A stretch of 64,000 nucleotides of DNA from a virus: positions 16,004 to 80,003 of the IMG/VR virus record IMGVR_UViG_3300033153_009397; one strand, given 5' to 3'. The notes below the pieces were generated by a model. That model was not told the DNA's origin. It ran no database searches and saw only the letters and a list, made by a program, of their open reading frames with translations. Position 1 is the first letter of the stretch. Each line of letters starts with the position of its first letter. Positions 1-64,000 of the stretch are shown here, piece after piece. The translations under genes and the position numbers were made by a program.

Positions 1-1434
1 ATCTAGCTCTCTGTCCATGTTCTCAGTAGCCTTATTAAGATTCTCAGCTTGAGCAAGAAATTGTCTGAGTTGAGGATGTAATTCATCTTCATCATAGTAT
101 TCTGACCTACCAAACTCTTTACGAGCTTCTGGCAAAGTAAGAGTACCAGCAATAAGTTCTTCTCTAACTCTTAATCTTCTATTAGGAATATTCTCAATTT
201 CATTATATCTAATAAAGGGTACTTCAGCATATTGTATTGGGGTAATTTCATGAACAGCCTTTCTTCCATTAGCTGTTTTTAGGTCATTAGGATGAAACAA
301 AAAGATATCTCGCAAAACCTCATTAGTAATCATTCCACCTATATAGTTTTGTAGAACCATTATTCTTCTTCTGAAATACTCTTCTGTAATTTCATCTGTC
401 TGCCCAGAAGTAGAAGGAACTAATCCAAGTATAGTAGCTGGAACACCTAAAGTAGTAGAAATAGCTCGTATTTGATATTCCATAAACCAATCAGTATCCA
501 TAACTTTATCTCCACCAGAAATAACTTCTGCCTTAACTCTGCCGTCTACTGCTATGTCAGAACCCATAGATAATCCTTGAGAAATACTAGTTGCTATTCC
601 TTCCATATGTTTTCGAGGCATGGGATTATCAGCATCACCCATATACCATACAGTGAGTGGTCTTGCCATAGTTCTGATAATATCAGCAGTATCACTTTCC
701 GCACCAAGTAAAATATTAATAGAAGTACGAATAGGTCTCATCAATGACCTACCATATGCTCCTCCAGTATAATCTCTTCTTTTGAAGTGAACCACATTCT
801 CTGCTGGAACCTTAATAAGCCACTCATCTCTATCTCTTTTATTAGACTTCCCTTTAGTAACACCAGCTCTTGGAACAAAATATGAACCTTGTACATGTTC
901 AATCTTCGAAACGTCTTGTACATATGTTTTAGGATTTCCCCATTTATCCCTCTCTATCTCAACAGTATGAGGATGTACGAGTTTCAATTTCTTTATTCCC
1001 CATCCTCCTTCATCATAACTTTTTTCATCATAAATTTTCTCTACAAAAGCATCTCCCAACCCTTCTACACACAAAGCTATCTTTTCTTTAAGACTTGTAA
1101 GATTTACAAATCTACTCCACAACCTTAAGAACTTTAACTTCTCTTTATGTCTGTCCTCCAACTCCTCGTCATTGTCAAATCCGAAAGTATATCCGTATGC
1201 TACAGTTACACTTGCTTTGAGGTCTAAACATGCCATAACTATTCCAACGGTATCCATGGCTTCTTCATATTTTAATATATTATCTTTCCTAGCTTCAGTA
1301 AATCGTATATACTTTTTTGGAAGAATAACCAATTTTCCTTCGTTTCTTGGTCTCGCTTGGTCAACAAACCACTGCTGATTCATTCTTGTACCCAAGTGAG
1401 TAGCATATGGTTCTGGATACTCTTTTTCATTCAT
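1..1434 (-). CDS. Portal protein (C-terminus beyond window edge)
   Basis: An open frame of 478 codons runs from ATG at 1434 to the window edge with no stop. The product looks like a phage portal protein, the dodecameric ring at the capsid vertex through which DNA is packaged and ejected. Visible are an early segment around VGIVMACLDLKASV, the middle stretch VVHFKRRDYTGGAYGRS with the usual 'G.SLMRPI' pattern, and a later region ending SGQTDEITEEYFRR..I, all typical of portals that bind the terminase. A TATA-like GATTTAAG at 1458-1465 lies about 26 nt upstream, which would make the mRNA nearly leaderless. The terminase gene is far away at 52144, so the genome is either circularly permuted relative to this window or has a scattered head module. 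Confidence 0.88.
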   Translation of the reverse strand, partial: MNEKEYPEPYATHLGTRMNQQWFVDQARPRNEGKLVILPKKYIRFTEARKDNILKYEEAMDTVGIVMACLDLKASVTVAYGYTFGFDNDEELEDRHKEKLKFLRLWSRFVNLTSLKEKIALCVEGLGDAFVEKIYDEKSYDEGGWGIKKLKLVHPHTVEIERDKWGNPKTYVQDVSKIEHVQGSYFVPRAGVTKGKSNKRDRDEWLIKVPAENVVHFKRRDYTGGAYGRSLMRPIRTSINILLGAESDTADIIRTMARPLTVWYMGDADNPMPRKHMEGIATSISQGLSMGSDIAVDGRVKAEVISGGDKVMDTDWFMEYQIRAISTTLGVPATILGLVPSTSGQTDEITEEYFRRRIMVLQNYIGGMITNEVLRDIFLFHPNDLKTANGRKAVHEITPIQYAEVPFIRYNEIENIPNRRLRVREELIAGTLTLPEARKEFGRSEYYDEDELHPQLRQFLAQAENLNKATENMDRELD

Positions 1435-1500
1435 ATCCTATTTTTCAACTTAAGATTACTTAAATCTGTCTGTTAAATTTAGCTAAATATAATCGTAATG

Positions 1501-1509
1501 TTTAAATAT
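1501..1509 (+). promoter_or_regulatory. TATA box for the left plus-strand operon
   Basis: TTTAAATAT is centred 25 nt before the ATG at 1530, with no ribosome site between. This is the archaeal spacing for a leaderless transcript that starts at or next to the start codon. Confidence 0.65.
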
Positions 1510-1529
1510 ATTTAATCCCACGTTACACC

Positions 1530-2072
1530 ATGAAACGAATAGAGGTAGAAAAAACCGACCTTAAAATATTACTTTCAACAGCAAAAGAAAAAGAAAAGGG
1601 AGTAGAATACTATCTATGGGATAGGGGGTATCTTATAGGGGGTAATCAACATCTAACAGAAGTAGATGAAGAAATAGTAAGAAAGATAATGACCCCCACC
1701 GAAGAATTACCAATAAAATACAAAACATGGACACTGAAACCTACCAGTTTTATTCATTCAGAAGTAATGAAACGTGCTATACATATTATAAGGTTAGAAG
1801 ACCTTCCGTCGTACGGGAAGGTACCAGAAGGATATTTTTTCATATCAAATCATCCAACAGTATTTGACGCCCATTATTACGACGCAGAAAGATGGTATGA
1901 AATTAAAAAAACCCAGTGGAAAGTATGGATAGATAATGAAGTGTACGAACATTGGAAAGTATATCTTTATTTTCCAGCTAATCATCTTTATGACCATTCC
2001 CCCCCATTCGTAGTAGATTATAGTGTTATCCCAATACCAGTAAAACCAATAGGAGGAAACAAAAATGAGTAA
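1530..2072 (+). CDS. Hypothetical protein, first gene of left plus operon
   Basis: 180 aa with no recognised domain. It is rich in aromatic residues and has a proline- and histidine-rich C-terminal half (NHPTVFDAHYYDAERW, then YFPANHLYDHSPP). No signal peptide or membrane segment is evident. The start is set by a TATA box 25 nt upstream. It overlaps the next gene by 8 nt and heads an operon that continues with a zinc-ribbon protein and a DNA methyltransferase. Confidence 0.75.
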   Translation: MKRIEVEKTDLKILLSTAKEKEKGVEYYLWDRGYLIGGNQHLTEVDEEIVRKIMTPTEELPIKYKTWTLKPTSFIHSEVMKRAIHIIRLEDLPSYGKVPEGYFFISNHPTVFDAHYYDAERWYEIKKTQWKVWIDNEVYEHWKVYLYFPANHLYDHSPPFVVDYSVIPIPVKPIGGNKNE

Positions 2073-2268
2073 AACACCACAACACCCTCCCCAACCTATT
2101 TATTGTTGTTATTGTGAATCACGTCAGATACTTGAATCTAACGTTCATTTTAATACCAGATTGAAGTGTCCAAGATGTAAGACAGAATTTCAATGCATAG
2201 ATAGTGGAGTGGGAGAACTTCATGTAGTTATTAGACAACCAAAAGAAGAAGAAGTACCAAGGATGTAG
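2065..2268 (+). CDS. Small zinc-ribbon protein
   Basis: 67 aa. Two cysteine pairs, CCYC near residue 13 and CPRC near residue 36, form a single zinc ribbon followed by an acidic tail. A strong AGGAGG site inside the preceding gene, 8 nt before ATG 2065, fixes the start. The function is unknown; small zinc ribbons like this often bind nucleic acid or protein partners. Confidence 0.75.
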   Translation: MSKTPQHPPQPIYCCYCESRQILESNVHFNTRLKCPRCKTEFQCIDSGVGELHVVIRQPKEEEVPRM

Positions 2269-2276
2269 GATGTAAT

Positions 2277-3122
2277 ATGACTATTATATATGGAAATTTC
2301 TATGATGTAATGTATGATAAAATAAACTGTGAATCTATTGACCACCTTATAACCGACCCGCCATTTGGTATAGAATTAAAAAGTAATCAAAGCTCGTACA
2401 ATAGAAAAGATGACAATGTAATAGGAGGATATATTGAATGGAGCAAAGAAGATTATTTTTCAAATATGAATGCGTTGCTATCTAGTGCTGCACGAGTATG
2501 CAAATCTACTGCTAACATAATAATATTCAGTAGCTGGAATAATCTACCTATCTTTTTCAAAGCTTTCAACAATAGATGGATAAAAGATATCTATAACTAT
2601 CAAGGAAATATAGTATGGAAATACCAATTTGGAGTAAGAAACAATTCAATAATAACGGGTCATTATCATATTCACTGGTTGACTTTTAGAACAAACAAGA
2701 AACCTATTTTTAATAGAGACTGTAGATATCCTCCAATAAGTGAGGAAAATAAAAGATTATCATATGCTGACAGATACAGTGTGTGGAACATAAAAAAGAA
2801 ATATAGACGAAATGTAAGAAAATATACCACAGAACTCCCATCGGAACTATGTGATAAGCTTATTCAATATTTCACTAACGAAGGGGATATAGTACTAGAC
2901 CCATTTGCTGGAGCTGGCAATATTGCTGTTGCAGCCAAAAAATATGAAAGATTGCCATTATCTATAGAACTTAACCATGAAGTTATACCTTACCTTATGC
3001 ACAAAGTATATGGTAAATCAATATTTGAGGGATGGCCCACTTCAAAAATAAAATCTTATTTAGAAAAAAATCCTATACAACATTCAAAACAATTGGAGGA
3101 CAGACAATGTTTAATACTATAA
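2277..3122 (+). CDS. DNA methyltransferase, N4-cytosine/N6-adenine, beta class
   Basis: 281 aa. The catalytic motif IV TDPPFG lies at residues 26-31 and the SAM-binding motif I DPFAGAGN at about 207, so the order is catalytic first and SAM second, as in beta-class amino-methyltransferases. The target is an exocyclic amino group of adenine or cytosine in DNA; DPPF favours N6-adenine, but the base cannot be settled from sequence. No restriction endonuclease lies beside it, so this is an orphan enzyme, probably for protection from host restriction or for marking viral DNA. Its last 16 nt overlap the next gene. Confidence 0.88.
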   Translation: MTIIYGNFYDVMYDKINCESIDHLITDPPFGIELKSNQSSYNRKDDNVIGGYIEWSKEDYFSNMNALLSSAARVCKSTANIIIFSSWNNLPIFFKAFNNRWIKDIYNYQGNIVWKYQFGVRNNSIITGHYHIHWLTFRTNKKPIFNRDCRYPPISEENKRLSYADRYSVWNIKKKYRRNVRKYTTELPSELCDKLIQYFTNEGDIVLDPFAGAGNIAVAAKKYERLPLSIELNHEVIPYLMHKVYGKSIFEGWPTSKIKSYLEKNPIQHSKQLEDRQCLIL

Positions 3123-4204
3123 GCGTTAATATTATTGTAAATAGAGAAAGGGGATGTCACAATTTACTTCGAGGGACAATTTCTTGGCTTACTGCTCTGA
3201 AGAACAATTATCTTCCAGAAGGAGCAATAGACGAAGTTCTCGTAGCTTGCTCAAAAAGCGAGTTCGTAAGAACAAAAAAAATGCTCATTCCAATAAAAGA
3301 ACAAGGAATAAGAGTAGAAGTCATACCAAAAGAAAACGTAGATATAGATAAAGCCGAGACCAGAAATAATTTAATGAGGGTATCTAGAAATAACCTTATT
3401 CTTTTTTTAGACCCTACAATATTGATAGGGAGTACTGCAAGATTATATATTCAACAAGTAGTAGAAGGTAAATTAATGAAAAAAAGCAATGAAGTCTTAG
3501 TTACTAAAAACTTGAAAATAGGACTAGTAGACTTATCCGGAAAGTTTTCTTCACTACATATGTTGTCTACTACTCGAGCCATTTCATTTATTGAACCTAA
3601 ACCGTACCAAACAATCAATAATCATCCACTGTTATTCTACAATTTATACCCAGATAACTTATGGATAGATTACATACCACCAGTACTCAGAAATGCTAAA
3701 TATCCAGAAAGACTTGATGCTCCGGAAAAAAGAGTGGGTCTTTCAACAACAAGACAGACATTTGTAAGAAACGTAGAAGATGAAGAATTAGAACAAATTA
3801 TCTGTTCTCTTTCTCTTGACTTTTCCAGAATATCTTCTACTTACCTATATCTTGAAGATTATATAGAAGAACATACAACCATAGAACCTTATCATACTAC
3901 ATACAAAACTTCTGGTAAAGTATATGCTTGTAACATTACTCTTAGATATCCTAATCCTTATGAAATTCAACCTATCCTAAAAAGGCTATTCTATGGTTCT
4001 GATGCTTTCATGCATTATATGAACTACAGATTAAATCTCTATCTTTCAAATACTTATTCTGATATAATTGTAGATATTAATAGAAGACCAAGACTTTACC
4101 AGTATGGTCATGATGAAGGTTTATTTGACTTTCCTCATGATGGGGACAACTCTCTTTTTGCCGAGATGCCTCGTGTATATGATTCAATTAATCCAAAGGA
4201 GTAA
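3107..4204 (+). CDS. Glycosyltransferase-like protein (GT-A/GT2-type fold suspected)
   Basis: 365 aa from ATG 3107, chosen because TTGGAGGA at 3093-3100 is a good ribosome site; an in-frame ATG at 3032 lies deep in the methyltransferase. The N-terminal 110 residues resemble GT2 enzymes: a first strand ISVNIIVNR, a long helix, a second strand around VLVACSKSEF, then ETRNNLMRVSRNNLILFLDP, which matches the usual 'ARN.g...ilflDpD' nucleotide-sugar region. The C-terminal half is unrecognised. Overlap with the methyltransferase suggests joint expression. The substrate could be virion protein, DNA or surface sugar; nothing here decides. Confidence 0.5.
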   Translation: MFNTISVNIIVNRERGCHNLLRGTISWLTALKNNYLPEGAIDEVLVACSKSEFVRTKKMLIPIKEQGIRVEVIPKENVDIDKAETRNNLMRVSRNNLILFLDPTILIGSTARLYIQQVVEGKLMKKSNEVLVTKNLKIGLVDLSGKFSSLHMLSTTRAISFIEPKPYQTINNHPLLFYNLYPDNLWIDYIPPVLRNAKYPERLDAPEKRVGLSTTRQTFVRNVEDEELEQIICSLSLDFSRISSTYLYLEDYIEEHTTIEPYHTTYKTSGKVYACNITLRYPNPYEIQPILKRLFYGSDAFMHYMNYRLNLYLSNTYSDIIVDINRRPRLYQYGHDEGLFDFPHDGDNSLFAEMPRVYDSINPKE

Positions 4205-4208
4205 AATC

Positions 4209-4394
4209 ATGAAAACTTTACTTATTATATTTGCAATTATCTATACGGGCTTAATCTTTGGATGGTTTCTAATTTTGTGGATAAAATTAATAAAAATAAA
4301 AAGAAGAATTATAGCAACAAATGAGTGTTATGGATTACTGGAAGATTTAGATGACAAAGCATTGGAAGCTTATGAAGAATGTATAAAGAGATGA
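4209..4394 (+). CDS. Small single-pass membrane protein
   Basis: 61 aa. One hydrophobic segment at about residues 3-24 (LLIIFAIIYTGLIFGWFLILW) is followed by a basic stretch KLIKIKRR and an acidic tail. An AAGGAG site ends 8 nt before ATG 4209. It follows the glycosyltransferase-like gene by 4 nt. No family recognised. Confidence 0.65.
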   Translation: MKTLLIIFAIIYTGLIFGWFLILWIKLIKIKRRIIATNECYGLLEDLDDKALEAYEECIKR

Positions 4395-4400
4395 ATAAAA

Positions 4401-4610
4401 ATGAAGTGCCCAGTTTGCGAAAAGAAAATGATTAAAAAAGCAGAAGAAGATTATAAAACCTTCTGGATTTGTAGTAATGAAGATTGTTATATAATTACCA
4501 TGATATTAACAACCACAAAAAAGGTAATTAAACTAGCAAATAGAAGTATTATAATTCAATCCAATGATGTTACAGACGACGTAGTTAGAGGTTTAGATGA
4601 AAATGAATAA
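4401..4610 (+). CDS. Small zinc-ribbon protein
   Basis: 69 aa with CPVC at residues 3-6 and CSNEDC at about 24-29, a typical N-terminal zinc ribbon, followed by a beta-rich tail. It is the last gene of the first plus-strand operon and converges on the minus-strand MazG-like gene. Function unknown. Confidence 0.7.
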   Translation: MKCPVCEKKMIKKAEEDYKTFWICSNEDCYIITMILTTTKKVIKLANRSIIIQSNDVTDDVVRGLDENE

Positions 4611-4680
4611 CTACGAAGATATATAGATTACGAAACTCACAAAAGGAAGACCACCAATGAAGGGTTGTTTATCTTTATTT

Positions 4681-4995
4681 TTACACTCTTTTATTTCCAT
4701 GTTTATATCTTCTTTTCTTATTTACCTCTAATTTTTTCACTATTTCTTCTCCTATGTTTATGTTTAATCCAGTCGTTAGGTCTAATAATCTAATCATTGT
4801 GTCTGCTATTTCTTCTTTGAAGTTTTCAAAATCATAATTTCTGTATGCTTCCAGAGCTTCTGATAGTTCTGATACACATAACATCAATTTTGTTGGAATA
4901 AAGTTTTCTAACTTATTCCATGCATTTTCTGGAAAAATCCAACCATTTTCGTCATTTATTTTTCTTATTTCTTTTTCTATCTTTTCTAGTTCCAT
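4681..4995 (-). CDS. MazG-like nucleotide pyrophosphohydrolase
   Basis: 104 aa. The helical core carries ELSE in CVSELSEALEAYR and EEIAD in NFKEEIADTMIRLLDL, which together form the ExxE...ExxD magnesium site of MazG/all-alpha NTP pyrophosphatases. The C-terminus RYKHGNKRV matches the family's usual ending. The enzyme would convert NTPs or dNTPs to monophosphates plus pyrophosphate. Phage MazG proteins are thought to adjust nucleotide pools or alarmones during infection. It overlaps the upstream gene by 10 nt in a two-gene minus operon. Confidence 0.8.
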   Translation of the reverse strand: MELEKIEKEIRKINDENGWIFPENAWNKLENFIPTKLMLCVSELSEALEAYRNYDFENFKEEIADTMIRLLDLTTGLNINIGEEIVKKLEVNKKRRYKHGNKRV

Positions 4996-5441
4996 TTTTT
5001 TTCTACCTCCAGCGAGTATAGACTTAACGCTTCATCCACTCCATATCCTTGCCATTCATCATCTTTAGAAAGGTTTGGGATGTTTTCAACGTATTTTGCC
5101 TTTGTTCTCCATTGGTGTCTACATTTTAAACATATCAAGGTACTCCACTTACTCGGGTGGGGTTTCCCTTTAGGATGCTCTGAATAGCTAACATTCTTTT
5201 GACGTAGCATTACTCTATAATGACTTTTAGAACAATTATGTTTCTTTCTTTTTAACACTAATTTTCCCCCAATATTTAACACTACCTTCCATAAAGGTCT
5301 ATCAGAAGGAAATTTTACTCCTATTGCTCCACTATTAAACAATCTTTCTTTTAATTCCACATCATTTATCTTTGCTTTTATTCTTACAGTGTCATTTCCA
5401 ACATACATTACATCATAGACATCAAATTCATACTTTGGCAT
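4986..5441 (-). CDS. Zinc-ribbon protein of the WRTKAKYV type
   Basis: 151 aa from ATG 5441; a TTG 15 nt further upstream is in frame but lies too close to the TATA box. The last third holds CLKCRHQW followed by RTKAKYVENIP, preceded by an HNC/SHY pair that could complete a metal site. The same CxKCxHxWRTKAKYVxNxP signature occurs in the gene at 9868, so the two are paralogous in this domain. The N-terminal 70 residues are beta-rich. TATA ATTTAAAT at 5465-5472 lies about 27 nt upstream, so the mRNA is predicted leaderless. Function unknown. Confidence 0.7.
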   Translation of the reverse strand: MPKYEFDVYDVMYVGNDTVRIKAKINDVELKERLFNSGAIGVKFPSDRPLWKVVLNIGGKLVLKRKKHNCSKSHYRVMLRQKNVSYSEHPKGKPHPSKWSTLICLKCRHQWRTKAKYVENIPNLSKDDEWQGYGVDEALSLYSLEVEKKWN

Positions 5442-5464
5442 TATATTGACATACAACTGAATAT

Positions 5465-5472
5465 ATTTAAAT
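5465..5472. promoter_or_regulatory. TATA box of divergent promoter region
   Basis: ATTTAAAT is centred 27 nt from the minus-strand ATG at 5441. A second TATA (TTTAAAT, 5485-5491) 20 nt to the right serves the plus-strand operon beginning at 5538, giving a leader of about 24 nt that contains a GGAG site. Confidence 0.6.
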
Positions 5473-5537
5473 GTTACCGTTACGTTTAAATATGGTAAAT
5501 GGTATCGTTAATAAAAGGTAATAATGGAGAACAAAAA

Positions 5538-5732
5538 ATGAAAATGAATAAAAAAGACCCTCTAACAAGAAGGATATACGAAGTTATAAGAGAACAAGAA
5601 GAAACTTCTATAGCTCAATTGTATCTCAAATTCGGAGAAGGAAGAAGAGAAGAGGTATATAACAGAGTGCTAGAGATGATTGACGATGGAGACATCTATG
5701 AGTCAAGAGAAGGAATTTTTAGGGTGATATAA
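5538..5732 (+). CDS. Small winged-helix-like DNA-binding protein
   Basis: 64 aa. The pattern LTRRIYEVIREQEETSIAQL, then a second helix with GRREEVYNRVLEMIDDGDIYE and a short beta hairpin, matches a winged helix with repeated 'helix-turn-helix-wing' spacing. ATG 5538 is chosen over the in-frame ATG at 5499 because GGAG lies 8 nt before it. As first gene of the operon it may be a transcription regulator. Stop and next start overlap as TAATG. Confidence 0.6.
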   Translation: MKMNKKDPLTRRIYEVIREQEETSIAQLYLKFGEGRREEVYNRVLEMIDDGDIYESREGIFRVI

Positions 5733-5953
5733 TGGTAGGAGTAGATAAAAGCCACGTAGAAATATTGTCTTTTGAAGATAATGGTATAGTAACAAGAACT
5801 TCTCTCCCGTGTAGAATGTGTAATTGTGACGAAGAAAGTGCTGGAGAGTTTTATTTTACTACTGGAAAGATAGTAAAAACACGAACATACGGAAAGATGT
5901 TTGAAGTTAGATGTAAAACTTGTGGAGATAGAATATTTACAAATATTAATTGA
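5732..5953 (+). CDS. Small zinc-binding protein
   Basis: 73 aa with CRMCNC around residues 27-32 and CKTCG near 62-66, a likely single zinc site holding two beta hairpins. It starts on the last base of the preceding stop codon. Unrecognised. Confidence 0.65.
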   Translation: MVGVDKSHVEILSFEDNGIVTRTSLPCRMCNCDEESAGEFYFTTGKIVKTRTYGKMFEVRCKTCGDRIFTNIN

Positions 5954-6010
5954 AGGTGAAAACTTGTCAAACAAATCAGCAAATGATATAGTAGAAGGAG
6001 TTGAGTGATA

Positions 6011-6232
6011 ATGGTCATGAAAACAATGCAGCCTAAAAACAAAAGAAAAAAATTTGAGAAAAAAGACCCACTATGCATATGTGGACATATAAGAAGTCAT
6101 CACAAGTTTGATGTTGTAGTTATGGATGGTTTTCCCGTCTATAAAGAAGCCATGTGCAGACATATAAACTGTGATTGTAAAGAATTTAAAGAAATAGAAG
6201 AACCAAAAATGGAGGAAAAAGAAAATGAATAA
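6011..6232 (+). CDS. Small Cys/His metal-binding protein (CxCGHxxxxH type)
   Basis: 73 aa. CICGHIRSHH and a later CRHINCDCKEF form the compact Cys/His zinc module seen in many small phage and plasmid proteins. ATG 6011 has AAGGAG 10 nt upstream; a GTG at 6005 is a less likely start. The acidic tail MEEKENE overlaps the next gene by 8 nt. Role unknown. Confidence 0.65.
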   Translation: MVMKTMQPKNKRKKFEKKDPLCICGHIRSHHKFDVVVMDGFPVYKEAMCRHINCDCKEFKEIEEPKMEEKENE

Positions 6233-6512
6233 AAATGAGGGGGACGAAGAATTTATACATTCTGCTTCTGGAACTACATGGACCTCAGATACTTTTTATG
6301 ATTTAACTATAACGCCCTCAAAACAAAAAGTAAGTGCGACCGTACCAGAGTGGATTAAATATATTATTTTCGAAGAAAAGGTAAATCAGCTATCTATTAC
6401 ACAAACAATTATCTCAAAAGATATGATAATTGACATGCTTAAAAAATACCAGAGAAAGATACATCGAAAAGAGAAAATCAAAAAGATAATCAAAAAGATA
6501 ATTAAATGGTGA
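6225..6512 (+). CDS. Hypothetical protein with very basic C-terminus
   Basis: 95 aa. The middle (VPEWIKYIIFEEKV) looks like a short DNA- or protein-binding helix, and the C-terminus is a lysine-rich amphipathic helix (KKIIKKIIKW). GGAGG in the preceding coding end is its ribosome site. No family recognised. Confidence 0.65.
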   Translation: MNKNEGDEEFIHSASGTTWTSDTFYDLTITPSKQKVSATVPEWIKYIIFEEKVNQLSITQTIISKDMIIDMLKKYQRKIHRKEKIKKIIKKIIKW

Positions 6513-7069
6513 TAAAAATGGTTAGCTTAAAAGAACTGGAAGAAAAAGACAAATTAAAAATATTAATTGAATATCTCAGAGCTCTCATCATAAAAATGGG
6601 TGGTCATCCCGTTCTTCTAGAAGAGTATGAAAATCTCCAGATGGCTCGTACAAGATACCTCAGTGTACCTACAAGTTGTTTAATTGATGGAGAAATACTC
6701 GATGAACTTGAAAAAGAAAAGAAAGAAGTCCTTTTTCCTATATCTCTCGATGAAGCAATAGAGAATCGGCTTTTTGGAACTACGCCTAAGTCTATCAAAC
6801 GGATTAGACGTGAACTTAATCAATATACAAACAGAAACAAGGAACTGTTAGATGAAGAATTAGAAGCTTATGATAAGCTAAAAAATGATGATAATTTCTC
6901 AATTCCAGTTAAAATTGATATGCGACTAAAACTTATTCACAATCTATATACTAGTAGGTTGGAAACCAAACCAGAATTTGACCAAGTACTACTCCAAATA
7001 AAAGAAGATTTAGATAGCGTCATTGCTAGAACTAGGGAAAAAATGAAGAGTGAAATAAATGAAGCTTAA
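6506..7069 (+). CDS. Hypothetical helical protein
   Basis: 187 aa, mostly charged helices with a likely coiled coil in the second half (NRNKELLDEELEAYDKLKN, then LLQIKEDLDSVIARTREKMK). It overlaps the previous gene by 7 nt and the following small gene by 11 nt. Unrecognised; a structural or scaffolding-type role is possible but unsupported. Confidence 0.65.
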   Translation: MVIKMVSLKELEEKDKLKILIEYLRALIIKMGGHPVLLEEYENLQMARTRYLSVPTSCLIDGEILDELEKEKKEVLFPISLDEAIENRLFGTTPKSIKRIRRELNQYTNRNKELLDEELEAYDKLKNDDNFSIPVKIDMRLKLIHNLYTSRLETKPEFDQVLLQIKEDLDSVIARTREKMKSEINEA

Positions 7070-7238
7070 CTTACGAGCTTATAGAGGCATAAAAGTCTAT
7101 TTAATACCAACAGTAGCTTTTACATATATAGAAGACTATGGCGGAGAAACAAAATACGTTATCCGGATAGATTTCTATTTCCTAATGTTTAGGATAGTGT
7201 TTCGAGTAAGGTGGGGTAAATGGTCAATAACTTTGTGA
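7059..7238 (+). CDS. Small basic beta-rich protein
   Basis: 59 aa, beginning MKLNLRAYRG and ending RVRWGKWSITL. It alternates hydrophobic and charged residues (IDFYFLMFRIVFRVRW), suggesting beta strands or an amphipathic membrane segment. It overlaps the previous gene by 11 nt and the next by 19 nt, as usual in this operon, which supports it being real. Function unknown. Confidence 0.5.
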   Translation: MKLNLRAYRGIKVYLIPTVAFTYIEDYGGETKYVIRIDFYFLMFRIVFRVRWGKWSITL

Positions 7239-7522
7239 ACAGAAAAGTCTATCTGCTCTTAGCTCATGACTATGACGAGACCGTGGTTGTGGCAGTTTAT
7301 AGTTCCTATAAACGAGCACATAAAAACATGATTAATTTACTCCCTAAGACTAACTATAGTCTAGCTATTCAAAGCATAAAGGTTAATGGCAAGATAGAAG
7401 AACAAATCTCGGACTATATTAAACCCATAGAAATGAGAGAGGTTTATTGTTGGGAAACAGAAACTGAATCCGAAATTGAATGTCCCAAATTCGAAGATGA
7501 AAAAGTGAAACAAAATGAATGA
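7220..7522 (+). CDS. Small DUF7336-like protein
   Basis: 100 aa. The N-terminal pattern VYLLLAHDYDETVVVAVYSS followed by a helix and Y.LAIQSIKVN is like the small phage/archaeal proteins that begin 'vy.l...ydg....vy.S...A'. The acidic tail overlaps the next gene by 8 nt. The family resemblance is weak and function is unknown. Confidence 0.55.
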   Translation: MVNNFVNRKVYLLLAHDYDETVVVAVYSSYKRAHKNMINLLPKTNYSLAIQSIKVNGKIEEQISDYIKPIEMREVYCWETETESEIECPKFEDEKVKQNE

Positions 7523-7784
7523 TAGTAAAGATGTTAGAGACAATTTTATACGTTCTATCAACAGTCATACAGAAAAATGGGGTAAGCCCCCTAAATATGT
7601 TGTTGTTGATATATATACCTATTATGAATTGTTAAAACAGTTTTCAGATGTACCAGTCTGGAAGGTACTTGATAGTAAAGCAAAATACAAGATAGCTGGA
7701 GTAACTCTTCTTGACCCAGATGAAGTTATGGTTTTCCAGACGGAAGACGTAAAGGAGAAAGATATCAATGAACCAATATGTTAG
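7515..7784 (+). CDS. Hypothetical protein
   Basis: 89 aa. Alternating alpha/beta pattern (PPKYVVVDIYTYYELLKQF, then GVTLLDPDEVMVF) recalls capsid-type or encapsulated-cargo small folds but no family can be assigned. It overlaps the next gene by 17 nt, and that gene's AAAGGAG site lies in its 3' end. Confidence 0.55.
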   Translation: MNDSKDVRDNFIRSINSHTEKWGKPPKYVVVDIYTYYELLKQFSDVPVWKVLDSKAKYKIAGVTLLDPDEVMVFQTEDVKEKDINEPIC

Positions 7785-8406
7785 TAGTATGCTTAAGAGT
7801 ATGTGTTATAGTGAACTACACGATTTATTCGTACGTTCTAATAAACCCGCCAAGGAGATATCGGAAAGCTATGCTGCTTTTCATCATCTAAAAAGCGTCA
7901 TGGGCGAAGAAATGCAGAAAGACCACTTATTTCTCCATATTGGTGATGGAAAATATTGTCGTACTGCTGCTCTTTTTACTCTCATGTTAGGTATAAAAAG
8001 CACCTCTAAAAATATGTCTATTGACCCTAATATAAACGCAGAGTTCATGAAAGAATGGGGGGAAGGTCCCAAATGGGGTGAAACAAAAAGAATTAAAAAT
8101 TTTACTTATCTCCCTCACAAATGGCAAGATGTTGATTGGAATGAAAAAACTCCCCGTCAACCTTATTCTTATGTTCTTGTTCATGCTCATGTAAACCTTC
8201 GAGAAATGATTGACAAGATAGGTTTTAACGGTTGGTCATATATTTATAGTAACCCTTGCTGTAATATCTCCAATCAAATCTTAAGTCTTACCTACTGCGA
8301 AAGGCACCACATAGACATCTTGAAATGTGGTGCTGACCACAACATTATTTCTCCCAAGAACATGGTCTTTGTTTATCGTAATAATCTTATTCTGGAGCGT
8401 TGGTAA
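7768..8406 (+). CDS. Possible Rossmann-type methyltransferase-like protein
   Basis: 212 aa. FLHIGDGKYCRTAALFTLM followed about 25 residues later by SIDPNI resembles a SAM-binding Rossmann start, a glycine-rich loop and then an acidic residue at the end of strand 2. A later segment YVLVHAHVNLREMID could be strand 4. A CCN/CERHH region near residue 165 may bind metal. No catalytic signature for a substrate class is seen, so only the fold is suggested. Confidence 0.5.
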   Translation: MNQYVSSMLKSMCYSELHDLFVRSNKPAKEISESYAAFHHLKSVMGEEMQKDHLFLHIGDGKYCRTAALFTLMLGIKSTSKNMSIDPNINAEFMKEWGEGPKWGETKRIKNFTYLPHKWQDVDWNEKTPRQPYSYVLVHAHVNLREMIDKIGFNGWSYIYSNPCCNISNQILSLTYCERHHIDILKCGADHNIISPKNMVFVYRNNLILERW

Positions 8407-8407
8407 C

Positions 8408-8761
8408 ATGCCTAAATATGGTTTCGGTAAAATTCGAACTTTTAAAGGTAAAACCTTTGTTTTATACAAAAAATATCGTATCGATATAATCATACGAGAT
8501 TTAACCTCTGTTCACAATGATATTGACCAACTCAAAGATACTCACAACTATCGTCTTCTTAAGGGAAATTACGTTGTTTGGAGTTGCCCCCCTTATGAAC
8601 ATTACTACCTTTATATCCGCCCCAAAGAACCAAGACTTAAAATAAGGTGGGAAGAATACCATTTTTCAGTTCCCATGTCTGCTACATTCATAGATTATTA
8701 TAATAGAATTTTCTGGAGTAATTCTACTCCTTTATATAAAGAGGTTAATGAAAATGAATGA
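8408..8761 (+). CDS. Hypothetical protein
   Basis: 117 aa from ATG 8408, immediately after the previous stop; upstream in-frame starts fall inside the previous gene. It is rich in Tyr, His and Lys, with a CPPYEHYY segment near residue 59. No domain recognised. It overlaps the next gene by 14 nt. Confidence 0.6.
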   Translation: MPKYGFGKIRTFKGKTFVLYKKYRIDIIIRDLTSVHNDIDQLKDTHNYRLLKGNYVVWSCPPYEHYYLYIRPKEPRLKIRWEEYHFSVPMSATFIDYYNRIFWSNSTPLYKEVNENE

Positions 8762-9155
8762 CAAGATAATACTAGATGATGAAATTATCGACTTGATTAA
8801 ACCAGCTATATCATCTTATCTGGAAAATAAGCTTATTGGTCTACTTGAAGAAGACGACATTAAAAAACTGGCAGATGACGTAATATATCTAATTAAAAAA
8901 GTATCAGCAGAAGCATCAAAAGGATATTATAAAAACTATCAAGGAGATATCAAAATGAATGAAACAAAAAAAGAAAACAAAAGTTTGTATATGTTAAGTG
9001 ACAGAACACTGGTTAGGTTTTTTAAAAAGAGAATTCTTATTTTAAGTGTTTCTGAAGAAAAAATTGAAAAGGTTTATCTATCTTATGACGAAGTGTGGAA
9101 ACTGTTCGAGATAGTAGGAAGCCTAAACGAATCTGGATGGAGCGAACCTCGATGA
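8748..9155 (+). CDS. Hypothetical acidic helical protein
   Basis: 135 aa. The first 65 residues are acidic amphipathic helices (DDEIIDLIKPAISSYLENKL), and the C-terminal half is alpha/beta (SLYMLSDRTLVRFFKKRILI). It ends with an ATGA overlap into the next gene. Unrecognised. Confidence 0.6.
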   Translation: MKMNDKIILDDEIIDLIKPAISSYLENKLIGLLEEDDIKKLADDVIYLIKKVSAEASKGYYKNYQGDIKMNETKKENKSLYMLSDRTLVRFFKKRILILSVSEEKIEKVYLSYDEVWKLFEIVGSLNESGWSEPR

Positions 9156-9871
9156 AAGAACAAACAATTGAACTAGTAGATAAGGTGTGTAAGAACCTTT
9201 TTGACTACAATAAGAATCTCAATGAATATGCTAAGAAACATGGCATCATTTCTCCTTTGTTAGGTATTGAGATGGGAAAAGAAGAGAGAAGGAAAATGAA
9301 GAAAGAGATAGAGGAAGTGATTGATAAAATTCATTCTTCTATAAGGGATGCTCAATTCTACTCTCTTGAGCTGGGAGAGATACCTCTCACTCACGATGAT
9401 GATAAAAGAGCTATCTACAACCTTTTTACTAATGAGAATATTAATCTCTTTGGTCAGTTCTTTCATCCTCATAAAGAAAAAGAGAAAATAATTAAATATC
9501 CTACAGACAGCCATTATTATGAAAATACTTGCTACAAACGACACAAGATTTCCCATGGTTATCGTACCATTAAAAAAGATGTTATCGAGTTAGCCGAAGA
9601 GACTAAATTTTTTGAAGGCTTTAATGGTATTTTTATCATGATTCCCCCCTTTGATAGGGACGCCTTTGCCCAGATAGGTTTCAACTTCTATCTTCATCGT
9701 GAAGGCTATCCTCGTGACCGTTCTATCCTTTTACCTTTCTCCATTCTCCCTCTTGCCACCCGTTACCGTCTCCTCTTCTACAACGAGCCCAACCTTCTCC
9801 AATTGCTCAATGATGCCATCTTCTCTTCTGTTCAAGAAGTTGGCAACTATGTTTGGGAGGACTACTCATGA
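9152..9871 (+). CDS. Hypothetical protein
   Basis: 239 aa from ATG 9152 in an ATGA overlap. The N-terminal 80 residues are helical with a KEERRKMKKEIEEVIDKI coiled coil; the C-terminal part is beta-rich (FNGIFIMIPPFDRDAF). The last third of the gene is markedly C/T-rich at third codon positions, unlike the A-rich genes earlier in the operon. No family recognised. Confidence 0.6.
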   Translation: MKEQTIELVDKVCKNLFDYNKNLNEYAKKHGIISPLLGIEMGKEERRKMKKEIEEVIDKIHSSIRDAQFYSLELGEIPLTHDDDKRAIYNLFTNENINLFGQFFHPHKEKEKIIKYPTDSHYYENTCYKRHKISHGYRTIKKDVIELAEETKFFEGFNGIFIMIPPFDRDAFAQIGFNFYLHREGYPRDRSILLPFSILPLATRYRLLFYNEPNLLQLLNDAIFSSVQEVGNYVWEDYS

Positions 9872-10086
9872 GCGGGGGTAAAGCTTGTATCTGTGAGGGT
9901 CCTTTCAAAGAGAAATCCCAGAACTGGGTTATTTGCCACTACCGACACAATCACTCCTATTTCAACGCTGGTCCCCGAGGTTCTTGGCACCCCTCTGACT
10001 ATTCTTCTGTCCACTGTAAGAAGTGCGGCCATTACTGGCGTACCAAAGCCAAGTATGTCGATAATTTGCCCCTCGAGGACTGGTGA
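9868..10086 (+). CDS. Zinc-ribbon protein of the WRTKAKYV type
   Basis: 72 aa from ATG 9868 in an ATGA overlap. It carries HCKKCGHYWRTKAKYVDNLP, nearly the same as the C-terminal domain of the 4986-5441 product, preceded by CxC and CHY/H residues that could complete metal binding. It is the stand-alone version of that domain. Codon use is C-rich at third positions. Function unknown. Confidence 0.7.
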   Translation: MSGGKACICEGPFKEKSQNWVICHYRHNHSYFNAGPRGSWHPSDYSSVHCKKCGHYWRTKAKYVDNLPLEDW

Positions 10087-10090
10087 TTAC

Positions 10091-10303
10091 ATGAAAATCA
10101 AAGACTCTGATAAAAATGAATTACTTGACAAAGTTGTCGAGCATTTCAAGGATGTACCCCCTTCTCCCCGTGTGGTCTACCGCCAAGCTTGGGTCTGTAT
10201 CAACTGCTATACTGAACCCGACCCTAAACATTTGAACTCTGACCTTCTCTGTCCTATCTGCGGAAAGTCTTTAACTCTCCGCATAGTAACTTCCGCACGG
10301 TAA
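10091..10303 (+). CDS. Small zinc-ribbon protein
   Basis: 70 aa from ATG 10091, with CINC near residue 35 and CPICGKS near 56, a rubredoxin-like zinc ribbon. It is the last gene of the left plus-strand operon and converges on the gene at 10425. A short GC-rich hairpin follows. Confidence 0.65.
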   Translation: MKIKDSDKNELLDKVVEHFKDVPPSPRVVYRQAWVCINCYTEPDPKHLNSDLLCPICGKSLTLRIVTSAR

Positions 10304-10424
10304 ATTTTTACAAAACGGTTGAGTGACCAAGTGACATATAAGGCTCCTCTCATTCGTCTGGAGCCTCTCCGAAACAAAAATCCCGTCCCTCAAAAACCTT
10401 AACAAAAAGAGATAAAGAGAGCGT
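10304..10424. terminator. Convergent intergenic region with hairpin
   Basis: Between two converging genes. AGGCTCC (10341-10347) pairs with GGAGCCT (10360-10366), a 7-bp stem with a 12-nt loop. No long T run follows on either strand, so a terminator role is a guess from its position. Confidence 0.35.
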
Positions 10425-11387
10425 TTAAACGTATTTACGCCACTCTGGTAATTGTTCATCCATCCATTGATACATTTCATTATCTGTATGATGGATGAAG
10501 TATGTTGAACTATTATTCAATAAATCACTAATTGCTATCTTCATCGCTCTTAACTGATTAGAACGTTCCTTCTCTGTTAGTTTATTTGACAGCTTATTCT
10601 TGCAAGTGTTATATTTCTTTGCTAATTGGTTTTTCCTCATTCCCGTTTGAGCTAGACCCCCTAACAATAGGGACATGGTAGCAATGGGTTCGGTTATACC
10701 ATCGAAGCGAATAGTTAAACCTAACTCTCTGCTCCTCTGAAACCACATAAGCAGAGCAGAAGCAGAAGCGTTATTTCTTGCCAATCTAGACAAGTCTAAT
10801 TGACCCAATTCAAGAACTAATAGATTAACAGACCTATTAATCAACAGTTCTGTTACATCAAATAGAAAGTCTGTTAGTTCATCAATCTTAAACTGTTTTA
10901 TTCTTGAGAATATCCCAAAGATGAAAGATTTGCCTATTTGACCCTTCTTAATTGACTTTTTAGCTACTTCAACGTCAGAGAATATAGCATATTGTAGTTT
11001 AGTCACTTTATCTTTAATATTCAACCCGTAAATCCCAAAACTGTTAAGGGTACGGGGTTTTGTAGCCTTATAGACCTTTGGCTTTGGTTTTCCCTTCATA
11101 ATCTTTACCTCTACCTCCTCAACTTCAGTTAGTGATAGGTAGATGTCATTTAGCTTCATATTTTTGTAATATTCTCCTTTTAAGGCTTGGTACGTTTCCC
11201 TCCAGAGCGTTTTAAACTCTGTTGCCTTTAACAATCTCTCTAATCTTCCCTTGCTTAAAGCTCTTTCTCCTTGAACGGTGAGGTCAAGGCTCTCAAACCT
11301 TACCCCTAGCTTATAGTTAGGGGCTATGAAGACTATAACTTGTTTTTCTTCGTCTTCTCCTATAACTCTTAAATCCTTGTTCAGCAT
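10425..11387 (-). CDS. Unrecognised protein, possibly RuvC/TnpB-like relict
   Basis: 320 aa from ATG 11387 (GTG at 11396 is an alternative nearer the promoter). A middle stretch runs from IFSRIKQFKIDELTDF through NLLVLELGQLDL to WFQRSRELGLTIRF. Its order resembles the RuvC-II region of TnpB-type nucleases (helix, then 'ivlEdL', then 'W..f...l.....G..v'). No CxxC zinc pair and no clear third acidic motif are seen, so this may be an unrelated fold. It stands alone as one transcription unit, controlled by the palindromic AAGGAAAC element at 11439-11494. A replication-initiator or regulator role would also fit the position. Confidence 0.5.
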   Translation of the reverse strand: MLNKDLRVIGEDEEKQVIVFIAPNYKLGVRFESLDLTVQGERALSKGRLERLLKATEFKTLWRETYQALKGEYYKNMKLNDIYLSLTEVEEVEVKIMKGKPKPKVYKATKPRTLNSFGIYGLNIKDKVTKLQYAIFSDVEVAKKSIKKGQIGKSFIFGIFSRIKQFKIDELTDFLFDVTELLINRSVNLLVLELGQLDLSRLARNNASASALLMWFQRSRELGLTIRFDGITEPIATMSLLLGGLAQTGMRKNQLAKKYNTCKNKLSNKLTEKERSNQLRAMKIAISDLLNNSSTYFIHHTDNEMYQWMDEQLPEWRKYV

Positions 11388-11423
11388 TTCAAACACAACC
11401 TAATATATAAAAGTGTTAAAAGT

Positions 11424-11431
11424 ATTTAAAT
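11424..11431 (-). promoter_or_regulatory. TATA box of gene 10425-11387
   Basis: ATTTAAAT on the minus strand puts the transcription start near 11400, a few nt before the GTG at 11396 and 13 nt before ATG 11387. The GTTTCCTT repeat element lies 7 nt upstream of it. Confidence 0.55.
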
Positions 11432-11438
11432 GTGTCGT

Positions 11439-11494
11439 AAGGAAACAAGGAAACAAAATTCTATCATGATAGGGCTTTGTTTCCTTGTTTCCTT
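11439..11494. repeat. Palindromic AAGGAAAC operator, copy 1
   Basis: Left arm 11439-11455 holds two tandem 8-mers AAGGAAAC AAGGAAAC plus A. Right arm 11478-11494 is its exact inverse. The 22-nt spacer contains a perfect 12-bp palindrome CTATCATGATAG (11461-11472). It lies directly upstream of a TATA box, as do the other copies, suggesting a binding site for a multimeric regulator. Confidence 0.8.
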
Positions 11495-11498
11495 ATGC

Positions 11499-11528
11499 AT
11501 TACATATATATACATTACATATATATAC
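11499..11528. repeat. Two tandem 15-bp AT-rich repeats
   Basis: ATTACATATATATAC occurs twice without interruption (11499-11513 and 11514-11528). Next to the palindromic operator, such an AT-only repeat could be an easily melted origin element or a promoter region; the sequence alone does not decide. Confidence 0.7.
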
Positions 11529-11644
11529 TCTTTAGAATGTAATTCAAGAAAAAAGAGTTTTTGTTTTTTTTTATTTAGTATAAGATGTAAGATGTAAATG
11601 GAGTTAGAAAATAAAGCCTTTGTTCAAAATCATCCTAAAAAAAA

Positions 11645-11965
11645 TTAAAACTCTCGCTCATAAACAGCGAGAGTTTTATTCGATAAATCATAGAAATATA
11701 GTTGCTCTTCATAGACATCATTTGTTTCGTCGTAGATTTTACGATAAATTAAGACTGAAGTCTCAAAATTCTTGAAACGAACAGTCTCTACTGTCGTAGG
11801 TATGCTTGAAGTAGATATAGTTTCTATTTCACAATTACCCGCTAACACAGTGTAGCGGTCTGTTCTGAAGTACAAACTTCCAACGCCATATTCGAGTGTG
11901 ATATCGAACTCGAATATATTATCCTCCTCATAAAGAAGAGCCCAAATTTTTTGTTTTTTGTTCAT
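11645..11965 (-). CDS. Hypothetical beta-rich protein
   Basis: 106 aa, beta-rich with a long acidic and aromatic content (YFRTDRYTVLAGN, VYEEQLYFYDLSN). GAGGAT 7 nt before ATG 11965 is the ribosome site. Third and last gene of a three-gene operon starting at 12610. Unrecognised. Confidence 0.6.
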   Translation of the reverse strand: MNKKQKIWALLYEEDNIFEFDITLEYGVGSLYFRTDRYTVLAGNCEIETISTSSIPTTVETVRFKNFETSVLIYRKIYDETNDVYEEQLYFYDLSNKTLAVYEREF

Positions 11966-11979
11966 TTTAATATCCTCTT

Positions 11980-12345
11980 TTATTTGTTCACGGGTTTTAC
12001 TCTATAATCTGGTAATTTATTTACGAAATGCTTAAAAGCATAGCTCTGAATGTTGTAAATCTCATCTAAACACTTTTGTGCTGAATGAAATGCTGAATGA
12101 AAGGGTATTCCATTCTTTTCAATGTACAGAATACCGTTTTCAATTCTAGCTCTGTACTCGTCGTAGTCTAAAAGACTAAAGAAAATATTAATTATATTCT
12201 GGTCTGTTCTAGACCAACCCTTACATGACATGACTTCACGTTTTGTGTGATTTAAAGTTAAGATTTCAGTACTAAAGTGTTGAATAGACACGATTGTGTC
12301 GTCGCCACATTCATAGATTGTAACTACAGCGTCAGTTTGTGCCAT
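11980..12345 (-). CDS. Hypothetical protein
   Basis: 121 aa. A beta-rich N-terminus (VVTIYECGDDTIVSIQHF) is followed by a helical C-terminus. AGGAGAGGT upstream of ATG 12345 supports the start, which overlaps the upstream gene by 14 nt. No family recognised. Confidence 0.6.
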   Translation of the reverse strand: MAQTDAVVTIYECGDDTIVSIQHFSTEILTLNHTKREVMSCKGWSRTDQNIINIFFSLLDYDEYRARIENGILYIEKNGIPFHSAFHSAQKCLDEIYNIQSYAFKHFVNKLPDYRVKPVNK

Positions 12346-12610
12346 TTTTATACCTCTCCTTTATATAGTTCTTGTATTCTTCTTCTTGCTTCTCTTCATA
12401 TTCTTTCCATTCAACAGTTTTGTGTAGTAAGTCTATGAGTGATATAAATTCACTATGTCGTTCTCCTCTATCTGTTATTACTAAATAAACTCGTGATTGG
12501 GGTCTTTTAGCGATATCAAGATTAACATAGACGTCCCATCCTCTACGTCTCAAATAAGAGATATTTTCTCTTATTGATTGTCTCAAAATTTCAGTTTTAC
12601 TTTTTTTCAC
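12332..12610 (-). CDS. Hypothetical protein with GTG start
   Basis: 92 aa starting at GTG 12610, preceded by AAAGGTGAG. Basic N-terminus (KKSKTEILRQSIRENISYLRRR), then a beta hairpin, then a charged helix (EEKQEEEYKNYIKERY). It opens the operon controlled by the TATA box at 12663-12670, with a leader of about 30 nt. Unrecognised. Confidence 0.6.
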   Translation of the reverse strand: MKKSKTEILRQSIRENISYLRRRGWDVYVNLDIAKRPQSRVYLVITDRGERHSEFISLIDLLHKTVEWKEYEEKQEEEYKNYIKERYKNGTN

Positions 12611-12662
12611 TTATCTCACCTTTTATTACTTTTGTTATCTATTGACACTTTCTTGCAAAACT

Positions 12663-12670
12663 ATTTAAAT
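12663..12670 (-). promoter_or_regulatory. TATA box of operon 11645-12610
   Basis: ATTTAAAT on the minus strand, 9 nt downstream of the GTTTCCTT element (copy 2), predicts transcription from about 12640. Confidence 0.55.
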
Positions 12671-12679
12671 ATAACGCAT

Positions 12680-12735
12680 AAGGAAACAAGGAAACAGTTT
12701 CCTTTCATAAAACCCCTTTGTTTCCTTGTTTCCTT
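12680..12735. repeat. Palindromic AAGGAAAC operator, copy 2
   Basis: Left arm 12680-12696 (two AAGGAAAC plus A) and exact inverse right arm 12719-12735. In addition, the left arm's second 8-mer is followed at once by GTTTCCTT, making a tighter inner palindrome. Located just upstream of the TATA box of the 12610 operon. Confidence 0.8.
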
Positions 12736-12778
12736 GCACTAAATCGATAAAAAAAGATTAAAAACTATAAGATGTTTT

Positions 12779-13126
12779 TCAGATGTCTTTGTAGGGGTGT
12801 CCTACTGCACTTTTACAGCTAGAACAAATAAGCTGTACTGTCAAAATACCGTCGCTATCACAATCTAGTGTTATCAAGTAGCTGTTACTGTCGTCTCTCT
12901 CGTCTTCCTCAATCTTACAATATTCACATTCACAAAAATGTCTTACTTCACTCTCAAACTCAATGTTGTACATCCCATGAGTTTCAGCGTTGTATTTAGC
13001 TCTTATCTTTCTTACTTCATCAGCTTGCTCTCTTGTTATTCTTTGAATATTGTAACAATTAGGACAAAAGACTGCATTGTAGAAAAGACTTACTTCCATT
13101 TTGCTACTGCACTTTTTACATCTCAT
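12779..13126 (-). CDS. Zinc-binding protein with several CxxC pairs
   Basis: 115 aa. CKKC at residues 3-6 and CPNC at about 18-21 form one ribbon; CECEYC near 64-69 and CSSCKS near 102 could form a second site. It overlaps the upstream gene by 4 nt (ATGA). Function unknown; two zinc sites suggest nucleic-acid or protein binding. Confidence 0.65.
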   Translation of the reverse strand: MRCKKCSSKMEVSLFYNAVFCPNCYNIQRITREQADEVRKIRAKYNAETHGMYNIEFESEVRHFCECEYCKIEEDERDDSNSYLITLDCDSDGILTVQLICSSCKSAVGHPYKDI

Positions 13127-13518
13127 TCTTGTATCACTCTCTTATAGCTATCAGAAACTAAAGCTCCGCATGTTTGGCATTCGTAAGCATCGAATGCAGT
13201 AGTGTAACAGTTATGTTTAACGGCAATAGCCATAATCCCATTTTTAGCGGGATACATTGGAACACCACAACGTAAGCACAATGGGGGACAATGTCTTGGT
13301 ATATTTGAAACCTTAATAGTTCTCAAGCTGTTCCATACTACTTTGTACATTGGAAATGTCCCTTTACTCTTATCTGGATACTTCTCTTCATCCATGTACT
13401 TATTAGTCTCTGTTATTATCTCTCTGAATATCTCATCGAATTTTCGGCTTCTCTCGTTACTATCTTCGATTTTTAACAATTTAATGTTTTCTTTACAGAA
13501 TATTCTTATTTCGTTCAT
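13123..13518 (-). CDS. Zinc-ribbon protein
   Basis: 131 aa. A helical N-terminal half is followed by CLRCG near residue 81 and CQTCG near 117 within a beta-rich ribbon. AAGGAGG lies 8 nt before ATG 13518. Coupled to the next gene by an ATGA overlap. Unrecognised. Confidence 0.65.
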   Translation of the reverse strand: MNEIRIFCKENIKLLKIEDSNERSRKFDEIFREIITETNKYMDEEKYPDKSKGTFPMYKVVWNSLRTIKVSNIPRHCPPLCLRCGVPMYPAKNGIMAIAVKHNCYTTAFDAYECQTCGALVSDSYKRVIQE

Positions 13519-13561
13519 TCTTATTCCTCCTTTAGTGTAGATGAAAAAAAAGGTTAAAAAG

Positions 13562-13768
13562 TTACTTTGTAACCGTGTTGATTACTTCTAATGTAACTTT
13601 TATCTCCGCTGGAACTTGTTTAAAAGCGTTCTTCCTAACGTATAGTCCTCCTACTACTGTAGGTTTCCCGCTTCTTATTTGTTCTTGATATCTGTAACAG
13701 TTTGTACTTTCTTTTTCTATCTTAATGAAAGTCAAAACTTGTTTTTCGGTCTTTGGTGTTGTGCTCAT
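13562..13768 (-). CDS. Small hypothetical protein
   Basis: 68 aa, basic and beta-rich (KQVLTFIKIEKES, then PTVVGGLYVRKNAFKQVP), possibly a small OB- or SH3-like fold. AGGTGG ends 6 nt before ATG 13768. It heads a transcription unit with the two zinc proteins at 13123 and 12779. Confidence 0.6.
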   Translation of the reverse strand: MSTTPKTEKQVLTFIKIEKESTNCYRYQEQIRSGKPTVVGGLYVRKNAFKQVPAEIKVTLEVINTVTK

Positions 13769-13820
13769 TTCTTTCCACCTAATTAATTAGCCTATTAATA
13801 TATATATAAATATATCTCGT

Positions 13821-13876
13821 AAGGAAACAAGGAAACTGTTTCCTTTCATGATTTCTTTTTGCGTCCTTGTTCCCTT
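13821..13876. repeat. Palindromic AAGGAAAC operator, copy 3
   Basis: Left arm 13821-13836 (two AAGGAAAC) is followed by TGTTTCCTT, making the inner palindrome AAGGAAACTGTTTCCTT. The right arm 13860-13876 is degenerate (GCGTCCTTGTTCCCTT). It sits upstream of an AT-rich promoter (13796-13815) for the 13768 gene. Confidence 0.75.
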
Positions 13877-14508
13877 AATTCCACCCCCTCTTCCTTATCT
13901 TGACCATAAGATGTTAAATATTAGGTAGAGCCTTTCTACTGCCCGACAAATTCTTTTTTTCTTGCGTCCTAAAGTCGAAAAATACCTTACGTCAGCCTTG
14001 TTTCACTTCAACTTAATGACAAGTGTGTATCAGTCAGCCTATTTTCTTTCTTTTGTACTACTTCCTACTTTTTTTCTTTAGATGTGTAAATTTACTAAAC
14101 ACCGATTTTCACAGACATGAGTTTAAAGGCTTGAGAACACTGACCGGTATATTCACAAGCGACGTAGTACAACTCTCTTGTAATACCATCTTAACATTTC
14201 TATCATCTTCAAACTTCATCCATAAGATGTAAGATAGTAAGACGATAAGCTTACAAGCGTTTCGCTATTCTTGTACTACTTCATCTTCAAAACCTTCGAT
14301 AACCCCACTATACTATATATATAGTGGCACTATCGAAAGCTTTGGAAACGACAAAAGGGGTTTGAGCCGGAGAGGAGACAGAATAAGAAATTAAAATCGA
14401 CAAAAGTCAAGAGAGGACAGAAAAACAGCGTTAGAAAGAAAAAAGGAAAAAGAAGAAAAGAGAACTAAAGATAAAGACACTTGAGGGATATCAAGAAACA
14501 GTTATCAT
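13877..14508. other. Gene desert with strand-composition switch, possible origin
   Basis: About 630 nt without a convincing gene. The left part (to about 14290) is pyrimidine-rich on the plus strand; the right part (14338-14500) is strongly purine-rich and has no ATG. The switch falls on an imperfect inverted repeat at 14295-14337. Such a layout fits divergent transcripts or a replication origin. A 36-codon minus frame at 14109-14219 has no supporting features. Confidence 0.45.
14295..14337. repeat. Imperfect inverted repeat at the composition switch
   Basis: TTCGATA (14295-14301) pairs with TATCGAA (14331-14337), then three mismatches, then CCACTATA (14305-14312) pairs with TATAGTGG (14320-14327), leaving a 7-nt loop. 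The centre is a TATA-like alternating AT run, so it could also act as a promoter in both directions. Confidence 0.65.
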
Positions 14509-14808
14509 TTAACTGATACTGAAATAATCCTCTTCATCTTCGTCTTCATCAGAAAAGTCTATGTCAGCCCAATGCATACATGCTCTCAAGAGATGATTGT
14601 AATCGCCCATTTTAGCGTATTTGTAGAATTCTTTTTCTTGGGTAATGTAACCTTCTCTATACTCGGGGTACTGGTGCCTTTGCCTTTTAATGGCATTAGC
14701 AACAATGCCCATAAGATTAAAGGCATTGCTATTGACACCAGTAAAACTAACAGAGGGTTTATCGTACCATTCGGGTAGTTCTGGAAATTCGATTTGCTGT
14801 TCAGTCAT
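14509..14808 (-). CDS. Hypothetical acidic protein
   Basis: 99 aa. The middle is amphipathic (NAFNLMGIVANAIKRQRHQYPEY) and the C-terminus very acidic (DIDFSDEDEDEEDYF). It ends the ten-gene ATGA-coupled operon that starts at 18693. Unrecognised. Confidence 0.6.
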   Translation of the reverse strand: MTEQQIEFPELPEWYDKPSVSFTGVNSNAFNLMGIVANAIKRQRHQYPEYREGYITQEKEFYKYAKMGDYNHLLRACMHWADIDFSDEDEDEEDYFSIS

Positions 14809-14999
14809 TTTAAATCCTCCTTAATCTTCTTTTTGTAACTTTCGCAGTACATCCCATCTCTCGGTATATTTCTGATAGTGACTTTCTTTTTGGAGCAATA
14901 AAGCTCCATCTCGTCGAAATATTTGCAGTCTTCTTCATGGCAATACATTGTCCTTCTGAAAAAGTATATAGGTATTTTACGTTTCTCTCCTTTCTTCAT
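14805..14999 (-). CDS. Small cysteine-rich (DUF1540-like) protein
   Basis: 64 aa. Cys spacing CHEEDCKYF...YCSKKKVTI...CESY is like the small DUF1540 metal-binding pattern. ATGA overlaps on both sides. A similar arrangement occurs in the 28099 gene. Function unknown. Confidence 0.6.
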   Translation of the reverse strand: MKKGEKRKIPIYFFRRTMYCHEEDCKYFDEMELYCSKKKVTIRNIPRDGMYCESYKKKIKEDLK

Positions 15000-15583
15000 T
15001 CGTAACGTACCTCCTTGTTTTTCTCTCGTTCTATGGCATAAAGGGAAGCCATGAATTCAACACCGTTGAAAGTGTGTCGAGAATTGCCAAGCATAACGAG
15101 TTTGTAGTTTTTAAGAGCATAAGAGAAGCCAATGAGTAGATTAGTAACAGCAAGACGCAATGAAACTTCATCATCATGTCTATAAAGCAGAACAAACTCG
15201 GGAACTATGGTAAAAGCATGTCTGGTATGAGCATGAGAAGTACGGTAACTATAATGTTCAGTATAGCGTCGAACTACCCTCTCTTGTAAAATAATTGCTG
15301 GTTCAAGTTCAAACATCTTACGTAAGCGTCGAATAACAAAACAAAGAGAAGGGGGCAAAAACTGGTCAATGACATGCCAATAATAGTAATCATCTGCATC
15401 TGTAATAGGCAAACTCTTCATGGCTTCAAGGTAAGGAATATCATACTCGGCATAAGAGCCATAGCCTTCTTTTTGGAGCTTATCAAAGGGTGTTCTAAAC
15501 TTTGTAGGTTGCCAATTTACTAAAATTCCCGTATATCTATGAGGATAGAAGGAAGGGAGAATGTAAGTATCACTTTTAGTCAT
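14996..15583 (-). CDS. Hypothetical protein
   Basis: 195 aa from ATG 15583 (a TTG one codon upstream is also open). Aromatic-rich N-terminal half (SFYPHRYTGILVNW) and a helical C-terminal half containing an arginine- and histidine-rich loop (YSYRTSHAHTRHAF). No domain recognised. ATGA overlap with the next gene. Confidence 0.6.
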   Translation of the reverse strand: MTKSDTYILPSFYPHRYTGILVNWQPTKFRTPFDKLQKEGYGSYAEYDIPYLEAMKSLPITDADDYYYWHVIDQFLPPSLCFVIRRLRKMFELEPAIILQERVVRRYTEHYSYRTSHAHTRHAFTIVPEFVLLYRHDDEVSLRLAVTNLLIGFSYALKNYKLVMLGNSRHTFNGVEFMASLYAIEREKNKEVRYE

Positions 15584-15813
15584 CAATATCTACCTTCCTC
15601 CACCTTTATGCTAAAATCATATGTTGAATATTTTGAGTTTAGTAACAGAACAGCAAAGAAAAAGACGACAGCCGTTTCAAAGGAGCATTTGCCAAGTAAA
15701 TATAGGACTGGAATAAGGATAATTGCTACTAGAGTCGTTATACCTATAACAAAAGTGATGCAATTAATACGATATTGGAGAAGCTTTATTCTATACCAGT
15801 GTTCTTCAGTCAT
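15583..15813 (-). CDS. Small membrane protein with two transmembrane segments
   Basis: 76 aa. Hydrophobic stretches at about residues 17-41 (CITFVIGITTLVAIILIPVLYLL) and 44-60 (FETAVVFFFAVLLL), with both ends charged. Size and topology resemble small holin-like proteins, but that is not evidence of lysis function. Confidence 0.6.
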   Translation of the reverse strand: MTEEHWYRIKLLQYRINCITFVIGITTLVAIILIPVLYLLGKCSFETAVVFFFAVLLLNSKYSTYDFSIKVEEGRY

Positions 15814-16112
15814 TAGAGCTCTACCTCTACATGCTTACGAACTTCTTTAATGGCTTCGTCGTACTGTTTTCGTAATTCAACAAGACGGGTCTTAATCTCG
15901 TTTTTCTTTTCAGTCAGTGTATCAAATCTAGATGGATTAGAATTAATCCAAACAGATTGACCCTTATGCAAAGTTGCTTCTTGGTCGATATAGACGATTT
16001 CATCTATTTCTTTATCGACCCTTCCCAAGCTTGCTATAGCTTGGCTGATTTGCTCTTTAATATCTTGTAAGACCTTAAGAGCTTCTTCATATTCTTCATT
16101 TACTTTATTCAT
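15813..16112 (-). CDS. Coiled-coil protein
   Basis: 99 aa. Heptad-like helices at both ends (EEYEEALKVLQDIKEQISQ and KKNEIKTRLVELRKQYDEA) separated by a short loop with KGQSVWINSNP, so probably a helical hairpin. Coupled by ATGA to the gene at 16109. Confidence 0.6.
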   Translation of the reverse strand: MNKVNEEYEEALKVLQDIKEQISQAIASLGRVDKEIDEIVYIDQEATLHKGQSVWINSNPSRFDTLTEKKNEIKTRLVELRKQYDEAIKEVRKHVEVEL

Positions 16113-17122
16113 TTTTCTTTTCCTCCATTGATGAAGAGTTTATTTAGAGCGTTAAGGAAATCCCTTTCATTCTCATTGAGGAGTGAGCTTTTGATGTCTC
16201 CATAAGGATAATCTTTAAGCACCCTTGCAATTTTCTCTATTAGAAGGATTGCTTTATCCTTATGTTCAATAGGTACATAGTGACTTGATAGAATGCTGAA
16301 GAGATTACTAGTACGCATAATAACAATGAAATAAGGTATGCCTTCGGATTTTAGCCCTTTGGCTAACAAATCAGCGAAGTTTTTATTGAACTCTGCTGTA
16401 CTATCACCCCATAGATGACACATATATTGTATCTCTGCTACCAGCTTTGTATTTTCAACTTCATAGTTTCCTCTCAAGGCATCAGTTTTAATGTAGGATA
16501 CATGTTTGCAGATATCAAGTATCCAGTCTTGATATATTCCAATTGCTGGTTGCCAAAAAAGATTATCTTGAGGGTCTCTTTCTTCTCCTACAATCTCAAC
16601 GTTTCGATAAGCAATATCCCATAGTATAGGGTCATCATAGATAACTTTTAATTTCAGATTGTTGTGATAACCTAAAATCTGAACTGGACACTCATTCAAC
16701 CTTTCGTAACAACCATAGCACAATCTTCCTTCTTTGCCTTCTATATGTGAGAATTCACATCCATCAACGTATTGTGCTTCTTGTGCATAGTCGTCGAAAT
16801 CTTGGGTTTCTCCGTTTTCATCATCATATTCTATTATAGCATTACAGCTAACACAACGATTAAGCCTTTCTTCTTCTATCAGAGTGATTTTAAAGATAGT
16901 GTCTTGGTCATGTTCAATATCGTAAGAAAGGAGCTCTAATGTCATAATTCCCAAGTCATGGATGTTTGAAACTGGTACTGGTATAAGTTCATAGTAATCT
17001 AAATGATATTGCTTTATTAGGGTATCTAATGAGATATGACCTTGAGTTTCAAAGAAACTCTTTTTTAGGTCATCATACATCTCATTTATACGCCAGTTTA
17101 AAGTTATCATCCTTATTCCCAT
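16109..17122 (-). CDS. Large hypothetical zinc-binding protein
   Basis: 337 aa from ATG 17122 (ATG 17110 is an alternative). The centre has CVSC near residue 90 and CYGCYERLNEC near 136-146, separated by an acidic insert, which looks like a treble-clef or split zinc finger. The C-terminal 120 residues are helical. It is the longest protein of this operon. No family recognised. Confidence 0.6.
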   Translation of the reverse strand: MGIRMITLNWRINEMYDDLKKSFFETQGHISLDTLIKQYHLDYYELIPVPVSNIHDLGIMTLELLSYDIEHDQDTIFKITLIEEERLNRCVSCNAIIEYDDENGETQDFDDYAQEAQYVDGCEFSHIEGKEGRLCYGCYERLNECPVQILGYHNNLKLKVIYDDPILWDIAYRNVEIVGEERDPQDNLFWQPAIGIYQDWILDICKHVSYIKTDALRGNYEVENTKLVAEIQYMCHLWGDSTAEFNKNFADLLAKGLKSEGIPYFIVIMRTSNLFSILSSHYVPIEHKDKAILLIEKIARVLKDYPYGDIKSSLLNENERDFLNALNKLFINGGKEK

Positions 17123-17559
17123 CCAAAACTTATGTCAAGAGCGTGTAGCCCTATCATTATCTTGCCTTCATGTGTATCATAGCCAAAGAACTCTCTACAC
17201 CAAAACTTTCTTGTTTTTCTATCTTTGAATAAATAGCGTATGAATTCTCTTTGTTCGAATTTATGTCCAATGATGGATATGAAAGTTTCTTCATCTAGAA
17301 GGTCAGAAATAGTAAGGTCAAGACGGTTAATTAAATCACTTGAATAAGTACGATAATAATTCTTTCTACTCTCACTTCCACAATTAAACCCGTAAGTAGC
17401 TAGGCAGAAGCTAGCCAATGGTATGTTTTTAACATGGAATTCTTTAGGGAGCTTCTGAATGAATTGCTTATATGCTTGGGTCTGTTTTAGTTTCTTTATT
17501 TTGGTTCTATTGACTTTGTAAGTTTCAAGCTTCTGAATAATTTTTCTGATTTTACTCAT
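17113..17559 (-). CDS. Hypothetical basic protein
   Basis: 148 aa with a lysine-rich N-terminal helix (KIRKIIQKLETYKVNRTKIKK) and an aromatic C-terminus. It overlaps its neighbours by 10 and 4 nt. Unrecognised. Confidence 0.6.
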   Translation of the reverse strand: MSKIRKIIQKLETYKVNRTKIKKLKQTQAYKQFIQKLPKEFHVKNIPLASFCLATYGFNCGSESRKNYYRTYSSDLINRLDLTISDLLDEETFISIIGHKFEQREFIRYLFKDRKTRKFWCREFFGYDTHEGKIMIGLHALDISFGWE

Positions 17560-18068
17560 TTGTTATTCCTCCTTTTGGGATTTCCCCATAATAATCTAGC
17601 AATAATTTCTGCTATTCCTCTTGTTGTCTCGATTTTTCCAGTATGCTTTATGACATGGTATCCATTACATTCTCTGCATTGTGTCTTGGGTATCCATTCA
17701 TTGGTTAAATAGACTGTATCAGCATCTACTATCTTGTCACAATCCCAACAGTAATGAGATTGAGGTAGTAATTTAAATCGGTGTTTAACTTCCATAATCA
17801 TTGCACTTTCTCTTTTTTCTCCTTTGTTCTTCTCCTCCTTTGTTCTTCTATCTCTTAATTTTTCCCATAGTGTGCGATGGTTGATATTGAAGAACTGTCC
17901 AAAGACTTGAACGTTTAGGAGCCATATTAGCTCTTGTACTTCGATTGTGTCTTTAATATCAGTGAGATTGTTAGTCTCATGTTTTTCTAGAACTTCAGTT
18001 AGCCTATTTAGAATTGCTCTACTATTGACTGGTAAAGCGTTTGAGTAGATAGTTTGTTCAATTTTCAT
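17556..18068 (-). CDS. Hypothetical zinc-ribbon protein
   Basis: 170 aa from ATG 18068 (ATGA overlap; in-frame ATGs at 18086 and 18098 are also possible). Helical N-terminus, then a charged linker (RDRRTKEEKNKGEKRE), then a zinc ribbon CWDC/CREC at about residues 111-137. A nucleic-acid-binding role is plausible but unproven. Confidence 0.6.
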   Translation of the reverse strand: MKIEQTIYSNALPVNSRAILNRLTEVLEKHETNNLTDIKDTIEVQELIWLLNVQVFGQFFNINHRTLWEKLRDRRTKEEKNKGEKRESAMIMEVKHRFKLLPQSHYCWDCDKIVDADTVYLTNEWIPKTQCRECNGYHVIKHTGKIETTRGIAEIIARLLWGNPKRRNNK

Positions 18069-18382
18069 CTTTCTATCACTTCCCATCCGAGAACCCAAGC
18101 AATGACATAAGCAGTCATTCTGTATTGTATTCCTCCTAGGAGGAGGTAAAATTGTAAGAAACGTCCTCCTCCTTCGACTCTGCTGATTTGTTCATTTGCA
18201 CACTCTTGTAATTCTTGGTACTCATTGACCAATTGCTCTAGTTGTTCATGAGATTGAATTACAATAGGATTGCCTACATTGGTAAAAACGCTTTCTGAGC
18301 TGATAACGCTATAAGGTCGGTCTGGTACATCTTCTTCAAAGGTTCTTTGGCTTCTTTCTTTCCATTGTGCTATAAGTGTCAT
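18065..18382 (-). CDS. Hypothetical protein
   Basis: 105 aa with a central coiled-coil-like helix (EQLEQLVNEYQELQECANEQ) and a hydrophobic C-terminus (FYLLLGGIQYRMTAYVIAWVLGW) that could contact a membrane. ATGA overlaps at both ends. Unrecognised. Confidence 0.55.
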   Translation of the reverse strand: MTLIAQWKERSQRTFEEDVPDRPYSVISSESVFTNVGNPIVIQSHEQLEQLVNEYQELQECANEQISRVEGGGRFLQFYLLLGGIQYRMTAYVIAWVLGWEVIER

Positions 18383-18693
18383 TTTAAAGTCTCCTCAAAG
18401 ATATTTTTGCCATATTTGTATTCTAATGAGTTTTTGTGCAAAGGTAACGGGTCTAGCTTTTCGAGAATGGGTTTGACTTCCTCACGGCTGAATGGAACTA
18501 CAATTTCTTGTGCATGTAGTTCTTTTTCATGGTTATAATTAGGTTCAGAAGCCCAATCGGCATAGATGAGCCATCCTAAACAATTAGACCAGCATAAAAC
18601 TGAATAATCTCCAGAAGGGAATTTCTCTGTTCTAACTCCGTAACGAGTACGGGTGGCTATTATGGAATTTATTGACTGAACTATGTCTGCCAA
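18379..18693 (-). CDS. Hypothetical protein with TTG start
   Basis: 104 aa. The start is TTG at 18693, set by GGAGGA 6 nt upstream; no ATG fits. Aromatic-rich (LCWSNCLGWLIYADWASEP). First gene of the 14509-18693 operon, downstream of a tandem AAGGAAAC element and a weak TATA box near 18764. Unrecognised. Confidence 0.55.
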   Translation of the reverse strand: MADIVQSINSIIATRTRYGVRTEKFPSGDYSVLCWSNCLGWLIYADWASEPNYNHEKELHAQEIVVPFSREEVKPILEKLDPLPLHKNSLEYKYGKNIFEETLK

Positions 18694-18780
18694 TAGTATT
18701 CCTCCTTTTTATTTGTGATTGTTTTTTTGGTCATTTTCAATCAGCCACAATTCTCAAAGGGTTTTTTAAAGATTTAGTGT

Positions 18781-18813
18781 AAGGAAACAAGGACACAAGG
18801 AAACAAGGACACA
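18781..18813. repeat. Tandem AAGGAMAC element, copy 4
   Basis: Four consecutive 8-mers: AAGGAAAC, AAGGACAC, AAGGAAAC, AAGGACAC, plus A. Unlike copies 1-3 it is tandem, not palindromic. It lies between the minus-strand operon starting at 18693 and the plus-strand TATA box of a structured RNA (18816-18824), so it could control both. Confidence 0.8.
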
Positions 18814-18815
18814 AA

Positions 18816-18824
18816 ATTTAAATA
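18816..18824 (+). promoter_or_regulatory. TATA box of the 18846 structured RNA
   Basis: ATTTAAATA is centred 26 nt before G18846, the first base of an 11-bp helix. The exact match of predicted start and helix start is good evidence that this is a promoter for a short RNA. Confidence 0.6.
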
Positions 18825-18845
18825 CTTTTGTTGTCTCTAAATATT

Positions 18846-18912
18846 GGGAGCATCTCACGCTTTCATACACAACCTAAAATTCCATTTTAGAGGTGCTCTC
18901 TCTTCTTTTTAT
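18846..18912 (+). ncRNA. Putative structured small RNA
   Basis: Bases 18846-18856 (GGGAGCATCTC) pair with 18890-18900 (GAGGTGCTCTC), 11 bp including two G-U pairs. Inside, CTAAAAT (18874-18880) pairs with ATTTTAG (18884-18890) around a UCC loop; G18890 could pair in either stem. A 17-nt single-stranded stretch remains. A T-rich tract follows (TTCTTTTTAT). There is no open reading frame. The promoter lies beside the AAGGAMAC repeats. No known RNA family is recognised. Confidence 0.6.
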
Positions 18913-18945
18913 ATAAATAAGATGTTAGATATTTGATGGTAACGT

Positions 18946-19030
18946 AAAAAAGAAAAATCCCCAGAGGCGAAAAGGCTTCGCTTTTGCGAAGATAGATAGT
19001 TTTTGGGGCACGACAATGACGCCTCTGGGG
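18946..19030 (-). terminator. Long GC-rich hairpin with T run (terminator or 3' RNA)
   Basis: CCCCAGAGGCG (18959-18969) pairs perfectly with CGCCTCTGGGG (19020-19030), an 11-bp helix that stands out in this AT-rich DNA. Inside is a second hairpin CTTCGC-TTTT-GCGAAG (18976-18991). On the minus strand the helix is followed by a run of Ts (complement of 18946-18957), and the minus operon ends at 19039, so it most likely forms the 3' end of that mRNA. It is larger than a plain terminator needs to be. Confidence 0.6.
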
Positions 19031-19038
19031 GAACGTGA

Positions 19039-19260
19039 TTAATCTATGCCAAGTTTCTTCTTGATTTTATCTATCTTTGTTTGTAATATTCTACACTTCT
19101 CTTTGGCATTTTTATATTTGAGATATGCATATGGAGGAGTTGGCTGTCTATCGCACCAATCATAACTAGCTAGCTGGTATCGAAGCTTGCTCTCTTCATA
19201 CTCTATTTGTAATTTAGACAATTTTCGTCGCAGAAAATATTTAGTCCAAATCATTTTCAT
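19039..19260 (-). CDS. Small coiled-coil protein
   Basis: 73 aa, highly basic helices (RRKLSKLQIEYEESKLRY and EKCRILQTKIDKIKKKLG) around a proline turn, a helical hairpin. Last gene of the operon beginning at 21228; ATGA overlap upstream. Unrecognised. Confidence 0.6.
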   Translation of the reverse strand: MKMIWTKYFLRRKLSKLQIEYEESKLRYQLASYDWCDRQPTPPYAYLKYKNAKEKCRILQTKIDKIKKKLGID

Positions 19261-19496
19261 TCACCATCATTCTTGTAACTTCTGTAGTCTTTTTTTATTA
19301 CTTCAAAATTTGAGATTTGACCTTGCAAGAATTTGCTTTCTTTAGGTTCTAATCCCGCTTTTAGAGTTTCATAAACTATCGTATCTACTTCTGCTGGTGT
19401 GAGATTTTTTGGGATTGTAACTTCTGCTACATGTTCATAATAGCCATTCTCTGTCCATAGAACAGTTACTTTCTCGGTCTTTTTTTCTTGGTTCAT
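19257..19496 (-). CDS. Small hypothetical protein
   Basis: 79 aa, alpha/beta with strand-helix pattern (KVTVLWTENGYYEHVAEV, LTPAEVDTIVYETLKAG). ATGA overlaps on both sides. No family recognised. Confidence 0.6.
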   Translation of the reverse strand: MNQEKKTEKVTVLWTENGYYEHVAEVTIPKNLTPAEVDTIVYETLKAGLEPKESKFLQGQISNFEVIKKDYRSYKNDGE

Positions 19497-19735
19497 GATT
19501 TGTGCTCCTTCAACATTTTCTCATAGCATTCAATGTGGTAATATTCTACTTTTCCTACATAGTCCTCAAATCCTCCTTCGAGCTCATTAGAGAAAGCTAC
19601 ATCCATGACTACTATGCCATAGGTTGTTTTTCTCTCCTTATTTAGATTTTTACCACATATTTTACATGGATAGTTCCATGTTATGGCTTCTATATTTGTA
19701 GAAGCTACTTCATTTATCGGTTTTTTGTCGTTCAT
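19493..19735 (-). CDS. Small zinc-binding protein
   Basis: 80 aa. CKICGKNL near residue 21 and YYHIEC near 67 give the Cys2-His/Cys spacing of small LIM- or treble-clef-like sites. It overlaps the upstream gene by 26 nt. The 19710 product has a related layout. Function unknown. Confidence 0.6.
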   Translation of the reverse strand: MNDKKPINEVASTNIEAITWNYPCKICGKNLNKERKTTYGIVVMDVAFSNELEGGFEDYVGKVEYYHIECYEKMLKEHKS

Positions 19736-19937
19736 TTTTCTTCATCTCCTTTTCTATCTCTTTTGAAATATTTTTATAGAAACATTCTTCATCGTAGTAA
19801 TATGGATAGTTTAGGTCGAGAGGTATCTCTGATATATCTGGTAGGTTCTCACTATCGTATTTTGCTATCCATTCATATACTATCATTGCTTCTTCTCCTT
19901 CTTTTATTGGCTTCCCGCATTTTCTACATTCTTTCAT
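19710..19937 (-). CDS. Small zinc-binding protein
   Basis: 75 aa with CRKCGKPI at residues 4-11 and DEECFY near 51-56, followed by a lysine-rich helix. The arrangement 'CxxCGK.i..GE..~v...EC' parallels the downstream gene at 19493, so the two may be duplicated. Unrecognised. Confidence 0.6.
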   Translation of the reverse strand: MKECRKCGKPIKEGEEAMIVYEWIAKYDSENLPDISEIPLDLNYPYYYDEECFYKNISKEIEKEMKKNERQKTDK

Positions 19938-20434
19938 TTTTCTTCACCTTCTTCTCTATCTCTTTTGAAATATTGTTTGAAGATAACTCTCTCTTTACCG
20001 TCACAAGGTAGTTGTCCTATCCCGTCGATAAATCCTCCAGATACTGTTTTATATATCATTACAGCTTTGCCTTTTAGCTCATGGAATTCTTCAACATCGA
20101 ACATTCGCATAATATCGGTAACTAGCTTCATTCCATAGGGAGATACTATTCTCTCTATAAATTTCCCTCTTTCATCTTTTATTGGTTCGCAGAGTATCAA
20201 ACTTATTCCTTGTGCTCCTATCTCCAAGTCAAACACTATATGCATCGTGAAAAATTTTTCTAGTGATAATGAGACTTCAGTTATTCGGGCGATTTCTTTC
20301 CAAAAACCTTTCGAACCGCCCAGTGTTCTCTCTTTATTTAAATCCATGATAGTCTGTATATCCACATTAAAAATCTCTTCATGTCGTTGATTTATGACCT
20401 CTTTCTGGTCATTTTTTCTTTCATTATTAGTCAT
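19934..20434 (-). CDS. Hypothetical protein
   Basis: 166 aa, alpha/beta, with a charged N-terminus (NERKNDQKEVINQRHEE). Central strands (MHIVFDLEIGAQGISLILCE) end in a loop near EPIKDERGKFIERIV. No catalytic signature is seen. Overlaps its neighbours by 4 and 8 nt. Confidence 0.6.
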   Translation of the reverse strand: MTNNERKNDQKEVINQRHEEIFNVDIQTIMDLNKERTLGGSKGFWKEIARITEVSLSLEKFFTMHIVFDLEIGAQGISLILCEPIKDERGKFIERIVSPYGMKLVTDIMRMFDVEEFHELKGKAVMIYKTVSGGFIDGIGQLPCDGKERVIFKQYFKRDREEGEEK

Positions 20435-20723
20435 CTTTTTTACCTTCTTTTTCTACTGGGACATAGCAACGAGCTGTTAAGGTCAAATCTGGTTCAATAT
20501 ACATTTGATATATTTGTAGATTATCTAATTCCCATTCTGTTATTTGTCCTTCTTCAATTTCTGTTCTGATAAGTCCTTTTATCAAATTCAGTAAAGCAAC
20601 AGATAGTTTGATATACTTTGTATTTGGTGTTTTGCAACGAAGACAATGATAATCATTTTCCATCTTGAAGAGTAGTGCTCCGCATAATAGGCAACTTTTT
20701 CTTTCTTCTATTAGATTATTCAT
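20427..20723 (-). CDS. Zinc-ribbon protein
   Basis: 98 aa with CLLCGALL near residue 11 and CLRCKTP near 31, an N-terminal zinc ribbon followed by a helix and a beta-rich tail. ATG 20723 lies right after the small gene at 20726. Function unknown. Confidence 0.6.
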   Translation of the reverse strand: MNNLIEERKSCLLCGALLFKMENDYHCLRCKTPNTKYIKLSVALLNLIKGLIRTEIEEGQITEWELDNLQIYQMYIEPDLTLTARCYVPVEKEGKKDD

Positions 20724-20725
20724 TA

Positions 20726-20842
20726 TTATTCACATTCCATTCTGCGAGTGACTTTGTTAGTTGGGGGCTTCTCGTTTGGTTCTTCATCTTGGTACAGCTC
20801 AATTCTCTTATCGGTCATTATGGGTATTTTTATATACTTCAT
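20726..20842 (-). CDS. Very small protein
   Basis: 38 aa, starting MKYIKIPIMTDKRIELY and ending TRRMECE. The start at 20842 overlaps the upstream stop (ATGA) and follows a purine-rich GAGGA stretch, and the frame fills the gap between its neighbours exactly. Function unknown. Confidence 0.5.
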   Translation of the reverse strand: MKYIKIPIMTDKRIELYQDEEPNEKPPTNKVTRRMECE

Positions 20843-21228
20843 TGTTCTTTCCTCTTTTTGTCGAGTTTCCAATCAACAAAAGCCATATCTATAGCGGTGT
20901 CTATATCAGTATCCTTACCAGAAGTGTTAAATACTTTGGCTACATAGTTTTCGATATAATATAATATATCAACTTGTTCTTTTGTCCTTTTATTCTCTGG
21001 GGTTTCACAAGCATTTATATAATCATTGAAGTGTTTAATTTTCTCTTCTTCTCTTCTTATTGTTTCATCTGTTATTGCGAAGTCTCTTTCTTCACCTTCA
21101 TTGCGTTTGATTGCTTGTTTAAGCCATTCCATACTGCCATCTCTAATTCGTATTATATCATAATACAAATCTCTCGTTGTATAACAATATGAATATAATT
21201 CTTCATTTTTTTCTTCATTGTCGGTCAT
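20839..21228 (-). CDS. Hypothetical acidic helical protein
   Basis: 129 aa, charged helices throughout (ITDETIRREEEKIKHFNDYI). It opens the operon 19039-21228. TATA TTTAAAAAT (21252-21260) is centred about 28 nt before ATG 21228, so translation is probably leaderless. Unrecognised. Confidence 0.6.
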   Translation of the reverse strand: MTDNEEKNEELYSYCYTTRDLYYDIIRIRDGSMEWLKQAIKRNEGEERDFAITDETIRREEEKIKHFNDYINACETPENKRTKEQVDILYYIENYVAKVFNTSGKDTDIDTAIDMAFVDWKLDKKRKEQ

Positions 21229-21283
21229 GTTGATTTAACATGTACTACTATATTTTTAAACATTTTGGTCATATTCAAAGGTT

Positions 21284-21323
21284 GAAAAAAAAAGAAGGTT
21301 AAGATATAGATGTGAGATATCTT
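21284..21323 (-). terminator. Hairpin plus T run after gene 21322-21780
   Basis: AAGATAT (21301-21307) pairs with ATATCTT (21317-21323); on the minus strand it is followed by nine Ts (complement of 21286-21294). This separates the 21322 gene from the operon starting at 21228. Confidence 0.5.
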
Positions 21324-21780
21324 AAGCATTGAATATATGAGAAACGAAGTATCCTTCTTCTGACCACTGTAGGACATAAATTCTTGTACCTTTTTTGATT
21401 TCTGCATTAGCACAAGCCATATCATATTCATGTTCATCTTTATCGAAGTACCTTGTTATTTGTCCATTCCACTCTATTGTGCTGAACCATTTTCCAGCCC
21501 AACTATCGTTTGCTCCTATAAGTTTTCTATATTCTTTGTCTATTTCCCAAGCTAGTTCAACAGCTTTTCTATATATACTTCCTCCATACATATATCCATA
21601 ATCAGTAGTTTGTATTGAACTTGTGGCTACATCTCCATACTCGTTGGTTGGTTCTACTTCTATCCAGTCATACGTTTTATCATATCTCACTATATATCTA
21701 TAACCTTTTATTCTTGTTTCTGTCTCTTTTCCATCGTAGAGACATGCAAGTATTCTTCTTATTGTTCTTTTATCAGCCAT
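21322..21780 (-). CDS. Hypothetical protein
   Basis: 152 aa, with a basic N-terminus and a beta-rich body with many Tyr and Trp (YRYIVRYDKTYDWIEVEP, WFSTIEWNGQITRYF). A single-gene transcription unit with a striking promoter of three 10-bp tandem repeats. Unrecognised; isolated control suggests a regulator or an early function. Confidence 0.6.
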   Translation of the reverse strand: MADKRTIRRILACLYDGKETETRIKGYRYIVRYDKTYDWIEVEPTNEYGDVATSSIQTTDYGYMYGGSIYRKAVELAWEIDKEYRKLIGANDSWAGKWFSTIEWNGQITRYFDKDEHEYDMACANAEIKKGTRIYVLQWSEEGYFVSHIFNA

Positions 21781-21790
21781 TTTAAGTCAC

Positions 21791-21820
21791 TGTATTTACA
21801 TGTATTTACATGTATTTAAA
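21791..21820 (-). promoter_or_regulatory. Three 10-bp tandem repeats over a promoter
   Basis: TGTATTTACA, TGTATTTACA and TGTATTTAAA follow each other without gaps. The last carries the TATA box (minus strand TTTAAATACA), putting the transcription start at the first repeat, 11 nt before ATG 21780. One helical turn per repeat suits a cooperative repressor covering TATA and start site. Confidence 0.65.
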
Positions 21821-21851
21821 TGTTTTGGAAAACATAAAAAAAAATAAAAAA

Positions 21852-22160
21852 TTAGATTGAAGTAGGTTCGATAAGGACAATAATGATACTCCAATATCCT
21901 TCTGGGGCATCATCAAGAATATCAACGCTGATTAAGTCCATGGTATAGTCTTTTGCTATCTTATTAGCTGTTTCCATGAGATAGTAAGCTGATAGCTGGT
22001 TGAGTGAGTGTTTATCTGGGAATAACTTGGGAATGAGGCTCTTGATAACGATAGCTTGTTCTACGCTTTCATGTCTTATAACATAAGTTTGTTTAGCCTT
22101 CATTTTCCTAGTCATTATGTCGGCAATATCTCTTTTCATAGTTGAACTAATGCGTCTCAT
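21852..22160 (-). CDS. Hypothetical protein
   Basis: 102 aa from ATG 22160, preceded by AGAGG at 8 nt (GTG 22166 is an alternative). Basic helical N-terminus (MKRDIADIMTRKMKAKQ), alpha/beta C-terminus (MDLISVDILDDAPEGYWSI). Last gene of the operon from 24484. Unrecognised. Confidence 0.55.
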   Translation of the reverse strand: MRRISSTMKRDIADIMTRKMKAKQTYVIRHESVEQAIVIKSLIPKLFPDKHSLNQLSAYYLMETANKIAKDYTMDLISVDILDDAPEGYWSIIIVLIEPTSI

Positions 22161-22569
22161 TTTCACATCCTCTTTTAATCATTTTAAGTGCTTCTTTGCA
22201 TCGTTCTGCCTCGTTTTGAACTTTTTTCTCTATTTTAGAAAAAATATCTGAAAGTCTAGTGGCTAACCATAAGGCTTGTTCTTTGCTTATTCTCCTCCTC
22301 ATTGGTGTAGCTACATTTATTTCATTTCCAAATGGTACTTTTACGTTGATATATCTTCCATCTAATAGCCAGTAAGTGTTACCATCTAGATGGTCTCTCA
22401 CTAGCCTTATATCGTGGTCATCGTATTCTATGTCAAAATTGGGTTCAATAGCATCTGCTAACCAATCGAATAGGTCAATGATAGTTTGGTCTAATTTTTG
22501 GGATATTCTGGTTCGTCCCGTGGCAGCTTGGTTGAGCATGTAAATACGTTCTTTGGTTAATCGTTTCAT
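22147..22569 (-). CDS. Hypothetical protein
   Basis: 140 aa. Alternating helices and a beta hairpin with acidic loop (DIEYDDHDIRLVRDHLDGN). It overlaps the next gene by 14 nt and the upstream gene by ATGA. No family recognised. Confidence 0.6.
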   Translation of the reverse strand: MKRLTKERIYMLNQAATGRTRISQKLDQTIIDLFDWLADAIEPNFDIEYDDHDIRLVRDHLDGNTYWLLDGRYINVKVPFGNEINVATPMRRRISKEQALWLATRLSDIFSKIEKKVQNEAERCKEALKMIKRGCENETH

Positions 22570-23003
22570 ATTTTGACCTCCTCCAATATTTTGCTATTAT
22601 AGCCATTTTTTGCATTTATTTCATCCATTGCATTATTGTATGATATATAGTTGAATTCTATACATATCCAAGCTAGTTTCTTTTGGTTTAGACCATTTTG
22701 TCTTTGTTCTTCGGGTTGTAATACTTGATTGCCCCATTCACCTAGTTTTCCAAGATTGTAAGAAATTTCTTCGAGAATAGCATATTCGTCGCTATGAGTG
22801 TCAAAGTAAGTGATGATTTCGTCTAATTCATACAATATGTTTTCCCAATCTTCTGGATGAATAAATGGTCTTCTCGTTGCTTTATCTCTAAACTCTTGAA
22901 GGTAGTCTCTGCATTTGGATGAAAATTCTCCATCTGTTAATTCATCTCTTGTCCATTGTTGGTAGAAAGGATGGATGTAGATTATATATTGCCAATCACT
23001 CAT
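22566..23003 (-). CDS. Hypothetical protein
   Basis: 145 aa, mainly helical with aromatic clusters (DWQYIIYIHPFYQQW; CIEFNYISYNNAMDEI). Overlaps its neighbours by 4 and 8 nt. Unrecognised. Confidence 0.6.
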   Translation of the reverse strand: MSDWQYIIYIHPFYQQWTRDELTDGEFSSKCRDYLQEFRDKATRRPFIHPEDWENILYELDEIITYFDTHSDEYAILEEISYNLGKLGEWGNQVLQPEEQRQNGLNQKKLAWICIEFNYISYNNAMDEINAKNGYNSKILEEVKI

Positions 23004-23217
23004 CTTCTTCCTCCTCCCAGCATTGTTCTTCTAACCATCGAGTTACTACTATATCTCTTGGAATGGCTTCTCCTTTAAGTACCTTTATTATTTCTTCTGT
23101 GTTTATTATTGTTCCTTGAGTGCATTTGCATGTAGCACATATTAGTTCTACTGCTACCCCATTGGCAAAGCTTATAATTCGATTGATATGAGGTTTGTGT
23201 CTGTTTTCACTTGCCAT
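22996..23217 (-). CDS. Small protein with CxxC...
   Basis: 73 aa from ATG 23217, preceded by GGAG at 7 nt; ATG 23232 is possible but lies on the ribosome site. ELICATCKC near residue 30 is the only cysteine group, followed by an acidic C-terminus (LEEQCWEEEEDE). Function unknown. Confidence 0.55.
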   Translation of the reverse strand: MASENRHKPHINRIISFANGVAVELICATCKCTQGTIINTEEIIKVLKGEAIPRDIVVTRWLEEQCWEEEEDE

Positions 23218-23608
23218 TTGGTATCTCCTCATCTGGTGTTAATGTAAAGATATCTTGTTTTTCATAGAGTTTTCTTAACTCTTGGTATTCCTCTTTTGTT
23301 AAATACATATCTGCCAAGAAACTAAAACCTTCTACTCTTTGTATTCTTTCAAAGACTAGCTGTTCTAATTGTTCTATTCGACTTGGATACTGTTTCCTTA
23401 TTCCTTCGTAAGCTTCTATCGCTAAAATTTTGTCGTATAATTCTCTCTTTGTTCTTCCGTGAAGGAAACAGTCATTGTTAGCATCATATTTAAGAATATC
23501 AAATCTGTATCCATCTGTTATGAGTATTAGTTTTACCCCAATCATTTCTTGTAGCTTTCTTGTTCGTTCTAATAACATCTTTCTTGTTATTCCATTCATG
23601 TTAATCAT
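23207..23608 (-). CDS. Hypothetical protein
   Basis: 133 aa, charged helices with a short alpha/beta start (VKLILITDGYRFDILKYD). ATG 23608 is assumed; ATG 23599 is also possible. It overlaps its neighbours. Unrecognised. Confidence 0.6.
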   Translation of the reverse strand: MINMNGITRKMLLERTRKLQEMIGVKLILITDGYRFDILKYDANNDCFLHGRTKRELYDKILAIEAYEGIRKQYPSRIEQLEQLVFERIQRVEGFSFLADMYLTKEEYQELRKLYEKQDIFTLTPDEEIPNGK

Positions 23609-23900
23609 TCCCTTTCATTATTTCGATGTATAGAAACAGTTGAGGTATAGGCTTTTTTGAATATTCATCCCATCTATTATCTAAAAACCAACCAACCTCG
23701 CTCTCGTTGAACTGTAATAATGAACCTCTTATATCTTTCTTGAGTAGCTCGTAGAATTTTTCTTCAAAATTCTTTATTAAGTCAAATAGTTCTTCTTTGG
23801 TTGATTGCATTTGCCCAGTTTCTGCATAAGCCTCCGCATAGAAATAGTCTTCCATTTCTATTAGTTCCATCTTTTCAATGTTTGACTCCATTTCAGTCAT
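23601..23900 (-). CDS. Hypothetical acidic protein
   Basis: 99 aa from ATG 23900 (GTG 23903 precedes it). Acidic helices (MELIEMEDYFYAEAYAE) then an aromatic C-terminus. It overlaps the small gene at 23893 by 8 nt. Unrecognised. Confidence 0.55.
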   Translation of the reverse strand: MTEMESNIEKMELIEMEDYFYAEAYAETGQMQSTKEELFDLIKNFEEKFYELLKKDIRGSLLQFNESEVGWFLDNRWDEYSKKPIPQLFLYIEIMKGND

Positions 23901-24036
23901 CACCTATTTCATATTTAACGGCTGAATTTGATAGTATTTCTATCAGAAGGTATGTAGCCTCTTCATAGTTTTCTACTTCCCATTCATTGATGGTTTTCCA
24001 TTTGTCATTATCTCTTTCTAATGCTTTGATAATCAT
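23893..24036 (-). CDS. Very small acidic protein
   Basis: 47 aa, starting MIIKALERDNDKWK and ending SAVKYEIGDD. It fills the gap between the HNH gene and the 23601 gene, overlapping the latter by 8 nt. No function assigned. Confidence 0.5.
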   Translation of the reverse strand: MIIKALERDNDKWKTINEWEVENYEEATYLLIEILSNSAVKYEIGDD

Positions 24037-24064
24037 TTGTTTTCACTTCTTTTCGATTTCTCGG

Positions 24065-24484
24065 TCATTCTGATTTCATCTCTTCTAATTTTTCGGTTAT
24101 TTCTTTCTCTATTTTTGGTAACCTTGTTTTTATGGTATTATATTCTCTCATAAGTGATACTATGAGCGGGTCTGAAGTATCTATTTTCCCCCATCCGTTA
24201 TCTCTACTTGCTTTAACTCTTCGTAAAAATCCATGTATTTTTTGATGACAAGCGTGGCATAGTATTTGGCATTGTTTCATTTCTTTCTCTATTTCTTCTA
24301 TTTCTTTTCCTTTTACTATCATTGTAGCAATGTTATTTTCTTCATCATATCTTGGTATTGGGTGATGTAATAAAAGTTTCTTGGTATAGCTACCACAAAA
24401 TAGACAATTTTTTCCTTTTTTGAACTCCTTAAGGAGTTCTAATGACACTTTTCTTTTTAAAACACTTTTGCTTATCTCGGTCAT
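24065..24484 (-). CDS. HNH endonuclease
   Basis: 139 aa. CLFCG and CHACH supply the zinc-binding cysteines and LLLHHPIPR the catalytic His of an HNH (beta-beta-alpha-metal) nuclease; HQKIHG at about residue 88 is the closing helix. C-terminal coiled coil. HNH proteins in phages act in homing, packaging (beside the terminase) or host DNA cleavage; this one lies far from the terminase. TATA TATTTAAAT (24508-24516) is centred 28 nt before ATG 24484, so it is leaderless and heads the operon 21852-24484. Confidence 0.8.
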   Translation of the reverse strand: MTEISKSVLKRKVSLELLKEFKKGKNCLFCGSYTKKLLLHHPIPRYDEENNIATMIVKGKEIEEIEKEMKQCQILCHACHQKIHGFLRRVKASRDNGWGKIDTSDPLIVSLMREYNTIKTRLPKIEKEITEKLEEMKSE

Positions 24485-24605
24485 GTAATCTTACATTGTT
24501 TTTAACATATTTAAATGTTACGAGACATCACAAAATTTTTATTTAAACTTGTTTGGTTTTTGTAATATAAAATTGGCGTCTTTTATAGTTTCAGCCGTCG
24601 AAATG

Positions 24606-24612
24606 TTTAAAT
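24606..24612 (+). promoter_or_regulatory. TATA box of plus operon at 24636
   Basis: TTTAAAT centred 27 nt before ATG 24636 with no leader, divergent from the HNH promoter at 24508-24516. Confidence 0.6.
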
Positions 24613-24635
24613 GTGACAAAAGAGATTTTAGAATA

Positions 24636-24905
24636 ATGACTGAATTAGAATTTTGTAGTATAGAAAACCGACTTACAGATAATGGGATAGGGTGTCTGAA
24701 AGAGGCTCGATTTGCTCTGGCTATTGGATTGGACGGAGTAATAAAGTTTTTACCTATACAAGAGATGGGAGTTATTGCAAACAATTATATTCCCTTATGT
24801 GAAAAACATAAAAAGGAAATACAACAAGTCATCAAAAATATAAAAGAAAAAGAGAGAGAAAATGAACGTCTCAAGAACATCAAAGCTAATCATAAAAGAA
24901 CATAA
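24636..24905 (+). CDS. Hypothetical protein
   Basis: 89 aa from ATG 24636, fixed by the TATA box 27 nt upstream; longer in-frame starts fall in the promoter. Alpha/beta start with CSIEN and GIGCLKEARFALAI, then a lysine/glutamate-rich C-terminal helix with LCEKHKKEI. It overlaps the next gene by 44 nt. Unrecognised. Confidence 0.6.
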   Translation: MTELEFCSIENRLTDNGIGCLKEARFALAIGLDGVIKFLPIQEMGVIANNYIPLCEKHKKEIQQVIKNIKEKERENERLKNIKANHKRT

Positions 24906-25278
24906 GATTGTAATGATAGTAGGAAATATGTATCCCACGTCCCAGAAGATACTTACTGGGTTACATCTTCTAGCTAGGAGGTTTGGGCAAGGTAATCATC
25001 CCTCATATGTCATTGCCTATATGGTACCCAATAGAATTAAGACCGAGTTTGTTTGGGAGAAAATACCTAGCCATTTTTCTTCCAAGGATAAGATGTTAGA
25101 TATACAGCGAGCTTGTGGGAGAAAACCCTCATTTAAAAGAATATGGTTTAACAAAAAGAAGAATAAGATGATATGTTACATTGAATTTAATACTTGTGAA
25201 AACGCTAAACTTTTAGATATCTATTTTGTTGAGCCCGAAGAATATTTCGACGGTTTGCGTAGTTATCAAACAAGATAA
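24862..25278 (+). CDS. Hypothetical basic protein
   Basis: 138 aa. Alpha/beta N-terminus (KIVMIVGNMYPTSQKILTGL) with no complete P-loop, then basic segments (RIWFNKKKNKMICYIEF). GAGAGAAA precedes ATG 24862. No family recognised. Confidence 0.6.
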   Translation: MNVSRTSKLIIKEHKIVMIVGNMYPTSQKILTGLHLLARRFGQGNHPSYVIAYMVPNRIKTEFVWEKIPSHFSSKDKMLDIQRACGRKPSFKRIWFNKKKNKMICYIEFNTCENAKLLDIYFVEPEEYFDGLRSYQTR

Positions 25279-25296
25279 TTGTTTTATACCGAAATG

Positions 25297-25303
25297 TTTA
25301 AAT
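25297..25303 (+). promoter_or_regulatory. TATA box of gene 25326
   Basis: TTTAAAT centred 26 nt before ATG 25326; predicted leaderless start of a second early operon. Confidence 0.6.
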
Positions 25304-25325
25304 GTATTTAAAGATAAAGTAGTAC

Positions 25326-25955
25326 ATGATGAAAATGACCGATAAAGATATTTTTTCGAGATATCTTCACCCAACAAGGTCTCAACACATTTTGTTGGGA
25401 AATAAGGAGAAATTAAGTGTGGGGGAAGTGGCTAGTCTCTTAGGGAAATCGGAAAATAGAATTAGACAGATGATTAATGATGGGGAGTTATTAGCAGATA
25501 AAGTAGGTAGAAGATGGGAGGTTTATTCTTTTCCTCTTCTTGAAAAACTATCATCTTTTAAAAGACTGTTAAGAAAAGCCAAGATTGGAAGATTAAACTC
25601 AGAGTATTATAGCAATATGTGGTATGCTAAAATGGATGAAACCTTCATTGAATATTTCATCTTTGATGATTTAGGAGATTCTGTTGAAAGAGTAATAAAG
25701 ATTCATTATCTACGAATTAATGAGGCTAATGTTTCTGCTCAGTATATAGTTCCTTATTGTTCTATGACTATCACTTATAGTCAAGGAATTCCTATTGTTT
25801 ATACTATGAGTCAGAGGTGGAATGTAGACAATAGATTTGATAATTATCCCAATAAGCTTATCAGTCCTAAATGGATGTTGTTAAGTTATTATTTGATAAA
25901 TGTGTACTTGATGTCTGAAGGTGAGAAACATGCCAATTGTGATAGTAAAAGGTGA
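25326..25955 (+). CDS. Helix-turn-helix (excisionase/MerR-like) DNA-binding protein
   Basis: 209 aa. LSVGEVASLLGKSENRIRQMINDGELLADKVGRRWEV at about residues 32-68 (in pieces: the helix pair SVGEVASLLGKS and NRIRQMINDG, then the wing) is a clear excisionase-type winged helix. The C-terminal 120 residues are unrecognised and beta-rich. First gene of an operon with a ribbon-helix-helix-like protein next, so probably a viral transcription or replication regulator. Confidence 0.7.
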   Translation: MMKMTDKDIFSRYLHPTRSQHILLGNKEKLSVGEVASLLGKSENRIRQMINDGELLADKVGRRWEVYSFPLLEKLSSFKRLLRKAKIGRLNSEYYSNMWYAKMDETFIEYFIFDDLGDSVERVIKIHYLRINEANVSAQYIVPYCSMTITYSQGIPIVYTMSQRWNVDNRFDNYPNKLISPKWMLLSYYLINVYLMSEGEKHANCDSKR

Positions 25956-26274
25956 AGGAGATATGAAAAAAGTGTCACGAGCTGTAAGAGTTCCAAGTGC
26001 TCTCAGAAAATGGATTGAGGATAGAGGGTTAGGATATACTCAAGCTATTAAGTTAGTAATGTCTTTGGAGTTGGAGCAAGGAGATATAGACTATATTGGC
26101 GATGGATATCTTATAACCTTTAAGGTTAGTGAAGCAGAAATAGAAGATTTAATGAGGGAATCAATAAGAATGAGGATACCTTATTCTACTATAATAAGAA
26201 GAAAGCTACTTAAATGGCATATAATGGAATGTGAAAAGAATGGAGAAACCGACATTATTACCAGAAATAATTGA
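25930..26274 (+). CDS. Ribbon-helix-helix-like DNA-binding protein
   Basis: 114 aa from ATG 25930, preceded by AAGGTGAG; ATG 25963 is a shorter option. VSRAVRVPSALRKWIEDRGLGYTQAI (read in two parts, strand RAVRVPS then helix LRKWIEDRG) resembles a ribbon-helix-helix. A second similar unit VSEAEIEDLMRESIRMRIPY follows. Likely DNA-binding; target unknown. It overlaps the previous gene by 26 nt. Confidence 0.5.
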   Translation: MPIVIVKGEGDMKKVSRAVRVPSALRKWIEDRGLGYTQAIKLVMSLELEQGDIDYIGDGYLITFKVSEAEIEDLMRESIRMRIPYSTIIRRKLLKWHIMECEKNGETDIITRNN

Positions 26275-26425
26275 GTTACATGATGATTTATCTGATTATC
26301 TCTCAGAAGAAACGATAGATAAGGTTTTTATGAAACATCTTAAATTGTTTAATGATAGATTGAGAGAATTGGAGAAAATGAAGGAATTATGGGACAATGA
26401 AGAAAAAGATGGTGATGAAAATTAA
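26240..26425 (+). CDS. Small acidic helical protein
   Basis: 61 aa from ATG 26240; GTG 26231 is an in-frame alternative. All-helical, acidic at both ends (LHDDLSDYLSEETIDK; WDNEEKDGDEN). It overlaps both neighbours. Unrecognised. Confidence 0.5.
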   Translation: MEKPTLLPEIIELHDDLSDYLSEETIDKVFMKHLKLFNDRLRELEKMKELWDNEEKDGDEN

Positions 26426-26666
26426 AGCTGGTTGGAGAGATTGTAAATGCATGTTAGAAAATTGTTGGATTGATGACAATAAGGATGAGCTTGAGAAAAT
26501 GACCTCTACTTTTTTCAAGAGATTGTTAAATCGACTTATATTAAAAAGGAAGAGAAGAATATTCATATTGAAAATTAGTTTAAGCCCAGTAAAAGATGAA
26601 GCGGATTTCTGTAAATATGATTGTGGGTATAATAGATGGGGAGAGATAAGAGAAGATAACGATTAG
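26397..26666 (+). CDS. Small basic cysteine-containing protein
   Basis: 89 aa. CKCMLENCW near residue 16 and CKYDCGYN near 72 suggest a metal site bracketing a basic helix (LLNRLILKRKRRIFIL). Several in-frame ATGs lie within 18 nt of 26397. Unrecognised. Confidence 0.55.
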   Translation: MKKKMVMKIKAGWRDCKCMLENCWIDDNKDELEKMTSTFFKRLLNRLILKRKRRIFILKISLSPVKDEADFCKYDCGYNRWGEIREDND

Positions 26667-26678
26667 AGGATGGAAAAA

Positions 26679-28010
26679 ATGAAGAAAATCAAAGAGATGG
26701 AAAACTATGCTTGGGCTAAGAAACAAGCAGATAAGTGGAATACTGGTTTGATAAAAGCCAAAAAAGAGCTGAAGCTAAGCAATGATAGAATACTAGCCAT
26801 GTCTCCAGCTAATGACCCGTACTGGATGACCCCAGCCAAATTGATGAAAGCTAAGTGGGCAGAAGAAATAATGGAAGAAACAATCACACCTCATTTAGAA
26901 AGGATAGGTGTTAGAGATATTCATTTACGAGATATTCATTATACTCTTACTAGCAGCGAGCTACAAGAAACGTGGGATGGAGAAAGATATCTTAATACTG
27001 TTGGTTGTTGGTCAGACCTTATCAAAGCTTTTGCTGTGGCAAGGTATACTGGTCTAATAGATTGGAGACTTATTAGGGATAATAAAAATATCTTGTATCA
27101 GCGTACTAGATATGGAAACAATAAAACTTTTATGGGGAATTTGATTGAGGGGAAGGATAGTTTAACTGTAGATAATATTATCTACGAAACTTTACTTTTC
27201 AGATTTGGGGATATGCTTAATCCATGGAACTGGATGCCTATTCATATTGAAATTTGGACTGAGAAAGACCTAGCTTTGTTAGAGCTAATTTGTAGCAAAC
27301 ATAAAGTCAATATGGTAGTAGGAGAAGGTGAAACTTCTATTACTCAAGTGTTTCAGTTGGTTGAACGTATAAGGAAAGCTGGTAAACCTACCAGAATAGC
27401 TTATATAGCCGACTGTGATGTAGTAGGTTCAAATATGAGCAAGGCTATGGCAAGGAAACTTGAATTTTTGCTTAATAAGTTACTTGGTGAAGAAAAGCGT
27501 GATGTCAAGGTTATACCTCTTATGCTTACTCCCACGCAAGTTGATGATTATGGATTGCCTACTATTCCGATGAAGCCATCTAAGTCTGGAGCTTATGAAA
27601 CTCGTAAAGACCAGTGGTTAGCATCCAGAGGTATGGATGGAGCAGTGGAAGTTAATGCCTTTCATGCTCTTTATCCAGATGATTTTAAATTTATTGTGGA
27701 GAGTTTTATTTCTAGTTACAAAGATGAGAAGATGTGGAAAAGAGTTAAGGAATTTAATGGGACGGTAAGAGACTTTGTTAGAGAACAAATTGATTGTAGC
27801 AATGTAGATATTAGTAGTCTTATCAAGGCTATTGAGTCCGTTGACTGGGTTAAAGTAGAAAAAGAGTATCATGACAATGTGGATGAGATTGGAGAAAGTG
27901 AATTATCCTATGGTTACAAAGACCAAAAATATAGGTGGTTGCTGGATACTGAAAGAAACTATTTTGAACAGTTGTGGGCTTACAACAGATATGAAAATGG
28001 TGAATTGTAA
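26679..28010 (+). CDS. Topo VI-A/Spo11-like TOPRIM protein
   Basis: 443 aa from ATG 26679 (GAGG 9 nt upstream; ATG 26670 abuts the ribosome site). Residues about 80-130 form a winged helix like that of Spo11/Top6A (RDIHYTLTSSEL, then DLIKAFAVARYTGLIDW). A TOPRIM domain follows: HIEIWTEKDLALLEL with the conserved Glu, GEGETSITQV, then YIADCDVVGSNM with the DxD pair, and a region VIPLMLTPTQVDDYGLP as in Top6A-like proteins. The family cuts or binds DNA with magnesium. I do not see an obvious catalytic Tyr in the winged helix, so it may be a nuclease or DNA-binding relative rather than a topoisomerase. No Top6B is visible. Confidence 0.75.
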   Translation: MKKIKEMENYAWAKKQADKWNTGLIKAKKELKLSNDRILAMSPANDPYWMTPAKLMKAKWAEEIMEETITPHLERIGVRDIHLRDIHYTLTSSELQETWDGERYLNTVGCWSDLIKAFAVARYTGLIDWRLIRDNKNILYQRTRYGNNKTFMGNLIEGKDSLTVDNIIYETLLFRFGDMLNPWNWMPIHIEIWTEKDLALLELICSKHKVNMVVGEGETSITQVFQLVERIRKAGKPTRIAYIADCDVVGSNMSKAMARKLEFLLNKLLGEEKRDVKVIPLMLTPTQVDDYGLPTIPMKPSKSGAYETRKDQWLASRGMDGAVEVNAFHALYPDDFKFIVESFISSYKDEKMWKRVKEFNGTVRDFVREQIDCSNVDISSLIKAIESVDWVKVEKEYHDNVDEIGESELSYGYKDQKYRWLLDTERNYFEQLWAYNRYENGEL

Positions 28011-28102
28011 TGAATAAGAGAATACTAATAAAAAGGTTAAAGAGGTTTTTGAGCTCGAGAAAATGTAGGAAATGGAAAAAAGGAAGAAGTGATGAAAAAT
28101 GA
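28010..28102 (+). CDS. Very small basic peptide
   Basis: 30 aa, starting MNKRILIKRLKRFLSS; 14 of its residues are Lys or Arg. It starts on the last base of the TOPRIM stop codon (TAATG) and overlaps the next gene by ATGA, so it fits the operon's tight coupling. Function unknown. Confidence 0.4.
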   Translation: MNKRILIKRLKRFLSSRKCRKWKKGRSDEK

Positions 28103-28296
28103 TATGGCAGACAACTATTTATTGCCCCGATAACACTTGTAAATACAATTCTAACTATAAGTGTCAAAAAGATTTTATACAATTAGAGTTTGAAGACCAA
28201 GAGATACCTTCTTTTGTGTGCACTGATTACGAGTTTAAATCTTCGATAAAAAGCAAAAAATCGAATTTTGCTTTAGGAGAAGGTGATAATCTATGA
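28099..28296 (+). CDS. Small cysteine-rich (DUF1540-like) protein
   Basis: 65 aa. YCPDNTCKYNSNYKCQKDFIQLE then FVCTDY is the same Cys layout as the 14805 product (C, C, C near the N-terminus, and one in a C-terminal C.dY/C.sY). Probably a small metal-binding protein. Confidence 0.6.
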   Translation: MIWQTTIYCPDNTCKYNSNYKCQKDFIQLEFEDQEIPSFVCTDYEFKSSIKSKKSNFALGEGDNL

Positions 28297-28598
28297 CTGA
28301 AGTACATTGTAGGTGTGGAAAGGAAAGAGATGATAAAACAATTGATAAGAAACAGAGTTTTAAAAATATGCATAAAGAGATGATGAAACATATTAATTCA
28401 CGTGTAAAACTTGACCAAGAACGAATATTAAACAAAATAATTTCTGAAATGGTATTAAACGATGAAGAAATGATTGTTTCTAGTCTACTTTCAAGATATA
28501 CTAAGTTGCCATTAGTACAGCAAGATGAGGATATTTTACAGATACTTTATAAGTATACAAATAGAAGAGGAATAAAAAATGACCAAGGTAAGAATTGA
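28293..28598 (+). CDS. Hypothetical helical protein
   Basis: 101 aa. CRCGKE near the N-terminus, then charged helices (KNMHKEMMKHINSRVKLDQ; LNKIISEMVLNDEEMI). ATGA and 20-nt overlaps with neighbours. Unrecognised. Confidence 0.55.
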   Translation: MTEVHCRCGKERDDKTIDKKQSFKNMHKEMMKHINSRVKLDQERILNKIISEMVLNDEEMIVSSLLSRYTKLPLVQQDEDILQILYKYTNRRGIKNDQGKN

Positions 28599-28959
28599 AG
28601 AAGGAGAAACGCTAATAGAAGCGTTGTTGAAAAGGAAAGAATTAGCTAATGGGGATGTATTAGAGCTTTATAAAGACGAGGCTGTTTTACATCTCTTGAA
28701 AAAACAAGCTGACCTCAAAGCGGATTTGAAGAAAATTGATGAGGTCTTAAAGCTTGTTGATAAAGAGGCGATTAAACGTCTCAGACGTAGAAACGTTACT
28801 ACTGCAGAGGATGATGAGATAAAAGTAACTCTTGTGAGTTATTCTCAACGTTCTGTGGATAAAGATAAACTAGGTGAGTATCTTTCTACTCAAGGAAAGA
28901 GTTTGGAAGAGTTCGAGGAAATCAAGAAAGTAGAATATGTGAGGAGAAAGCTTAAATGA
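28579..28959 (+). CDS. Coiled-coil protein (recombination-accessory-like)
   Basis: 126 aa. A long helix (LKKQADLKADLKKIDEVLKLVDKEA) is followed by IKVTLVSYSQRSVDKDKLGEYLSTQG and YVRRKL. The order 'coiled coil, then beta strand, then VD.dkL...l...g' recalls small phage Gp157-type or substrate-specificity-like accessory proteins found beside annealing proteins. Only a weak resemblance. Confidence 0.5.
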   Translation: MTKVRIEEGETLIEALLKRKELANGDVLELYKDEAVLHLLKKQADLKADLKKIDEVLKLVDKEAIKRLRRRNVTTAEDDEIKVTLVSYSQRSVDKDKLGEYLSTQGKSLEEFEEIKKVEYVRRKLK

Positions 28960-29135
28960 GTTTCCTCTCATTTATTCTCTTATTTATTATAGGCTCTCTT
29001 GCTACGGCTATTGCTACTCTATTGTTATCTGTCTTTAAAATTGTAAGACTGATTGGGGTAGATAGATATCTGTTGATTATGTCTTTGTTAGGAGTAATGA
29101 TTTCTGGTTGCTATTTGTGGTGGAGTAGATTATGA
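28956..29135 (+). CDS. Small protein with two transmembrane segments
   Basis: 59 aa. Hydrophobic segments at about residues 3-25 (FLSFILLFIIGSLATAIATLL) and 37-55 (LLIMSLLGVMISGCYLWW) flank a short basic loop. ATGA overlaps with both neighbours support it as a gene. Holin-like topology, but no other evidence for lysis. Confidence 0.5.
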   Translation: MSFLSFILLFIIGSLATAIATLLLSVFKIVRLIGVDRYLLIMSLLGVMISGCYLWWSRL

Positions 29136-29662
29136 GGAGATATTGGAACTCTGAACGTGTAATAAGGTCTATAGAGACCTTTATTCATGAGACTGGATAC
29201 TTTCCTACCAAGAAGGATTTTAATGGGTTAGAATGTCTACCCTCTTATTCTACTTATCAGAGTATCAACATAGGAAGAAATATCGAACAGATTGAACAGC
29301 TACGTGAACAGTTACGGGCTGAAAATCGAACTTTTTTTCCTCGTCTTAATTACCCTCGCTCTAAGATGATAAATATCGTTAAAGAATATAGAAATCGTAC
29401 TGGCACCCCGTTCTTTTTAGAGATGGATAGGTTTTTCTATATAATTACTCTTCATGATGGATTGAGAATATCTTTTTTTGATACTCCCTTTGTTTTGGGG
29501 CATAAGCATCGCTATGAAGAGCTTAAGGACGAAGTTATGTTTGTCAATCCTTGTAAGGTTGAATGGGTATTGCAAAATATGGGTTTTCTTGCTGAATGTA
29601 AACAAAAAAATAAAAAAGAGGAGGATGAAGTTTCTACTCTGATAAGCTCTCTTCTAGAATAG
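29132..29662 (+). CDS. Protein with homing-endonuclease-associated-type repeat
   Basis: 176 aa. The N-terminus (VIRSIETFIHETGYFPTKKDF, then LPSYSTYQ) matches the helical repeat often joined to HNH homing nucleases ('i..f...~G..Pt..~f......lPs..T'). No nuclease motif follows, so it is likely a DNA-binding protein. Its last 29 nt overlap the converging gene at 29634. Confidence 0.55.
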   Translation: MRRYWNSERVIRSIETFIHETGYFPTKKDFNGLECLPSYSTYQSINIGRNIEQIEQLREQLRAENRTFFPRLNYPRSKMINIVKEYRNRTGTPFFLEMDRFFYIITLHDGLRISFFDTPFVLGHKHRYEELKDEVMFVNPCKVEWVLQNMGFLAECKQKNKKEEDEVSTLISSLLE

Positions 29663-29957
29663 TATCACGTTTTGACAGATAAGGAATTGTTGCTTTTAAT
29701 GGAGTTCTAGTCATTTTAGACAATTCTTTGTTTTGTGTAAATTCTTTGCTTAGTTGGTTCATTAGACTTACTATATTTTTTATTGTTTTTTTCTTGATAG
29801 CAAAAAGAAAAGTAACTACTTTTTTATGAGATAGATATTGACAATCTAGTAATTCATCTGGATGATTATTAAGTAGTATGTCTCTAACAATGTTAAAAAT
29901 GTCATAGTTACAAGACATGATATTTATTCTTACAGCCTCACACATAACCTCACACAT
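29634..29957 (-). CDS. Hypothetical helical protein
   Basis: 107 aa from ATG 29957, overlapping the zinc-finger gene by 8 nt. Rich in Ile, Asn and Lys; CEVMCEAVRINIMSC gives several N-terminal cysteines. Converges on and overlaps the gene at 29132. Unrecognised. Confidence 0.5.
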   Translation of the reverse strand: MCEVMCEAVRINIMSCNYDIFNIVRDILLNNHPDELLDCQYLSHKKVVTFLFAIKKKTIKNIVSLMNQLSKEFTQNKELSKMTRTPLKATIPYLSKRDTILEESLSE

Positions 29958-30177
29958 CTTTATGCATCCTTGTAATGTGAACACTTTTTCCTCTTTTGGT
30001 AGAAAATACTCTTCCACAATGTTCACAGACATATCCAACTTCTGCTGCCTCATAGTTGTCAGTTGAGTCCGTATATGCTGTACTAGTGTGTACCCAAGTA
30101 CGTCCACTATCAGTTGAATCTATCATAACAATGGGTTCTTTCTTTTCTTCCTTTTTCTTTCTTTTGAAAAATTTCAT
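29950..30177 (-). CDS. C2H2 zinc-finger protein
   Basis: 75 aa. A lysine-rich start (FFKRKKKEEKKEP), a Ser/Thr-rich linker, then a classical C2H2 finger YVCEHCGRVFSTKRGKSVHITRMH at residues 49-72 (Cys-x2-Cys, Phe, His-x4-His). Single-finger proteins of this kind are common in archaeal viruses and often repress or activate promoters. Coupled by ATGA to a winged-helix gene. Confidence 0.75.
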   Translation of the reverse strand: MKFFKRKKKEEKKEPIVMIDSTDSGRTWVHTSTAYTDSTDNYEAAEVGYVCEHCGRVFSTKRGKSVHITRMHKDV

Positions 30178-30539
30178 TCTTTTATCACTGTCCTTTTTAT
30201 CTGCCTATTTTCTACTTCTCTGAGTTTGGCCCGTTTGTAGACCTTTTTTTCTCTGCCAAGTATTTCTTTTTTCAGTTTTCTAAATTCTTTCAGTCTATCT
30301 GGCTTTATTCTGTATACTGGTGTTAGATGTGAGTCTTTTGGATGTCCTTTTTCTAGCAGTTCTGCATAGCTAAATGGATTGATATGGTAATGTACTGTTC
30401 CAGATTTCTTACCTACTTTTTCGCATATTTCACGAATACTCCACCACTGTAAGTTCCCTTCTTCATCAGTTTCTTCTAATAAATCAAGGATAACTTCTTT
30501 GGTGGACTTGGCCTTAACGTCGTCACTTTTTAATGGCAT
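30174..30539 (-). CDS. Winged-helix transcription regulator
   Basis: 121 aa. EVILDLLEETDEEG, then WSIREICEKVGKKSGTVHYHINPF as a recognition pair, then a wing near LTPVYRIKP; the C-terminal 35 residues are a basic helix (REKKVYKRAKLREVENRQ). First gene of an operon with the C2H2 protein, so probably a paired regulatory module. Confidence 0.7.
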   Translation of the reverse strand: MPLKSDDVKAKSTKEVILDLLEETDEEGNLQWWSIREICEKVGKKSGTVHYHINPFSYAELLEKGHPKDSHLTPVYRIKPDRLKEFRKLKKEILGREKKVYKRAKLREVENRQIKRTVIKE

Positions 30540-30599
30540 TTTAATCTATGTAAACATTTAGACATCTACTATAAAAATCTATTGTTCTCATTATTAAGG

Positions 30600-30827
30600 T
30601 CATTTTTCAATGATTTTGTTGAACCTTAGTTTATTGTCGAAGGTACGTAGAATAATTGTGTCTTGAAGAAGTTCAAAAATAAGGGAAGAGTATCGTTTAC
30701 CTCTGAAATAAGTATGAGGGTTCATAGTGAGAAATGCTTTTTTCAATTCTTCATGAGTTAGAGAACCCTCTCTTCGAAGAATAAAAATAATACTATTAAT
30801 AGCAGCACGTTTATGGATAAACTCCAT
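30600..30827 (-). CDS. Small winged-helix-like protein
   Basis: 75 aa from ATG 30827; the in-frame TTG/ATG upstream lie within the polymerase gene. Helix-helix-wing order (AAINSIIFILRREGSLTHEELKKAFL in two parts, then YSSLIFELLQDTIILRTFDN) suggests a winged helix. It follows polB by 22 nt. Function unknown. Confidence 0.5.
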   Translation of the reverse strand: MEFIHKRAAINSIIFILRREGSLTHEELKKAFLTMNPHTYFRGKRYSSLIFELLQDTIILRTFDNKLRFNKIIEK

Positions 30828-30849
30828 ATTTCTACTAATATAAACTTCA

Positions 30850-33800
30850 TTATTTTTGTATGGCAAAAAAATCATCAACTTGTGTATTAATTATTTTCTT
30901 TTTAGGCATTGTATCTTTTACTGGTTGTATTAATTGTTTAAAAACATTATTGAGTCTTTTGATATATTCTTGGTAGTCTAAATCCCTTTTTTTGGCTATT
31001 TCTATGGGTTCCACGCCTAGTATTTTATTATCCATGGACGGTTTATCAATGACGTAAACAAAGTCGATAAATGAGCCTTTTCTCATGATGATATTTTCAT
31101 CAATAGGATGTTTACTGGATGATTGAATAGCTTCAACTAATTTTTTGGCAGCACGAACATGAGGAGCTCTTTGTTGAGTATATTTAGAAAGAGGACGAGA
31201 AAGCTGTTTAGTAATCTTATAATCTTCAATACTGCCATGTTTTAATCGTATACCTCTAACAAATTTATCTCTAATGGCAATAAGATTGAAGTAAAGTTCT
31301 TTAATTTGCTCGGGACGGTTAAATTTTTCAATGGCTGCTATCCACTCATTGAAAGCTTGCTGTATGATGAGAGGGGTATCTCTCTTCTTGCCAACTAATC
31401 CTTTAATTGTTTTATGAAGCTTACCGTCTTTTTGTTCAATAACTACATAGTTTTTCTTTTTATGCAGTACAAGTATTAAGCCCGTTTCTTCTATATCTAT
31501 GTCTACATCATATTTTTCACTAATTTTTGGCTGCATTGTTTCTTTAAAGTGATTTACATCTAAACCTTTAATGAAAACACTGTCGGTATTATGTACAATT
31601 AGTTCTCCCACCCCAGCATGAAAATGATGGTTGTAAGTTGTAAGGTCGTATACATTTTCTTCTTCTTCTCTTAATAGTTCTATTTTTTTTATTTTTGTTG
31701 AGGAGTATCTTTGGTTGTTATTTGATATATTAAGACGAAATATATCTAATTTATCTCTTCTGGTATTAATAGAAACTTTATATCCTATTGACTTGGCGAG
31801 AAAATAGAGTCCTTGAGCTCCTATTTTACCTTTAATATCACATCTTAAGGAACCACTTTTTTTATCTCCATCCCCTCGATAATATCCTTCAAAGAAGGCT
31901 TTTTTTATCTCCTTTTTGCTATTAAGTATAATTGAAGGTATTTTCTTGTAACCATCTTCTGTGTATAAACTTAGATAGATTTTTACCATATCTTTTATGT
32001 TGCCTTTTGGTATAACTCTATATATTTTCGTACTCTTTCTGATATCTATGATTTTGAAGTCAGTAAAATGTCCGTAGACTTTGAGTAATTTCTTTTTTAA
32101 TTCCTTCATTAGTGGTAAATTATTTTTTCCTATATACCAAGAGTATTTTGTTCCCCATTTGGTATTATAAATACCACAACTACCATCGGCAAGAAATAAA
32201 CCCATTATCCAAGCTTCGTCTTTGGAAATATAATTCATGTTACTTTTTATTTCTGGAAAAGAGTGTAAAAGTTTATCACCAATTAGTATCTCAGAAGGTC
32301 TAACTATATTATTATTGGGTTTTAATAATGAATGGTCTTCTGTAACATCTACACAACCAGTATGAGTTAGTATTCTATAAATTTTCTTTTTGGTTTTGTG
32401 TTTATGTATTTTTAGAATTCTTGTCCAACCTTTTTCTGTCCACACTCTTAGATTTTCTCTAAATTCATGGTTTTCTAATTCTTTTATTGGCATGATTTCT
32501 ATGTAACCATCTAAGTTGGTTATTATTGGTGTATCTGCTGTTACACTATCTCCATAGAATACGGTTAAACCTTCTGCTTCAAATGTTTCTTTGATGCCAA
32601 TAAGGGTATCTCGTCCAGTGGCTGTTACACACTCTGCAACTGGACCGCAGAAAAAGGGGAAAGATTCAAAACCAGCAACTCCATAACTGGCATTGATGAT
32701 TACTTTTAGCCATTGTTCAATAACTTTGGCTATAGCATTAGTATTTTTCATGGGCTTATAATAGTAAACTCTTGCATCCTTGATGAAACCAACAACTGAA
32801 GGAAAGAGACCAATGTATTTGGTACAAACTTGATGATAAGCACCTTCAGAAACTTTTATTTTATTATCTTTACATTCTTCATGACCACAATTCATTGTAG
32901 TATAACATAAGTTATGGTTTACAATCATGGTGGGATAAAGAGAGGCTACATCAGCAACAATAATATCGTAGTGTACTCCTTTTTCCGGCTCAATGACTAT
33001 TGCTCCTCCATATCTCTTACCAGTGGTTGAAGCGGAAAGTATTTTTCCTATTGCACTTAATTCAATACGAGAAATGGCTAACATGTTGTAGAAATGAAGG
33101 GCACGATAGAATATATTTGATATAATAGCCGAAACTTGTCGTCTAACAGCACTTTCTACTGTTAAATGACCCATCCTCATTGCCATACAAATAAGTTTCA
33201 TTACTACTTCATTGTCAAAAGTAGCCAGTTTTAAGCAAAGAGATGTATCTTGAGCATTGTAATATAGTAATTCTTGCATACAGAGGTCTGTTACTCTTCC
33301 TTCATAGTCATATTTTGTCTCTCCTATGAGTTCTTTTGATACATCATCAAGAGAGTTTTGTTTGTATTTGTTTTTAAAAGCGTAATTTTTAATGCTTGGA
33401 TTAGAAAAGAATGGATAAAGGTCAATGAGGAACTTGTCTTTCAATCCTTTTACTATGCGGTCTTTTTTCTTATATGTTCTATCTTCATCTTCTGGTCGCA
33501 TAAATCCCCATATTCTACTATCATAAATTCCCAGATATTTCATTCTGGTGACAATATAGGGAATATCAAACATATCAAGGTTATATCCTACCACGAATTT
33601 TTGTTTCATAGCAAATAAGAATATCATAAATTTCTTTAGGAGTTCCACTTCATTATCACATATTCTAATAAGATGATTAGGATGTTTGAGGTTAAATTTT
33701 TTGACTTTTATTTTTCTGACCTCATCTGATATAACGAATGATAGGTGATGAATATCATCTCCTTTGTACCAACTCAAGGTAATGGAAGAAATAGGTGAAA

Positions 33801-34479
33801 CCGCCTCAAACGAATTTAAGGCATCTCTAAAGTTAAAATCTATTTCGATATCTAACGCTACCAGATGCTCCTTAAATTGTGGGAACGGAGTAGTGAAGAT
33901 ACTCATCATCCAATCATACATTTTTTTTGGTAGTTCTTTTTTGTATCTTTCTATTTGTTTTAGATTATAAATAGGGTGATGTTTTACATGGTACCAATCA
34001 ATCTCTGGAGATATAGTTGATATATTATAAGGCATACCAATTGTAATATTATGTTCTATGTTAAAGAGGTCGGCATATTTTATATGGTTGTTATATACGA
34101 AAGTAGGAAGCAAAAGTTGACTTAGTCCAGTTCCAGTATCTCTATCTGTAACATATCTAGGTTGAGTAACTATAACTTTGGTTACCTTCATTTTTTTTCG
34201 TGTTCTGGGATGAATTTTATCTACTTCTTCACATCCTATAACTTTTTTATTGTTCCAATATGGTTCTCCCCGTTCATTTAGTTTAACATATCCACATTCT
34301 CTTACTTTTTCGATGTTTAAGAGCTGTGATTCTTTTAATCTGGTATAAAAATAGGGTCGGTGAGATTTTCCATGCGGTATCTCGGTTAATTTTCCAGTTT
34401 CATCATTCCAGAAGATTAATACTTGTCCCGTTCTGCTTCCTTCTTTATTATATTTAGTGCTTATCAGCCATTCGGTCAT
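30850..34479 (-). CDS. polB: Family B DNA polymerase with intein
   Basis: 1209-aa precursor; about 889 aa after splicing. Exonuclease motifs: DIEIDF (about 209), YNLDMFDIPY, and YNAQDTSLC. Polymerase motifs: A DVASLYPTM, B KVIINASYG, C YGD/TDS split by the intein. All catalytic acids are present, so a proofreading replicase is expected. The C-terminal thumb (LSRPLSKY.Q..PHV.AA) is intact. It is the core replicative enzyme beside a methyltransferase and the primase-helicase. Start ATG 34479 overlaps the upstream gene by 26 nt. Confidence 0.95.
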   Translation of the reverse strand: MTEWLISTKYNKEGSRTGQVLIFWNDETGKLTEIPHGKSHRPYFYTRLKESQLLNIEKVRECGYVKLNERGEPYWNNKKVIGCEEVDKIHPRTRKKMKVTKVIVTQPRYVTDRDTGTGLSQLLLPTFVYNNHIKYADLFNIEHNITIGMPYNISTISPEIDWYHVKHHPIYNLKQIERYKKELPKKMYDWMMSIFTTPFPQFKEHLVALDIEIDFNFRDALNSFEAVSPISSITLSWYKGDDIHHLSFVISDEVRKIKVKKFNLKHPNHLIRICDNEVELLKKFMIFLFAMKQKFVVGYNLDMFDIPYIVTRMKYLGIYDSRIWGFMRPEDEDRTYKKKDRIVKGLKDKFLIDLYPFFSNPSIKNYAFKNKYKQNSLDDVSKELIGETKYDYEGRVTDLCMQELLYYNAQDTSLCLKLATFDNEVVMKLICMAMRMGHLTVESAVRRQVSAIISNIFYRALHFYNMLAISRIELSAIGKILSASTTGKRYGGAIVIEPEKGVHYDIIVADVASLYPTMIVNHNLCYTTMNCGHEECKDNKIKVSEGAYHQVCTKYIGLFPSVVGFIKDARVYYYKPMKNTNAIAKVIEQWLKVIINASYGVAGFESFPFFCGPVAECVTATGRDTLIGIKETFEAEGLTVFYGDSVTADTPIITNLDGYIEIMPIKELENHEFRENLRVWTEKGWTRILKIHKHKTKKKIYRILTHTGCVDVTEDHSLLKPNNNIVRPSEILIGDKLLHSFPEIKSNMNYISKDEAWIMGLFLADGSCGIYNTKWGTKYSWYIGKNNLPLMKELKKKLLKVYGHFTDFKIIDIRKSTKIYRVIPKGNIKDMVKIYLSLYTEDGYKKIPSIILNSKKEIKKAFFEGYYRGDGDKKSGSLRCDIKGKIGAQGLYFLAKSIGYKVSINTRRDKLDIFRLNISNNNQRYSSTKIKKIELLREEEENVYDLTTYNHHFHAGVGELIVHNTDSVFIKGLDVNHFKETMQPKISEKYDVDIDIEETGLILVLHKKKNYVVIEQKDGKLHKTIKGLVGKKRDTPLIIQQAFNEWIAAIEKFNRPEQIKELYFNLIAIRDKFVRGIRLKHGSIEDYKITKQLSRPLSKYTQQRAPHVRAAKKLVEAIQSSSKHPIDENIIMRKGSFIDFVYVIDKPSMDNKILGVEPIEIAKKRDLDYQEYIKRLNNVFKQLIQPVKDTMPKKKIINTQVDDFFAIQK
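31588..32547 (-). other. Intein with LAGLIDADG endonuclease inside PolB motif C
   Basis: 320 residues (precursor 645-964) inserted exactly between YGD and TDS of polymerase motif C, the site known as pol-c. It begins with Ser (SVTADTPII), has the block B TEDHSLLKP, and ends with VHN before the +1 Thr, so splicing residues look complete. LFLADG and GYYRGDG are the two LAGLIDADG motifs of a homing endonuclease, so it could be mobile. Confidence 0.9.
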
Positions 34480-34744
34480 TTTTTATACTCTCCATTTTTA
34501 GTCCAGCTTTATCCATCTGGAATTTAACGAATCTTACATGATTTTTATGGCTTATTTCTTCTTTTGTACAGTGGTCTATTATCTGCAACCGTAGTTCTTC
34601 CAGAAAGTCCATTAGTGGTAGTTTATCCATTGGTAAAAACCCATTTTCGTCAAACTCATTTAGTTGTGTTGCTGCAGCAAGTAGAATACTGTAGAACATG
34701 TTCGCTTTTTCTTTACCAAATATTATTTTTATTTCTTCTTCCAT
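34454..34744 (-). CDS. Hypothetical helical protein
   Basis: 96 aa. Helical with FLEELRLQIIDHCTKEEIS and a final basic section. It overlaps the methyltransferase upstream by 32 nt and polB by 26 nt, so it is surely co-expressed with them. No family recognised. Confidence 0.55.
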   Translation of the reverse strand: MEEEIKIIFGKEKANMFYSILLAAATQLNEFDENGFLPMDKLPLMDFLEELRLQIIDHCTKEEISHKNHVRFVKFQMDKAGLKMESIKNDRMADKH

Positions 34745-35564
34745 ATTTATTTAACCTCTTTTTTGTTGCTTCTACATATGATTTGGCTATATCGCAGCCA
34801 TAGAAGTTGCAGCCTAAATGATTAGCTACTAAGGCAGTTGTTCCTCCACCCATAAATGGGTCATATACTGTAAAATTTTCTTTTCTATCATAATCCCAGT
34901 GAACTTTTATGCATGTTTCTGGGAATTCTGGAGGAAATTCTGTTGGGTTGAATCTTTTGACGTTTTGATTGTATTTTAATATGTTTATATCCCATACATC
35001 TCCTCTATCTCTGAATACTTTACCATACATCTCCATTTGTCTTTGTCTGGAAGCTTCATATCTTTTATCCATCAAATAGGCCTTACTATATTCTGTTCCT
35101 ATTCGGGATTTATCTAATTTGTGGTCACCTTTAGCAAACATGAATACATATTCTTTATATATCGAAAACTTTTTTACATATTTTGTCGGGGCGATAGGTT
35201 GCTTATTAGGCATAAACCATATAATATCTTGAATGAATTTCCATTCGGAGTGGTCTTCTATTTTTTGTACAATTGTTCCCATTGCCTTAAAATATGTAGA
35301 AATCTCTTTGGTATTGGGTTTGAGGTTTAAAAACATTAATGCCCCATCATTGCATATTTTGTCGGTGGGGTGAAGGCTATAAATTATAGTGTCCATCCAC
35401 TCTTGTAAAGGTAAATTATCGCTGGTTGCAGCGTAGATTTTTCCTATGTTATACTGGGGTGAAGTACATATTACATCTACTTTTGGTTTATTGTAAGAAT
35501 GTATCAGCCCGTAGATATAATTATGAAAATCTAAGGCATCATGACATAGAAGTATTTGTTCCAT
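34713..35564 (-). CDS. DNA methyltransferase (N4/N6, beta class)
   Basis: 283 aa. Catalytic motif TSPQYN at residues 34-39 comes first, SAM motif DPFMGGGTTALVA at about 235 last; the order is beta class. The usual S/D-P-P-Y is SPQY here, with Gln in place of the second Pro, which is unusual but tolerated in some relatives. The SP start favours N4-cytosine. It is the second orphan methyltransferase, co-transcribed with polB, so the modification may be laid down during replication. Confidence 0.85.
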   Translation of the reverse strand: MEQILLCHDALDFHNYIYGLIHSYNKPKVDVICTSPQYNIGKIYAATSDNLPLQEWMDTIIYSLHPTDKICNDGALMFLNLKPNTKEISTYFKAMGTIVQKIEDHSEWKFIQDIIWFMPNKQPIAPTKYVKKFSIYKEYVFMFAKGDHKLDKSRIGTEYSKAYLMDKRYEASRQRQMEMYGKVFRDRGDVWDINILKYNQNVKRFNPTEFPPEFPETCIKVHWDYDRKENFTVYDPFMGGGTTALVANHLGCNFYGCDIAKSYVEATKKRLNKYGRRNKNNIW

Positions 35565-35670
35565 TATATCAATCCTAAATATATTAATACTTGTTTTACA
35601 GTAAATATAGTTATTACAATGTACAAAATTATCAAGAATTCACTCGTCATAATTAAAAGTAAGACCTAAC

Positions 35671-35680
35671 ATATTTAAAT
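35671..35680. promoter_or_regulatory. Orphan TATA box without assigned gene
   Basis: ATATTTAAAT is self-complementary. To the right it predicts a plus transcript from about 35702 where no gene exists; to the left it predicts a minus transcript from about 35650 with an 85-nt leader to ATG 35564. Either a long-leader promoter for the methyltransferase or a short RNA. Confidence 0.4.
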
Positions 35681-35742
35681 ATTTCTAACATTACGGTTCG
35701 GGCACGGGAAAATTGTACCAAAAATTTTTTCAAAAATGGTGA

Positions 35743-35934
35743 TTAAGGGATTTGGTCTAAGAAGTGAGAAATTTCATCGGTTTTTTCTTGGATTTTTCGC
35801 TGGTAATAGGCTTTTTTACCACGACTGGTAGTAGTTCTGCGAAGCTCAAGATAGCCGTCTATTTTACCTACTAAGTTGCGTAAATGATGTACGTAACCTC
35901 GTACTTCATCACGAGTGTAGGTCTCCCTCGTCAT
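35743..35934 (-). CDS. Small basic helical protein
   Basis: 63 aa with basic helices (DEVRGYVHHLRNLVGKIDGYL, then KKAYYQRKIQEKTDEI), a helical hairpin. ATGA overlap with the 35931 gene. Unrecognised. Confidence 0.55.
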   Translation of the reverse strand: MTRETYTRDEVRGYVHHLRNLVGKIDGYLELRRTTTSRGKKAYYQRKIQEKTDEISHFLDQIP

Positions 35935-36110
35935 TTTTTACCCTTTCTTTGTTTTTTGTAGTGTTCATCAATTCGTTTGTTATATTCATCGATAAGTTGT
36001 TCTGCCGCTTTGGGAAAGGCTTCTCGTTTTTTTCTCAGCTCTTTTGCTAATTGCTCAGAGGACATCTTTTTAATTTTTTCTTGGTCATCGACATCTTTAT
36101 TGTAACTCAT
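35931..36110 (-). CDS. Small basic helical protein
   Basis: 59 aa. Highly charged helix (EQLAKELRKKREAFPKAAEQL) and a lysine-rich end (HYKKQRKGKK). ATGA coupling to the next gene and GGTGAT before ATG 36110 support it. Its mRNA has an 80-nt leader with a 7-bp hairpin. Confidence 0.5.
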   Translation of the reverse strand: MSYNKDVDDQEKIKKMSSEQLAKELRKKREAFPKAAEQLIDEYNKRIDEHYKKQRKGKK

Positions 36111-36220
36111 CTAATCACCATGCATAAGGAGGTTTCTGGGCAAGGAAATGACCGAGAACCTTGCCTCAGAAGAATTAGCTGCACTTACGCAATATACAAA
36201 GGGTACCGAACTATTTAAAT
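36111..36220 (-). promoter_or_regulatory. Promoter and structured leader of genes 35743-36110
   Basis: TATA TTTAAAT at 36214-36220 predicts minus-strand transcription from about 36190. The leader forms GGCAAGG (36139-36145) with CCTTGCC (36159-36165), a 7-bp stem, and contains CCTCC downstream that might pair with purine-rich ribosome sites. A translational control element is possible. Confidence 0.4.
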
Positions 36221-36236
36221 TTATTGATGTAGAATT

Positions 36237-39200
36237 TTAGATGTAATAATTGGGGTCAGAAACAAGTCTCTTAAAAATAAGTTCTCCATCTGTATTTTTA
36301 TGCCAAGTTATACCAAAATGAGAGAGAAGATTAGGGATGGCTCGAAGTTCGCCAAGAAAGTCTCTTCCAAGATAAAGTTCTTTCTTAGCTCTGTTCTCAG
36401 TAAGCTGTTCATGTTTCTCAAAGTATTTTACAAATCTAACAAAGCGGTCATCTAGCAGAGCACCAAAACGTAACCATGCTTTGCCTATTTTAATGAACTC
36501 TTTATTCATGCCACGACTAGAGATACCTCTGTATTCTCGCATTTTTGCTATGTGGGGGATAGGGACATCTTCATCCATTTGAATAATTTCCATGACTTTA
36601 TTATAAGAGATACCCCAACAATAAACCAAGCTCTGTTCCTTAGCTGATGGGTCCTTTACTCTTCCTATTGTTTGATAAAACGTTTGATGCATATTCATTT
36701 TCTCTAACATATCTGATAGTTCAAAGGCATTCAAGTCTTGAAAAAGTTCTTCTTCATGATAATATCTTGCTAACCATAAATGGCTACCTTTGGGGGGAGC
36801 TGGAGGACATGCAGCAATCATTATTCTTTTCTTGCTTCCTACTCCTACAGTTTTATCTGACCTATACCATGTTACTTCTAAGTTATAAGGAAGATGTTTT
36901 TGTCTTTTCAGTGTCTGTATAAGACGATAAATAAACCTTTTATTGGGAAGTACTAACATGACATTCTCTGTTCCGTGAGCTTCGCAGACCATGTTGACAA
37001 ATTTTATTAAATCTTCTATGTGTTTTTGACTATTAGGGTGTTTGTTTAGCTGTTTAGCTGATACATTTCTAACACCACAAATAACTAACTGATTATCACA
37101 AGTTTTTCTGGGGTCTCCTATGACAAATCTCTTAAAATCTACTCCAAATACATCGCTTATCTTGGCTAAAGGCATAGTAGCATCAGTAACAATAATTTGG
37201 TTCTTGAAATGTTCTACAGTCATTTTTACAAACTGTTTAGTCATGTCTATCTTGGGAGTGGTTGTGAAAACTACTGAAGCTGGTTTATCTGGTGTAGGAG
37301 TGCTTTGCATCCACCAAGATTCATTCTGTAATAATACTAACATTCTTTCCAGACTATTAAGGTGAATATTAAAGTCTTTAGCATACTTACTAATCATTGC
37401 ATAATAAGAGAAGAAGTTTTCTTTATAATTACTTAACTCGGAAGGGGATAAAAAATTGCCTATTTTGTAAGTAGTAGATTTCTCAAAGATACCATTCAAA
37501 GCCGCCCTTCTAATAAACGGGTCAAATTTATTTATAAATTCGTCTGCTAGTTCAACTATCTTATTTATAGTTTGATTGTTATATTTCTCTATGAGCCTAG
37601 CTACATCTTGTGAGAGTTCATAAGTGTAATCAAAGAATTTTTCTCCCACTTCATTCTGTTCATATACAGTTATTTCAAGGGGAGAAGCTTGAACAAGCTT
37701 GGAAATTTCATCCATGAAAACGATATCAAAAGAGTTGTATAAGACACTGACAAATTCTTGAGCTTCTTTTTCTACGTTACTAAGAAGTGAGGTAAGCTTG
37801 TCATATGTTATGAATACTATGTCATAATCCATAATCCTTTCCATGATTGTTCTGTAAGCACACTTACCTACCTTTTCTCCTATCTGATACAAAGCATGGT
37901 CATGTTCAGAGACTATGATAGGTATTGGATATTCTCCTTCTCTATGAGGATACTCAAATACCTCTTCATAATATTCACAGTAACGATACTCGCTACTCCC
38001 CGACTGTGCCACAGCACAAGACGGTTTAGATTGGAACATCATATTTTTCCATTGCACTCCTTCTTCTCCCCAATTAGGATTTTCTTTTTTCTTCTTCTCT
38101 AAATCCATGAGAGTAAATCTAAGTTTTAAACAAGCCTTCATATTAGCTGATAATACTGCTCCTTCTATACTCTCTCCATATATATCATATATAAGCCTCA
38201 TTGCATCTACAAATACTTCTCTTGCTATTCTGTTGGTAGGGGTTACTACTAACATTCTCTTGCCATGAAATGTTGCTGCTCTAATAAGACTGGTAGTAAA
38301 ACCAGCTCGAGTAGTCTTTATGGCTTCAAAGTTGGTGGTAGGATTTCTAACTAACTCACTGACTAATGATGTAATAACTTCAAACTCATGTTCTGAGGAA
38401 GCAAACTTCTCTTTCTCTACAGTTACTACTGATTTGGGTTTGGGAAACATACAATAACTTCTTCTACATTTGGCTGCATCTTTTGGTGTACAGCAATAGA
38501 ATTCACTTTTTTTATCTTGCATTTTATCGCAGTGTGGTGGCATATCTGGTTGGTCTGGATTTCCATATGTCCATGCTACAAGTTGTATCTTATCTTTGTT
38601 TTGTGGAGTATTATCTTCCTCGTCATTTACTACAAATCTTATAAACAATGCACATTCATCTGGCGTATATCCCTTCCCTCCAAAATCGTCATACCTCATT
38701 GCTCCTAAATACCTAACCAGTATCATTCTCATCCAGTGGTCTCTTCTGTTTATCCAAGCATTTCTTATGCATGGAGGTGTATCAAATGGGTCTGTTCTAT
38801 TGACAAGATTAGTCATCTCTTGTAGTAATGCTTTTTGTTCATCTGTTAAAATGGTATTTGGTTCTGGTACCATCACTTCATATTCTGCATGGCCTTTTCC
38901 TTGATACGGTCTTCTTACTACTATCTTTGCTGTTTCATGCATTACCTCTTTGATTATATCTTCAAACTGGAATTCTTTATAGTATAGAGGCTTTATCTTT
39001 AGATATTTATATTTACTATATAGTATTGTTCTTGTAGCATTCATTTCTCCGTTGTCGTATTCTACTGGGACACAGTAGAATGTTTCATATGATAGCTTGG
39101 TATATACCGTGTATGGAAGTCTGTAGACGTGTCTTCCTCTCTTGTACAAAGAGGTATCAATGATAATGAGGTATTTGATATTATCTAATTCTATTATTTT

Positions 39201-39785
39201 TCCTATTCCTTTTTTGTTTCGTTTATTCTTTGGTAAAGGAGAGTTCTTGGCATTAAGCATAAAGAAACCTTTACATCTGCTACTACATCTATGTATCTTC
39301 CCCATTCTGGCATATTTTTTCTGTTGAATACATTCTTCTAATATTCCTTTTTCTCCCCATAATATATCTATAAAGTCTGCCTTATCTACCTCTTTATGAT
39401 ATCTTTGTACTCTATACATTCCTTGTCCAGTAATGTATGATGTCCACTTGTATTCTGGATGTTCTTTATCCCATTCATTCCAGAAGTGTATGGCTGCTCG
39501 TAGTTTTAATTCCCTTATTTGATTAACTGTATATTCTTCTTCGATGTATGGAGTTAATATTTCTACATCTGTATCTATTACAAAATCAGTATGACCATGT
39601 CCTTCTAAGGTTCTAAACAATGGCTTGTTGGTATTTATGCCGTATCTATCGAAGATATCTTGCCATTGATATATCTCTTCTCCTCCTTCCTCTTTTCTTC
39701 TTCCCATCGATATAGCTTTAGCACCATCTAATAGCCTAAGCACAACATCATTGATTTGTTGTAGTTTATTTTCTACCTCGGTCAT
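36237..39785 (-). CDS. Primase-helicase fusion (PriS-like AEP plus SF2 helicase)
   Basis: 1182 aa. Residues about 60-310 look like an archaeo-eukaryotic primase: FVIDTDVEI as the acidic metal motif, CSSRC as a zinc pair near 170, and GRHVYRLPYTVYTKL, the usual 'R.lP.S...ktg' nucleotide loop. Residues about 410-440 hold MPPHCDKM...CCTPKDAAKCRRSYC, a cysteine set like the PriL-type Fe-S or zinc module. From about 480 comes a superfamily 2 helicase: a non-standard Walker A region (TTRAGFTTSL instead of GxGKT), MDEIS, FTTTPK and, near 1038, QTIGRVKDP. Together it would prime and unwind viral DNA. Leaderless from TATA 39810-39817. Confidence 0.75.
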   Translation of the reverse strand: MTEVENKLQQINDVVLRLLDGAKAISMGRRKEEGGEEIYQWQDIFDRYGINTNKPLFRTLEGHGHTDFVIDTDVEILTPYIEEEYTVNQIRELKLRAAIHFWNEWDKEHPEYKWTSYITGQGMYRVQRYHKEVDKADFIDILWGEKGILEECIQQKKYARMGKIHRCSSRCKGFFMLNAKNSPLPKNKRNKKGIGKIIELDNIKYLIIIDTSLYKRGRHVYRLPYTVYTKLSYETFYCVPVEYDNGEMNATRTILYSKYKYLKIKPLYYKEFQFEDIIKEVMHETAKIVVRRPYQGKGHAEYEVMVPEPNTILTDEQKALLQEMTNLVNRTDPFDTPPCIRNAWINRRDHWMRMILVRYLGAMRYDDFGGKGYTPDECALFIRFVVNDEEDNTPQNKDKIQLVAWTYGNPDQPDMPPHCDKMQDKKSEFYCCTPKDAAKCRRSYCMFPKPKSVVTVEKEKFASSEHEFEVITSLVSELVRNPTTNFEAIKTTRAGFTTSLIRAATFHGKRMLVVTPTNRIAREVFVDAMRLIYDIYGESIEGAVLSANMKACLKLRFTLMDLEKKKKENPNWGEEGVQWKNMMFQSKPSCAVAQSGSSEYRYCEYYEEVFEYPHREGEYPIPIIVSEHDHALYQIGEKVGKCAYRTIMERIMDYDIVFITYDKLTSLLSNVEKEAQEFVSVLYNSFDIVFMDEISKLVQASPLEITVYEQNEVGEKFFDYTYELSQDVARLIEKYNNQTINKIVELADEFINKFDPFIRRAALNGIFEKSTTYKIGNFLSPSELSNYKENFFSYYAMISKYAKDFNIHLNSLERMLVLLQNESWWMQSTPTPDKPASVVFTTTPKIDMTKQFVKMTVEHFKNQIIVTDATMPLAKISDVFGVDFKRFVIGDPRKTCDNQLVICGVRNVSAKQLNKHPNSQKHIEDLIKFVNMVCEAHGTENVMLVLPNKRFIYRLIQTLKRQKHLPYNLEVTWYRSDKTVGVGSKKRIMIAACPPAPPKGSHLWLARYYHEEELFQDLNAFELSDMLEKMNMHQTFYQTIGRVKDPSAKEQSLVYCWGISYNKVMEIIQMDEDVPIPHIAKMREYRGISSRGMNKEFIKIGKAWLRFGALLDDRFVRFVKYFEKHEQLTENRAKKELYLGRDFLGELRAIPNLLSHFGITWHKNTDGELIFKRLVSDPNYYI

Positions 39786-39841
39786 GCAGTTTCACATTTG
39801 TTTTTTGACATTTAAATATTTTCATTGAGAGTATCGGAATA

Positions 39842-39848
39842 TTTAAAT
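39842..39848 (+). promoter_or_regulatory. TATA box of gene 39872
   Basis: TTTAAAT centred 27 nt before ATG 39872. It supports ATG 39872, rather than ATG 39981, as the intended start of the gene interrupted at the G run. Confidence 0.6.
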
Positions 39849-39871
39849 GTGATAAAAGTATTAGTTTCTTA

Positions 39872-39949
39872 ATGAAAACCAGAAAACAATATCAAGATGA
39901 ACTTTTAGAGCATAAAGAAATGTGGATAATGAGGGGGGGTTTATATTGA
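39872..39949 (+). pseudogene. N-terminal part of a gene split by a G7 run
   Basis: 25 codons, starting MKTRKQYQDELLEHKE, correctly placed behind a TATA box. The frame ends just after GGGGGGG (39933-39939). Dropping one G continues as VYIDASRVQECFTH into the 39981 frame, giving one 160-aa protein. So this is either a sequencing or assembly error, a phase-variable tract, or programmed frameshifting. Confidence 0.55.
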
Positions 39950-39980
39950 TGCTTCTCGTGTACAAGAATGTTTTACACAT

Positions 39981-40355
39981 ATGATAATTACCCTCTCATT
40001 TAAAATATCATATGATATTGCGGAACATTTATCGTTTGTAAATGATATGTTTGAATATAAAGGAGAAGAAAAAGGACACGAATATATTTCTTATCTATAT
40101 AGTAGATGTGATATAGGAAAAGTACTATGTGCTGAAGTTAGTAGACAGTTTGGTGAGGCTAAGGTTAATATAAAAATAAAATTGTCACCCAGATTTTATG
40201 AGATTTATAAATTATTTTATTATTTTTGGTTAAAACCCGATGAGGAATATCAACGAGAATATAAGTATTCACTAAATCCAGTTTGTAAGAACTCCCTCCA
40301 CAAGCATATGGAAAGAAAAGTAAAAAAACTTTTCAGTTCCGATAAAAACATTTAA
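39981..40355 (+). CDS. Hypothetical protein (main part of split gene)
   Basis: 124 aa from ATG 39981. Beta-strand and helix mix (MIITLSFKISYDIAEHLSFV; AKVNIKIKLSPRFYEIYKLF) with a basic C-terminus. The coding sense extends upstream to the G run at 39933-39939, in frame with a 25-codon leader after a one-base skip. No family recognised. Confidence 0.55.
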   Translation: MIITLSFKISYDIAEHLSFVNDMFEYKGEEKGHEYISYLYSRCDIGKVLCAEVSRQFGEAKVNIKIKLSPRFYEIYKLFYYFWLKPDEEYQREYKYSLNPVCKNSLHKHMERKVKKLFSSDKNI

Positions 40356-48244: not shown

Positions 48245-49807
48245 TTATTGTTTAGGAGTATTTATATCTTCTTCTAACTCGCTTAAGTTTGTAGTCTTAA
48301 TGATATTCTCTAGAAACGTACCTTTAACATCTAGCTGGAAACCGTCTTTATACCAATATGTTGCTCTTGCTATTGTATGTTCATAGAGGTACCTACAATT
48401 ATTGGCAAAGTCCACAAAGACTGCTTGGTGTTTGTTGGCTGCTTTACGCATCAGACGACCTATTGCTTGAATGGTTCGAGTCTCACTTTTCCAGCTACCA
48501 GCCAAAACCATCCCCGATAACTCTGGAAAATCAAATCCTTCTCCTACTAGTTGAGTGGTACAAATTAATATGTCTGTATTTCCATTCATCCAGTTGTTGA
48601 ATTTCTCTTCTCTTTTTGGGTCTTCACCGAAGGTATACGAGATATTTTTATCATCATACTTCCTTCCCAGCTTTTTGGCGTGTTCTATTCTGTCAACTAA
48701 GACCAAAACCTTACCCTCTTTAGTGAGTAATATGGCTTCTTTAAGAATTTCTTCATCTCTCCCTTCATTATCGCAGACGTAATCATCGTATATATTTTGA
48801 TACGACCATCCTCTTGGATAAGACCTTGGGGAAATGCGAACAAATCTTACGGTAGGCATGACGCCTCTTCCTTCTTCCACCATTTTGGTTCGAGTTATCT
48901 TCCCAACGTTTGGGCCAAGAAAGGCATGATAAACTAAATCTGTTTTATCACTCCTCATATCCGGAGTAGCTGTCAGACCTAGTCGATAATAAGCTTGGAC
49001 AGCTCTTAACACTGCTTCTGATTGAGCACTGGCAGCTCGATGACACTCATCATATATTATCATTCCAGCATCTCTCACAAATTTTCGATACATCTCATTT
49101 CGTTTTGCTGTACTTTCTCTTTTATCATAAAACACATTGTAAAGAAAAGGAACAGTAGTAATGAGTATTCTTGGCTTGTTTTGGTGGTCGTGAATTAATC
49201 TATATCCCTTTTCTTTGTCTTCCGGTAGAGATACTTCAAGGAACCAAGTGAATTGTTTTATCCACTGTCTTAGAAGAGTAAGGTTAGGTACAATAACTAT
49301 TGTAGGTACACTCAGTAATCTGATGACATTGATAGCCATCACTGTTTTCCCAGAACCAGTAGCAGCGTAAAGAACACATCTATAATCTAATTCAGCCATT
49401 TCCTCTTGAGCATCACGCTGATATTGTTCAAGCACGATTTCATTTTTCCAAGGTATATGGTCAAGAGTATCTGGAATATCACACTGATTAATTATCTCTT
49501 CTATTTCATCATAATAGAATCCTTCTAAGAGGTACATCAATCCAGAAGGAAACCTATTGGTTTTCTTGTCGAATAGGTGTACTTTTCCAGTCCACTCACT
49601 AACCCAGTAATCTATATCTTTTTTTACAGCCCTCATTTCATGTATATCTCTAGCTTTATCCAGCTTCTTATCTAGTTCCTCAAGCTTGTGTTGTCTGATA
49701 AATTTAGCATTAGGTATATCGTAGCACATCACTTTATCCAGAGATTCTTTTACTTCTTCTGGACAATCGATGATTGTTGCATAGACATTCTCTAGTAATA
49801 TCTTCAT
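48245..49807 (-). CDS. Superfamily 2 DNA helicase (XPB/UvsW-like)
   Basis: 520 aa. Walker A YAATGSGKT near residue 146, YDECHRA (DExH) near 250, LTATPDMR, and in the second lobe ILICTTQLVGEGFDFPEL and QAIGRLMRKA (motif VI). An N-terminal 100-residue domain precedes the core. Phage relatives remodel forks and R-loops (UvsW type); archaeal XPB-like helicases help repair. The start ATG 49807 overlaps the upstream gene by 4 nt. Confidence 0.9.
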   Translation of the reverse strand: MKILLENVYATIIDCPEEVKESLDKVMCYDIPNAKFIRQHKLEELDKKLDKARDIHEMRAVKKDIDYWVSEWTGKVHLFDKKTNRFPSGLMYLLEGFYYDEIEEIINQCDIPDTLDHIPWKNEIVLEQYQRDAQEEMAELDYRCVLYAATGSGKTVMAINVIRLLSVPTIVIVPNLTLLRQWIKQFTWFLEVSLPEDKEKGYRLIHDHQNKPRILITTVPFLYNVFYDKRESTAKRNEMYRKFVRDAGMIIYDECHRAASAQSEAVLRAVQAYYRLGLTATPDMRSDKTDLVYHAFLGPNVGKITRTKMVEEGRGVMPTVRFVRISPRSYPRGWSYQNIYDDYVCDNEGRDEEILKEAILLTKEGKVLVLVDRIEHAKKLGRKYDDKNISYTFGEDPKREEKFNNWMNGNTDILICTTQLVGEGFDFPELSGMVLAGSWKSETRTIQAIGRLMRKAANKHQAVFVDFANNCRYLYEHTIARATYWYKDGFQLDVKGTFLENIIKTTNLSELEEDINTPKQ

Positions 49808-50337
49808 TTATATCCCCTTGGTATCAAGTCTTGTTCTTCTTGTAGTATTCTATAACGTAGATGGAACTTTGTTTGTTCAGCTTCTATCTTGGCTATGAAG
49901 CCGTCGAATATTCTTCTCATCATTTCATTGAGGTGATTCTCGTCGAGAGTATGAGCAACTATTAGATTTCCATCTTCTGTTTCTTCTTTTGTTTCCCAGT
50001 GTTTTCCTTTTCTGTTATAGTCCCACGTCATTAACATACCATCTACGATTTCATCTTCTGGGTTTTTGGTAGCAAGAAACTTTTCTTCTAAATACATTAT
50101 AAGAGTTTTTAGTTCCCAAGCCAGATGAGTTGTTTTTTCTATGAACAATTCTTCTGGAATTACTTCATCATGGAAAGACATTTCTATTGTTACTATCTTT
50201 GCATTCATTGTTCTCAATATATCTCTTGTAGCATTAAACCATCTGCTGATGTTGTGGATATATTGTTTTCTTACTTTTTCATCCATTTTATCTAATTCTT
50301 TCTTGATTTCTTTTGCATCTTTTTTTGGTTCTAACAT
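49804..50337 (-). CDS. Hypothetical helical protein
   Basis: 177 aa. Charged helices (DKMDEKVRKQYIHNISRWF; AWELKTLIMYLEEKFLA). Overlaps the helicase by ATGA and follows the winged-helix ATPase by 2 nt, so it probably works with them. No family recognised. Confidence 0.6.
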   Translation of the reverse strand: MLEPKKDAKEIKKELDKMDEKVRKQYIHNISRWFNATRDILRTMNAKIVTIEMSFHDEVIPEELFIEKTTHLAWELKTLIMYLEEKFLATKNPEDEIVDGMLMTWDYNRKGKHWETKEETEDGNLIVAHTLDENHLNEMMRRIFDGFIAKIEAEQTKFHLRYRILQEEQDLIPRGYK

Positions 50338-50339
50338 TT

Positions 50340-51302
50340 TTATCTTCCTTTTATTTGTTCTAATATACGAGTTATTTCACAGTCGTATTCTGTTCTAAAA
50401 TTAATTGGATTAACCATATACTTCAATGATGTGTAAATATCTTCGTTCATGCACTCTTTAGGTATGTGGTAGTTTCCTTTATATGTTTTTTTTAATTCCT
50501 TTAGATGGAAACCAGTAGGATAATGGGAGGTTTTCATTGATATGGTTTTGTCCAGTCTATAAAAACCGTAATATAATTGGTGTAGATAATGTAGTAATTC
50601 TTTGCTTCTTTTAGACCTTGGTCCTCCTTCTATTGAAGGTGTAGCAAAAAGGACAATTTTTATATTTTCCATTTTCAGTAAGTGTTGAATGATTATGTCT
50701 CCTTGTGGGGAATACTCATCAAGTATAACTATTACCTTTTCATTGTCTCTTAAGATTTTAAGTAGTGTAGCCATGTAGTTTTTATGATGGGCTACAAAAA
50801 ATTTTTTATTCATTATTATATCCCATCTGTTCCATTCTGCTATGGCTTTGAATTTTGGTATATGGTGATAGTATAGAAACGTTTTTTCCTTTTTGTTTGA
50901 TACGATATATAGTATAGGAATGTTATTTGAGAAGGCTATCCTCAATGCTGTTATAGTTTTTCCCGTTCCTCTACCCCAAAGATTAACATACAAACTATGT
51001 TTTCTTACATCAATTACATCTAATTGTTGTTTAGTAGCTTTGAAATCATCTAGTGTTTTTACTTTGGAAGTTTCTTGGGGGTCTATATCTTCTTTCCAGA
51101 CAGTTATAGGTCTTCCTCTATCTAGTCCCATTCGTGCTTTGGTAGATTTTAATACTTTTTCTTTTACCAGCTTATCTAATGCATCAAAAATCGTTGTGCG
51201 TGGCATGTGTAAATAGTTTATTATCGTATCTCTATGCATTGCTCCATAAATAGATATTACTTTCGGCAAAAGTTCAAGTTTATTTATAATCCTTTTTGTC
51301 AT
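50340..51302 (-). CDS. Winged-helix/P-loop ATPase, terminase-ATPase-like
   Basis: 320 aa. An N-terminal winged helix (HRDTIINYLHMPRTTIFDALDKLVKE) is joined to a P-loop ATPase with LWGRGTGKT near residue 107 and VIVILDEYS near 192, then LFATPS as motif III. The Arg before the glycine loop and the D-E pair resemble the ATPase half of terminases. It has no nuclease domain. It may load or move DNA at replication or packaging sites; the DNA-binding head is the unusual feature. Confidence 0.65.
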   Translation of the reverse strand: MTKRIINKLELLPKVISIYGAMHRDTIINYLHMPRTTIFDALDKLVKEKVLKSTKARMGLDRGRPITVWKEDIDPQETSKVKTLDDFKATKQQLDVIDVRKHSLYVNLWGRGTGKTITALRIAFSNNIPILYIVSNKKEKTFLYYHHIPKFKAIAEWNRWDIIMNKKFFVAHHKNYMATLLKILRDNEKVIVILDEYSPQGDIIIQHLLKMENIKIVLFATPSIEGGPRSKRSKELLHYLHQLYYGFYRLDKTISMKTSHYPTGFHLKELKKTYKGNYHIPKECMNEDIYTSLKYMVNPINFRTEYDCEITRILEQIKGR

Positions 51303-51353
51303 GTGTGAACATATTGGGCATCTTTATATATAAAGTTGTCGAGCTCGACAAAA

Positions 51354-51893
51354 TTATTCAGAGCTTTTTATGAACATATTAGCTAAATCATCTTCTTGTT
51401 TTTTGTCTTTTTGTTTCTTAGCAGTTTTTCTGGTAGCTTCTAATTCTCGAAGAGCATTAAGAAGTCCTTTGGCATGGTCATTAATGTTTTTGTGACGGAA
51501 TTTAGACAGCTCTGAACCTTCTTTAGTTGAATGACTAAAGGTTTCATCTCTGGATGACTCAATGGCATGGTTTCTCCAGACGTTTACCAAATGAATAAAG
51601 CCCGTCATTATCAGTACCCTATCTACAAGTGATACTCCTCTTTCTTGAAGGTCTGTAAGATAAGCTTTGAATAAGGTTCTTTCTATTTGACATACTCCTC
51701 CATGTTCGAAGAATTTACAAGGAGGTTCAGCATTACGAAGAACACAGTTTACGCATCTCTTGTATGTAGGAGAAAGAACAGTATCTATATCTGCTACTTC
51801 AACAAGGTCTCCTTCAGTTATTAATACGTTAGGTGTTCTGATAAAACCTTCATCTTCAAAATCGTTTTCTGGAGTGATATCTTTATCTTTCAT
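51354..51893 (-). CDS. Possible terminase small subunit
   Basis: 179 aa from ATG 51893. A cysteine cluster CVNCVLRN...CKFFEHGGVCQIE around residues 45-70, then helices and a lysine-rich tail. Location directly opposite TerL, with which it shares a bidirectional TATA box, suggests the DNA-recognition subunit. No small-terminase motif is recognised, so the call rests on context; it could equally be a zinc-binding regulator. Confidence 0.4.
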   Translation of the reverse strand: MKDKDITPENDFEDEGFIRTPNVLITEGDLVEVADIDTVLSPTYKRCVNCVLRNAEPPCKFFEHGGVCQIERTLFKAYLTDLQERGVSLVDRVLIMTGFIHLVNVWRNHAIESSRDETFSHSTKEGSELSKFRHKNINDHAKGLLNALRELEATRKTAKKQKDKKQEDDLANMFIKSSE

Positions 51894-51913
51894 GGTTATC
51901 ACTTGTCATAGTA

Positions 51914-51925
51914 ACATTTAAATGT
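51914..51925. promoter_or_regulatory. Palindromic bidirectional TATA box
   Basis: ACATTTAAATGT is a perfect 12-bp palindrome whose centre lies about 27 nt from the minus-strand ATG at 51893 and 28 nt from the plus-strand ATG at 51948. One TATA box could thus serve both divergent, nearly leaderless operons. Confidence 0.7.
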
Positions 51926-51947
51926 ACCGCATGTTCATTTATATCTA

Positions 51948-52154
51948 ATGAGTAAAGAAGAGGAAGAAGATTACATAGCAGAACAGACGATTACTATTAA
52001 TGCTCTAACTGATGCTCCCATGGAAATATATAACAATGAATATGGTGGGATAGTTATAGAGATAATGGGAGAAAACTTTTATCTTACCGAGAGACAAGTA
52101 AAGATGTTAGAGGATTTTTTTCAAGATAGAAAAGTGAATAATAATGGAGAGTAA
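51948..52154 (+). CDS. Small acidic protein upstream of terminase
   Basis: 68 aa with an acidic start (MSKEEEEDYIAEQ), a beta-rich middle (EYGGIVIEIMGENFYLTE) and a basic C-terminus. Leaderless from the palindromic TATA. It overlaps TerL by 11 nt, so it may be a packaging partner. Unrecognised. Confidence 0.6.
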   Translation: MSKEEEEDYIAEQTITINALTDAPMEIYNNEYGGIVIEIMGENFYLTERQVKMLEDFFQDRKVNNNGE

Positions 52155-53796
52155 TGCTGATAAAAGAATAATTAAGGTCATTAAGGGTATGAAAGAAGAC
52201 CCTAATCTCTTCATTGAGAAAACGACTGGAAAGATTCCTTTTTATTATCAGCAAGAGTTTGCTCGTGCTATTAGAGACCACAGATTTGTTTGTGGTTGTT
52301 GGGCAAGACAACTAGGCAAGAGTTGGATAGTTAGAATGATGGCTATCTGGTTTGCTTTTGTTTATCCCAAGAGTTTTATTATGATTGTTTCTTCTACTGA
52401 GAAACAAGCTTACCATTTTTTTGATTTACTTACACAAGATTTACGTGAATCAAATATTCTTTATAAGTCAGTAGTTGATGACCTTAAAGGTTCATGTAAG
52501 TTTAGTAATGGTAGTAAGATTATTACTTGTGCTCCTTCAGAGAAGGCTGTGCGAGGATATTCTGTTGATTTCCTTATCATGGACGAAGCTGACCGTATCC
52601 CCAGAGAGGTTATAGTTGGTTCTCTTGCTACTACTGCTGCCAGACATGGTAGTGTTGCTATGATTTCCACTCCTAACATAGGCGGTATTGGTTCCTATTT
52701 CCATCAATGTTTTATAGATGGTATGGAAGCCAGAAGAAATGGTAATTTAATTGGTGAAAGACACGGTTATGTCTCATTTCATTATAATTGGGAAGTTGGT
52801 CTAACTGTTTATAGAGATGAATATATTAGAGGTGAAAAGGTTAGAGTTACCCAGCTGGATGAGTTCTTTCTTAAATCTCAAAGAAACAGTCTTCCAGAAT
52901 GGGAGTGGAAAAGAGAATATGAAGCTGAATGGGCAGACGAAGCTGGTCAATACTTTAACAAGGTACATATCGAAGCCAGTATTTGGGACAAGAATTATCG
53001 TATGCAAGAGGTTGTTCGGAGTAAAGGTGTCAAGGAATATATTGGTGAGTTATATGTTCCTAATGTCACTTACTTTGCTGGTATAGATGTAGCTAAACAA
53101 ATTGATTATACGGTTGTTTGCATTGTCAGAGTTCTAGAAGATGGACGTTTCAAGATTGTTTACTTTTTGGAGTGTCAAGGACGAGACTATCCAGAACAAG
53201 AACCTTATATTATTGAAGCTCTTTACAAGTATCATGTTCGTAAGGCTTGGATGGACCGTACTGGTGTAGGTGATAGCTTTGTTGATTATGTCACTCGTAC
53301 TGCTTATGCTATCTGTGATGAGCTAGAAAAGATTGAACCCATTTTTCTTAGTAGCCCCAAGAAGATTGAAGTCTTTGGTAATATTACACCTATTGTAGGT
53401 TCTGCTCTTTGTCAATTCCCTAATCATCATCGTTTTCTTAATGAGATGAAGATGTTAAAAGTAGATATTACTGAAAAAGGCAATGTTCAAATTAATGCTC
53501 CTAAAGAGATGTATGATGTCCATGATGATTATCCTAATGCTTTTGCCCTTGCCATGCAATGTGAACAAGGTGGAGGATACTATGGCGAACCTAAGATTGA
53601 CAGCGTTGCTAAGTATTCTGAGATAGTTCAAGCTGAACGTGAACGTCTTGAATTTTTCAATGAATTCTTCCGTGATAGTTCCAAAGTTATTGGTACTAGT
53701 GCTTATGGCAACTCTGACGGTTTCGTTGCCTCAGTTGGAGGTACTAGAAATAGTTCTTATAGTGGACGTAAAAGACGCAGTACTGACCTATTCTAA
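52144..53796 (+). CDS. terL: Terminase large subunit
   Basis: 550 aa. N-terminal ATPase with CWARQLGKSW (Walker A, about residues 55-60), IMIVSSTEKQA, LIMDEADRIP (Walker B plus catalytic Glu) and MISTPN (coupling motif). C-terminal RNase-H-like nuclease with FAGIDVAKQIDYT near 312, a middle D-R-TGVGDSFVD and the last acidic pair in DDYPNAFAL near 460. All motor and nuclease residues are present. It cuts and translocates concatemeric DNA into the prohead through the portal. Confidence 0.95.
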   Translation: MESNADKRIIKVIKGMKEDPNLFIEKTTGKIPFYYQQEFARAIRDHRFVCGCWARQLGKSWIVRMMAIWFAFVYPKSFIMIVSSTEKQAYHFFDLLTQDLRESNILYKSVVDDLKGSCKFSNGSKIITCAPSEKAVRGYSVDFLIMDEADRIPREVIVGSLATTAARHGSVAMISTPNIGGIGSYFHQCFIDGMEARRNGNLIGERHGYVSFHYNWEVGLTVYRDEYIRGEKVRVTQLDEFFLKSQRNSLPEWEWKREYEAEWADEAGQYFNKVHIEASIWDKNYRMQEVVRSKGVKEYIGELYVPNVTYFAGIDVAKQIDYTVVCIVRVLEDGRFKIVYFLECQGRDYPEQEPYIIEALYKYHVRKAWMDRTGVGDSFVDYVTRTAYAICDELEKIEPIFLSSPKKIEVFGNITPIVGSALCQFPNHHRFLNEMKMLKVDITEKGNVQINAPKEMYDVHDDYPNAFALAMQCEQGGGYYGEPKIDSVAKYSEIVQAERERLEFFNEFFRDSSKVIGTSAYGNSDGFVASVGGTRNSSYSGRKRRSTDLF

Positions 53797-53841
53797 AATC
53801 GACAGAAAGGGGTCATAAATCAACGAGGTGTCAAGTTTTAT

Positions 53842-55563
53842 CTAGTACATGATAGATGATATACAAGATAAAAAAAGTGAACAGAAAAAAGTTTCTGTTA
53901 GTATTATGTTAATTGAGCTTAATTGAGCTTGTTGACAAATGTATGCAGAATAAACAGTAACTGAATCTCCCCCAGTAGAACGAAACTCAAGAGTAAATTT
54001 TCCGTCTGTAGTTGGCATATCAAAATCTGCGTTGCTCCATGTTCTAGATGAACTAAATGAGCCTTCGCATACTGCTGTGCAAAGAACAGAATCTTCAAAC
54101 TTTAAATTTACTTCGAGATTACTTGTAGTAGCATCTGATGCTCCTACGATAACAAAAACTCCCTTTACTGTGGTGTGACTTATATCCCAGTCAGATACAT
54201 CAAAACTGTGTCCACTACCTCCTATAACGACAAAAGTAGTGTTTGTTGTAGAAGTAGGAAATATACTTTGGTCAAATAGCAATGAATTACAAACATAGAA
54301 TTTCCCCTCATTAGATAAAAGAGGTTCTTTATTATTTAATTGAGTCTGTATAGAGGAAGTAACTCCATCAACATAATTAAGTTCGGTAGTACTGAGAGTA
54401 GCTCCATAAAGAATATTGATTTCCGTTGCAGTAGCGGTGACATCCTTTAAGGTATCTGGGAAACCGTCAACATCGGCTTTAAGAGCAGCAACATCTACAC
54501 CATCAATAGTACCACTTGCAGTTATGTTGCCTACAACATCTAAAGTACTGCTCAAGGCAACTGCTCCAGTAACATCAAGGCCTCCGCTAATAGTAGTACC
54601 GCTCGCTATGTCAAGTGTTCCAGCAATGACCGTATTGCCCGTGACGGGGTCAACCGTCATTTTATTAGTATTAATCTTAAGATGCCCGACAATATCTACA
54701 TTCCCAGCAGCATCAATATCACCAGTAGGAGCATCAACAATGAACTTATTGGTACCTATAGTAAGGTCATTACCCAGACTAAGTGTTCCACCAATAGAAG
54801 TATTTCCATCAATATCCACTGTTCCGCTTACTCCAAGGTTGCTAAGTAAATCTAAGTCTCCAGTAATATCAACAGTAGAACCAAATGTAACAGCACCACT
54901 TGTAGCGAAGGTGCTTTGGAAGTCTACTGCTCCTTCAACTGTTTGCGTTCCGCTTACTACATGATTACCAGTGGTATAAAAATTAGTAAAAATTTGACTA
55001 GTACCAGAAGCTAAATCTAAAATCTTGAATCCATAATGAGAGTAGATGTTAACAGATGTATCCAGCTCTGGATATATATTGGAGGTCGTAAAATCTGGTG
55101 CATGGCGTACATCTGTAACATCTATGGCAGTTGTGCCACTGAGGGTCGCAGTGGCAAGTAGGAGACGAGTGAAAGCTGGTGTATAAGAACCAGAAGCATG
55201 AATAGTGAAATCTTCATTACGAGGGTCACGAGTAACGCTTTCACTGTAACTGTTTAATTCAACATAAATATAATTGTGTCCAGCATCAGAAAGAGTAACA
55301 CTGGTAGCTCCTAAATCAAGGTATCTTCCAGCTATGACTATTTCACCAGCAGCAATATTTACTATTGCTCCTCCTCCAGCAGATGCTGAAGAGCCACTGG
55401 AAACATGTCCATAACTATATCTTTTAAGATGGTCTTCTACATATCGTTGAGTATTTTTAAGTACTGATTGTGTATCGTCCCCACTTAAAGTAACTTGGGG
55501 TGTAACTATACCAGCTCCAGCAGATACGCTTGATTCTGTAATATTATATTTGCTTTCTGTCAT
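53842..55563 (-). CDS. Tail-fibre-like beta-repeat protein
   Basis: 573 aa. Long stretches of short repeated strands with Gly, Thr, Ser and Asp (TVDITGDLDLLSNLGVSGTV; NVDIVGHLKINTN), as in triple-stranded beta-helix tail fibres, followed by a globular C-terminal region (about 440-540) that could bind a receptor. The last 20 residues are hydrophobic and cysteine-rich (FFCSLFLSCISSIMY), which is odd for a fibre and may be an anchor or artefact of read-through. Last gene of the tail operon; converges on terL. Confidence 0.7.
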   Translation of the reverse strand: MTESKYNITESSVSAGAGIVTPQVTLSGDDTQSVLKNTQRYVEDHLKRYSYGHVSSGSSASAGGGAIVNIAAGEIVIAGRYLDLGATSVTLSDAGHNYIYVELNSYSESVTRDPRNEDFTIHASGSYTPAFTRLLLATATLSGTTAIDVTDVRHAPDFTTSNIYPELDTSVNIYSHYGFKILDLASGTSQIFTNFYTTGNHVVSGTQTVEGAVDFQSTFATSGAVTFGSTVDITGDLDLLSNLGVSGTVDIDGNTSIGGTLSLGNDLTIGTNKFIVDAPTGDIDAAGNVDIVGHLKINTNKMTVDPVTGNTVIAGTLDIASGTTISGGLDVTGAVALSSTLDVVGNITASGTIDGVDVAALKADVDGFPDTLKDVTATATEINILYGATLSTTELNYVDGVTSSIQTQLNNKEPLLSNEGKFYVCNSLLFDQSIFPTSTTNTTFVVIGGSGHSFDVSDWDISHTTVKGVFVIVGASDATTSNLEVNLKFEDSVLCTAVCEGSFSSSRTWSNADFDMPTTDGKFTLEFRSTGGDSVTVYSAYICQQAQLSSINIILTETFFCSLFLSCISSIMY

Positions 55564-55739
55564 CTCTTTCTACCTTTCTTCCTTTTACTTTTAGGTTTGT
55601 GCTTACTTGAACTTTTCCTTTTCCTTTTACTTTGATTTGCTTTGATAGCTTTTCTAATTTGTTCTCTCTTTCTAGGTCCAATGGGACCATAATTCTTGTT
55701 TCCCCAATACCAATTTTTTCCTTTCTTTCTCCAAGGCAT
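55560..55739 (-). CDS. Small, extremely basic protein
   Basis: 59 aa from ATG 55739 (AAGGTGAT upstream; a longer ATG at 55769 lies in the upstream gene). Begins MPWRKKGKNWYWGNKNYGP and continues into a Lys/Arg/Ser run to the end, with no acidic residue after the first helix. It would bind nucleic acid, perhaps as a packaging or DNA-condensing protein, though it lies in the tail operon. ATGA overlap with the next gene. Confidence 0.6.
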   Translation of the reverse strand: MPWRKKGKNWYWGNKNYGPIGPRKREQIRKAIKANQSKRKRKSSSKHKPKSKRKKGRKR

Positions 55740-55749
55740 TTGTATCACC

Positions 55750-56478
55750 TTACGGTGGGGCTGAACCATGAATGGTAAGGGTATAAGTCTTACCTAACGG
55801 TTTAGCCGTATCAATAATATTTTTAAGCATAACTCTGTTTCTCTCCGATTGTTCAACATAGCTCCCACTCATTTGTCCCCAATAATCAAAATGATTTCTT
55901 CTTGGAGTTTCAACATAGTCATTATATTCTAAGTAAATATCTATACTAAACTTATAAAGGTCAACATAACTTTCTAACCAGTAAGAATAAACCGTAGCTC
56001 CACTACCCCATTTACTATTAGCTACATCATTCCAATAATAAACTGCTGCCCCGCTAGAATAGGGGTCACTAATAACTATAGCGGTTGTATCATCTAAGCT
56101 TTCTGCAAAAGCTTCTGGCCCGATGAAATAATAAATAGTTTGCTTTAATGAACCGGAACTACCTCCTCCTTCAAAATACCCCCAATGATATGTTAATCTA
56201 TTTATGAAAGAGTCTGTTGGCTCATCAGCTAGTCTTTCTAACCCCCAATACTTTCCTAACTCATCTAAAGATTCTCCAAGAGCATTGTCGTCAAAAGGTA
56301 TCTCTACCGTTCTTCCTCTATTTCTATGTTCTTGTCTATTATTTATTCTATCTATTGCACAGTCCATAGCAAAGGCTAACTTGTAAGCATTAGTGGTGTC
56401 ATCAGAAACAAATGCTTGAGGAAGATACCTTAATGTTCCACTGCTAACAATTTCTCCAAATTCTTTATACCAAGCCAT
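55750..56478 (-). CDS. Tail protein following baseplate J (gpI-like position)
   Basis: 242 aa. Aromatic and beta-rich C-terminus (SGATVYSYWLESYVDLYKF). Its N-terminus has a helical region with LGESLDELGKYWGLERLADEPTDSFINRL, the 'L..lg..~gl.R...esd..~R.Rl' pattern of baseplate proteins encoded after gpJ. It starts on the last base of the gpJ-like gene. Likely links baseplate wedge and fibres. Confidence 0.65.
   Translation of the reverse strand: MAWYKEFGEIVSSGTLRYLPQAFVSDDTTNAYKLAFAMDCAIDRINNRQEHRNRGRTVEIPFDDNALGESLDELGKYWGLERLADEPTDSFINRLTYHWGYFEGGGSSGSLKQTIYYFIGPEAFAESLDDTTAIVISDPYSSGAAVYYWNDVANSKWGSGATVYSYWLESYVDLYKFSIDIYLEYNDYVETPRRNHFDYWGQMSGSYVEQSERNRVMLKNIIDTAKPLGKTYTLTIHGSAPP

Positions 56479-64000: not shown

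Follow-up and report, generated by a model that had tools for sequence, protein, structure and literature searches.

The window analyzed here comprises 64,000 nt (positions 16,004–80,003) of the 80,003-base record IMGVR_UViG_3300033153_009397, which derives from an uncultured virus that is probably a tailed virus of archaea. Four minus-strand operons in this window are each preceded by repeats of the 8-mer AAGGAAAC lying upstream of a TATA box. Operon 1 (10425..11396) encodes a single 323-aa protein with no significant family match, and its TATA box (TTTAAATA; 11423..11430, minus strand) is separated by 8 bp from the TATA-proximal arm of site 1 (11439..11454, plus strand), which consists of two AAGGAAAC units (two GTTTCCTT units when read on the minus strand). 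A CATG on the dyad axis (11465..11468), 10 bp from either inner arm and 34 bp from the TATA box, is followed by a distal arm (11479..11494, minus strand) with a perfect inverted pair of the same units. A second TATA-like stretch, TATATATA, is found at 11505–11527 on the plus side of this distal arm.

Operon 2 (11645..12610, minus strand) comprises three small ORFs (12332–12610, 11980–12345 and 11645–11965) and is closed by a terminator-like stem at about 11645–11680. Its TATA box (TTTAAATA; 12662..12669, minus strand) lies 10 bp from the proximal arm of site 2 (12680..12695, plus strand, two AAGGAAAC units), which is followed by an extra inverted half-site (12697..12704, minus strand), a centre in which TATG on the minus strand replaces CATG (12706..12709), and a perfect inverted pair as the distal arm (12720..12735, minus strand). 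Operon 3 (12779..13768, minus strand) likewise has three small ORFs (13562–13768, 13123–13518 and 12779–13126) and a TATA box (TTTATATA; 13803..13810, minus strand) 10 bp from the proximal arm of site 3 (13821..13836, plus strand, two AAGGAAAC units); this site again has an inverted half-site (13838..13845, minus strand) and a central CATG (13847..13850), but its distal arm (13861..13876, minus strand) is decayed, with 3 mismatches. Operon 4 (14509..18693, minus strand) is a series of tightly spaced ORFs, from 18379–18693 down to 14509–14808 and including 17113–17559. Its TATA-like box (TTTAAAAA; 18763..18770, minus strand) is found 10 bp from site 4 (18781..18812, plus strand), which has the direct units AAGGAAAC-AAGGACAC-AAGGAAAC-AAGGACAC and neither a distal arm nor a CATG. 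Each of the four sites is further accompanied by a plus-strand copy of TAAGATGT located 30–105 bp distal to it (11581..11588, 12768..12775, 13907..13914 and 18918..18925).

Restriction of the tandem word to four promoters

The window contains 21 copies of the word AAGGAAAC, whereas shuffles lead one to expect 3.4 (highest shuffle 11). The four named loci account for 14 of these, and the other seven are lone copies inside ORFs that constitute background. The exact 16-mer AAGGAAACAAGGAAAC is found five times (11439+, 11479−, 12680+, 12720− and 13821+) and is otherwise missing from the 80,003 bases of the record. Its backwards control has no copies, and copies with 1 mismatch are confined to the fourth array (18781, 18789 and 18797). 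Tandem AAGGAAAC pairs are thereby limited to exactly four places in the record, all intergenic and upstream of minus-strand operons. Given the absence of tandem copies elsewhere and the fixed spacing to the TATA box, it is well supported that the four operons have one operator family in common.

These observations bear out most of the original prediction, made from the letters of the window: the four tandem arrays begin where it had placed them, the first two are perfect inverted pairs (arms 24 bp apart), the third has a decayed arm and the fourth is a four-unit array. The TATA box directly downstream was also correctly recognized, whereas the gap of 6–9 nt given for it needs revision to the measured 8, 10, 10 and 10 bp. 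The reversed half-sites in sites 2 and 3, the central CATG/TATG and the distal TAAGATGT had gone unnoticed. Copies scattered in coding regions had been proposed as evidence against a shared operator; they are found there as the seven single copies, and never as tandem pairs.

Beyond this record, the word was recovered only in a 99.98% identical fragment of the same virus, and a scan of IMG/VR using a single-word pattern plus CATG likewise returned the same virus only. A match to the paired array in a Bacteroidales MAG proved to be an unrelated octamer microsatellite, and Rfam gave no match.

A conserved scaffold with different words in related viruses

Scans with the capsid, polymerase, terminase and a left-operon protein retrieved as close relatives only G001, G002 and G003, together with the fragments G004 and G005, of which the latter is uninformative on the arrays since it ends in a different plus-strand operon at the expected array position. 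The core proteins of the two distant relatives G001 and G002 are about 45–60% identical to those of the source virus. Annotated phages yielded no match by megablast (24 kb) or tblastn (capsid protein), and alignment of the capsid protein to GTDB contigs recovered no provirus.

AAGGAAAC is absent from G001 and G002, but the layout is retained with other words, namely AGCGAC in G001 (AGCGAC-N4-AGCGAS) and CCGAA/TTCGG in G002 (WCCG-N4-TCCG, TTCGG-N3-TTCGG). Generic arm patterns identified 3, 4 and 4 complete sites, in which the distal arm is separated by a central CATG from a doubled proximal arm, in the source virus, G001 and G002, respectively, and matched nothing else. The CATG is present in 10 of the 11 complete sites (the eleventh has TATG), 9–11 bp from the proximal arm, and is missing from all three direct-only sites (site 4 of the source virus, G001 1763 and G002 2382). 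Against a background of 0.001–0.003 CATG per bp, this corresponds to a binomial probability of about 1e-19, assuming 1% per site. One complete site of G001 (81623) lacks a clear TATA box; in all 10 TATA-linked complete sites of the three viruses the CATG lies 34–38 bp from the TATA box (34–36 bp in the source virus). We also considered CATG as a general promoter feature and rejected it, as its excess at 34–38 bp stems from the operator sites. The arm-to-TATA spacing is fixed per virus, being 8–10 bp in the source virus and 12 and 13–15 bp in the others, and the TAAGATGT motif is found beside 11 of the 14 sites.

The genes downstream connect these sites across viruses: 11645–11965 and 17113–17559 of the source virus are orthologs of G002 77308–77625 and 77990–78436, respectively, and all four genes reside in operator-led operons. 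Thus, while the original prediction had accepted that it would fail if relatives lacked the element in front of the corresponding operons, the word is indeed missing from both, and orthologous genes still lie behind the same architecture with another word. New here is the conservation of the scaffold while the words are swapped. The unit step in G001 is 10 bp as against 8 bp in the source virus; therefore, the mode of binding would have to differ there.

Candidate regulators and competing readings of the arrays

Our favored candidate for the binding protein is the product of 25963..26274 (plus strand), a 103-aa predicted tandem ribbon-helix-helix (RHH) protein with syntenic relatives in both related viruses; the gene lies within the candidate originally listed as 25930. 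Its model (pLDDT 87) displays a strand-helix-helix unit twice (E3-10, H12-20, H25-32, E49-56, H57-70, H74-93), with RHH proteins of Sulfolobales viruses, F TraY (Z 9), single-chain Arc and AvtR (4hv0; Z 5.3, rmsd 3.3 over 73 residues, sequence identity 12%) as structural neighbors, and there is no Pfam match, RHH_1 (PF01402) being absent even at E 1. The predicted fold suggests that this protein may bind the operators, because one chain with two different beta-strands would suit a non-palindromic 8-mer. AAGGAAAC is absent from the candidate's own operon, where the promoter carries TGTACTAC; hence, the direct autoregulation usual for RHH proteins is evident only on the assumption that the RHH protein recognizes TTGTAYYAC. 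Taken jointly, we consider it reasonably probable that the AAGGAAAC arrays are operators for one virus-encoded regulator of a probably early regulon, with this tandem RHH protein as the likeliest regulator.

An alternative regulator is the protein encoded by 25326..25955 (plus strand), with an N-terminal wHTH (HTH_17/MerR-like) domain, in which case the tandem RHH protein would bind the TTGTAYYAC sites instead. The two proteins keep their synteny across the three viruses, the prediction of the wHTH domain is good (pLDDT about 70–83 over residues 21–70, with a poor model beyond it; HTH_17 E-values of 6e-8 and 5e-10 in the relatives), and TTGTAYYAC/TGTACTAC, in the promoter common to the two genes, could be the site of either. 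We nevertheless regard this assignment as unlikely: a non-palindromic word repeated directly in 8-bp steps is more what one would expect of an RHH protein, and TTGTAYYAC, like the promoter site of the wHTH gene, changes little between viruses, in contrast to the rewriting of the AAGGAAAC-class word. Another conserved wHTH protein (30174–30539) was set aside, since its recognition helix is nearly unchanged across the viruses and fits poorly with rewritten words. Such rewriting could also reflect host transcription factors that differ between the hosts of the three viruses, as the words are wholly different while the layout is retained. However, among one-genome-per-species contigs the exact paired array, the form required by the search and one that hosts with single sites would escape, was found in one record only, the unrelated Bacteroidales microsatellite, and we judge a host factor to be a somewhat poorer prospect still.

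The original prediction had offered a viral regulator or a replication initiator, of which the regulator is plausible rather than proven and the initiator is disfavored because the TATA spacing is fixed within each virus. Iterons, or centromere-like sites for an RHH ParB protein, would have a precedent in parS of pSM19035, where the RHH protein omega occupies direct and inverted 7–8-bp arrays over promoters (PMC9499535), and sites 1–3 do flank a noncoding stretch of 600 bp. Yet the arm-to-TATA and CATG-to-TATA distances are constant at separate promoters, the four arrays are spread across 7.4 kb rather than clustered in one origin beside an initiator gene, a ParA-type AAA_31 domain (PF13614) is found in none of the four, possibly incomplete, records, and the noncoding region 13880–14510, which carries repeats of another kind (TTGTACTAC), makes a better candidate for an origin, all of which renders a replication or partition role improbable; GC skew indicates no clear origin. 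Finally, the inverted arms might be read as RNA hairpins terminating transcription between operons, given that several sites lie immediately 3' of the preceding operon and that the arms remain complementary as the sequence changes among viruses. This is highly improbable: a hairpin does not need a word that is constant across the loci of one virus, the three direct-only sites cannot form one, and operon 2 already has its separate terminator-like stem (about 11645–11680).

A model for the probable operator and its relation to known systems

Under the favored reading of the arrays as operators, a complete composite site would consist of a distal arm and a two-unit proximal arm, each about 10 bp from the CATG between them, with the proximal arm 8–15 bp from the TATA box; direct units alone, lacking CATG, would form a reduced version. 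The regulator would occupy the units side by side (in 8-bp steps in the source virus), making cooperative contacts that span the CATG centre, and when bound would adjoin the TFB recognition element and alter the recruitment of TBP/TFB. We judge shut-off following an early burst somewhat likelier than activation. The controlled regulon would be made up of small, fast-evolving, probably early genes, and the operons are probably concerned with host takeover; the genes behind the sites are all small ORFs that lack annotation. To our knowledge, hardly any regulon of an archaeal tailed virus has been described; if the above holds, the four arrays mark an early regulon likely to contain host-takeover and anti-defence genes in a virus group that has no cultured representatives, and provide a regulatory tag for locating such genes in relatives even where protein homologs are wanting.

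The relatives permit a further, more speculative proposal, namely that the scaffold, made up of TAAGATGT, the distal and doubled proximal arms around a CATG dyad and a constant TATA distance, is kept while the word is completely rewritten jointly with the DNA-contacting strands of the tandem RHH protein; the unchanging CATG would serve as a point of bending or contact. In the heteroimmunity of temperate phages (lambdoid immunity regions, cluster A stoperators), the same layout carries different operator words with matching repressors. The present viruses resemble these in sharing a regulatory layout with differing operator words, but they have archaeal promoters and no cI-like repressor. We hold this proposal only tentatively; if correct, each virus would close its own regulon to the regulators that related viruses encode, and the conserved scaffold with rewritten words would offer a testable case of operator-regulator co-evolution in archaea.

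Several archaeal viral systems offer partial parallels. In SIRV2 and other archaeal viruses (Aca8-type), a virus-specific sequence around BRE/TATA is common to the promoters of many small early genes, with words that vary by virus, and the proposal is that it is acted on by a DNA-binding protein of the virus (PMC11065993). The source virus similarly has one specific sequence at several promoters (four, none elsewhere, at a fixed TATA distance), but in those Sulfolobales viruses the consensus spans the core promoter itself, mostly that of single genes, whereas here a distinct array centred on CATG lies farther upstream, serves operons of a tailed virus and is conserved as a scaffold with differing words. 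The RHH-type repressor F55 of SSV1 binds tandem repeats in several early promoters with graded occupancy (PMC5569661); it is a small homodimer whose sites overlap BRE/TSS, whereas the arrays described here lie upstream of BRE and have 8-bp units and inverted distal arms. AvtR of AFV6, a monomeric tandem RHH protein that both activates and represses archaeal viral promoters (PMC5569661), would share with the modeled candidate a single chain with two predicted RHH motifs and several sites per viral genome, but its sites are imperfect inverted repeats without an 8-bp direct array. The omega/parS system of pSM19035 has short non-palindromic units (7 bp), direct and inverted, bound by an RHH protein at several promoters (PMC9499535); there, contiguous units function together with ParA in partition, in contrast to the two pairs of 8-bp units around a CATG spacer, accompanied by no ParA-type protein in the records.

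Among recombinases, no tyrosine-type integrase was found in any record. The G002 protein that corresponds in position to the operon-1 product is a serine recombinase, but Pfam, hhalign and PDB searches did not support reading the operon-1 protein as a diverged member of that family. A serine recombinase was not detected in the source virus and is present in G001 and G002 only, in both cases beside operators.

Repeat arrays and their companion motif

The word AAGGAAAC is strongly enriched in the window of the virus studied here (G000), with 21 copies against 3.4 expected. A search of the whole record found exact tandem pairs, on both strands, only at the loci of 11439, 12680 and 13821, in the arrays heading the first three left minus-strand operons; the array of the fourth operon (18781) comprises four units, of which alternate ones carry one substitution. 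Beyond these four loci there is no match to the tandem pair at up to two mismatches anywhere in the record. The original prediction of four arrays forming a shared operator set is borne out both in its description and in its core idea. Copies of the word do occur in coding regions, the remaining seven all lying within ORFs, but these are single, and the tandem pairs stay limited to the named loci.

A companion motif, TAAGATGT, is found at 11581, 12768, 13907, 14223, 18918 and 25089, often as TAAGATGTNAGAT. Always on the genome plus strand, it accompanies 4/4 operators in G000 and 4/5 and 3/5 in two distant relatives, G001 and G002, in each case distally and no more than 200 bp away. Random placement in the early region yields about 0.3 such pairings (P below 5e-5, 0.00015 and 0.0019 for G000, G001 and G002, respectively). 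The long form TAAGATGTNAGAT is restricted to the plus strand (plus/minus counts per virus: 4/0, 5/0 and 3/0). As TAAGATGT also occurs 3' of some plus-strand genes with its orientation unchanged, its link may be with the DNA strand rather than with transcription.

A common scaffold with different words in related viruses

G001 (85.6 kb) and G002 (79.3 kb) have core genes in common with G000 at about 45–60% amino-acid identity and share few left-operon genes. The expectation that the G000 word would precede the same operons in relatives held only for its layout: no tandem of the word turned up in G001 or G002, and an element of equal geometry stands before their left promoters. A complete site consists of a distal arm, a CATG centre and a double proximal arm, followed in all but one case by a TATA box. 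It takes the form GTCGCT-N7-CATG-N9/10-AGCGAC-N4-AGCGA(C/G) in G001 (81623, 82324, 83560 and 84562) and TTCG(G)-N11/12-CATG-N10/11-(A/T)CCG-N4-TCCG in G002 (76756, 77683, 78813 and 1412). Each virus additionally has one reduced site of direct units only (G000 18781, G001 1763 and G002 2382). The arm patterns, which were composed after the sites had been seen, gave no further matches when run over the whole genomes.

The CATG centre is present in 10 of the 11 complete sites, the exception being the TATG of the G000 site at 12680, and is absent from all three reduced sites. Given its background frequency of 0.1–0.3% per position, a count of 10 of 11 is not attributable to chance (~1e-19, taking 1% per site). 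The proximal arm lies 12 bp from the TATA box in G001, 13–15 bp in G002 and 8–10 bp in G000; the original prediction was right about the adjacency to the TATA box and slightly off in its figure for the spacing. CATG and TATA are 34–38 bp apart in each of the ten complete sites linked to a TATA box, and CATG at this distance is not a general promoter feature of these genomes. The alternative that the arrays are iterons bound by a replication initiator is disfavored by this geometry: that separate promoters keep a fixed spacing to the core promoter speaks most strongly for reading the sites as transcription operators.

The ortholog of the operon 2 gene 11645–11965 (G002 77308–77625) immediately follows the site at 77683, and that of the operon 4 gene 17113–17559 (G002 77990–78436) belongs to the operon headed by the site at 78813. 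The presence of orthologous genes behind G002 operators thus indicates that the regulon is probably in part common to G000 and G002, with the recognition word replaced. Shared operator sets are known from archaeal viral early promoters, and the G000 arrays would be of that kind; what appears new, on comparing the genomes, is a conserved CATG-centred composite scaffold whose recognition word has been wholly replaced between related viruses.

Candidate regulators and the mode of control

All three viruses encode a syntenic trio: a protein of no known function, a wHTH protein (25326–25955 in G000) and a small protein (25963–26274). The last is confidently predicted to fold as two ribbon-helix-helix (RHH) units in one chain (pLDDT 87), and its model has as structural neighbors Sulfolobales virus RHH proteins, F plasmid TraY, single-chain Arc and AvtR. 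Binding of RHH proteins to DNA is cooperative and proceeds stepwise along it (PMC5569661). Two unlike strands in a tandem RHH would suit the reading of a non-palindromic 8-mer, and we infer that this protein pairs with the operator arrays. Its beta-strands vary across the three viruses (SRAVRVP, VKNFRVP and VRTIRFP), as do the second strands; such differences would be expected if specificity had changed, and are weak evidence in proteins this divergent.

Confidence in the RHH protein as reader of the operator word is only moderate, mainly because a second circuit leaves the assignment of words to the wHTH and RHH proteins ambiguous. TTGTACTAC has just three copies in the G000 record (14053, 14164 on the minus strand and 14271), all within the 600-bp noncoding stretch 13880–14510 between operons 3 and 4, and TGTACTAC is found again at the wHTH gene start (25319–25326). 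The counterpart words, TTGTATCAC in G001 and TTGTATTAC in G002, each occur in the equivalent noncoding region (84836–85031 and 3000–3095, respectively) and in the wHTH gene promoter. Such an arrangement would suit a DNA-binding protein that regulates its own gene and also acts at an origin-like or control region, with 13880–14510 as the candidate for that region.

Archaeal-type promoters (a BRE plus TTTAAA/TTTAAATA about 25 bp before starts, with TTCGAAAGGTTTAAA used repeatedly in G002) suggest that the host is archaeal. RHH proteins of archaeal viruses act as repressors by occlusion or by spreading towards the BRE/TATA, and AvtR can also activate (PMC5569661); sites upstream of the BRE fit both modes. 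Early genes of archaeal viruses have virus-specific sequences in common around their strong promoters, and an Aca-like protein is proposed to switch these genes off after an early burst (PMC11065993). The left operons of G000 encode small unannotated proteins, one with a weak Lar-like match (E 0.0064), too little for an anti-restriction call. Together, these precedents and the gene content suggest that the left operons would form an early regulon controlled by a viral regulator, with repression slightly favored over activation.

Genome organization and other repeats

The window, bases 16004–80003 of the 80,003-base G000 record, has genes for a large terminase, a Baseplate_J protein, a TROVE protein and a family B DNA polymerase (30850–34479) bearing an intein with splicing and LAGLIDADG matches; the G001 and G002 polymerases are shorter (902 and 925 aa) and seemingly lack the intein. 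A 37.6-kb record of the same virus (G003, 99.98% identity) bridges both ends of the G000 record, adding about 5.3 kb, which suggests that the map is circular and about 85 kb long. The ends of G002 carry an approximately 100-bp direct repeat. Serine recombinase genes with a Resolvase domain adjoin an operator site in G001 (80542–81582, plus strand) and G002 (75698–76690, minus strand); none was detected in G000. GATC is absent from the whole G000 record, G001 and G002 (235, 332 and 254 expected); GGCC, CGCG, GCGC, CCGG and CTAG are strongly depleted as well, to the point of near-total avoidance in G001. A Dam-like methylase gene lies at 34713–35564.

An exact paired array in a Bacteroidales MAG (L044, 3140–3260) proved to be an unrelated octamer microsatellite, its repeat units coinciding by chance. 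Within the window, a tandem array of the 10-bp unit TGTATTTACA (21791–21823; 3.3 copies), which closely follows the TATA box of the 21322–21780 gene on its downstream side, is possibly another operator, and an 18-bp tandem repeat, TGAACCACTAAAAAATAC (63896–63943; 2.7 copies), lies just beyond the ORF called at 60695–63862.

Follow-up and report, generated by a model that had tools for sequence, protein, structure and literature searches.

Introduction

Small antisense RNAs are known regulators in phages. The OOP RNA of lambda acts against cII, and the c4 RNA of P1/P7 is an antisense immunity RNA; in both systems, as proposed for the locus described here, a small phage RNA pairs with the message of a phage regulator and silences it (PMC12197685). 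The STnc6030 RNA of prophage BTP1 is antisense to a late structural gene, that of the tailspike, and confers superinfection exclusion (PMC12197685). In HFTV1, a haloarchaeal tailed virus, antisense transcripts extend over structural and other operons and have been linked to timing (PMC12542753). The regulation of archaeal viruses after infection is a poorly known field, and so is the way in which antisense RNA can act on mRNAs that, being leaderless, offer no leader to hide. In this study, we describe two hairpins, RNA1 and RNA2, encoded in one intergenic region of a tailed virus; a viral RNA pair with base-precise predicted targets at mRNA 5' ends would make both questions directly testable.

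The virus and its relatives

The DNA analyzed (64,000 nt, hereafter the window) corresponds to bases 16004-80003 of the 80,003-base IMG/VR record IMGVR_UViG_3300033153_009397. It belongs to a tailed virus, with a terminase and an intein-bearing family-B polymerase encoded in the window, and the virus carries genes for a head protease, a portal, and an HK97-type capsid. Transcription looks to be of the archaeal type, since several viral genes are preceded by a TATA box of the form TTTAAATA. Named phages gave distant matches only. Using a TerL scan, two distant relatives were found (G001 and G002; TerL 47-50% identical), in which the core is collinear, the accessory regions are different, and the RNA1/RNA2 locus is absent. 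A third record, G003, is the same virus (99.96% identical), and its sequence stops short of the RNA locus; G004 and G005 are fragments without the RNA locus, showing ∼75-80% nucleotide identity in core genes. Beside the capsid gene of G004 (L089:11069-11789), two stretches are 87-93% identical to window positions 26399-26695 and 4668-4999 and the remainder of G004 there is ∼78% alike, which we read as gene blocks having been recently shuffled.

A predicted small RNA at a TATA-predicted start

A preliminary description of this DNA had proposed a structured small RNA beginning exactly at the base predicted by a TATA box. The two features concerned are as follows.

18846..18912, plus strand: RNA1, predicted small RNA with an 11-bp terminal stem, an unpaired antisense segment, and a T-rich end
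18817..18824, plus strand: TATA box TTTAAATA of RNA1, transcription start predicted at G18846

The 11-bp helix claimed from G18846 is present, G18846-C18856 pairing with G18890-C18900 (two G·U pairs) around a 33-nt loop, and its minimum free energy of -15.9 kcal/mol lies below the mean of the shuffles, -6.64 (z -4.15; reached by 0 of 200 shuffles). When the count was restricted to perfect helices with a minimum of 11 bp and 6 G-C pairs and a loop of at most 40, this was the sole non-array helix of its class in the 64 kb, where 0.275 would be expected (mean of 40 shuffles); shuffling the local intergenic region produced a helix of this class in 2 of 2000 trials. The claimed start was likewise recovered by adding 25.5 to the center of the 18817-18824 box, which yields G18846, and the same rule holds for two further small structured RNAs of the virus, whose 5' ends fall on the expected base. 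Both G·U pairs become A·C on the opposite strand, where the fold drops from -15.9 to -10.3, and these strand-specific pairs together with the better plus-strand fold point to an RNA made from the plus strand rather than a DNA palindrome. A T-rich tract follows the helix (11 T in 18) and a plus-strand ORF is absent at the locus, both as described earlier. The claimed 7-bp inner hairpin, on the other hand, was not recovered: all that exists is a weak CUAAAA/UUUUAG pairing of 5-6 bp, in competition with the C-G pair that closes the outer helix; the minimum free energy structure lacks this pairing and the centroid shows it only in part. Across the 15 nt at 18861-18875, the unpaired share averages 94%.

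By windowed folding energy, at least 30 other 68-nt windows exceed the RNA1 locus in z, so its folding energy alone is unexceptional, and on this ground one could argue for a chance helix that gives no transcript. We consider such an accident quite improbable, as it would have to combine a perfect 11-bp helix, the coincidence with the predicted start, strand-specific G-U pairs, and a T-tract. Rfam gave nothing in the window, either at the gathering threshold or at a relaxed E-value. An exact-stem scan of viral contigs (GAGCATCTC..GAGGTGCTC) returned 48 scattered matches, the pattern being too short, and the loop pattern matched the same virus only. Overall, these sequence features lend good support to a structured non-coding RNA whose first base is the one predicted from the TATA box, and RNA1 is likely a genuine small RNA.

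The terminal stem and U-rich end of RNA1 are also what a Y RNA would have, and the virus encodes a TROVE (Ro60-like) protein of its own at 40463-42076. That RNA1 is the Y RNA of this protein is nonetheless very improbable: two mutually similar structured RNAs beside the TROVE gene fit the role better, and RNA1 has neither the sequence GGTTACTTCGT common to those RNAs nor an Rfam Y-RNA match.

The RNAs flanking the TROVE-domain gene (window 40380-42200) deserve mention in their own right. They resemble each other (alignment score 36 vs. a shuffle mean of 16.6; 0 of 2000), each starts at a TATA-predicted base (40380 and 42101), and GGTTACTTCGT is shared by both, with a folding z of only about -1.3; they are candidate Y RNAs of an archaeal virus. 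The nearest genome matches found for the TROVE protein are from Bacteroidota (31-37%), and the gene is absent from G001 and G002.

Octamer arrays and putative operator words

The promoter of RNA1 had been said to adjoin an array of AAGGAMAC octamers, for which the following features are relevant.

18781..18812, plus strand: AAGGAMAC array (four direct copies) with divergent TATA boxes on its two sides
18763..18770, minus strand: candidate TATA box TTTAAAAA, judged from sequence, of the leftward operon beginning at 18693
11439-11494, 12680-12735, and 13821-13845 (whole layouts within 11436-11497, 12679-12736, and 13820-13877): other AAGGAMAC arrays, built as inverted pairs of direct repeats

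The four copies at 18781-18812 do adjoin the TATA box at 18817-18824. Throughout the window, the octamer occurs 24 times against 5.3 expected, mostly in arrays. The other three arrays lie closely upstream of leftward TATA boxes; the array at 18781 consists of direct copies only, without the inverted half, and has a leftward TATA box on one side and a rightward one on the other. Over 37 nt, the array-TATA stretch (18762-18798) and the flank of the array at 12720 are 89% similar. Given the position of the array between divergent TATA boxes, it is plausible that RNA1 and the leftward operon are co-regulated through it.

Each virus in the group appears to own a short operator word within a layout common to all, namely two direct and then two inverted copies separated by a spacer that contains TCATGA or a similar sequence, located just upstream of accessory TATA boxes. 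The word is AAGGAAAC in this virus, a TCGCT word in G001 (near 81618, 82350, and 84570), and ATTCGGAA in G002 (near 76740 and 77680), and the arrangement looks like virus-specific immunity or early-promoter control. Another sequence, TAAGATGT, often doubled as TAAGATGTAAGATGT, recurs at the boundaries of accessory gene blocks in three related viruses (window 11581, 12768, 13907, 14223, and 18918, and several more sites in G001 and G002), keeping one orientation along the accessory region; possibly, it is a recombination or processing site.

Complementarity of RNA1 to the start of a 323-aa gene

The preliminary description had assigned no function to the RNA but had suggested a complementarity search with its single-stranded part (18857-18873). 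When this segment was searched against the viral mRNAs, gene 10425-11396 ranked first of 129 start regions.

18861..18875, plus strand: RNA1 antisense segment UUUCAUACACAACCU, complementary at 14/15 positions to the 5'-terminal 15 nt predicted for the 11396 mRNA
10425..11396, minus strand: predicted RNA1 target, a 323-aa gene behind a AAGGAAAC array
11423..11430, minus strand: TATA box TTTAAATA of the 323-aa gene, mRNA start predicted at 11401

The AUG of the 323-aa gene is at 11387 and its mRNA is predicted to start at 11401; RNA1 positions 18861-18875 pair at 14 of 15 positions with AGGUUGUGUUUGAAA, the predicted 5' end of this mRNA. The 17-nt query scored -15.5 for this gene start and -13.4 for the next, and lengthening it by three bases (20 nt) widened the difference to -21.9 vs. 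-14.8, with 2 of 400 shuffles as good. The same site is the best RNA1 match over all viral mRNA too. With the full 33-nt loop as the query, 16 of 200 shuffles did equally well, so p is about 0.005 for the 20-nt query and about 0.08 for the full loop, and each genome examined contains a few cases of intergenic DNA complementary to a gene start at 18/20 positions. The complementarity of RNA1 to an initiation region elsewhere is therefore beyond chance at a borderline level, and the match to the 323-aa mRNA, taken alone, is modest. RNAcofold of RNA1 with its target picked another pairing with a ddG of only -7.6, loop pairing being beyond its model. A decayed duplicate of the 11396 gene start was considered as a source of the match and rejected; the likeness is limited to ∼20 nt and the flanks fail to align, which indicates that the RNA1 segment is no visible duplicate of the gene start.

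The modest significance of this match leaves room for RNA1 being a real small RNA directed at something else, a host mRNA or a protein, in which case the viral match would be due to chance and RNA2 might still be antisense. We regard this as rather doubtful, because the match is the best in the whole virus, has the right orientation, and falls on a predicted mRNA 5' end, and because the matched gene bears the same array as RNA1. On balance, the prospects that RNA1 is an antisense regulator of the 11396 gene are about even. For the 323-aa protein, AlphaFold gave no confident model (pLDDT 38), and a weak C-terminal HTH match was found in PHROG (E 0.007); from this match and the place of the gene behind its own array, a regulatory role is possible, but no more.

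RNA2 and the start of the head-protease gene

A second hairpin, oriented toward RNA1, occupies the other end of the intergenic region.

18945..19031, minus strand: RNA2 hairpin, at the 3' end of the upstream operon, with an 11-bp terminal stem, a 50-nt loop, and a T-tract (z -4.6)
19004..19020, minus strand: RNA2 antisense segment GUCAUUGUCGUGCCCCA, able to pair without interruption over 17 bp with nt 2-18 of the head-protease gene
15218-15754 of the full record (G000, L083; outside the window), minus strand: head-protease gene, with a match to the head maturation protease family

RNA2 lies ∼45 nt to the right of RNA1 and starts on the minus strand at 19031, just past the last stop of the upstream operon (19039); a TATA box of its own is absent. 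Its stem is CCCCAGAGGCG/CGCCUCUGGGG (11 bp); the exposed stretch precedes an inner hairpin, CUUCGCAAAAGCGAAG, and AUUUUUCUUUUUU comes last. The segment GUCAUUGUCGUGCCCCA pairs with UGGGGUACGACAAUGAC over 17 contiguous positions, including one G·U, covering bases 2-18 when the A of the start codon is taken as base 1. The 30-nt exposed stretch scored -33.4 kcal/mol against the protease start, compared with -24.4 for the next start region, and this energy was reached by 0 of 800 shuffles and 0 of 800 random genomic 30-mers; when the query was extended to the entire 50-nt loop, the energy z came to only about -2. Octamer-array self-matches aside, the RNA2-protease pair tops the survey of intergenic DNA against gene starts of the record. 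RNA2 hence has beyond-chance complementarity to the initiation region of an mRNA encoded elsewhere. The predicted target matches a head maturation protease family (E 3e-5) and is the first of the capsid genes, and the placement of its TATA box predicts a leaderless mRNA.

T-rich tracts trail both hairpins and RNA2 comes directly after the stop of the upstream operon, features expected if the two were merely terminators or 3'-end stabilizers of short or convergent transcripts whose complementarities are accidental. A T tract alone is generally regarded as enough for archaeal termination, and the 17-bp match of RNA2 at a start codon was unequalled in 1600 controls; we consider the terminator reading unlikely. 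The antisense reading of RNA2 was also compared across relatives, none of which combines the RNA locus with its target. The protease of G004 has 74% protein identity and keeps the TATA-to-ATG spacing, yet its codons at the pairing site are different, so RNA2 fits only this virus's version of the gene. An antisense hairpin for the homologous protease gene was not found in G001 and G002, and the predicted antisense to the G004 protease start, searched across viral contigs, retrieved only the gene itself within the virus group. In sum, the pairing argues that RNA2 is probably an antisense regulator of the head protease, and RNA2 is better supported than RNA1 as an antisense RNA.

Elsewhere in the window, the 111 nt at 14250-14360 fold into a long, almost perfect hairpin (-40 kcal/mol on the minus strand). 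Adjoining it, the plus-strand segment 14272-14291 shows complementarity at 18/20 positions to the start region of the HTH_17 gene at 25326 (-21.2 kcal/mol).

A proposed model of paired antisense control

RNA1 and RNA2 are the only intergenic hairpins of such size with a strongly T-rich tail in the record, and in each case the paired stretch falls on the mRNA 5' end to which the TATA box of the target points. In the model we propose, the intergenic region 18781-19039 would encode two convergent trans-acting antisense RNAs of one design, with a strong terminal stem whose 5' arm is followed by an exposed antisense segment, then a small inner hairpin, and T-rich sequence at the 3' end. RNA1, on the plus strand from G18846, would be transcribed from the TATA promoter beside the AAGGAMAC array, and base pairing of its loop to the very 5' end of the 323-aa mRNA, start codon included, would block translation and thereby damp the array-controlled gene. 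RNA2, on the minus strand, would be the 3' end of the transcript of the upstream accessory operon, and its loop would cover the start codon of the leaderless mRNA that opens the capsid operon. As RNA2 would be made together with the accessory operon, capsid production would be held back while that operon is on and the capsid operon delayed. Since both seeds cover the extreme 5' end and the start codon, a block of translation initiation would be the simplest account. We infer transcription of RNA1 and RNA2, their pairing in the cell, repression, and its timing from the sequence.

That the region encodes a convergent pair of trans-acting antisense RNAs is, in our estimate, an evenly balanced proposition. 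More tentatively, and with somewhat less than even confidence, the early/late switch of an archaeal head-tailed virus may be run by two trans-encoded antisense hairpins from one locus, with seeds on the first 15-18 nt of leaderless or near-leaderless mRNAs, RNA1 under the virus's own octamer operator, and an accessory message, through its 3' end RNA2, silencing capsid production.

Comparison with known antisense systems

The closest described systems differ from this locus in distinct ways. OOP and c4 are bacterial and act in cis or within the same transcript, whereas RNA1 and RNA2 have archaeal-type promoters and predicted targets at distances of ∼7 and 19 kb. STnc6030 and RNA2 are both antisense to a gene on the structural side, RNA2 by predicted pairing; however, STnc6030 is antisense to the tailspike gene, while RNA2 comes from a separate locus and has a 17-nt match at the head-protease start. 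The HFTV1 transcripts are cis-antisense, lying opposite the genes, in contrast to RNA1 and RNA2, which are predicted trans-encoded hairpins with short seeds. In the open-access papers searched, no archaeal virus was found to have a trans-encoded antisense RNA directed at a defined viral target, which is weak evidence of novelty. In essence, antisense RNA control is known from phages, whereas its trans-encoded form in an archaeal virus appears to be unreported in these papers.
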